Position numbers and translations under genes: made by a program. From assembly GCA_021802325.1 (NCBI GenBank), contig JAKAAM010000006.1, positions 1 through 33,092 of the forward strand: a stretch of 33,092 bases of DNA. The letters are read 5' to 3'. The first letter of the stretch is position 1. Each line of letters starts with the position of its first letter. The DNA comes from Nitrospirota bacterium. GTDB taxonomy: Bacteria > Nitrospirota_A > Leptospirillia > Leptospirillales > Leptospirillaceae. Shown piece after piece: positions 1-33,092 of this stretch. The notes beneath the pieces were generated by a model, which was not told the origin of the DNA, did no database searches, and saw nothing but the letters and a program-made list of their open reading frames with translations.

Positions 1-80
1 TGGCGGGACAGGAGGGCATCCTGTTGGGCGGTCGGAACGAGGCGAAATTTGAATGCTCGAAGGTGTTTCATGGCTCCCAT
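1..80 (-). CDS. tnpB: TnpB/OrfB (IS200/IS605-type) N-terminus, partial
   Basis: Only the first codons are inside the window; the gene continues beyond the left edge. Reading leftwards, an ATG at 80 (or an in-frame ATG at 71) opens with residues of the type KHLRAFKFRLVPT, then a Q-rich helix. This is the usual start of the helix-turn-helix domain of OrfB/TnpB proteins (a Lys/Arg-rich strand, then P-T/S, then a helix). Family knowledge: TnpB is an RNA-guided nuclease carried by IS605/IS1341-type elements. A GGGAG sits very close before the ATG at 71, so the start is unsettled. Whether the gene is intact, has a guide-RNA end or has a TnpA partner cannot be judged here. A nested hairpin lies just upstream at 97-138. 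Confidence 0.7.
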   Translation of the reverse strand, partial: MGAMKHLRAFKFRLVPTAQQDALLSR

Positions 81-96
81 TCTAACACACCAAAGC

Positions 97-138
97 ACGC
101 CTTATATCTCCGGCCTGAAGTCCGGAGCTTTACGGCGT
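97..138 (-). repeat. Nested hairpin upstream of left tnpB (likely IS left-end palindrome)
   Basis: The outer arms are ACGCC (97-101) and GGCGT (134-138). The inner arms are CTCCGG (108-113) and CCGGAG (122-127), around an 8-nt loop that reads ACTTCAGG on the minus strand. The same loop and stem core recur before the right-hand tnpB. Subterminal imperfect palindromes recognised as single-stranded DNA are known for IS200/IS605 elements; assignment to the left end of an element is inference from its position. Confidence 0.6.
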
Positions 139-517
139 TTTTCTGACAAATCGTCCTTATTTCCATACACAATCATCTTCATCCCAAGAATATATGGCGA
201 GAATAGCACCTTTTTTGAGACGGCTCCATCCCTTCCTAAGTAGGAACGGTCATAGATTGGAGCGTCACTTTAATGAAAAAATCTCGGATTTTGAACCGTT
301 GGACCTGGGAGAAAATAATGGCGGGTCAAAAGGGCTAGAAGCACGATAACTAGAACGAGGCCAGCGAGGATAAGGAAAAAACAAATTCGTCCACACACCA
401 TTTTCCAACTGAGAGGACTTTCCCCATCCATCGAGGTATCCCCTTTTCAGATTGGTCCTGCATCTTAATTTTGATCCAAAAAGCAAATTTTCTAAAACCT
501 CTGTTTTTAAATTACCA
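139..517. other. Non-coding gap between tnpB end and comF
   Basis: No convincing gene is seen. The region is AT-richer than its surroundings and has T-runs near 138-142 and 211-216. A short perfect palindrome (TTCCTA, AG, TAGGAA) sits at 233-246. A weak AAAAC/GTTTT inverted repeat follows comF on the minus strand, but there is no clear terminator. The left boundary of the IS element probably lies in this gap or just inside it. Confidence 0.5.
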
Positions 518-1234
518 CTACGATGAGGAAAGTAAAGAAGAGGGGGAATGGAGAGGCGTAATACGGGAAGGCCGGGACAACTCCTCACGAAAGAGGAGTG
601 CCAAGTGAAGCATGACTTCGACCCCCTCCCTCGCCAGAATATTGTCGATGGATCGCAGTGTCCATCCTGTAACCATCAGATCGTCGACGAGAACGACCCC
701 TTCTTTCGGCCAATCCGCGATTGCAGTGGGCACCAGCTGAAAGTTGGGAGAAAAAATGGACTCTCTTCGCTCGGATCGACTCCGGGCCTTCTGAGGAGAA
801 TCTTTGGTGCGGACGAGTCCGGAAAAGGAAACGGGAACAGACCCGAAACGATGAACACGGAAGGCGAATGCATCGGGAATGGCAAGGTCCCGACGAATAA
901 GTCGGCTTTTGGACGGTGGAACCGGAAGAAGAAGCTTGGCGCTATCTGGAACGAGGGCAGAGAGTCGCGCGCGGTCAAAAAGAATGTCCATCGCCTTCCG
1001 ATTTCCCCGGTTTTTTGCCAGACGGAAGAGTCGGGCCACAGGACCGGCATCGAGGTAAACAATCCGGACCCTGCGTTCTCCCCGGACCATCTCCCGGGGA
1101 GGATAGCTCCAGATCGGATCGTTTTCACAATCCGGACAGAGGTCCCGATGGCGGGATTTCTCACCGCAGGACAGGCAGGAGCGGGAAAATAGGTGCGAGA
1201 AAAGGGAGAGTCCCGTCCCGCTCCCCGGAATCAT
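518..1234 (-). CDS. comF: ComF family protein (phosphoribosyltransferase fold)
   Basis: The predicted protein has 238 residues. Two CxxC pairs at C20/C23 and C33/C36 form an N-terminal zinc-finger-like module. A PRPP-binding loop, VLVDDLMVTGWTL, lies at residues 181-193 and matches the VDDxxTTG-type motif of type I phosphoribosyltransferases, with V in place of the first T. ComF proteins are linked to DNA uptake and recombination of incoming single strands; the substrate is not established. I chose the ATG at 1234 because it overlaps the stop of the upstream gene in an ATGA arrangement and places the finger at the N-terminus. The open frame extends further upstream but only inside the neighbouring gene. 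It is the last gene of the rsfS operon. Confidence 0.85.
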   Translation of the reverse strand: MIPGSGTGLSLFSHLFSRSCLSCGEKSRHRDLCPDCENDPIWSYPPREMVRGERRVRIVYLDAGPVARLFRLAKNRGNRKAMDILFDRARLSALVPDSAKLLLPVPPSKSRLIRRDLAIPDAFAFRVHRFGSVPVSFSGLVRTKDSPQKARSRSERRESIFSPNFQLVPTAIADWPKEGVVLVDDLMVTGWTLRSIDNILAREGVEVMLHLALLFREELSRPSRITPLHSPSSLLSSS

Positions 1235-2637
1235 GTTGGGGTTGGACCCGAAAAATATTCCTGATAGGCCGTCCTGAGGGCAGGAGCCGCGGGGTGGAGC
1301 GGAAAACCATCCTCCTGGGATGCTGCCTCTGAAAAAAGGAGTCCGTCGGTACGGATCACCGTGTTCCATTGATGGCAGGCGGGACACCGGCCGGACCATC
1401 CCGGGTAGAAGGTTCGGCAGGACTTGCAAACATAAGGCTGGTCGCTGGAGGGATCCAAGGTCAGGATTCGTTTGTAGGAATCAATCGCCGCCTCAATCTG
1501 ACGTCTTCTTTCATAAATCTCACCCGTCAGCCTGTAGAATTCTCCCCCCCAGGACGCATCTCCTTCCATGGCTTCGAGAAGGGAGAGGGCCTCCTCTTCC
1601 ATGCCGAGAAGATTCTGGATTCGGGCCTGGTGAAAACGCAGCCCTGGATTACCCGGTTTTTTTCCGAGAGCCTTTTCATAGAGGGAGAGAACGGAGTCCG
1701 GGTTTCCTTTCTCCAGGTAAAACTCCTCCAGTCTGACGAGATGCAACGTCTGACCAGTCCGTTCCCATCCTTCCCAGAGATTTTCGATCCCCTCCTTCTC
1801 GCGACCCTCGGCGATCTGAGCCTCCGCCAGCCCTATTCGCGCCGGAGTAAAGGATGGATCGATCTTGAGAGCTCCCCGAAAAGCCCTTCTGGCCCCCTCG
1901 GTCTGCCCCTGGCGGTGGAGGAGTGAACCGACCTCGAAGCGGATTCCGACAAGGACCGACACTTCCCTGTCCCGCCTCTCGCCCTTTTCAAAGGAACGTG
2001 CAAGAACCGTCTGGACCGAAAGAGCCTCCTCCCATCGGTCATTCTTGACAAGAAGCCTGCGGAAGAATTCCAGGACTTCCCGGTTGCGCCCTTCTTTCTT
2101 GAAGTATTCACGCAAAAGGGCCATGGAATCCTCGACCCGACCCGCCCCTTCATAGTCATTTGCAAGGGCCAACACCAGCCGAACGTCCTCCTCGTCGAAA
2201 ACTCGTGCCCGACGGTGAATCCGTATTGCTCCGACATAATCGCCTGACGAACGCTTGAGATCCCCGTAAAGAAGAAGCGCCTCCTTGTGGTCGGGGAAGA
2301 GCGTCACAAGACGCTCGAGTATCGAAATCGCCTGGGGAAGGTGGGAACGGTTGATCTCGGTCCAGGCCCGTTTCCAAAGGGCCATGGCTTTCTCGGATCT
2401 TTTTTCCTCCCGGCCCTCCCGCAAATTTTCAACCCAGGAGGCGAGATCCGAAAGTCCATGGATCATAAAAACAAGGCCTGCGCCAAAAGCAAACGCGAGA
2501 ACAAGAAGGGTGATCTGCGGAAGGACAAGGACCTTATGAGGAAACAGCTGAAAGGAGACTTTCTGGTCGTTCCATTCGGCCAGCTTGACGAGCCCGACAG
2601 CCAGAAGAAGCATGACCAGAAGGAGAAGACGCGTCAT
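1231..2637 (-). CDS. LapB-like TPR protein with LapA-type membrane segment and rubredoxin-like zinc module
   Basis: The protein has 468 residues. Two hydrophobic helices at about 3-19 and 38-60 flank a short stretch that resembles the LapA/DUF1049 family (the QLFPHKV region). A series of TPR-like helical repeats follows from about 95 to 395. A four-cysteine rubredoxin-like module at C404, C407, C418 and C421 comes near the end, then a tail of about 45 residues. In E. coli, LapB is a TPR plus rubredoxin protein that controls LpxC turnover and lipopolysaccharide synthesis, with LapA as a separate small membrane protein. Here both parts appear in one chain, and that role is inferred by similarity. 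The ATG at 2637 overlaps the rsfS stop (ATGA) and its own stop overlaps the comF start (ATGA), so the three genes look translationally coupled. Confidence 0.8.
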   Translation of the reverse strand: MTRLLLLVMLLLAVGLVKLAEWNDQKVSFQLFPHKVLVLPQITLLVLAFAFGAGLVFMIHGLSDLASWVENLREGREEKRSEKAMALWKRAWTEINRSHLPQAISILERLVTLFPDHKEALLLYGDLKRSSGDYVGAIRIHRRARVFDEEDVRLVLALANDYEGAGRVEDSMALLREYFKKEGRNREVLEFFRRLLVKNDRWEEALSVQTVLARSFEKGERRDREVSVLVGIRFEVGSLLHRQGQTEGARRAFRGALKIDPSFTPARIGLAEAQIAEGREKEGIENLWEGWERTGQTLHLVRLEEFYLEKGNPDSVLSLYEKALGKKPGNPGLRFHQARIQNLLGMEEEALSLLEAMEGDASWGGEFYRLTGEIYERRRQIEAAIDSYKRILTLDPSSDQPYVCKSCRTFYPGWSGRCPACHQWNTVIRTDGLLFSEAASQEDGFPLHPAAPALRTAYQEYFSGPTPT

Positions 2638-3107
2638 GGAGAATGAAACTCCCTGCCAGCTGAATTCGTTGTCTCCCCGGAAGAGGCGTACAGGGTTAGC
2701 CTTTCGACGGGCAGAACCCTGCGTTCCTTTCCGGTCTCGTCAAAAGCGAAGATGGTCGCATCGGCATAAAGGTCCTCAAGCCGATAGATTCCACGGACCC
2801 CCGGCAAAAAAAGGTCCACAACGATTTCTCCAAGGTCGAGGAGCGTCCAGCGGCTTCCCCGTTCTGGAGACAATCCGAAGCCAGGCCTCGAAAGCTCCTC
2901 GTCCAGTGCTTCAAGAGCCGCCTGCATATGCCGTTCATTTTCCGCGTCTCCCAGAATCAGGCAGTCGGCATAGGAACAGGCTCCTCTCACATCAATAACC
3001 CAGACATCGCGAATTTTCTTATCCACAAGAACCTTCGCCAACTTTCTGGCCTTTTCCAGAACTTCAGCTTCCCTGATATCGATCTTTCGTTCGTTCGACA
3101 ATCTCAC
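2634..3107 (-). CDS. rsfS: Ribosome silencing factor RsfS (Iojap family)
   Basis: The protein of about 157 residues carries the conserved Iojap/DUF143 core: a helix of the KARKLAKVLVDKK type, the VIDVRG strand, the SYADCLILG segment (equivalent to the family's S-x-x-AD) and the GEIVVDLFLPGVRGIYRLEDLY block. RsfS binds ribosomal protein L14 and blocks subunit joining when nutrients are scarce. I chose the GTG at 3107 because AAGGAG (3113-3118 on the opposite strand) sits 5 nt before it. An upstream in-frame TTG at 3125 would put this site inside the gene. It follows nadD, as in many bacteria, but a terminator separates the two. It overlaps the downstream TPR gene by ATGA. Confidence 0.9.
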   Translation of the reverse strand: MRLSNERKIDIREAEVLEKARKLAKVLVDKKIRDVWVIDVRGACSYADCLILGDAENERHMQAALEALDEELSRPGFGLSPERGSRWTLLDLGEIVVDLFLPGVRGIYRLEDLYADATIFAFDETGKERRVLPVERLTLYASSGETTNSAGREFHSP

Positions 3108-3195
3108 GAAAACTCCTTGCCCCAACTAAAAATTGTTTTTAAAATATGAAAAAAGATTGCGCGAACAGGATCGGGTCCATCTCCTAAGGCGTTGT

Positions 3196-3240
3196 AAAAA
3201 ATCAGGGATTTCTCTCTTTATTTTTTCGGAAATCCCTGAT
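3196..3240 (-). terminator. Intrinsic terminator overlapping the nadD 3' end
   Basis: A perfect 12-bp inverted repeat, ATCAGGGATTTC (3201-3212) and GAAATCCCTGAT (3229-3240), is followed on the minus strand by a run of T. The ascending arm codes for the last residues of NadD (the QGFP region) and the stop codon falls in the loop. It should end the rplU-to-nadD transcript before rsfS. Confidence 0.85.
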
Positions 3241-3958
3241 ATTTCCTTTTTTTCACAATATAGGATTTCACGGGATCAGGCAAGAGATTGGCCCAATACT
3301 CCCGATCCTCGCCGGACAGGCCCTTTCTCAGATCCGTCGACGACACATCCACAGCGTTGATTCGAAGGAATCTCAGTGTTGTTCCAAAATTCGGAAGGGG
3401 CCAGACTGACTCTTCCAACTCCCCCCTCCGAACTCGGGTGACAGCCGCTCCTGCTGAAAACGAATCAAGCCCCCCCGCGGCACGCAGAGTCGTGAAAAAA
3501 GCCTCCATGGTCCTCTCTTCTTTTGTTCCCGGGCGTGTCACGATGACAAGGTGAGATCCCGAGACAATCACTTCGGGATGTCCCCAGCCCCAGAAATCAG
3601 CGAATGCATCCTCTCCCATAAGAAAGAATGGAGGCGGGTCAATGGCAAGAGCCGAAATGGTGCGCGCCGTGTATGAAGGTCCTTTCATGCGGCATTCGAT
3701 ATCGGAGGTTCGCCAGCCGGGGTGATCCCCAATGGCGAGATCAAGCATGATCTTTCTTTCCTCGCAGGAGATTTCCGGAGAATCCTTGTGCGGTGGATGT
3801 CCCGTCGGAATGAAAAGAATTTCCTGAAGATCCAATCGCGCCTCAATCTCTTCCGCCAGAGCCAAATGCCCCCTGTGAACGGGATTGAAGGCCCCCCCGA
3901 AGAGTGCAAGGGTCGGGCGTTTTTTTTTGTCAGTTGCCGCGAAGATGTCCATGGCCAT
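3218..3958 (-). CDS. nadD: Nicotinate-nucleotide adenylyltransferase NadD
   Basis: The 246-residue protein makes nicotinate adenine dinucleotide from nicotinate mononucleotide and ATP, a late step of NAD synthesis. The nucleotidyltransferase motif GGAFNPVHRGH is at residues 21-31, and the second signature, SSTDLRK, is at 206-212. The frame begins inside the end of proA: an ATG at 3958 and another at 3952 both precede the core by under 20 residues. There is no strong Shine-Dalgarno site, so coupling to proA translation is likely. A run of nine A on the coding strand (3920-3928) falls in codons 10-13, just ahead of the conserved core. The C-terminal codons double as the stem of a terminator. 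Confidence 0.93.
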   Translation of the reverse strand: MAMDIFAATDKKKRPTLALFGGAFNPVHRGHLALAEEIEARLDLQEILFIPTGHPPHKDSPEISCEERKIMLDLAIGDHPGWRTSDIECRMKGPSYTARTISALAIDPPPFFLMGEDAFADFWGWGHPEVIVSGSHLVIVTRPGTKEERTMEAFFTTLRAAGGLDSFSAGAAVTRVRRGELEESVWPLPNFGTTLRFLRINAVDVSSTDLRKGLSGEDREYWANLLPDPVKSYIVKKRKYQGFPKK

Positions 3959-5189
3959 GAACCAGGTACTTGGTCGTGGTCAGCTCAGGCAGACCCATCG
4001 TTCCCCGTGCATGGATCCGTGTGGTGCTGATTCCCACTTCGGCACCCAGTCCGAACACTCCCCCATCATGAAGACGGGTGGAGGCGTTGACCATCACGCA
4101 GGAGGCATCCACCTCCCGAAGAAAGCGTTCGGAATCAAAGACGTCAGAGGTCACAATGGATTCAGTATGTCCAGACCCGTAACGGGCAATATGGTCCAAT
4201 GCCTCGTCTAGATTCGCCACGAGGCGAATGTTCATCGAAAGGGAGAGAAATTCAGTGGCGTAGGTCTCCGGAGTGGCCGGTGAAATTGAGGGATCGAGAT
4301 GCCGGGTACGAGGACATCCGAAAACCGTCACTTCCTTTTCCCTGAGGATGTTAAGAAGGGGGCGGACAAAGCTGTCGGCCAACCCCTCGTGAACCAAGAG
4401 AGTTTCCATCGCATTGCAGGTGGAAGGACGATTGATCTTGGCATTGATCGCTATGTCCCTGGCCATGGTGAAGGGAGCACTGGCCGAGATGTATACGTGA
4501 CATATTCCCTGGTCATGGCGCAAAACCGGAACGCGGGCATGTGAAACCACCGCTTCCATCAGGGAGGCTCCTCCCCGTGGAATCACTACATCAAGAGTTG
4601 TGTTGGAAACAAGATCCTGGACCACCTTCCTGTCGGTCCAGGGAAGAAAAGCGATCCCGTCAGGGTTGACGTTAGCCTCGGCCAATCCCTCCCAAATTGC
4701 CTGGGAGAGAAGTGTGTTGCTTCGGATCGCCTCTGATCCCCCTTTAAGAACGACGCCGTTTCCGGACTTGAAACAGAGAGAGGCGACCTCCACGGTCACG
4801 TTGGGGCGCGATTCGTAGACAACTCCCACCAGACCGATCGGGACACGGACCTTTTCGATGACAAGACCGTCGGGATTTTCCCAGCGTGAAACCGAAGTTC
4901 CCACCGGATCGGCAAGGGCTGCAACACCCCGCACCCCCCCGACCATTCCCTCGAATCTGGCCCCCGTAAGAAGCAACCTGTCGCACATCGCAGGGGATAA
5001 TCCCTTCGAGAGTGCTTCTTCATAATCCTGCTGGTTCGCCTTAAGAATGTCAGTCCGCATCGTCTCAAGCTGCCGCGCAATTTTTTCCAGGGCCTCGTTT
5101 TTCTTCCCCGAGGTCAATATCGCATAGGAGCGCGAAGCCCCCTTTGTTTTTTTGAGAACAGGATCAAGCTCCGCATCATTATAGGACAT
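3930..5189 (-). CDS. proA: Gamma-glutamyl phosphate reductase ProA
   Basis: The 419-residue protein reduces gamma-glutamyl phosphate with NADPH to glutamate semialdehyde, the second step of proline synthesis. Length and order match the family: an N-terminal nucleotide-binding lobe with VYESRPNVTVE near 124-134 and the VVLKGGSEA segment near 146-154, then the catalytic Cys258 in NRPSTCNAMETLLVH. The ATG at 5189 overlaps the end of proB by 11 bp, giving the usual proB-proA coupling. The C-terminus, rich in H and G, overlaps the nadD start. Confidence 0.96.
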   Translation of the reverse strand: MSYNDAELDPVLKKTKGASRSYAILTSGKKNEALEKIARQLETMRTDILKANQQDYEEALSKGLSPAMCDRLLLTGARFEGMVGGVRGVAALADPVGTSVSRWENPDGLVIEKVRVPIGLVGVVYESRPNVTVEVASLCFKSGNGVVLKGGSEAIRSNTLLSQAIWEGLAEANVNPDGIAFLPWTDRKVVQDLVSNTTLDVVIPRGGASLMEAVVSHARVPVLRHDQGICHVYISASAPFTMARDIAINAKINRPSTCNAMETLLVHEGLADSFVRPLLNILREKEVTVFGCPRTRHLDPSISPATPETYATEFLSLSMNIRLVANLDEALDHIARYGSGHTESIVTSDVFDSERFLREVDASCVMVNASTRLHDGGVFGLGAEVGISTTRIHARGTMGLPELTTTKYLVHGHGHLRGN

Positions 5190-6351
5190 CGTCGCTCCCC
5201 CTTTCGTCCCTGGTGTTTTGAGCAGTCACTACGAGATCATTTCGATGGACGAGGACTCCCTGCATTCCATCCCTCCACTCAGACGATCCCGTACGGGCGA
5301 TTCCTCTGGCAACTTCTCTCCCGTGCGGGTCGACAAGGTAGACTGGATCTCTTGAGGAAAAATGTCCTTCAACCCCGATGACACCCGCCCCCAGGAGACT
5401 CCTTTTCCCTTCCGACAGAGCCTTTGCAGCCCCCATATCGAGCCGAAATCCCCCTCTGGGACGTGAAAAATGTCCGATCCAGATCTTCCGGTTGGAAGGA
5501 AGTGCTGCACGGGTCTCAAAGAGGGTGCCAGTCTTTCCTTCGAAGAATCGGAAAATCCCTGAAGGGAGGTCGCCCTTCAGCACCCCCACAGGAAGTCCCC
5601 ACCGATTGGCCCAAAGAGCGGTGCTGACCTTCGAGGCCATCCCCCCCGTACCAAGCCCGCTGCGGGAGACACCGGCCATCCGTTCGATATCGGGACTGAT
5701 TCCATGGATGCAGACAATCTTCTTGGCATCCCTGACGACTCTTGGGTCGGCCGTGTACAGATGAGAGACATCCGAGAGCAACAACAGGCATTCTGCCCTT
5801 ACGAGACCGGCAACATAGGCAGACAGACGGTCGTTATCACCAAACCGGATTTCGAAGGTCGCCACAGCATCGTTTTCATTCACGACAGGGACGATGCCCA
5901 GTGAAAGGAGCGTTTCCGTTGTTCGCTCGAGATTTGTAAACCGCTCCCTGTCGACGATGTCGGAGGGAGTCAGCAGTATTTGGGCCGTATGAATACCATG
6001 GCGCCCCAGAGCGCGTTCCCACTGGATCATGAGAGAGGACTGTCCGGCAGAGGCTGCGGCCTGCTTGAGCGCAAGGGAAAGCGGCTTTTTCCCGAGGCCT
6101 ATTTTCTCACGCCCTGCGGCGATCGCACCGGACGATACGAGAACGACCCGGACCCCTTCCGTCCGGAGAAGGGCGACCTGGCGGGCGATTCGTCCGAAGG
6201 CGCGAGGAGAAAGGGCTCCCGATTCATCGGTCAGGATCTGGCTTCCAACCTTGAGAACCAGGATACGAAGGCGTTTTCTGATCCGAAGACGCTCTTCCAG
6301 GCAACCTTTGACGATCGACCTTTCAGCCTTGGGAAGGAAGGGTTCCGGCAA
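5179..6351 (-). CDS. proB: Glutamate 5-kinase ProB
   Basis: This enzyme phosphorylates glutamate at the gamma carboxyl, the first and normally proline-inhibited step of proline synthesis. The amino acid kinase signature appears as ILVLKVGSQIL, then VVLVSSGAIAAGREKIG, then NENDAV and a GTGGMASK loop. A C-terminal PUA-type domain follows, as in the E. coli enzyme. No ATG or GTG lies near the expected start. I chose the TTG at 6351 because AAGGA lies 7 nt before it, giving 390 residues; it lies inside obgE, overlapping its last 29 bp. The open frame continues upstream to an ATG at 6498, which would add about 49 unsupported residues. A CTG nearer the core is another possibility. Confidence 0.92.
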   Translation of the reverse strand: MPEPFLPKAERSIVKGCLEERLRIRKRLRILVLKVGSQILTDESGALSPRAFGRIARQVALLRTEGVRVVLVSSGAIAAGREKIGLGKKPLSLALKQAAASAGQSSLMIQWERALGRHGIHTAQILLTPSDIVDRERFTNLERTTETLLSLGIVPVVNENDAVATFEIRFGDNDRLSAYVAGLVRAECLLLLSDVSHLYTADPRVVRDAKKIVCIHGISPDIERMAGVSRSGLGTGGMASKVSTALWANRWGLPVGVLKGDLPSGIFRFFEGKTGTLFETRAALPSNRKIWIGHFSRPRGGFRLDMGAAKALSEGKRSLLGAGVIGVEGHFSSRDPVYLVDPHGREVARGIARTGSSEWRDGMQGVLVHRNDLVVTAQNTRDERGSDDVL

Positions 6352-7363
6352 GGGATTTTCCTTCAAGAAGCAGATCGAGGGCAGACAGGAGCGCAGGAAT
6401 TCCCTCTCCCGTCTGAGATGAAAGAAAAAAGGGAGTCCGGCCTGTCTTCTGGCAGAACATTCTGAAAGCCTCCACCCTCTGGGGGTCTCCGGCATCAATT
6501 TTGGTGGCCGCTATTTCCTCGGGTTTTACAAGGAGAGCGGGATCGTAGAGCTCAAGCTCCTTCCGGATCACCCGGTAAGCCTCCTCCGGATCCTCGGGGC
6601 CTTCGTAACTGACATCAATGAAATGTAAAAGAATTTCGGTCCGCTCCACATGGCGAAGGAAGCGATCTCCCAAGCCACGTCCTTCATGCGCTCCCTCAAT
6701 CAGCCCGGGAAGGTCGGCGATGACGTATTCCCGATTTTTGGGTGGCTGACCACGCGAAACGACCCCCAAGTGAGGGTATAGGGTTGTGAAGGGATAGGAT
6801 CCGATACGAGGATGGGCGCGGGTGACTCTGCCAAGGAAGGTGGATTTTCCGGCGTTTGGGAATCCCAGTAGGCCGACCTTTGCCATGACTTTAAGCTCAA
6901 ATTTCAGGAAAACATCCTGGGCCGGCTTTCCGGGCTCCGCAAACTCTGGAGCCTGTCTTGTCGGAGTCGCGAAGTGAACATTTCCGCGACCACCACGTCC
7001 TCCCTGGGCCGCAACGAAGGTCTGCCCTTCGAAAACCAGGTCGGCCAGTAGCTCACCCGTATCGGCGTTGAAAACCTGGGTACCCAATGGCAGCTGGAGC
7101 GTCAGATCCAGCCCGTTCTTCCCGTGCTGTTTTTTTCCCCGACCATTCTCCCCTGAAGAGGCGACAACACGAGGTCTGTGCTTGAAATCGAGCAGAGTCG
7201 ATTTCGCGGCGGTTCCCTGGAGGATAATGGACCCGCCGTTCCCTCCATCTCCTCCGTCTGGCCCCCCGCGAGGAACAAATTTCTCCCTCCGAAAGGAGGC
7301 CGACCCGTCACCCCCTTTGCCGGAGGAGACCCAAAGAGTGACCTCATCGACAAACTGAGACAT
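6323..7363 (-). CDS. obgE: Obg/CgtA GTPase (50S ribosome assembly, stringent control)
   Basis: The 346-residue protein shows the glycine-rich Obg fold at 1-158, including the GGPDGGDGGNGG stretch, followed by the GTPase domain. G1 is GFPNAGKST at 167-175, the switch region contains PFTTLYPHLG, G3 is DLPG at 217-220, and the G4 position reads TKID rather than the usual NKxD. Obg proteins bind the large ribosomal subunit and help its maturation. The C-terminal region is short, as in many bacteria. The gene follows rplU-rpmA in the classic order, with a 51-nt gap after rpmA, and precedes proB. Confidence 0.95.
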   Translation of the reverse strand: MSQFVDEVTLWVSSGKGGDGSASFRREKFVPRGGPDGGDGGNGGSIILQGTAAKSTLLDFKHRPRVVASSGENGRGKKQHGKNGLDLTLQLPLGTQVFNADTGELLADLVFEGQTFVAAQGGRGGRGNVHFATPTRQAPEFAEPGKPAQDVFLKFELKVMAKVGLLGFPNAGKSTFLGRVTRAHPRIGSYPFTTLYPHLGVVSRGQPPKNREYVIADLPGLIEGAHEGRGLGDRFLRHVERTEILLHFIDVSYEGPEDPEEAYRVIRKELELYDPALLVKPEEIAATKIDAGDPQRVEAFRMFCQKTGRTPFFLSSQTGEGIPALLSALDLLLEGKSLAGTLPSQG

Positions 7364-7414
7364 GGACCCTCCGGAGGGAGAAAAACAGAAACTGCCCGAA
7401 AGCTGACCGCAGGG

Positions 7415-7699
7415 TCAGGCCTCGACAGTCCCAGGGACAAGAATGATGTGGGGTACGATGCTGATCTTTTTCGCGTCCCGACCGTACCGGGAAAAGCGGA
7501 CGGTGCCTGTCTGCATAGCAAAAAGGGTATGATCTCGCCCCATCCCTACATTTTCTCCGGGATAAAACTGGGTCCCCCGTTGTCTGACCAGGATGTTCCC
7601 AGCCAGGACAAACTGGCCATCGTGGCGCTTGACCCCTAGGCGTTTCGATTCAGAATCGCGTCCGTTACGGGTTGAACCAACCCCTTTCTTATGAGCCAT
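7415..7699 (-). CDS. rpmA: 50S ribosomal protein L27
   Basis: The 94-residue protein begins [20 protein letters not shown] and has the conserved [13 protein letters not shown] and GRDHTLFA blocks, so it is an unambiguous L27. It starts directly with MAHKKG, without the cleavable N-terminal extension seen in some Firmicutes. L27 reaches the peptidyl transferase centre with its N-terminus. It lies 14 nt after rplU and upstream of obgE. Confidence 0.97.
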
Positions 7700-7713
7700 G
7701 AGATGTTCCTCTC

Positions 7714-8037
7714 CTAAGCTGTCTTGATGATGGATTCAATCTTTACTCGGGACACAAGCTGGCGGTGTCCCTTCTTGCGCCGGTAGTTCTTGCGGCGCTT
7801 CTTCTTGAAAACAATGATTTTCGGATCCTTTTCCTGGCGAAGAATGCGTCCATGAACCTCGACGGCAAGCGGCTTATCTTCCGTCGCGTATGAAATAACG
7901 CCTTCATCAGACACCATCAACACCTGGTCGAAGATGACCGCCCCCTCTTCCTCAAGGCGTTCCACGACGAGAATCTGTCCAGGGGCAACGCGATACATCT
8001 TGCCCCCTGTCCGTATCACGGCAAAATTTTCTGCCAT
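7714..8037 (-). CDS. rplU: 50S ribosomal protein L21
   Basis: The 107-residue protein has the family pattern: [13 protein letters not shown] at the start, then [20 protein letters not shown] and the basic KKGHRQ segment that binds 23S rRNA. The ATG at 8037 follows a G-rich stretch that can serve as a ribosome binding site. It is the first gene of a minus-strand operon with rpmA, obgE, proB, proA and nadD. A leader with two hairpins and a plausible promoter precede it. Confidence 0.97.
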
Positions 8038-8073
8038 GAGGCCCCCCTCTTTCTGATAGCCTGACTATTGATT

Positions 8074-8116
8074 CGGCAGAAAATTCTGCCGATACTCCAA
8101 GGGACCATCAGGTCCC
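8074..8116 (-). promoter_or_regulatory. Two hairpins in the rplU leader
   Basis: Two perfect inverted repeats lie between the predicted promoter and rplU: CGGCAGAA/TTCTGCCG (8074-8081 and 8084-8091) and GGGACC/GGTCCC (8101-8106 and 8111-8116, loop ATCA). Neither has a T-run like a terminator. Ribosomal-protein leaders, including L21 leaders, often fold for autoregulation. That role here is inference. Confidence 0.5.
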
Positions 8117-8136
8117 GCCCAAAGTCGCAAAGGTGG

Positions 8137-8166
8137 AATATACCACAATGCCTCGATAGGATGCAA
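8137..8166 (-). promoter_or_regulatory. Predicted sigma70-type promoter of the rplU operon
   Basis: On the minus strand, TTGCAT (8161-8166) is followed after 18 nt by TATATT (8137-8142). The -10 box is framed by GTGG and CCAC, giving an inverted repeat over the promoter. This would put transcription start about 95 nt before rplU. Confidence 0.55.
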
Positions 8167-8380
8167 AACAATTCGGACAAGAGCGTAAGAGGAGTAGATC
8201 ACATTGAAACAGAGGTCAGTATCGATTGAAACTGATCTTCAACTGTGAGAATATTTTAAAATACATTCCACGAATCATTCAGAAACGCTGAAAATCGGAA
8301 AAGTGATCCCGATGGGATCCTTGGTTTCCGAATGAACAGTCGTTTCCATTTCCAAAAACGCACATTAATAGAGACTAAGA
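8167..8380. promoter_or_regulatory. Fur-side half of the divergent control region, with AT-rich palindrome
   Basis: No gene is seen here. The perfect palindrome TATTTTAAAATA (8252-8263) lies in a longer imperfect inverted repeat (about 8249-8268, GAAT...ATTC ends), a size typical of Fur-family operators. Other inverted repeats are TTGAA/TTCAA (8226-8230, 8238-8242) and GATCCC/GGGATC (8305-8310, 8314-8319). A weak promoter, TTTCCA, 17 nt, TAATAG, may precede the regulator gene. Operator function is unproven. Confidence 0.4.
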
Positions 8381-8887
8381 ATGCCAGACCCCATCGTTCC
8401 AAGAAAGAAAACCACAGGAATCTCTGGCTCGGTCAAAAACAGGCCCGCTGCGGCCGGAGTGGACCTTTCCGAGCATCTTCGCTCTCACGGGATCCACCCG
8501 ACCCAGCAGCGACTAAGAGTCCTGAAAGTTCTTGTGGAGTCGAAGGCTCACTTGAGCGCCGAAGAGATCCACGGATTGGTCCGGGCCCAGACTCCACGAA
8601 TCGGCCTTGCGACCATTTATCGGACTCTTCACGCCCTCAAGGAAAAAGGGCTCGTGGAAGAACATCGGTTCAATGACGAGTTCAGCCGATATGAAGCCAT
8701 GCCGGCCAATCACCATGACCACCTGATCTGCATCGAGTGCGGAAAGGTCGTCGAGTTCGATCAACCCCTTATTGAACAACTCCAGCTCGCCGCAGCCAAG
8801 GAAAACCATTTCTCGATTGTTTTTCATCGACTTGAAATTTACGGCATCTGCGAAAGCTGCGCTGCACTCCACAAGAAAAATCCCTGA
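8381..8887 (+). CDS. Fur-family metalloregulator (Fur or PerR type)
   Basis: The 168-residue protein has an N-terminal extension of about 25 residues, then a winged-helix domain with GIHPTQQRLRVLKVL and the recognition helix region IGLATIYRTLHAL. The metal-binding segment HHDHLICIECGK is at 111-122 and a second CxxC is at C157/C160 in EIYGICESC. The HHDHLIC block resembles Fur, whereas HRLEIYGICESC resembles PerR, so the sensed signal (iron or peroxide) is open. Two CxxC pairs suggest a structural zinc site. The gene is divergent from rplU and converges on the permease gene with only 3 nt between stops. Palindromes upstream could be autoregulatory sites. Confidence 0.88.
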   Translation: MPDPIVPRKKTTGISGSVKNRPAAAGVDLSEHLRSHGIHPTQQRLRVLKVLVESKAHLSAEEIHGLVRAQTPRIGLATIYRTLHALKEKGLVEEHRFNDEFSRYEAMPANHHDHLICIECGKVVEFDQPLIEQLQLAAAKENHFSIVFHRLEIYGICESCAALHKKNP

Positions 8888-8890
8888 CCA

Positions 8891-10861
8891 TCAGGCTGGA
8901 GAGGACTCCTCGCTGGCCGGCAAATTTGGATCGATATGGGGTAAGGATGAGATGATCGGCTCTTCCCCACTCAGTCTCGGGCGAGGCGTGCGAGACAAAC
9001 CGGCCCCCGAATAGATCTGAAAGGTCCAGATCAGAACGGTGTTCGAAGACCGCCGGATCGCTCCAAGAACCGAGGCCGCAAGAGAGCTTCCTGTATCGTT
9101 TATAACCACTGTGTCCGCGCCCAGACGCCTGATCTGCATGTTGAGAACAGGACCGATGGCCCTCCCACGAGCCAAAATTGTATCGACAATAACATCCTCT
9201 TCCAGACCGATCGCCTGGCATAGGTCAAGCGTGTGGCGCGCCTCGGCCTCCTCTTTCGGGAGCGCGGCCGTCAAGGGGAGCGCAAGGGGGATTTCGAGAA
9301 CGGTGATCACGGTCACCTTTGCCCCATCGGCCTTCGCCACCTTGAGGACATCTCGCAACATCTCGGAAGGACGGGTGGGAGAAGTCGCAACAAGGATATG
9401 TCTGTGGGGCTTGGCCTCAGGATACTCCTCCTTGATTTCTGTAATTTTGACCCGCTCCATGACCGGCAGCGATTCTTTCCGGCGAAACCACAAATAATAG
9501 GATATTCCTCCCGCCATCCAGACAGTCCCGAAAATCCGACCGTACTTGTGAAAGAGAAGAACCATGATAAAAACACCGAAGGTCCCCATAAATCCAAAGA
9601 CCGTCGGAATCGGGATCTCCCAGCCGGCGACCCGGATTGCCAGAGGGACTCGAAAGGGCCTCTTGAGATCCGGCTCTTTTTTCCGAAGCTTGATGAGAGC
9701 CAGGTGGGTCATGGAAAATGACAGCATGGCCCCATAGTTGTAAAGGTCGGCAAGAACGTCGAGGTAGGGGAAAAACGCCACAATCAAGGCGGCCAGGGTC
9801 CCAAAGATCCCGATCGAAACCATCGGCGTCTTGTATCGGGTGCTCGTTTTGTGAAAGAGAGGCGAGATCAAAAGGTTGTTCGACATGGAATACGCCAGCC
9901 GGGAAACCCCGATCAGGCCGGCATTGGCCGCCACAGTCAAGATGGTTGCGCCAAGTACCGAGACCCAGGGAGCCATGAAGGCTCCAACATGGGGCATCGC
10001 ATTCGCAATCCCTGCAATCGGGTCATTCACCCAGGTGGTGGACAGGATTTCAGGCTTCATGGCAGAGAGGGCCACGAGAGAGATCCCAGAATAAAGCAGA
10101 ATCGTCGTGCCCATGGTCAGGAACATCGCCCGAGGAACAAGCTTTTCCGCATTTCTTGCCTCACCTGCCATCTGGCTGATCGCCTCTATTCCGGTATAGG
10201 CAACCATAGCGATCGAAATGCCGTAGAGAAAATTGTGCCAGGTGGGAGCCGTTCCGAGGGTAAACTGATGCCAGATAGTGTTGAAGTTGAACAGAAGAAA
10301 AGCTCCCATCGCCATGAGGGAGATCTGTGTGATCACATCGAAACCGGCCAGCATCAGACTGAACCAGGACGACTCCTTGAGCCCGATGATGTTGAGGATG
10401 ACAAGAACCAGGATCAAAAGGCCGGTAAAGGTCACATTGACCTGGGGGTTGGTCTTGAAGATCGGGAAAAAATATCCCAGGTAGGGACCCACAGAAAAAG
10501 CGCTGATCGAGAGGGTCAGAATGTAATCCAGAAGAAGGGCCCATCCGGTAAAAAAGGCCCACCCATCACCGAAAGCGCGCTGGGCAAAGAGGGACGACCC
10601 TCCCCCTTCCGGAATGGCACTCGAAAGCTCGGCATAGCTCAGGACAGTGGCGATGAAGAATAGGCCTGCCGCCCCTATCGCCAGGAAAGAGGCTCCTCCT
10701 GCATAAATCGTGGTGATTCCCAAGGCATAATAAATGGAAGACCCGACATCCCCATAACCCGTCGAGTAAAGTGCGCCAAGACCGACCACCTTCCTGAGGA
10801 CGGTGGTATTGAAGCGGGCTATGCCGGTACGGGTATGATGATAAATTTTGAAAAGGGCCAC
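8891..10861 (-). CDS. APC-superfamily permease with C-terminal USP-like domain
   Basis: The 656-residue protein has about 12 hydrophobic helices in residues 20-470 and an amino acid/polyamine/organocation transporter start (a glycine-rich first helix, then SYAELSSAIPEGGGSSLFAQ). After the last helix, a cytoplasmic part from about 495 to 625 begins HRHILVATSPTRPSEML and folds like a universal stress protein domain, though its ATP loop (NDTGSSLAASVLG) departs from the usual G-x2-G-x9-G pattern. The substrate cannot be told. The GTG at 10861 is supported by GAGGGG 5 nt before it. It lies 44 nt after the lipoprotein gene on the same strand and may be cotranscribed with it. Confidence 0.87.
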   Translation of the reverse strand: MALFKIYHHTRTGIARFNTTVLRKVVGLGALYSTGYGDVGSSIYYALGITTIYAGGASFLAIGAAGLFFIATVLSYAELSSAIPEGGGSSLFAQRAFGDGWAFFTGWALLLDYILTLSISAFSVGPYLGYFFPIFKTNPQVNVTFTGLLILVLVILNIIGLKESSWFSLMLAGFDVITQISLMAMGAFLLFNFNTIWHQFTLGTAPTWHNFLYGISIAMVAYTGIEAISQMAGEARNAEKLVPRAMFLTMGTTILLYSGISLVALSAMKPEILSTTWVNDPIAGIANAMPHVGAFMAPWVSVLGATILTVAANAGLIGVSRLAYSMSNNLLISPLFHKTSTRYKTPMVSIGIFGTLAALIVAFFPYLDVLADLYNYGAMLSFSMTHLALIKLRKKEPDLKRPFRVPLAIRVAGWEIPIPTVFGFMGTFGVFIMVLLFHKYGRIFGTVWMAGGISYYLWFRRKESLPVMERVKITEIKEEYPEAKPHRHILVATSPTRPSEMLRDVLKVAKADGAKVTVITVLEIPLALPLTAALPKEEAEARHTLDLCQAIGLEEDVIVDTILARGRAIGPVLNMQIRRLGADTVVINDTGSSLAASVLGAIRRSSNTVLIWTFQIYSGAGLSRTPRPRLSGEEPIISSLPHIDPNLPASEESSPA

Positions 10862-10905
10862 GGTTTCCCCTCAAGCCAGAACTGTCTGGTCAGGAATCTT
10901 TCTTA

Positions 10906-11976
10906 TTACTTGGGGTTGGCGGGAACAAGGACAACATCATTCGAACCTGAGACACGTACGTGGGTCGACCCGCAGGAGACCCCGAGAAAGTCGGACCCCT
11001 GAAAGGGCCCGAGGGGCGACTCAGTCTTCGATTCCCCGGACGGGCTCCGGGTGATCAGAATGAGAGTTCCCTGCTCTCCGACCGCGGCCACCACGCCTTC
11101 TCCTGTCCGACATACCCCGTACAAATCGTGCAGCGTTCCCGTCTGAATCTGGGAAAAACGTCTTCCTCCGTCGGACGAAGAAAAAAGAAGACCATGGTCC
11201 CCGGCCAGAAGGACCTCATCCTTTTCCCCCCACAGGCTGTTGAAGGAGGGCTTCTGTCTTGTCACCTTCTGCACGGCTATGTCGACGGCGGTGAAACGGT
11301 TTCCACCGTCCTCCGTCCTGAAAAGTCTCTTGTGCCAGCCGGCGACCAATCCGTGGGATTCGTCTGTAAAGGTGATGGCATATAGGTTCTTTTTTGTCGG
11401 GGAGTTCAGGCGTACCCAATGATCTCCCCCATCGACTGTCCTGAGAATGACCCCATTCTCCCCCACAACGTATCCGACGCGGTCTGTCGGAAAGCTGATG
11501 GCATTAAGGAATAGCCGACCCACCCCCGTTTGAACCTGTTCCCATGATCGCCCACCGTCCTTGGACCGGAGAAGAACACCCCGGTCTCCGGCGACCCAAA
11601 GGACACCAGAAGGAGTACGGCTTATCCCGTAAAAATCCACAGGTACAGGAGGAACAGAACGGCTCCACTGTCGGGTCCTGGAAGACAGGCGAAGGAGGGT
11701 TCCCTGATATCCGATCACAACGAGATTTCGCGAATCCTTCGTAATTCCCGAAAGGACTCCGATGAAGTCAGAGTTCTTCTTGCTGGATGGAGAAACAGGA
11801 GGTGATGGCGGGCGAAGGAGCGAAAAAGGCGTCCCCCCCGGAAGAGAAACGGCAGGAAGTGTCACAGTCTGCGGCTTCTGGCAAGCCGATAAGAAAAGGG
11901 AAGCCGCGGCTAACAGGATGAGCCCCCTGCCTTGGTTCAATCCTTGAGCCATGAATCGATTCATTTTTTCAATCAT
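10906..11976 (-). CDS. Lipoprotein with YCF48-like beta-propeller repeats
   Basis: The 356-residue protein has a hydrophobic signal segment ending in LSAC, a lipobox that would be cut before Cys32 and lipidated. After a Pro/Ser-rich linker come at least four repeats of the S/T-x-DGG-x-x-W/F kind (for example SKDGGRSW and TVDGGDHW), spaced as in BNR/YCF48 propellers. Ycf48 assists photosystem II assembly in phototrophs, but related proteins are widespread in non-phototrophs with unknown roles, and no such role is implied here. ATG codons at 11976, 11964 and 11952 are all possible starts; none has a strong ribosome binding site. Confidence 0.75.
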   Translation of the reverse strand: MIEKMNRFMAQGLNQGRGLILLAAASLFLSACQKPQTVTLPAVSLPGGTPFSLLRPPSPPVSPSSKKNSDFIGVLSGITKDSRNLVVIGYQGTLLRLSSRTRQWSRSVPPVPVDFYGISRTPSGVLWVAGDRGVLLRSKDGGRSWEQVQTGVGRLFLNAISFPTDRVGYVVGENGVILRTVDGGDHWVRLNSPTKKNLYAITFTDESHGLVAGWHKRLFRTEDGGNRFTAVDIAVQKVTRQKPSFNSLWGEKDEVLLAGDHGLLFSSSDGGRRFSQIQTGTLHDLYGVCRTGEGVVAAVGEQGTLILITRSPSGESKTESPLGPFQGSDFLGVSCGSTHVRVSGSNDVVLVPANPK

Positions 11977-11993
11977 GAGGTCAGGATAACTGA

Positions 11994-12024
11994 TCCCGCC
12001 CCTCTCCGCAAGCGAGATGCGGGA
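11994..12024. repeat. Inverted repeat between barrel gene and lipoprotein gene
   Basis: TCCCGC (11994-11999) and GCGGGA (12019-12024) can pair, with a further TCTC/GAGA pairing inside. No T-run follows on either strand, so it is a stable hairpin rather than a clear terminator. It could protect the 3' end of the barrel gene mRNA. Confidence 0.4.
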
Positions 12025-12035
12025 AGGGACGGGGC

Positions 12036-12935
12036 TCAGTGAATATCCTGCTCCTCTTCATAGCGTTTCCCTTCCTTCTCTTCAAAGTCGAAAGGCTTGA
12101 AGTGGTATTCGAAGATGGTTTTGATCGCGAAAGGGGCGCTAACGGGCGTCAGACCGGTTCCCACCCCGATATTCCAGTCGACATGCTCCCCAATGGCGAA
12201 GTTCCAGCTTTGAAAGATGAACTGTTGCTGCATTTCTTGATAAAGGGAAGCGGGCCCCCCCAGCGGCCCCATGTTACTGATCACCCCGTCATCCCCAAAG
12301 ACTTCGATTCCCGCATTGACATTCTCCGCTAGGAGATAATAGACACCCGCAGAATATGCGAACTCGGGGGGAATTCCTGGCTCCGAACCGTCTGTCGCGA
12401 AAAAGAAGGAGGGGTTGACGTCAACGATGAAGCGTCCGATCTTTTTCTCCGCGATCAGGATAATATTAAGGAATGATTGCATCCCGGTTCCCCCGCCCGG
12501 AGCCCAGTATTCGATCTGGACCGCGGGATCGATGAAATCGGGAATCCTCGGGAAACGAAGGCGGGTGGTGATGGCACGGGTCTGGAGATAGGAATAGGTC
12601 TGCCCCGCACCGGCGGCAAAATCGATATAGGCTCCGAGGGTCCACCAGTCGGTGACACCGAACTCCAGGACATATGTGGAAAAAAGCATATTGGCATTTC
12701 GGAGATTGTTTCCGTAAATCGATTCTGACTGTTTGTCAGGCAGCAACAAGGTCTGCCAGGTGCCGATACTCACCTCCCCTTGCTCGGGCGTTTCATAGGG
12801 ATAGATGATAAAGTCCCTGAAGGGATCGGCATGTGCCGAATGGGGAAGAAGAATCGCCAGAAACAAGAAAAAAGCAAGGGCCATGAGCGGCAGGCCCTGG
12901 AAGGGGTGGAAGTTTCCGGAGCGTAAAGGTCTCAA
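12036..12935 (-). CDS. Exported, probable outer-membrane beta-barrel protein of unknown function
   Basis: A signal peptide (hydrophobic run ALAFFLFLAILL, cut after AHA) precedes about 260 residues rich in alternating aromatic and small residues in strands such as TWQTLLLP, WWTLGAYIDFAAG and WNFAIGEHVDWNIGVGTGL. This pattern resembles transporter-like outer membrane barrels, but I do not recognise a named family. The C-terminus is acidic (FDFEEKEGKRYEEEQDIH) and lacks a terminal aromatic residue. I chose the TTG at 12935 because AAAGGA lies 5 nt before it. A GTG at 12968 and an ATG at 12884 are alternatives, the latter giving a shorter signal peptide. A near-consensus promoter lies at 13155-13183. 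Confidence 0.65.
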   Translation of the reverse strand: MRPLRSGNFHPFQGLPLMALAFFLFLAILLPHSAHADPFRDFIIYPYETPEQGEVSIGTWQTLLLPDKQSESIYGNNLRNANMLFSTYVLEFGVTDWWTLGAYIDFAAGAGQTYSYLQTRAITTRLRFPRIPDFIDPAVQIEYWAPGGGTGMQSFLNIILIAEKKIGRFIVDVNPSFFFATDGSEPGIPPEFAYSAGVYYLLAENVNAGIEVFGDDGVISNMGPLGGPASLYQEMQQQFIFQSWNFAIGEHVDWNIGVGTGLTPVSAPFAIKTIFEYHFKPFDFEEKEGKRYEEEQDIH

Positions 12936-13148
12936 GTCGGTCCTTTCTCGCGTTCGCGCAGGAATCACTCCTGAATACGGGTCAAACCTTAGCCCGGATC
13001 AGACTGCAGAAAAAGTCGCTCGCCAAGAGTCCGGTCATCCTCGGAGAGGACCCGGCAGCAGACAAGGGCCGTTTAAATGGGCGCCTGTCCTTTGTCCGAA
13101 GCGAAAACCGGCCCATCCTGAAAGATATGGAAGATTTCATGGGAAACG
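12936..13148 (-). other. Long untranslated leader of the barrel gene
   Basis: Between the predicted transcription start (about 13148) and the chosen start codon lie about 210 nt without a convincing gene. I recognise no known riboswitch consensus. The rest of the 409-bp gap to thrS holds only the two divergent promoters. Confidence 0.4.
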
Positions 13149-13154
13149 GAGATA

Positions 13155-13183
13155 TTTATAGAATCTTCCAAGGCAAATGTAAA
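13155..13183 (-). promoter_or_regulatory. Near-consensus sigma70 promoter for the barrel gene
   Basis: On the minus strand, TTTACA (13178-13183), a 17-nt spacer and TATAAA (13155-13160) match the consensus at 5 of 6 positions in each box. It is the strongest promoter match seen for a minus-strand gene in this window. Confidence 0.65.
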
Positions 13184-13253
13184 GTCTTTTTGAAAAATTA
13201 TTCCAGAACCCCTCACCCTCAATCTCAAAAACTGGAGGGGAAGTTGCTGACCA

Positions 13254-13281
13254 TTGTCTTGCAGACCCCATCTCCTATAAT
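13254..13281 (+). promoter_or_regulatory. Promoter of the thrS-infC-rpmI-rplT operon
   Basis: TTGTCT (13254-13259), a 16-nt spacer and a perfect TATAAT (13276-13281) predict a start near 13288. This leaves a leader of about 57 nt before thrS, too short for a T-box. Confidence 0.65.
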
Positions 13282-13344
13282 ATGGAAACAATCTTCTGTT
13301 TTGTCATAAACGGATTCTTCCCAGACAACTTTTGAAAGGACAAG

Positions 13345-15108
13345 TTGAATCAGACGACCCATGAGCCGGACATCTCTTTAAAGGCCCTCCGGCATAGTGC
13401 CGCCCATGTTCTGGCCCAGGCGGTGAAACGCCTTTTCCCTTCGGCCCAGGTGGGGATCGGACCCGCAACTGAGGAAGGCTTTTACTACGATTTTCACTTT
13501 GAGCGTCCCTTTTCTCCCGAGGATCTCCAGAAGATCGAAGCTGAAATGAAGGCCATCATTGCCGAACGGTCTCCCATTGTCCGCCGGGCCCTTTCCCGGA
13601 ATGAAGCCGGAGACTTTTTTTCCGAAAAAGGTGAGACCTTCAAGCTGGAAATCCTTCACGGGATTCCGGAAGAGTCCGAGATCACGGTCTATGAACAGGG
13701 AGACTTCACCGATCTTTGCCGGGGACCTCACATATCGGACACCGGGAAGATTGGGGCCGTCAAGCTTCTCTCCTCTTCAGGCGCCTACTGGAAGGGAACC
13801 GAAGGTAACCCTTCCCTTCAGCGAATTTACGGAACCGCGTTCCCGACCCAGAAAGAGCTCGACGACTACCTCGAACGTCTCGAGGAAATCCGTCAGCGAG
13901 ACCACCGAAAACTGGGAAAAGAACTGGGATTCTTCCGGACTCTTGATGAAAATGGCGCGGGGATGGTTCTCTGGCTTCCCCGCGGTGCCCGCATTCGCCG
14001 TGTGATCGAGGATATCTGGAAACTTCGCCACGATCGCCACGGATACCAATATGTTTACACCCCTCACATTGCCCGCCTCGATCTCTGGAAAAAATCTGGC
14101 CACTGGGACTTCTATCGGGACAGCATGTTTTCTCCCATGGAAATCGAAGGCGCCGAATTTGAACTCAAGCCGATGAACTGTCCTTTTCATATTCTGATCT
14201 TCAAGGAATCCATTCAGAGCTACCGAGACCTGCCGGTGCGCTTTGCTGAACTGGGAACCGTCTATCGGTACGAGCGCTCGGGAACCCTTCATGGTCTCCT
14301 CCGGGTCCGCGGGTTCACCCAGGATGACGCCCATATCTTCTGCCGTCCAGAGGACATAGCCACCGAAATCGGTAAAGTTCTGAAACTCGTGGACGAGATG
14401 CTCATTCCCTTCGGCTTTACGAATCGGTCGGTCTATCTGTCAACCCGCCCAGAAGGTTCCGTCGGCTCAGACGAGAACTGGGAGGTCGCCACCCGTGCCC
14501 TCGAAGAGGCTCTCCGGACCTCCGGAATTCCTTACGAGATCGATCCGGGAGAAGGCGTCTTCTACGGCCCCAAGATCGACATGAAGTTCCATGACGTTCT
14601 CGGACGGACATGGCAACTTTCGACAATTCAGGTCGATTTCAACCTTCCGGAAAAATTCGACCTGACCTATCGTGACATCTCCGGAAAGGATGTCCGTCCT
14701 ATTATGATTCACAGGGCCCTTCTGGGATCAGTCGAACGCTTTTTTGGAATTCTGGTGGAGCATTTCAAGGGGGCTTTTCCTCTTTGGCTCGCACCCGAAC
14801 AGGTGACAATCCTCACCATTGCCGACCGTCACATTCCCTACGCGGAAAAGATTGCCCGCTCACTTGAATCTTCCGGACTTCGGGTGGCGACGGATTTCAG
14901 AAATGAAAAAATCGGCCTCAAGATCCGGGAAGCCCAACTTCTCAAGGTTCCCCAGATGTGGATCATCGGTGACCGTGAGATGGAGGAAGGAACGGTTTCG
15001 CTCAGACATCGTGACGGAAGTCCGGGAGGAGCTCTTCCATGGGAATCCGCAAAATTGGCCGTAGAGCAGGAAAACCGTTCCGGACTGGCCCTTGATGGAC
15101 AAAATTGA
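13345..15108 (+). CDS. thrS: Threonyl-tRNA synthetase lacking the N-terminal TGS domain
   Basis: The 587-residue enzyme charges tRNA-Thr. It opens almost directly with the editing domain: HSAAH at 17-21 and C125/H129 in DLCRGPHI match E. coli H73/H77 and C182/H186 with an offset of about 56, so the N-terminal TGS domain is absent. The class II catalytic core has the zinc ligands C279 (MNCP) and H330 (DDAH), the motif 2 region YRYERSGTLHGLLRVRGF, and motif 3 near LLGSVERFFGILVEH. The anticodon-binding domain follows. The TTG at 13345 has AAAGGA 4 nt before it, and the nearest ATG at 13360 is out of frame. It heads the thrS-infC-rpmI-rplT operon. Confidence 0.95.
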   Translation: MNQTTHEPDISLKALRHSAAHVLAQAVKRLFPSAQVGIGPATEEGFYYDFHFERPFSPEDLQKIEAEMKAIIAERSPIVRRALSRNEAGDFFSEKGETFKLEILHGIPEESEITVYEQGDFTDLCRGPHISDTGKIGAVKLLSSSGAYWKGTEGNPSLQRIYGTAFPTQKELDDYLERLEEIRQRDHRKLGKELGFFRTLDENGAGMVLWLPRGARIRRVIEDIWKLRHDRHGYQYVYTPHIARLDLWKKSGHWDFYRDSMFSPMEIEGAEFELKPMNCPFHILIFKESIQSYRDLPVRFAELGTVYRYERSGTLHGLLRVRGFTQDDAHIFCRPEDIATEIGKVLKLVDEMLIPFGFTNRSVYLSTRPEGSVGSDENWEVATRALEEALRTSGIPYEIDPGEGVFYGPKIDMKFHDVLGRTWQLSTIQVDFNLPEKFDLTYRDISGKDVRPIMIHRALLGSVERFFGILVEHFKGAFPLWLAPEQVTILTIADRHIPYAEKIARSLESSGLRVATDFRNEKIGLKIREAQLLKVPQMWIIGDREMEEGTVSLRHRDGSPGGALPWESAKLAVEQENRSGLALDGQN

Positions 15109-15117
15109 GGCACCAAA

Positions 15118-15150
15118 ATGACAACCATTACGAAGGGGGTTCCTGATTAA
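15118..15150 (+). CDS. Ten-codon leader ORF overlapping the infC start
   Basis: ATG at 15118 encodes MTTITKGVPD and ends with TAA at 15148-15150, sharing one base with the ATT start of infC (15146-15148). A GAGG lies 7 nt before the ATG and overlaps the end of thrS. The infC ribosome binding site (AAGGGGG) lies inside it. It may couple infC translation to the thrS message; nothing shows that the peptide itself matters. Confidence 0.45.
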   Translation: MTTITKGVPD

Positions 15151-15718
15151 TTCCAAAACACGCATCAACTATGAGATCAAAACCAAGGAAGTTCGTCTTA
15201 TCGGCGCCGATGGGGAACAGCTTGGCATCGTTCCCACAATCGTTGCGATCAAGAAAGCTGAAGAAGCGGGCTTTGACCTTGTCGAGGTTTCTCCCAATGC
15301 CAAACCTCCCGTCTGCAAGCTCATGGATTATGGAAAGTTCCAGTACGAGCAGAGCAAGAAGGTCCACTCCATGAAACAGCACCAGAGAACCGGGCAGGTC
15401 AAGGAGCTCAAGTTCCGTCCCCATATCAATGACCACGATCTCGGAATCAAGATTCATTACGTGGAGCGTTTCCTTGAAGAAGGCAACAAGGCAAAGGTCG
15501 CTCTGGTCTTCCGGGGAAGGGAGATGATCCGGTCTGAAATCGGAACGGAACTGATGCAGAAGATGATCACGGCTCTGGGACCCAAGGCCATCGTCGAATC
15601 ACCCCCGAAATTCGAAGGCACCAGCATGACCATGGTCCTGGCCCCTGCCGTACCCCCCAAAAGTGCTTCAAAGGACTCCAAAGGAACGGATGACGACGCA
15701 TCCTCCCCTAAGGATTGA
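15146..15718 (+). CDS. infC: Translation initiation factor IF-3 (ATT start)
   Basis: IF-3 keeps the 30S subunit free and checks start codons. The frame INSKTRINYEIKTKEVRLIG, GEQLGIVPT, VSPNAKPPVCKLMDYGKF and VKELKFRPHINDHD is standard IF-3, followed by the C-terminal domain ending MVLAP. A Ser/Lys/Asp-rich tail then follows. No ATG, GTG or TTG precedes the conserved N-terminus; an in-frame stop lies at 15119-15121. The only fitting starts are ATT at 15146, with AAGGGGG 6 nt before it, or the adjacent CTG. An ATT (AUU) start is the known autoregulatory feature of infC, because IF-3 rejects non-canonical starts including its own. The protein is about 190 residues long. The first internal ATG (15323) would remove much of the N-domain. 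Confidence 0.95.
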   Translation: MNSKTRINYEIKTKEVRLIGADGEQLGIVPTIVAIKKAEEAGFDLVEVSPNAKPPVCKLMDYGKFQYEQSKKVHSMKQHQRTGQVKELKFRPHINDHDLGIKIHYVERFLEEGNKAKVALVFRGREMIRSEIGTELMQKMITALGPKAIVESPPKFEGTSMTMVLAPAVPPKSASKDSKGTDDDASSPKD

Positions 15719-15744
15719 TCCCTTCGATCATATGTGCTAGCATT

Positions 15745-15774
15745 TTGAAATTGTGATTTTTTCAGGTCTAATAT
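15745..15774 (+). promoter_or_regulatory. Possible internal promoter before rpmI
   Basis: TTGAAA (15745-15750), an 18-nt spacer and TAATAT (15769-15774) lie in the 76-bp infC-rpmI gap. This could give extra L35/L20 transcription. The match is moderate. Confidence 0.35.
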
Positions 15775-15794
15775 TCGAGGAAAGGACGTGCAAC

Positions 15795-15995
15795 GTGGCA
15801 ACAGGACGTGTTCTCAAAACAAAACGTGCCGCAAAAAAAAGATTTTCCCTGACTGGAACGGGCAAGGTCAAGTTTCATCAGTCCGGAAAACGTCACCTCA
15901 TGACGGGGAAGTCCTCGAAAAGGACACGATCCCTCTCGACAGGCATCCTTGAAAAAGGCCAAGCCAAAAAGGTGCTCGTAAACCTGAATATCTGA
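15795..15995 (+). CDS. rpmI: 50S ribosomal protein L35
   Basis: The 66-residue basic protein carries LKTKRAAKKRFSLTGTGKVK and the KRHLMTGKSSKRTR segment typical of L35. The GTG at 15795 gives the family's normal length and follows AAAGGA by 8 nt. An in-frame ATG at 15753 would add 14 residues without family support. It sits between infC and rplT in the standard order. Confidence 0.95.
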   Translation: MATGRVLKTKRAAKKRFSLTGTGKVKFHQSGKRHLMTGKSSKRTRSLSTGILEKGQAKKVLVNLNI

Positions 15996-16069
15996 CCTGA
16001 AGGCCTCCGTACGGACGAAATTCCGATTACGGGGGTCATTGTCATTTTGTCCCTTCAAGGAGGAAATCG

Positions 16070-16420
16070 ATGCCACGCGTAAAAGGCGGTCCGCAGACTC
16101 GGGCCCGTCGAAAAAAAATTCTCGATATGGCCAAGGGATACTGGGGAGGGCGTTCCCGTCTCTACCGGTCGGCCCGACATACTGTTGAAAAAGGCTTGAC
16201 ATACGCCTATCGTGATCGCAAAGCCAAGAAAAGGGAATTCAGAAGGCTGTGGATTCAGCGAATCAATTCGGCGTGCCGTCCCCAGGGACTGACCTACAGC
16301 CGCCTGATCGCCGGTCTCAAGAAAATGGGCATTGGACTTGATCGCAAGATCCTGGCTGATTTGGCCTTGAACCAGCCCGATGCTTTCACTGATCTTCTGA
16401 ACAAGGTCAAGGCCGGATAG
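16070..16420 (+). CDS. rplT: 50S ribosomal protein L20
   Basis: The 116-residue protein starts MPRVKGG and has the long basic N-terminal tail, then [17 protein letters not shown] and [14 protein letters not shown] residues (here [11 protein letters not shown]), all standard L20. A strong AGGAGG lies just before the ATG. L20 is an assembly protein and in many bacteria represses this operon. It is the last gene before a clear terminator; the pheS-pheT pair that follows in many bacteria is not here. Confidence 0.97.
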
Positions 16421-16448
16421 CTCTCCGGTCTCTTTCCAAAACAAAAAT

Positions 16449-16470
16449 GGCGCCTGATGGCGCCTTTTTT
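16449..16470 (+). terminator. Intrinsic terminator after rplT
   Basis: GGCGCC (16449-16454), loop TGAT and GGCGCC (16459-16464) are followed by TTTTTT (16465-16470). A-rich sequence before the stem could make it work on both strands. It ends the thrS-rplT operon. Confidence 0.88.
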
Positions 16471-16629
16471 GTTATCGATTTTCCCATTCCCTGTCATCTT
16501 AACGGGAACTAGGTACAGCCATGCGCCTCCCTCTCTTCCAGAGCCTTTGACTTCAGGGCCTTGAAAGATGAAAATAGAAAAAACGGAAAGTGATTTATTC
16601 TTTCTTATCTATCCGGCAGGGGCGTCAGA

Positions 16630-17679
16630 ATGGTCGTCCGCTATGCGGAAAGCAAAGATGAAAGCGCAGAAATCCTCCGTCTCGTCCTGCAGAAGATGGG
16701 TGAATGGCGTCTTTCCTTCACCCCCGTTCATTACACCGTCGTTTACGAATATGTCACCAACATCAATCCAGGCCTTCGAAAAACCATCGACGATCTAGTC
16801 GCCGCAGGGGCCCTGACCGACAAGAAGATCGAAGAAGCCTATTACGGATTCATCGTTCCGGAACAAACCCTTCCCGTCCTCGAGCAGCGAGGGCTCCTGA
16901 CCCAGGAAACCCTCGAAATCCTTAACCGCATGGCCGAATCGGCCAACACGACCATGCAGACGACCCAAAAGGCCCGATTCGGAATTCTTTCCCAGCACAA
17001 TGCCCTTAGGACAGCCGAGGTCGTCGACTCCTCCCTTCTCCAGTCTGTCATCACCCGGCTCGCGGGAGAGACCAAAAAGCTTCTTGAGACGAGCGAAACA
17101 CTTGAAAATCAGTTGCGGGACAGCCGAAAAGAAATTGAGTCCCTCCGATCCGAGCTTCAGGCAGTGGCCCAGGCATCAGCCATCGATCCTCTGACCGGGG
17201 TCATCAACAGGCGAGGGTTTGAAAAACAGATCCAATCCTGTCTTCAGATCCACGAAAAAAAAGCCGGAGACTGCTCCTTTCTTTTTCTCGACATCGACCA
17301 TTTCAAGCAGATCAACGACGAATACGGCCACGTCGTGGGGGACCGTGTCCTTCAGGCCGTCGCGCAGGTTTTCAGGGCAAAGACGCGGGGTGAAGACATC
17401 GTGGCCCGATACGGAGGGGAGGAGTTCATCATCATTCTTCCGGCGACGCCCATCGATAAGGCCCATATTGTCGCCGAGAACATTCGCCAGAACGTGGAGC
17501 GAATCGCACTCCTGAACGCCAAGGACAGCAAAACGATAGGAGTCGTGACTGTTTCGATCGGCATCGACGTTCACAAGCCAGGGCAGAATTGGCGTCAGAC
17601 GATCGAGCGGGCCGACAAGGCCATGTACCAGTCAAAGCAGAACGGAAGGAATCGAACAACAACCTATTTTCAGATCTGA
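16630..17679 (+). CDS. Diguanylate cyclase (GGDEF domain)
   Basis: The 349-residue soluble protein has an all-helical N-terminal domain (about 1-130) of the kind found in front of many GGDEF domains, a coiled-coil at about 145-180, and a GGDEF domain from about 185. The active-site loop is GGEEF at 262-266. An RGED inhibitory site (R253-D256) sits five residues before it, so feedback inhibition by c-di-GMP is expected. It should make c-di-GMP from two GTP. No sensory domain with a known ligand and no membrane segment is seen. It has no obvious operon partner on its strand and converges on the giant GGDEF-EAL gene with 10 bp between stops. Confidence 0.9.
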   Translation: MVVRYAESKDESAEILRLVLQKMGEWRLSFTPVHYTVVYEYVTNINPGLRKTIDDLVAAGALTDKKIEEAYYGFIVPEQTLPVLEQRGLLTQETLEILNRMAESANTTMQTTQKARFGILSQHNALRTAEVVDSSLLQSVITRLAGETKKLLETSETLENQLRDSRKEIESLRSELQAVAQASAIDPLTGVINRRGFEKQIQSCLQIHEKKAGDCSFLFLDIDHFKQINDEYGHVVGDRVLQAVAQVFRAKTRGEDIVARYGGEEFIIILPATPIDKAHIVAENIRQNVERIALLNAKDSKTIGVVTVSIGIDVHKPGQNWRQTIERADKAMYQSKQNGRNRTTTYFQI

Positions 17680-17689
17680 GTCTTCCTCC

Positions 17690-20600
17690 TCATTTTTTCC
17701 CTTCCTCCTCATCCATTCTCTCTTTTTCCTCCAAAACGGCCTCTGCCAACCGATCTGAGACCTTTTTCAAAGGAGCGAGATCCTCTTCCAGCGAACTCAG
17801 CCCGTTCTCCCGAATTTTTCGAATTCCTGCCGCCAAAGCCTCGTGATAGCGGGAGTGTAGCCGGTCGATTTTCCCTCCGGAAACCAGCCCAAACCTGTCT
17901 ATGGTTTTTTGGACAGGACAATCCTTCACGTCTCCAAGGGACGTCAGATCAAAAACGGCCGGGCTTTGAAGGAGAAACTCCAACTGCATCCCATGAGTCC
18001 GGACCAGCAGGGCATAGAGACCGAGAAGGGATTTCGGCACAAAATTCCTTTCCGGAGGATACGTGCGAAGGAAGGCGACCAGATCGGGAAGAGGCAGAGG
18101 GCGAGAGATCCCGTACCCCTGAAGGAGGTCCACTCCCAACATGCGCATGGCATCCAGGATCGGGCCGGTTTCCACCCCTTCCACAACAAGGGAAAGCCCC
18201 ATCCTGTGGGAAAGCTCCATGATCGCCTCAACGAAATGGAGATCCTTCGGACGTCTCTCGAGGGTCCGGACAAAACCCTGATCGAGCTTCACCTTGTCGA
18301 CGGGGAGATCCTTCAGGCGAAGGAGCGACGAATAGGCACTTCCTACATCGTCCATGGCCAACCTGACTCCCAATCCCTTGAGCCGTTTCAGAAGCTCGAG
18401 AGCCACAATCGTTTCGCCGAACTCCTGTCCCTCGAGAATCTCGAGCGTGAGGCGGGAAGGGTCGATCCGTGCATCCCCGAGCATCCTCCCAAGGCATTCG
18501 AGGCATCCTTCGGTAATGGATCGGGGATCGACATTGACAGAAACCCAGAGGGACGGGTCCGTGTCGAAAAGCTCTCCGAGATCCGAGAGGGCCCGTTCCA
18601 TCACCTGCCGGGAGAGTTCGAAGAGATCGTCTCCCCCATAGTCCTGAAGAAAGGAGGCCGGAGAAAGGATCGATCCATCAACGTCCCGGAGGCGTGCCAG
18701 CGCCTCGACCCCTACGATCCGGCCCGTCCTGTTGTCGAGGACGGGCTGATAATGAACCTCCACCTTCCGCTCGTAGAGAAGACACTGGGCATGGGTCCGT
18801 GCCAGCGGAACCGTTTCTCCGTATATCATCCAGCAGCGGGAGCGGTCTGTCTTGTGACCCTTGCTTTCGTAGAGAGCCTGATCGGCAAGTCGCATGAGAT
18901 TCTCCGGATTTTCAGGAGCCCCCGAACCGGGAGAGGACAACGCCACACCGATCGACACTCCCACCGAGACCTCTTCCCCTTCCTCAAGACTCACAGGCAT
19001 TCTTGCGGTCCGGTCGATTCTGTCGAGGAGATCCCCAAGCTCCTCACGACCCGTTATATTTTCAAGAAGAAGCACAAATTCATCTCCACCGAGCCGGGCC
19101 AGGAAGTCGGTCTTTCGAAGAACTCCCAGGATCCGCTCCCCCGTCAGACGAAGAAGACGGTCTCCGGCCTCGTGGCCATAGCGGTCGTTAACTGGCTTGA
19201 AACGGTCGAGGTCAAGAATAGCGACGGCAAAGGACCACCCGTACCGGGCGGAGCGGGCGAGGAGCCTGTCAAACTCGAGGTCAAGCCCACGCCGGTTCGG
19301 CAGGCCGGTCAGCCGGTCGTGGCGCGAGTCAAACTCCAGTCTTTTGGTCAGATCGATCAGGGAGGTGATATCCCGCTGGTTTCCGACAAATTCGACGAGC
19401 CGGCCAGAGGAGTCCCGGAGCGGGCTGATGGAAAGGAGATTCCAGAAGGGTGTCTTGTCCTTCCTGTAGTTCAGAATCTGCCCGTGAAAAGGGCGCTCCT
19501 CCCGAAGTGCCGAGCGGATTTTTTCGACCGTCTCTGGGTCGGTCCCCTCTCCCTGCAGGATCCGGCAATTCTGCCCTATCATCTCCTCGGCCGGGTACCC
19601 CGTGATCGACGAAAACCCTTCGTTGACAAAAATAATTCGTCCATCAGTCTCTGTGATCACGACCCCTTCCCCGACTGCCGCCACCGCGCTTGAGAGAAGA
19701 TTTTGCCGGGAGAGAAGATCCAGTCGGTCAAGGCCAAGAGAGATATTTCGGGCGAGTTCGGTCAGGAGCCCTTCGAGAACGGGATCGCTGAAGGCACCCT
19801 CCTTCACATGGGCGACAAAAAGGAGCCCCCAGGGGACCCCTTTCCGGAGGAGCGGAAGGGCCCCGCTGGCGTTTAGTCCGAACTCCCGGAGTCTTTCCCC
19901 CCACAGCGCCCGGGTCCCTGTCGGATCCGGGTCGAAGACAGGACCGCGACCCCCAAGGACCGGAGCGAGGCGATCCACGATTTCGCTCACTCCTTGCAGA
20001 GGTGAGCTCCCCCCTCCAGGAATGTCCGCCTGCCCCGAGGACGCCACCACATGCATCCCTCCCCGGCCATCCGGACAAAGGATGGCGGCCACCGTCATCT
20101 CGCCGTGAGTGACGGCCAGTTCGCAAAGCTTTGAAAGAAGCGTGGATTCGTCGAATCCGGCAGAAAGCGCCTCCGAGGCATGGGCGAGGAGGGTGTTATA
20201 TGAGGAGAGGAGGCGGAGCCGTTCCGTCTGGGCATGCCGGTCGCCCACGTCATGGACAGTGCCCACGACCACCGAGGGTTCGTCCGGAATACGGGCCAGG
20301 GAGATGTCCACCATGACAGGATGCCCGTTCTTCTTGACCATCCTCACGTCCGGGATCTCGACGCTTTCACGATTTGAAAGAAACCCGTATGCAAAACCCA
20401 CCCGCTCGAATTCCCCCGCATCGCCATAAAGCATCCGGGTCGTATGACCCACCATTTCCCCCACCTGGTCATAGCCCAGCATCTGCCGCATCCGGTCGTT
20501 TGCGTAGCGGATCCGGCGCTTTTCGAGGAGCATGATCCCCGCCCGTGTGTTTTCAAGGAGGACCTTTTCGAAGGCCGCCGACTCCCTTTCCCGTCGGAGG

Positions 20601-23332
20601 GACTCGAGACGGTCGAGCCCCCGGGAGACATCCCGTGCCAGCTCCGAGAGCACCTCCTGAAGAGCGGGGTCGAAACTGGCCGGCTCCTCGTGATACAGCG
20701 CCAGGACCCCCCATATTCCTCCCTCCCGCATGACCGGAAGGACCGCCGCGGTCCGGAGATTGTGGTGACGGGCCCTTTCCCCAGCCGTTGTTCCGCCAAG
20801 CCTTTCAGGAATGTCGACATTGAAAAGAGGGCGCCCCGTCCGCCAGACCTCGCCAACAATCCCTTTCCCGCCATCATGATCCGGATCGACCGAAATCTCG
20901 AGGTTCTCGATAAATGCTGTCTCTCCGGCGCTCGCCTCCACCTTGACGGTCCCTCCGTCTTCCGGACGCCCGATCCAGGCCAGACGAAGCTTCCCGAAGC
21001 GGACCGCCAGGTCGCAGATTCCCTGGAGAAGTGACTCCTCAACCGTCGCTTCGGCGATCGCCTGATTGACCTGGGCCAGAAGACTGTTGAAATCGGCAAG
21101 CCGGGACAGATCCCGGGCCAGACGATGCCGCTCGGAGACGTCGATGATCGTCCAGACGACCGTATCGGGCCCTTCCCCGGCGATTTTCTGTCCGGAGAGA
21201 TCCACGAAGCCTTCAGAGCCGTTTGCACGGCGGATACGCAGGTCCCGGAGAAAGGCTCTCCCTGTCGCGAGGGCCTCATTCGAGGCCTCTCCCATTTTTT
21301 CAAAGCTGTCGTCTCCCACGAAATAAAGATCCCGGACGCTGTGTCCCACGATTTCTTCCGGAGCCCCGTAACCCAGGATTTCGAGAAAGCCCCTGTTCGC
21401 CTCGACCACAATCCGGTCGGGATAGCGAACGAGGTCGATTCCGGCCGTGGTATTGGCGAGAAGGGTCTCCTTGAGGGCCGTGGCAATCCTTTCTCTCTGC
21501 AAGAGATCAAAACGGTCGAGGGCCAGAGAAAGATTGTCCGCGATCGCCTCGAGCAGATGCCGAAGCTCGGGCTCGAAACTTTCCTCCCTGTCGAGGTAGA
21601 CGGTCAGCACCGCCCAGATCGCTCCCCCGCGATGGACCGGGATGGAGGCACTGGACTGGAAGTCAAAGCGGCGGGACAAGGATTCCCATGGTCCCATGAC
21701 AAGGTTTCGCCTAAAGGAGGAATTATAAACTGGCCGGTCCGTTCTCCAGGCCTGGCCCATCGGACCCCGGCCCTCCGGACGGTCGTCAAGGCTCGAGACA
21801 ACGGCGTGTTCGAGGTATCCGTTCTCTCCGGAGGACGCCAGAACCCGAAAGATCCCAGCCTCATCGGGACGACCGACCCAAGCCAGCCGGATTTCAGGAA
21901 CATCGATCGCAAGTCGGCAGAAATCCGGAAGGATTTCCTCTTCCCGGATCTCTCTCGACACCGCCTCCGCGACCCGACCCCGCAGAACATCGAAAGCTAA
22001 CAGACGCTCGAGCCGTTCGTTTTTTTCCTCGAGTCTTCCTTCAAGTTCCCGACGTTCGGTCACGTCGAGCCCCAGAAAAACCCGATAAAGGGGACGCCCC
22101 TCCCCGTCATTAAGGACGGAGAGGCTCCATTCGAAGGTCCGACGCTCTCCGGTCCTTCCGGTCCAGGCACATTCGGAGGGAACGGGGGCCTCCCCCCGCG
22201 TCAGTGCGTCAAAGAAGCTCCGGACGTCTGAACGGTCCTCTGCCGTCAAGAAACGCATCCACTCCCAGGGCTTTCCCCGGACCTCTTCCGCCGTCACTCC
22301 CAAAAATCTTCTCGCCGTACGGTTGATGCGAAGGGCCTCGCCATTCGGATCAAGGACCAGTCCCAGGGCTCCGGCTCCATCGAAGATCGCTTCGTCGAGC
22401 TCGGACAGTTCGGCGAGCTGTCTGCCCTGGCGTTCCTGACGGCGAACCAGAGTCCGAATCCCCAAAACCATCAGGACCAGCAAAAACAGTCCTCCCTCCT
22501 CGAGCATCCACCGTCGTGACGACAGGCCCATCCACCCTTCCCGGACCAGGGAATTCGGCCAATACGCCGTCATTTCGAAGGGGTATCCGGGAACAGGAAC
22601 CCGGACGATGTTTTTGTCTCCGGGAATCAGAGGGGAGTCGGGACGGTTTCCCCGGACCAGGAACAGAATGTCTCCGTTCCGGAGATCCCTGAGGGAAAAG
22701 CTGAAGGTGCGATGGGCCTTCGGGGGAACCAGGTTCGCCACCCGAAGGGAGGTCCGAACCCCCAGAGGGGATCTCCCGGCCTGGGCGGGAAGCAGGATCG
22801 AGAGGGGGAGAATCCGCGTTCCGAGACGGGAAGAAAGCCGGCTGCGTCCCACAAGAAAAGAGGGATTCTCGGGGAGGGGTGTGGCATAGCCGTTTGCAGG
22901 AAAAGGGGCCGGGAGGGAAGACTCGGGCGAAACCCGGGTTGACCAAAGGATCCGGCCGGTTCGCGGGTCATAGAGCTCGAAGTCGACCAGGGACGGGTGA
23001 AGGGCCAGGAAAATCCGGAGCGTCTGCTCCCTCTTCGGACCGGGTTTCGGCCCGGGAGTCCGGATCGGGTGGTTGATTTCCGGAAGGGTGGCCGCCACAA
23101 ACCCAAGATCGAGAAAGTGCGACGAGAGGCGACGGGACACAGCTGAGGCGCGTGTCAGGGCAGCCCGGACCGCTCGCGCCTCCACCGCATTCCGGTAATC
23201 GCTGTATTCCGCCGATTCGAAAAAGGCGATTCCCAGGAGGGCCAGGATGAGGGTTCCTGCAACCAGAAGGCCAACCGACCTCCCGATCAGCAGATGATCC
23301 AGCAGACGTCTGGGTGTAAGCGTTGTCTTCAT
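17690..23332 (-). CDS. Giant membrane PAS/GAF/LOV-GGDEF-EAL protein with CZB-like C-terminus
   Basis: The protein has 1880 residues. TM1 is near 16-38, a periplasmic part of about 235 residues follows, and TM2 is near 276-297. Three PAS-GAF pairs span about 309-1205. A LOV-type PAS (1210-1330) has GQNCRILQ with Cys1256 and the flavin-contact residues N1288, N1298 and Q1319. GGDEF is at 1415-1419 with inhibitory site RKTD (1406-1409). The EAL domain keeps E1543, N1600, E1631, D1661, D1662, K1682, E1718 and Q1738. The last 110 residues hold H1780, C1805, H1826 and H1830, arranged like a CZB zinc site. Both catalytic domains look active, so the sensors probably set the balance of c-di-GMP synthesis and breakdown. 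It starts 23 nt after pheT and may be its operon tail. Confidence 0.92.
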   Translation of the reverse strand: MKTTLTPRRLLDHLLIGRSVGLLVAGTLILALLGIAFFESAEYSDYRNAVEARAVRAALTRASAVSRRLSSHFLDLGFVAATLPEINHPIRTPGPKPGPKREQTLRIFLALHPSLVDFELYDPRTGRILWSTRVSPESSLPAPFPANGYATPLPENPSFLVGRSRLSSRLGTRILPLSILLPAQAGRSPLGVRTSLRVANLVPPKAHRTFSFSLRDLRNGDILFLVRGNRPDSPLIPGDKNIVRVPVPGYPFEMTAYWPNSLVREGWMGLSSRRWMLEEGGLFLLVLMVLGIRTLVRRQERQGRQLAELSELDEAIFDGAGALGLVLDPNGEALRINRTARRFLGVTAEEVRGKPWEWMRFLTAEDRSDVRSFFDALTRGEAPVPSECAWTGRTGERRTFEWSLSVLNDGEGRPLYRVFLGLDVTERRELEGRLEEKNERLERLLAFDVLRGRVAEAVSREIREEEILPDFCRLAIDVPEIRLAWVGRPDEAGIFRVLASSGENGYLEHAVVSSLDDRPEGRGPMGQAWRTDRPVYNSSFRRNLVMGPWESLSRRFDFQSSASIPVHRGGAIWAVLTVYLDREESFEPELRHLLEAIADNLSLALDRFDLLQRERIATALKETLLANTTAGIDLVRYPDRIVVEANRGFLEILGYGAPEEIVGHSVRDLYFVGDDSFEKMGEASNEALATGRAFLRDLRIRRANGSEGFVDLSGQKIAGEGPDTVVWTIIDVSERHRLARDLSRLADFNSLLAQVNQAIAEATVEESLLQGICDLAVRFGKLRLAWIGRPEDGGTVKVEASAGETAFIENLEISVDPDHDGGKGIVGEVWRTGRPLFNVDIPERLGGTTAGERARHHNLRTAAVLPVMREGGIWGVLALYHEEPASFDPALQEVLSELARDVSRGLDRLESLRRERESAAFEKVLLENTRAGIMLLEKRRIRYANDRMRQMLGYDQVGEMVGHTTRMLYGDAGEFERVGFAYGFLSNRESVEIPDVRMVKKNGHPVMVDISLARIPDEPSVVVGTVHDVGDRHAQTERLRLLSSYNTLLAHASEALSAGFDESTLLSKLCELAVTHGEMTVAAILCPDGRGGMHVVASSGQADIPGGGSSPLQGVSEIVDRLAPVLGGRGPVFDPDPTGTRALWGERLREFGLNASGALPLLRKGVPWGLLFVAHVKEGAFSDPVLEGLLTELARNISLGLDRLDLLSRQNLLSSAVAAVGEGVVITETDGRIIFVNEGFSSITGYPAEEMIGQNCRILQGEGTDPETVEKIRSALREERPFHGQILNYRKDKTPFWNLLSISPLRDSSGRLVEFVGNQRDITSLIDLTKRLEFDSRHDRLTGLPNRRGLDLEFDRLLARSARYGWSFAVAILDLDRFKPVNDRYGHEAGDRLLRLTGERILGVLRKTDFLARLGGDEFVLLLENITGREELGDLLDRIDRTARMPVSLEEGEEVSVGVSIGVALSSPGSGAPENPENLMRLADQALYESKGHKTDRSRCWMIYGETVPLARTHAQCLLYERKVEVHYQPVLDNRTGRIVGVEALARLRDVDGSILSPASFLQDYGGDDLFELSRQVMERALSDLGELFDTDPSLWVSVNVDPRSITEGCLECLGRMLGDARIDPSRLTLEILEGQEFGETIVALELLKRLKGLGVRLAMDDVGSAYSSLLRLKDLPVDKVKLDQGFVRTLERRPKDLHFVEAIMELSHRMGLSLVVEGVETGPILDAMRMLGVDLLQGYGISRPLPLPDLVAFLRTYPPERNFVPKSLLGLYALLVRTHGMQLEFLLQSPAVFDLTSLGDVKDCPVQKTIDRFGLVSGGKIDRLHSRYHEALAAGIRKIRENGLSSLEEDLAPLKKVSDRLAEAVLEEKERMDEEEGKK

Positions 23333-23355
23333 GCTCTCCCCGTCCCGGCCGAAGC

Positions 23356-25071
23356 TCAGGAGGCCAGCATCGCCTCCAGATCAACCTCGAAACAGACCGT
23401 GGGCATCCGGATCCCCCACCTGTCCAGAAATTCCGGATGGATCTCTCCGACCGTCGCAACCGTCTCGCCCGACCTGTTCACATACGTTCCACATCGTCCA
23501 GGCAGATAGGGAGCGAGGTCGGCGGTTCGAATGACCAATGTCCGATCCATCCGCTCGAACAACATCTCGAGAACCCCCTGGAGCTCGGAAACACTGGCCT
23601 GGGGATGCGCAAGGAGGGCCGACATGAGCCAAAGATCGTTGATCGGCCGATCCTCTTCGCCCCGCGAGGCGGCCCCGAGACGCATCGCCTCCCCGACCTC
23701 AAAAATCCTGTGGGGATAGAGGGCCCGGCCAGATCGTGCCTCGGCCGCGAGAAGGCCGGCCAGAAGTGAGGGGCGAACGACGGCGAACTGAAGGCTTGCC
23801 GGGTTGTCGATCCGGACCAAAGCCCCGGCATCCCGCCCGAGGCGCTCCGTCACGAGCGGCTCTCCGGTCAGGATGTTTGAGAGGAGTTCCTGGTATCCCA
23901 TCGCCGTCAAGGCTTGCCTGATGCGGGACTCGATTTTCTGGCGGGGGGCTGGCCTCCCCCGCGTGAACTCCCGGGGAAGGAGGGGCTCAAAAGTATCATA
24001 CCCTTTGGCCACAAGGTAATCCTCCACCACATCCACGGCTCCGAGAAGATCGTCCCGAGTGAAGGGCGAGAGGACTTCCCATCCCGATTTTCCTTCTCCC
24101 GCCGGACGGGAGATCTGGGGATAGCCGAAATCCAGGAGTGTCTCCACAAAATCGGAAGGATCCCTCTCCTCCCCCAGAACCCGGGCCGGAAGACCTGTTG
24201 GAACATGAACGACGGTTCCCGGGGAGGCGGGCGCCACGAGAGGAGATTTTCCTCCCGCCATGAGGGGCTCGACCTCGTATCCCCGATCCGTCAGGTTTGC
24301 GGCCAGGATGTTCAGGACCAAAAGGAGCCGTCCGGGGTCGAATCCGGTCGCCTCAACGAAAAGACCTTCGTCCTCCGGGGTGACCTCCCCCGAAGAGGTG
24401 GCATTGATCACGGGAGGAAAGGACAGGATCGTCTCCCGTGCGTCGAAGAGAACCGGCCAGGCTGAGTGCCCCTTCAAAAGGCCCCCGTATGCCCGTCCCT
24501 TGGGATGGGTTTCCACGATCTCACCCAGCGTCATCGCATGGTCCGCACCTAGAGGAACGAACCGTGTGGTTACGGGATCGCAGGCCCGGTAAGTCAGAGG
24601 AAAGACGATCCGGTCGAGAGGGTAGACACCGATCGCCAGATCAGCGCGCTTTCTCCCGAAGAGATCGGACAGGCGCTCCTGAGTCCCGATGATCTGGAGG
24701 AGGCCTTCGGCCCCGAGACGGCCTCCCCGTGCACAGAACCCTCCCATGAAGGGACGGACCCTGTCCACCGAGGAATCGATCCGGATATCAGGCTCCCCCC
24801 CCTTCCGCTTGCGGCGGTCCGCCTGCTCGAGAAATCCGTAGGGATGGCCGGAACGTGGACGGCCTCCCCGAAGCTGGCGCGCGATCCCTTCCACGCTCCA
24901 GAGATCAGGCCGGTTTGTATCGTTGAGCTCGATCTTGAAGCGCCCGGTTCCAGGGTCGAACTGTTTCCACTCCCCTTTCACCGCATCAAGGGTCCGGTCC
25001 ATCTCCTCCGGGGAGAGCCTCCTGCCCAGAAGCTCCTGTAGATCGTCAAAATGTCCTTCCAGTGTCGGCAC
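23356..25071 (-). CDS. pheT: Phenylalanyl-tRNA synthetase beta subunit, archaeal type
   Basis: The 571-residue protein opens with MPTLEGHFDDLQELLGRRLS and has the NRPDLWSVEGIARQLRG block, as in archaeal PheT proteins. Bacterial PheT is about 800 residues long, with an N-terminal tRNA-binding (EMAP-like) domain and a C-terminal anticodon-binding FDX-ACB domain; both are absent here. The B3/B4, B5-like and catalytic-like domains are present. The GTG at 25071 has GAGG 5 nt before it. It lies 41 nt after pheS and shares its origin. The pair forms the heterotetrameric enzyme that charges tRNA-Phe. Confidence 0.9.
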   Translation of the reverse strand: MPTLEGHFDDLQELLGRRLSPEEMDRTLDAVKGEWKQFDPGTGRFKIELNDTNRPDLWSVEGIARQLRGGRPRSGHPYGFLEQADRRKRKGGEPDIRIDSSVDRVRPFMGGFCARGGRLGAEGLLQIIGTQERLSDLFGRKRADLAIGVYPLDRIVFPLTYRACDPVTTRFVPLGADHAMTLGEIVETHPKGRAYGGLLKGHSAWPVLFDARETILSFPPVINATSSGEVTPEDEGLFVEATGFDPGRLLLVLNILAANLTDRGYEVEPLMAGGKSPLVAPASPGTVVHVPTGLPARVLGEERDPSDFVETLLDFGYPQISRPAGEGKSGWEVLSPFTRDDLLGAVDVVEDYLVAKGYDTFEPLLPREFTRGRPAPRQKIESRIRQALTAMGYQELLSNILTGEPLVTERLGRDAGALVRIDNPASLQFAVVRPSLLAGLLAAEARSGRALYPHRIFEVGEAMRLGAASRGEEDRPINDLWLMSALLAHPQASVSELQGVLEMLFERMDRTLVIRTADLAPYLPGRCGTYVNRSGETVATVGEIHPEFLDRWGIRMPTVCFEVDLEAMLAS

Positions 25072-25112
25072 AACAACCTCTTGTCTTTAGGGTCCTTGGC
25101 ACGGATCTCCGT

Positions 25113-26681
25113 CTACGACGGACTCCATGCGCGTGAATGCTCCTCCGAACGGGCCATGGCCGCCAGGGTCGATAGATCGCCGGTGAACAAATCCCGGATG
25201 TCAGAAAGTCCCAGTCTGAACATCGCCATGCGATCGATTCCCATCCCCCAGGCGATGACAGGAACTGTGACCCCCAGGGGGCGTGTCACCTCCGGGCGGA
25301 AAAGCCCGGCTCCTCCCAGCTCCATCCAACCCAGGACCGGATGGTGGGCATGCAGTTCGACGGAAGGCTCGGTGAACGGAAAGTAGGCCGGCTTGTAGTG
25401 CACACGGTCCACCCCGGCGATCTCCTTCGCCAGAAGCGCCAGAAGTCCCAGTAGCGTCCTGAAGCTCGCCCCTTCTTCGAGTACGATCCCTTCCGCCTGG
25501 AAGAAGTCCACTGCATGGGTTGCGTCGACCTGGTCGTGGCGGAAACATCGGGCGATGGCAAAGTACTTCCCGGGAATCTCCGGACGTCCCGCCAGAGTCC
25601 GGGCCGAGAGGGCCGTCCCCTGGCTCCGCATGAGAAGGCGCCGGGACTGGGCAGGATCGAAGCTCTGTCTCCACCCCCGGGTCTCGGTCGGCGCCTCCCG
25701 GCCTTCATGAGTCCGCGCGACGGCGTCGAGAGGCCATCCATCAATGTCGGAGGCGCTCCGGGGCTCGGACAGAAGATAGATGTCATGAATGTTCCGGGCG
25801 GGATGGGTCTGGGGGATGAAAAGGGCGTCCATGTTCCAGAACTCCGGCTCGACCAGACTCCCGGTCATTTCTGCGAAACCAAGCCGGACCAGGTGGGACC
25901 GGACTTCGTCGAGGAACTCGCGGTAGGGATGGAGCCGTCCGGTCGCAGGTCGCGGAGGAGGTGTTTCGAGAGAGTAGGGCCTGAAGGAGCGGCCCTCCCA
26001 GCTTCGGTGCATGAGCATCTCGGGAGTCACCGCCCCCAGGGCGCCCTCGGAGGCGGCGATTTCCTCCGCGGTGATGGTGCATCCCGGGGAGAGACGACAG
26101 GACTTCGAGGCCCGCTCGTCGAAACGCAAAAGCCCCTTGCCCTTGCCTCTTTTGCGTTGGTACAGCTCGAGAAGTTCCTGATCCTCGCTGGAAAGCTCTT
26201 CCAGCAAGACAGGAGAGGCCGATCCGGCAATTTCTTCAAGAAGCCTCCGGAGCCGTCTGATCCCTTCGGGAAGATCGCCCGACCGATGGACGAACCCCCC
26301 TTCTCCGATTCGAATCGCTCCGCTCTCCTTGAGGGCGCCGATGGCCTTCGAGGCGATCGATGGGTCAGGAAAGAGCTCCCTCAAATCCTTCATGTCCCTG
26401 GGGCCTCCGGAGAGAGCCTCCATGATGACCTCCTCCGGAAGCCCCCGGACCCGGGACTCCTCCCCTCCCTCGGTGAGGGAGAGAACGGTCTCCAGTCGGT
26501 CGACCCTTTCCTCAAGGATGGATTTTGCCTTGAGCCATTCGACTCCCATCTGGACCTGAGAGGATTCGAGACCGGAAAGCCGTACGATTTCCGGAAGCGA
26601 CAGATAGGCGTCGGGCTCAGGACCAGAGAGGAAGGCACGGAGGATGGCCCTTTCGAGCGGATGAAGGGCGGCGGAAGACAT
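25113..26681 (-). CDS. pheS: Phenylalanyl-tRNA synthetase alpha subunit, archaeal type
   Basis: The 522-residue protein is about 200 residues longer than usual bacterial PheS. Residues 1-200 hold small winged-helix-like units (LSLPEIVRLSGLESSQVQMG and similar) in place of the bacterial coiled-coil arm, as in archaeal and eukaryotic enzymes. The class II core has motif 2 CFRHDQVDATHAVDFFQAEG, a WMELGGAGLFRPEV segment and the motif 3 region AWGMGIDRMAMFRLGL. The ATG at 26681 lies one base after the stop of the ABC ATPase gene (TGA-C-ATG). A longer frame to 26780 is only overlap with that gene. Confidence 0.9.
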   Translation of the reverse strand: MSSAALHPLERAILRAFLSGPEPDAYLSLPEIVRLSGLESSQVQMGVEWLKAKSILEERVDRLETVLSLTEGGEESRVRGLPEEVIMEALSGGPRDMKDLRELFPDPSIASKAIGALKESGAIRIGEGGFVHRSGDLPEGIRRLRRLLEEIAGSASPVLLEELSSEDQELLELYQRKRGKGKGLLRFDERASKSCRLSPGCTITAEEIAASEGALGAVTPEMLMHRSWEGRSFRPYSLETPPPRPATGRLHPYREFLDEVRSHLVRLGFAEMTGSLVEPEFWNMDALFIPQTHPARNIHDIYLLSEPRSASDIDGWPLDAVARTHEGREAPTETRGWRQSFDPAQSRRLLMRSQGTALSARTLAGRPEIPGKYFAIARCFRHDQVDATHAVDFFQAEGIVLEEGASFRTLLGLLALLAKEIAGVDRVHYKPAYFPFTEPSVELHAHHPVLGWMELGGAGLFRPEVTRPLGVTVPVIAWGMGIDRMAMFRLGLSDIRDLFTGDLSTLAAMARSEEHSRAWSPS

Positions 26682-26682
26682 G

Positions 26683-27690
26683 TCAGACGATTCCTTGGAT
26701 GGAGGGTGAAGAGGAAGACGGCGTCCATAAAACCTGCCTTGCAGCGAGATGGCAAACGACGTCGCGTCCGCCCCCGTCATTCACGAAATGTTCCGGAGCG
26801 ACCTCACGACAAACCGGAAGAGCGTCCGGACATCGGGAAAGGAAGGGGCAGAGTCCGGAGGATACCGATTCCCCGTTGCGGGGCTCGACTGGAACCGCCT
26901 GATCCCGACCGACCAGAAGCCGGGTGTAGGGATGGGCCGGATTCGTCAAAACCTCCGGGGTGGGCCCGGATTCGACCGCACGCCCCCGGTAGAGGACCAC
27001 GACCCGGTCGGAGAGATAGCGGACGACGGACAGATCGTGGGAGATGAAGAGAATGCTCATCCGCTCGGTCTCGTTCAGCGAGGCGAAGAGATTGATGATC
27101 TGTGCCCCGATGGAGAGGTCCAGAGAGGCAATCGGCTCGTCGGCCACCAGAAGATCAGGGGAGCAGGCGATCGCCCGGGCGATTCCGACGCGCTGGCGCC
27201 CTCCCCCGGAGAATTCCCGGGGATACCGGTCCAGATCGTGGGAAGACAGCCCAACCCGCTCGAAGAGCCGGGCCACCCTTTCTCTCCTTTCGGCCGGGGA
27301 GTGGGCCAGATCGTGAATGAGGAGAGGCTCCCCCACGATTTCTCCCACCCGCATTCGCGGATTGAGCGAGGCGTAGGGATCCTGGAAAACCATCTGGAAC
27401 CGGCGCCGCTGTTGTCTGAGCTGCCGTCCTTTCAGGGCTGTCAGGTCGAATCCGTCGAAGAACACCTGTCCCCGGGTCGGATCGAGGAGTCGCATGACCA
27501 TGCGACCGATGGTCGTCTTTCCCGAGCCCGACTCGCCGACCAGTCCCAGGATCTCACCCCGTCGAATGGCGAAGGAGACATCGGAGACGGCTGTCAGGAA
27601 CTTCCGGGGTCCGAATAAACCTCGTCCGGGAAGGTCGAACTCCCGGACGAGGCCCCGGGCCTCGAGAAGGGAAGAAGGTTCAGGCAACAT
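26683..27690 (-). CDS. Oligopeptide/dipeptide ABC transporter ATPase, DppF/OppF type
   Basis: The 335-residue protein has the Walker A GESGSGKTT, the signature FSGGGRQRVGIARA, Walker B LLVADEPIASLD and the switch His in FISHDLS. The C-terminal oligopeptide/dipeptide extension contains NPAHPYTRLL and a Cys-rich CPFLSRCPDALPVC stretch; similar cysteines in this family can bind an iron-sulfur cluster. The ATG at 27690 overlaps the upstream ATPase gene by 11 bp; the frame runs further upstream without homology. No permease or binding-protein genes are next to it, so the transported substrate is unknown. Confidence 0.88.
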   Translation of the reverse strand: MLPEPSSLLEARGLVREFDLPGRGLFGPRKFLTAVSDVSFAIRRGEILGLVGESGSGKTTIGRMVMRLLDPTRGQVFFDGFDLTALKGRQLRQQRRRFQMVFQDPYASLNPRMRVGEIVGEPLLIHDLAHSPAERRERVARLFERVGLSSHDLDRYPREFSGGGRQRVGIARAIACSPDLLVADEPIASLDLSIGAQIINLFASLNETERMSILFISHDLSVVRYLSDRVVVLYRGRAVESGPTPEVLTNPAHPYTRLLVGRDQAVPVEPRNGESVSSGLCPFLSRCPDALPVCREVAPEHFVNDGGGRDVVCHLAARQVLWTPSSSSPSIQGIV

Positions 27691-28699
27691 GCAGCGGTGC
27701 TCCCAGAGGAGTCGTGTCGGGATAAAAGCAAAGGGCGCCGGCCTCCCCTTCTGATTGCCAGGGAGGGGACTCCGTCCGGCAGCGCTCGTCCGCCCGGCTG
27801 CATCGGGGTGCAAAAGCACACCCTGTTGGAAGACTCCACAAGGGAGGCACCTGCCCGGGAATGGCCGGCAGAGGCGCATCCTTTCTGGTCCGTCCCGTTC
27901 CTTCGGGGCGAGAGGCCAGAAGGGCCCGGCTGTAAGGGTGAAGCGGGCCGGTCTCGAAAAAGGCCCGGGAGGGGGAGGACTCGACGATCCTGCCGGCATA
28001 CATCACCAGGATACGGTCCGAAATACGCCGCACGTGGGAGAGGTCGTGGGAGATGAAGAGAAGCCCCTTCGTCCGGCTCTCCCTGATCGAGGAGAGCAGG
28101 GTCAGAATCTGGAGTGCGACGGTGGGGTCGAGGGCGGTGGTCGGCTCATCGGCGATCACCAGATGGGGGTCGAGCGCGATGGCCATGGCGATCATCACCC
28201 GCTGCCGCATTCCTCCCGACAGCTGATGGGGGTAAGAGCGCAAGACCCGCTCGGGGTCCGGAAGGCCCGCAGACCGGAGACGGTCGGACACGCACTCTCG
28301 TATCCGGTCGTCGGAGAGGTCGGTATGGCTCTTGAAAAGCTCGCGCATTTGTGTCCCGATAGTCAGGACAGGATTGAGCGCGCTCTGAGGCTCCTGAAAG
28401 ATCATGGAAATGCGTTGGCCGCGTATCTTCCGGAGAGCGGAATCCTCCTGCGCGAGCAGGTCCAGCCCCTCAAAGAAAATCCCCCCGGAAAGAACCTTCG
28501 CTCCGGGAGGGAAGAGTCCGAGGAGAGAAAGTCCCGTCAGGCTCTTGCCCGATCCCGACTCCCCCACGAGCCCCACGGCCTCGCCTTTTCCGATGGTAAA
28601 GGAAACGTCCGAGACCGGGCGGATTTCACCCTCCCGCGTCCGGAGGGAGACCGACAGGTGACGCACCTCGAGGAGTGACAAATCTTCTCCCTGGACCAT
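27680..28699 (-). CDS. Oligopeptide/dipeptide ABC transporter ATPase, DppD/OppD type
   Basis: The 339-residue protein has Walker A GESGSGKS, the signature LSGGMRQRVMIAMA, Walker B LVIADEPTTALD and FISHDLS. The GPLHPYSRALL segment and the cysteine cluster CAFAPRCSRADERC match the OppD/DppD C-terminus. The ATG at 28699 shares a base with the queD stop (TGATG). With the following DppF-type gene it forms the usual ATPase pair, but the membrane and binding components must be encoded elsewhere. It is placed unusually between queD and pheS. Confidence 0.88.
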   Translation of the reverse strand: MVQGEDLSLLEVRHLSVSLRTREGEIRPVSDVSFTIGKGEAVGLVGESGSGKSLTGLSLLGLFPPGAKVLSGGIFFEGLDLLAQEDSALRKIRGQRISMIFQEPQSALNPVLTIGTQMRELFKSHTDLSDDRIRECVSDRLRSAGLPDPERVLRSYPHQLSGGMRQRVMIAMAIALDPHLVIADEPTTALDPTVALQILTLLSSIRESRTKGLLFISHDLSHVRRISDRILVMYAGRIVESSPSRAFFETGPLHPYSRALLASRPEGTGRTRKDAPLPAIPGQVPPLWSLPTGCAFAPRCSRADERCRTESPPWQSEGEAGALCFYPDTTPLGAPLHVA

Positions 28700-29082
28700 C
28701 AGGGCTCCTCATACGTGGCCCGGTACCCTTCCATCTCCCAGACCGAGACCTGGCGGAGAGTCAGTCCTTCCGTCTGTCCCTGAGCGAGGGCGGCTGAAAG
28801 CCCCCGATGAAAGAAAAGGGCGATGTTTTCGGCCGTCGTGCTCTTGTCTGAAAAAAAGGGATGCTCGTTGAGATGGGTGTGATCGACCTCACGGAGAAGC
28901 GGATCCAGCCATCGTTCGATTTCGTGGAAATCCACCGCCATCCCGAGCCCATTCAGTCGCGTGGTCCCGAAGACCGCCTCGATCATCCAGTTGTGGCCGT
29001 GAAGGCGGGCGCAAAGCCCCGGATAGCCTTCAATCCGGTGGGAAGCGGCGAACGTCCTTTTGACCGATACGGAAAAACCCAT
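28699..29082 (-). CDS. queD: 6-carboxy-tetrahydropterin synthase QueD (PTPS family)
   Basis: The 127-residue protein has the zinc ligands H15, H28 and H30, the last two in LHGHNW, and the catalytic Cys24 in PGLCARLHGH. D67/H68 (DHTHLN) and E116 (WEME) complete the family active site. QueD makes 6-carboxytetrahydropterin from dihydroneopterin triphosphate for queuosine in tRNA. The Cys four residues before HGH fits QueD better than folate-type PTPS variants. I chose the ATG at 29082 because AAAGG lies about 8 nt upstream; an ATG at 29121 lacks a site and adds 13 atypical residues. An extended -10 promoter lies upstream. Confidence 0.88.
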   Translation of the reverse strand: MGFSVSVKRTFAASHRIEGYPGLCARLHGHNWMIEAVFGTTRLNGLGMAVDFHEIERWLDPLLREVDHTHLNEHPFFSDKSTTAENIALFFHRGLSAALAQGQTEGLTLRQVSVWEMEGYRATYEEP

Positions 29083-29127
29083 GAAAAAACCTTTCCTGAC
29101 AAATTCGATTCCGGAGGACATGAAAGA

Positions 29128-29149
29128 GGATCCGTCAAAAACCGGATCC
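29128..29149 (-). repeat. Hairpin in the queD leader
   Basis: GGATCCG (29128-29134) and CGGATCC (29143-29149) form a perfect 7-bp stem with an 8-nt loop, directly at the predicted transcript start. No T-run follows on the minus strand. It may stabilise the mRNA or regulate it; no preQ1 riboswitch consensus is seen. Confidence 0.45.
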
Positions 29150-29153
29150 GGCC

Positions 29154-29162
29154 ATTATAGCA
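29154..29162 (-). promoter_or_regulatory. Extended -10 promoter for the queD-pheT-giant gene block
   Basis: On the minus strand the sequence reads TGCTATAAT: a perfect TATAAT (29154-29159) with the TGn extension. No good -35 is present; a small AAGAC/GTCTT inverted repeat (29166-29178) lies just upstream. The start would be near 29147. Confidence 0.6.
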
Positions 29163-29204
29163 GATAAGACGGTGTCTTGCGGAAGGATGCGCGTCTCGAC
29201 TTAA

Positions 29205-30029
29205 TCATGGGAGGGATCCATCCCCTGCAAAAATCCGGCGGAGGCGTTCCGGCTCTAGGGTCGCCCTTCCCGATCCTCCAATTCCCTCGAGGAGAGTCTG
29301 GTAAAGGGCCAGGGCCCTGGAGATGTGAGTCTCCAGGGGAGATTCGCCGGAGATAAATGCCAGAGCCGTCACCAGACTCGACAGGGTGCATCCCCCGCCG
29401 TGAACACCCGAGAGCGGTTTCACCGGGTGGTGATAGAACTTTTCTTCAAGGGGGGTCCAAAACAGATCCACCTTCGTTCCTTCCCCCTCAAAATGGCCCC
29501 CCTTGAGAAGAATCGCGGGGGCTCCATATTGTTCATGAATCCGGCGCGCCATGAGGGAGAGATCGTCGGGATAGCGCTCCAGCGACCAACCGGCCAGCTC
29601 CTGTGCCTCCGGAAGGTTGGGAGTGACCAGCGAAACCCTGGGGAAAAGGATGCGGGCCATCATCCGGTATTCCTCGGGGAGAAAGGTCCCTCCCCCCATG
29701 CCGAACCGGTAGACCGGGTCCAGGACAACCGGGGTATCGGACGGAAGGGAGCCCAGGAACCCCTCGATCACCCCGCAGAGCGAAAATGGCAGCAGACCGA
29801 TCTTGAGCGCCCCCGGAAGGGATTCTTCGGCCAGAGTTTCGACCATGGCCGAAAAAAGTTTCTCTGCGACCGCCTCCACCCCGCGGACGCCATTCAGGTT
29901 CTGAACGGTCAGGCAGGTCGGGACGCCTCTCCCCCGTAAGCCCAGGCTCTGGTAGACCCGGAGGTCCTGATAGAGACCGGCCCCGCCGGAAGGGTCGATC
30001 CCCGCGAACGACCAGGGAGACGGACTCAT
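29205..30029 (-). CDS. thiD: Hydroxymethylpyrimidine/phosphomethylpyrimidine kinase ThiD
   Basis: The 274-residue ribokinase-fold enzyme phosphorylates HMP and HMP phosphate for thiamine synthesis. Signatures are AGIDPSGGAGLYQDLR near the start, LDPVYRFGMGGG, TPNLPEAQELAG and the C-terminal anion-hole loop VHGGGCTLSS. The ATG at 30029 overlaps the LytM gene stop (ATGA). It is the last gene of the thiG block; about 120 bp with a promoter separates it from queD. Confidence 0.92.
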   Translation of the reverse strand: MSPSPWSFAGIDPSGGAGLYQDLRVYQSLGLRGRGVPTCLTVQNLNGVRGVEAVAEKLFSAMVETLAEESLPGALKIGLLPFSLCGVIEGFLGSLPSDTPVVLDPVYRFGMGGGTFLPEEYRMMARILFPRVSLVTPNLPEAQELAGWSLERYPDDLSLMARRIHEQYGAPAILLKGGHFEGEGTKVDLFWTPLEEKFYHHPVKPLSGVHGGGCTLSSLVTALAFISGESPLETHISRALALYQTLLEGIGGSGRATLEPERLRRIFAGDGSLP

Positions 30030-30940
30030 CTATTTTCCGTGCCAAGCGAAACGGCCCGGGCGAGGAGTTTTGTCAGAAGCATCGGATTGACGTGAGCGCC
30101 GTGAAGAACCGCCCCGTAATGAAGGACCGGGCCTGTTACCCGGCCCGTATGGCCGACATGGCCGATGACCTCTCCACGGTGGATGATCTGTCCCGGTCGA
30201 ACCTGTATGTCTGCCATGTGCAGGTATTCGGTCAGAAGTCCCCCTCCATGATCGAGAATGACCATGTTCCCGTCATAGTAAAAGGAGCCGGCAAGGCGCA
30301 CGATGCCGTTGTTGGCCGCTCGGACCGGCGTGCCCTGGGGAACGTCGATGTCCTCCCCCGAATGGCGGGCCATCGGATGTCCGTTCAGGTACCGGTAGGC
30401 CCCGAAGTCGTGGGTCACCTTTCCGGCAAGAGGAAGGATGAAGGAACGATGGAACCTGAGGGGCGTGTCAGGAGAGGCCAGTGCCGCATGAATGATTTTA
30501 CGCTCGCGACTGAGGCGCCTCAAAAGAGATTCCGGCGGAGTCACGAAGGAGCGGGCCACATGGAGCCGCGAAACCTGGAAGGATCGGGGCATCACCTGAA
30601 GAATAAAACGGGTCTTCCGGCCATCCTGGAGATAAATGTCCACCGGAAGAGAGCCGGGGGAACGCGCGAAGTCGACCCCCACCAGAGCGGCCAGCGCATG
30701 ATCTCTCCCTTGCGACTCCTTGTCCCTCCAAGGACTAAGAGCGATCCGGTGGTCCTCGATCGCCAGATATTGCGCATGGGATTTCTCCGGGAGCAAGAGG
30801 AGAAGCAACCCTCCCTGTGGAAGACTCAGAGCCTGATCGTGGCCCCCATTTCCCGTTTCCGCCCCCTGTGCAGAGGGATAAAATACGGTCAGGAGAAGAA
30901 AAAGGAAGAACGTCGTAAGACCCGGACCGCGCCTACCCAC
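30026..30940 (-). CDS. Exported LytM/M23-domain protein with an altered HxH motif
   Basis: A signal peptide (GLTTFFLFLLLTVFYPSAQG) leads to a region of about 140 residues without a recognised domain, then a C-terminal M23 domain. The first zinc motif HSGEDID is intact, as is the His in TEYLHM. The final motif reads GPVLHYG instead of the usual GPHLHF, so the first His of HxH is Val. Loss of this catalytic base is typical of LytM proteins that activate amidases (EnvC/NlpD type) rather than cut peptidoglycan. I chose the GTG at 30940 because it starts a normal signal peptide and overlaps the upstream gene stop by 8 bp; the frame upstream is overlap. It sits oddly among thiamine genes. Confidence 0.82.
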   Translation of the reverse strand: MGRRGPGLTTFFLFLLLTVFYPSAQGAETGNGGHDQALSLPQGGLLLLLLPEKSHAQYLAIEDHRIALSPWRDKESQGRDHALAALVGVDFARSPGSLPVDIYLQDGRKTRFILQVMPRSFQVSRLHVARSFVTPPESLLRRLSRERKIIHAALASPDTPLRFHRSFILPLAGKVTHDFGAYRYLNGHPMARHSGEDIDVPQGTPVRAANNGIVRLAGSFYYDGNMVILDHGGGLLTEYLHMADIQVRPGQIIHRGEVIGHVGHTGRVTGPVLHYGAVLHGAHVNPMLLTKLLARAVSLGTENR

Positions 30941-31571
30941 GGGTCCAGGCCCGTCTGAGACTGAAGGCGGCAGCCACCGGATCCGGCGTATAGGAGAGGG
31001 CACCCATGACCGCCATGCCGAAGGCCCCTGCCTCGCGCACGCGGGGAGCCTCCCCTTCTCCGATACCCCCGATCGCCCAGACCGGGACCGGAACCTCCCG
31101 GACGATCTCCCGAAGGAGGGTCAGACCAAGTGGCGGGCCGAAGGGCCGCTTTGACGGTGTGTCGAAGACCGGTCCCGCAATCAGGTAGTCGGCCCCCTCG
31201 GTCACAGCCTCAATGGCCGTGGTGAGAGAATGCACCGAAACCCCGACCAGAAGGGGGCGGGCCATGTACTCCCGCATCCTCGGGATCGGCGGATGGAGGG
31301 AGGGAAGGTGCAAACCCGCGGCACGACCCGCCAGGGCATAATCCAGTCTCCGGTTGACGAGAAAGGGAAGTCCAGCCGGAATATTGTCGCGAAAAAGGCG
31401 GATAAGTTCAGAAAACTCCCATCCGGAAGCCAATTTTCTCCGCAACTGGACCGAGGTGATCCCTCCCCGTATCCCCTCGACAACCCGAAGCAAGAGGTCC
31501 TTCAGCGGAAATTCATCCGGCGTCACGTACAGGAGCGGGCCAAGAATTTCGGCCGGACGGGAAGCGTCCAT
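30933..31571 (-). CDS. ThiE/TenI-family thiamine protein (TenI-like)
   Basis: The 212-residue TIM barrel has the family's QLRRK (residues 42-46), the VSVHS loop with H114, AGPVFDTPSK and the AIGGI phosphate loop. It begins right after thiG (TGATG overlap). Two Asp residues that bind magnesium in ThiE, in the N-D and GQ-x-D motifs, are replaced: it reads VNRRLD and GLHLPSLHPP. These changes and the match GVSVHS point to TenI, the thiazole tautomerase, rather than thiamine phosphate synthase. Routine annotation would probably call it thiE. Which reaction it performs cannot be settled from sequence. Confidence 0.75.
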   Translation of the reverse strand: MDASRPAEILGPLLYVTPDEFPLKDLLLRVVEGIRGGITSVQLRRKLASGWEFSELIRLFRDNIPAGLPFLVNRRLDYALAGRAAGLHLPSLHPPIPRMREYMARPLLVGVSVHSLTTAIEAVTEGADYLIAGPVFDTPSKRPFGPPLGLTLLREIVREVPVPVWAIGGIGEGEAPRVREAGAFGMAVMGALSYTPDPVAAAFSLRRAWTRG

Positions 31572-32389
31572 CAGGAGCCCAGCATTCCCGAAAGAGGACT
31601 TGACGCACTGGCATATAGCCTCCGGGGCATCCGGCCGGCCCGGAAGGAGTCGCGGCCTGCCTGGATGGCGTTTTTCATGGCCCGGGCCATCAGGACCGGA
31701 TCCCGGGCTTCGGCCACAGCCGTGTTCATGAGGACCCCCTCCACGCCCATCTCCATGGCGATTGCGGCATCGGAGGCACAGCCCACGCCGGCGTCCACAA
31801 TGACGGGGAGATCAACCGTCTCCTGGATGATCCGGAGATTGTAGGGATTTCGGATTCCAAGCCCTGAACCGATGGGGGCGGCCAGGGGCATCACGGCAGC
31901 ACAGCCCACGTCGGCCAGCTTTTTCGCAATGATCGGATCGTCATTCGTGTAGGGAAAGACGATCGACCCCTCCCGCACCAGAATGCGGGCCGCCTCCACC
32001 AGACCGACGACGTCCGGGAACAGAGTCTTCTGGTCGCCGATCACCTCGAGCTTGACCAGGGGCGAAATACCGGCCTCCCGGGCCAGACGCGCATACCGGA
32101 GAGCCTCCTCCACCGTGTAGCATCCGGCGGTGTTCGGGAGAATATGAAATTCCGACGGGGGAAGAAAGTCGAGAAGATTCGGTTCGTCCTTTCTGAGGAT
32201 GTTGACCCGGCGGACTGCCACAGTCACGACATCGGCCCCCGACTCGAGGATGACCTTCCGAGTCTCCTCGAAGGAGCGGTATTTGCCGGTTCCGATCCAG
32301 AGACGGGAACGGAAAGTGGTTCCGGCGATGGTCAATGGATCGTCGTCGACGATCCGTCCTTCTTTTTCTGAGACGATGCCTGTGGTCAT
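31571..32389 (-). CDS. thiG: Thiazole synthase ThiG
   Basis: The 272-residue TIM barrel builds the thiazole phosphate ring from deoxyxylulose phosphate, dehydroglycine and ThiS thiocarboxylate. Family signatures are [13 protein letters not shown], the AVRRVN block, [13 protein letters not shown], the Schiff-base lysine in VKLEVIGD and [24 protein letters not shown] lies 4 nt before the ATG at 32389. It heads the block thiG, TenI-like, LytM, thiD. No thiS or thiO is present in the window, although ThiG needs ThiS. Confidence 0.95.
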
Positions 32390-32430
32390 GGATCCCCCTT
32401 TGCAAATTTGGAGTGTCAGCTTGTCTTATT

Positions 32431-32460
32431 ATTTTAGACGGACGGACCGGGGAGGGGCAA
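32431..32460 (-). promoter_or_regulatory. Possible thiG promoter
   Basis: On the minus strand, TTGCCC (32455-32460), an 18-nt spacer and TAAAAT (32431-32436) precede thiG by about 40 nt. The short leader shows no TPP riboswitch consensus. Confidence 0.4.
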
Positions 32461-32491
32461 CCGCAAGATTCAGAAATGGCAGATCGGACAT

Positions 32492-32851
32492 CTATCCGGC
32501 GTTCGTGCGGGAAGTGGAGGAAGCGGACCGACTGTCCTGGATTATTTTGTTCATTCGTGAGAGATCCTTCCTCATCCTCAGGAAATCGGTCGTTCCCTTT
32601 GCGATTACCAGAAAAGAAATACAGAAGGCGGCGATGCCGACCCCCACATAGAAGTCGCTCGGATTCCGGCTGAAGAAACGGAACATGGCCAGCCCCACCA
32701 CAATGAGGTTGAGGCCAGTCGTCACGTGAAGAAGAAAGTTTCGCTCGATGGCCAGGACAAACTGGTCGAAAGCGATCTGATCGGAAAAGCTCAAGGGACC
32801 GGTGATGAAAAATCGTGGAGGATGATGGGAAAGCTTCGGGTCGTTTTTCAT
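32492..32851 (-). CDS. Small membrane protein of the DUF202 type
   Basis: The 119-residue protein has an ER-x-FLLHVTTGLNLIVVGLAMFRFF stretch that matches the DUF202 pattern (LA-x-ERT-x-LAW-x-RTGLALI), then a second helix YVGVGIAAFCISFLVIAKG and a basic cytoplasmic tail. Two membrane helices are clear. The function of this family is not known. I chose the ATG at 32851; AGGA lies about 9 nt before it. It precedes thiG on the same strand with a 102-nt gap, and its start lies about 50 bp from the IS hairpin. Confidence 0.68.
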   Translation of the reverse strand: MKNDPKLSHHPPRFFITGPLSFSDQIAFDQFVLAIERNFLLHVTTGLNLIVVGLAMFRFFSRNPSDFYVGVGIAAFCISFLVIAKGTTDFLRMRKDLSRMNKIIQDSRSASSTSRTNAG

Positions 32852-32899
32852 GATCGGCCATCCTCTCCTTTTCTGCCAACATCTCAGGCGTTCATCCTT

Positions 32900-32945
32900 A
32901 GCGCGCACTGGAGACCCCGGACTTCAGGCCGGGGAGGAATGCGCT
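32900..32945 (+). repeat. Nested hairpin upstream of right tnpB (likely IS left-end palindrome)
   Basis: The outer arms are AGCGC (32900-32904) and GCGCT (32941-32945). The inner arms are CCCCGG (32915-32920) and CCGGGG (32929-32934), with loop ACTTCAGG. Loop and inner core match the hairpin at 97-138 (16 identical bases), in the same orientation relative to the tnpB gene. Confidence 0.6.
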
Positions 32946-32991
32946 CCTCCTTTCGTTTGTATTACTCAAACAATTGAGGCATCATTTACAC

Positions 32992-33092
32992 ATGAAGCTG
33001 ACACTCAAGATCAGGCTCCTCCCGACAGAAGAGCAGGCCGCAACGCTCCTTGAGACGTTCAGGGAAGCGAATGTTGCCTGCAATAGAATTTC
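32992..33092 (+). CDS. tnpB: TnpB/OrfB (IS200/IS605-type) N-terminus, partial
   Basis: The gene starts at the ATG at 32992 and runs off the right edge. The first residues, MKLTLKIRLLPTEEQAATLL, then an FREANVACN helix, are characteristic of the OrfB/TnpB N-terminal helix-turn-helix domain. The sequence differs clearly from the left-hand TnpB start, so these are not recent copies of one element. No tnpA is seen upstream, as in IS1341-type elements. Completeness and the guide-RNA region lie outside the window. Confidence 0.75.
   Translation, partial: MKLTLKIRLLPTEEQAATLLETFREANVACNRI

Follow-up and report, generated by a model that had tools for sequence, protein, structure and literature searches.

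The window analysed here, a stretch of 33,092 nucleotides from a member of the Leptospirillaceae, carries on its minus strand an open reading frame of 1880 amino acids (17690..23332). The product comprises an N-terminal membrane segment, a probable periplasmic region, a stack of PAS and GAF modules, a LOV domain, a GGDEF domain, an EAL domain and a C-terminal helical domain, and the coordinates of all these parts refer to the minus strand. The N-terminal hydrophobic segment (23207..23296) was recognized by hydropathy, as was a second, weaker one near residue 277, and because of these two segments residues from about 40 to 280 are probably periplasmic. The stretch 19718..22405, which separates the membrane anchor from the LOV domain, is taken up by PAS and GAF modules; in total, Pfam placed PAS_9 on four stretches of the protein, the LOV domain included, and GAF_2 on three. 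The LOV domain, residues 1210-1330, is followed by the GGDEF domain (residues 1337-1496, 18845..19324, Pfam), which has its GGDEF signature and an RxxD motif (RKTD), and by the EAL domain with its signature motifs (residues 1521-1745, 18098..18772, Pfam and alignment). The GGDEF, RxxD and EAL motifs presumably contain the catalytic residues.

The C-terminal helical domain (17693..18082) resembles CZB zinc-binding domains. Residues 1751-1880 matched no Pfam family at E <= 10, and so gave no match to CZB (PF13682), while Pfam CZB was found in the homologues P0116 and P0119, both included in the alignment of this region. Conserved His and Cys residues, with an HxxxH motif, were recognized there: H1780 was present in 20, C1805 in 29, H1826 in 30 and H1830 in 29 of the 30 aligned rows. 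CZB ligands form a His/Cys/HxxxH set, to which these residues may correspond. A zinc input to c-di-GMP through the C-terminal domain is possible.

Loci of relatives showed the two neighbours of the gene to be conserved, namely a convergent gene for a GGDEF protein (16630..17679, plus strand) and, on the other side, pheT (23356..25071, minus strand). PheT has 571 amino acids and PheS (25113-26780, minus strand) 555, sizes which seem to us unlike those of the usual bacterial pair. The GC content was 0.539 in positions 1-17685, on the side of the GGDEF gene, versus 0.608 in 17686-33092, on the side of the LOV gene. A misassembly at this step is unlikely, since a similar difference was present at the same junction in all three relatives measured (L011, 0.545/0.628; L067, 0.531/0.609; L073, 0.575/0.651).

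Of the 23 stretches compared, 13 had the gene in the setting of the window; these belong to 11 genomes, two of which are represented twice. The remaining 10 held paralogues located elsewhere. Both in the window and in 10 further genomes the gene is flanked by pheT on one side and by the convergent GGDEF gene on the other. An eleventh genome, G016, shows the GGDEF gene and thrS in the same arrangement on a contig that stops short of pheT. The contig of G014 is too short for a view of the neighbourhood, and its copy is an orthologue by sequence only. For the contig of the window, G000:C124, the locus list states a length of 25,877 bases, whereas the stated span of the window on it is C124:6-33097.

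The LOV domain of the 1880-residue protein

The first-pass annotation, made from the nucleotide sequence, had proposed a LOV domain in residues 1210-1330 at 19343..19705, and both the residues and the coordinates were recovered exactly. It gave no strand; the domain is read from the minus strand, and the plus strand over the same positions reads something else. The motif GQNCRILQ with the predicted adduct-forming Cys1256 (19565..19567), which was followed through the orthologue rows, was found where it had been claimed, and so were Asn1288 (19469..19471) and Asn1298 (19439..19441), both predicted flavin contacts, and Gln1319 (19376..19378), the predicted signalling glutamine, all in LOV contexts. 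By analogy with the two arginines of the cyanobacterial protein SL2, Arg1257 (19562-19564) and, as the second one, Arg1273 (19514..19516) are presumably a phosphate-contacting pair. The other conserved residues listed in an excerpt of PMC4682037 (G59, N61, R63, F64, L65, Q66, N94, N104 and Q123 of YtvA) were all kept except F64, which is Ile1258.

Profile searches, suggested as a check by the same annotation, bore out the assignment at a level far above chance. The excised domain matched PAS_9 of Pfam at 4e-28 and LOV-bearing models of NCBIfam, the best of which were the YtvA family (5.8e-36) and blue-light histidine kinases, matched in their LOV part. The whole-protein cut-offs of these NCBIfam models were not reached; the complete protein scored 146.7 bits against a cut-off of 250 for the YtvA family NF052652 and is a non-member, as it is for phosphodiesterase DibA NF045675 (345.2 bits, whole-protein cut-off 980). 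In phmmer searches of PDB sequences the top match (2.6e-34) was 9vf7, labelled as a histidine kinase and elsewhere named a Meiothermus LOV domain. Further top matches were the Chloroflexus LOV domain with its fluorescent variants, phototropins and YtvA, and proteins labelled as LOV constituted the majority of the best 60 of 157 matches. An AlphaFold2 model of 676 residues, from the LOV domain to the C-terminus (30 rows), had a mean pLDDT of 87.7, and most of its LOV part exceeded 90. Its Foldseek matches were led by the PAS-GGDEF-EAL protein PA0861 and by DosP, with 8c05 at rank 15, and the VIA-align list for the same model was filled by EAL-bearing chains. A model of the LOV domain alone (3 rows) was weak, with a pLDDT of 65.6; the best 50 of its 286 Foldseek matches (E <= 0.001) were LOV domains.

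Features expected of a LOV photoreceptor were hence seen in both sequence and structural models, i.e., the Cys motif and a LOV/PAS fold whose nearest structures are LOV. It had been stated in advance that closest homologues of PAS type lacking the Cys would speak against the assignment. The nearest orthologues keep the Cys and the nearest structures are LOV photoreceptors, with the caveat that one sister clade of orthologues has Leu at the Cys position. An ordinary PAS domain without flavin was rejected on account of the presence of every scored pocket residue. Judged by these sequence tests, the domain is genuine and of the canonical LOV type. Two MAG records labelled Nitrospirae contained orthologues that are 80-86% identical and have the same LOV motif; a third locus from the same database search gave a distant GGDEF match only. 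More distant orthologues were labelled 'Leptospirillia bacterium' and Leptospirillum.

Cys and Leu at the adduct position

The orthologues were divided by the residue at the adduct position. Cys was found in G000 (the genome of the window), G009, G010, G012, G014, G016, G017, G018 and G020, and Leu in G008, G011, G013 and G015. With database proteins included, the 31 orthologue rows comprised 19 with Cys and 12 with Leu, several of them near-copies of one another. The assembly of G008 has its copy in two distinct open frames; P0017, which is very close to it, is one protein of 1594 amino acids. All scored pocket residues were intact in the window copy and in the near orthologues. The RKTD and GGDEF motifs were kept in all 31 rows. 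The EAL motifs were altered in four rows, G018/P0008 and G014/P0007, all of them Cys orthologues, so the phosphodiesterase output is not kept everywhere.

In a tree built without the LOV columns, by a quick method on 27 of the 31 rows (4 near-copies left out) and with a long-branch warning for G018, the 12 Leu rows grouped as a single clade (support 100) whose sister was a set of 4 Cys rows, and 11 long-form rows with Cys branched outside. On the GGDEF-EAL columns alone the support for the Leu clade went down to 82/84 (mixture-model search, 22 of 31 rows, long branch G018 left out). Since most rows outside the clade in the wider tree have Cys, loss of Cys looks like the simpler direction within the orthologues. 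Codons were TGC or TGT at Cys and CTC, CTT or CTG in the 8 Leu loci, so that a direct switch needs two base changes.

A second Leu group was found elsewhere in the family, consisting of P0092/L026/L035 and L027/L028, the latter pair from another genus. Three Cys/Leu changes were counted in the LOV-only tree (94 of 114 domains, those with at least 5/8 pocket residues) and two in the LOV-GGDEF-EAL tree, and starred branches force at least two in both. A single inherited group of all Leu forms was ruled out (p-AU 5e-58, log-likelihood 318 lower) on a quick tree in which the group was defined by residue, with 71 of 83 filter-passing rows, named near-copies and short rows being left out. Database domains with at least 7/8 pocket residues (n = 191) had Cys in 174 cases, Leu in 13, Pro in 2 and Met in 2; these are no random sample, as they go back to two Leptospirillum-type queries, which gave 284 domains from 225 proteins, among them copies of the window protein. 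A source name was given for two of the 13 Leu rows, P0012 and P0017, both Leptospirillum-type. Met was observed at the adduct position of P0128 and P0129, with the 8 other scored pocket residues kept.

The 12 Leu rows were 65-70% identical to the window protein in LOV, 59-62% in GGDEF and 59-61% in EAL, with 36-52% in those N-terminal, PAS and GAF modules that were aligned. For the C-terminus the figure was 29-33%. In LOV, the sister clade's 4 Cys rows were 57-63% identical to the window protein. Mean pairwise identity among 7 Cys long-form orthologues was 78% in LOV, 80% in GGDEF and 75% in EAL, and 48-69% in the six further modules that were compared. Among 7 representatives of the Leu clade, LOV was not the best-kept module, with 82%, next to EAL (82%), PAS2 (83%), GGDEF (87%) and PAS1 (87%). 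The pN/pS of LOV was 0.23-0.30 in 6 Leu pairs versus 0.04-0.23 in 6 Cys pairs, which is within the range of EAL. Judged from these ratios, LOV is under purifying selection in both groups, slightly weaker in the Leu pairs. In residues 1205-1331, nine columns told every Leu row apart from every Cys row; they include 1256 and 1301, the latter being Ser in Cys rows and Thr in Leu rows. A Leu domain still matched LOV structures first (5.2e-34, PDB sequences), and this fits a working flavin domain without adduct.

The Leu orthologues bring in another reading of the window protein, rather improbable in our opinion, in which the domain is mainly a flavin redox sensor for the quinone pool, oxygen or iron-driven redox state that keeps a photoreactive Cys, with light as a minor input. 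The 8 other scored pocket residues are all kept in 11 of the 12 Leu rows, and 7 of 8 in P0012 (Lys for Arg), and together with the purifying selection on the Leu domains this favours such a sensor. Precedents are also known: PASd of RmcA, which is without the Cys, is needed for light- and phenazine-dependent effects according to passages of PMC8846402, and an excerpt of PMC4682037 describes two LOV proteins whose Cys-less variants signal when the flavin is photoreduced. A pure redox sensor, however, would have no need of the Cys, which is invariant in all 11 long-form rows of the window's own clade in the tree without LOV columns, and the domain is no less constrained in the Cys clade.

RmcA of Pseudomonas aeruginosa, as described in the same passages of PMC8846402, has four PAS domains, GGDEF and EAL, with PASd being LOV-like. 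By this description it is likened to the window protein in its multi-sensor stack, LOV-like PAS and GGDEF-EAL output, but differs in that PASd lacks the Cys which the window copy has, and the Leu orthologues (12 rows) are the nearer parallel. Roughly 70 natural Cys-less LOV-like entries in GenBank are counted in an excerpt of PMC4682037; the one studied, BAT-LOV of halobacteria, binds flavin and changes shape on flavin reduction. The Leu orthologues are alike in keeping a LOV pocket without Cys. They differ in that the residue is Leu, in orthologues whose sisters keep Cys, whereas the replacements named in that excerpt are Ala, His and Pro.

Predicted light-sensing domains in the family

In the 21 genomes of the family, a cut-off of E <= 1e-18 gave 53 LOV-like domains. 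Among them, 27 had Cys and 8 had Leu together with at least 7/8 other pocket residues, and 18 were otherwise altered, i.e., had neither Cys nor Leu, or less than 7/8 of the other pocket residues. The altered domains, one of which (L003) belongs to the window's own genome, would be in line with a decayed or signal-blind LOV domain, maybe still flavin-binding, that does no more than space the GAF modules from GGDEF as a structural PAS unit. For the window protein we hold this very unlikely, as the scored pocket residues are all intact in its copy and in the near orthologues, and the LOV pN/pS is within the EAL range. Among the LOV-like paralogues, L003 (G000:C93:36046-36390), L046, L047 and L049 have kept the Cys and lost other pocket residues, with, among others, His at the Gln position. 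In L040 (G008:C73) the Cys is present with Leu at the glutamine position, and it is likened to the Gln-deficient LOV domains treated in an excerpt of PMC9098866, as a natural Gln-deficient LOV. A second canonical Cys-LOV of the window's genome, G000:C40:8627-8989 (L002), is close to P0073. The order of modules in P0073 is GAF, LOV, GGDEF, protoglobin and EAL, so that a light module and a heme module are predicted within a single c-di-GMP protein.

At least one Cys-LOV with at least 7/8 other pocket residues was found in 20 of the 21 genomes, the exception being G019, which is 70% complete. Photolyase-type FAD_binding_7 was detected in 11 of 21 genomes (one a short fragment), the phytochrome PHY domain in 3 of 21, and BLUF in none of the 21. 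Photolyase, BLUF and PHY gave no match in the window's own genome, which is 88.7% complete. PHY was present in three of the four genomes with a Leu orthologue (G008, G011 and G013) versus none of the 9 with a Cys orthologue and none of the 8 other family genomes; the genomes form one clade, so this counts as one event and carries no statistics. All four Leu-orthologue genomes hold a Cys-LOV elsewhere. Loss of the Cys because the clade lives in the dark was considered and found unsupported, with PHY in three and a Cys-LOV elsewhere in all four of these genomes.

The first-pass annotation regarded a light role as surprising if the host were dark-living. This objection is weakened by the spread of Cys-LOV, photolyase-type and PHY domains in the family, and light sensing by LOV is predicted to be usual there. 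From the names of the orthologues, the host is a relative of Leptospirillum and presumably an acidophilic iron oxidiser. In the literature searched we found no report of a light response in Leptospirillum and no joint mention of 'Leptospirillum' and 'LOV domain'; acid mine drainage and LOV domain are mentioned together in one paper, the review PMC8846402. A commentary (PMC10267684) deals with the deep-sea bacterium Qipengyuania flava, whose thiosulfate oxidation is promoted in blue light by a LOV histidine kinase together with c-di-GMP.

A probable path from the LOV domain to c-di-GMP

The LOV domain had been placed directly before GGDEF, and this is correct. The linker, counted as in PMC10396304 from Asp1321 (DIT) to Leu1341 (DRLT), has 21 residues (19310..19372, minus strand), which is the length found in short-linker LadCs. 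Two tested members of that branch were about 15-fold light-activated, according to the part of PMC10396304 that treats them. The best PDB sequence match to LOV plus GGDEF was 8c05 (7.8e-39), the dark-state structure of a LOV-activated diguanylate cyclase and a long-linker LadC member. The likeness lies in the LOV-GGDEF unit with its linker as in the short-linker branch. LadCs, in contrast, consist of one LOV and one GGDEF only, and the window protein adds EAL and many inputs.

In the order of LOV, GGDEF and EAL, with the signature motifs, the window protein has the architecture of SL2 from Synechococcus elongatus, a LOV-GGDEF-EAL phosphodiesterase active in blue light as described in passages of PMC8846402. 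Both combine a Cys LOV with GGDEF and EAL. The window protein differs by its 1880 amino acids, with a membrane segment, several PAS/GAF modules and a C-terminal domain added.

The reading we favour, and consider likely, is that of a flavin-binding, blue-light-responsive LOV domain which biases c-di-GMP turnover in a multi-sensor membrane protein. The domain would most likely bind FMN, and blue light would most likely give rise to the adduct between Cys1256 and the flavin. Gln1319 would then read the resulting flavin protonation, and the change would pass via the linker to the GGDEF-EAL pair, a coupling which we infer, with a shift in the balance of c-di-GMP synthesis versus breakdown. As to the direction, more hydrolysis under light, by analogy with SL2, is a first guess that we prefer by a small margin over the opposite. 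Light probably modulates an enzyme that responds to multiple signals, because LOV is the last of several inputs, following the membrane/periplasmic part and the PAS and GAF modules. Since a sister clade is without the Cys, the job of the protein cannot rest on the adduct in all species.

A broader proposal, which we put forward tentatively and think less likely to be right than wrong, concerns the Leptospirillaceae as a family. One LOV scaffold before GGDEF(-EAL) may have been switched more than once between a Cys light sensor and a Leu, Cys-free flavin sensor, with selection maintaining the rest of the pocket. In this proposal Leu forms would signal the flavin redox state, e.g., electron supply from iron oxidation, to c-di-GMP, and Cys forms would signal light. 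The window gene would then represent the light-reading state of a dual-use sensor.

Cys-less LOV domains are already a known kind. Orthologues which differ at the adduct residue, with linker and output kept, offer a natural matched comparison of light versus redox LOV signalling. For the biology of the group, the findings suggest that blue light may be sensed by iron oxidisers of the Leptospirillum type, with c-di-GMP as the messenger.
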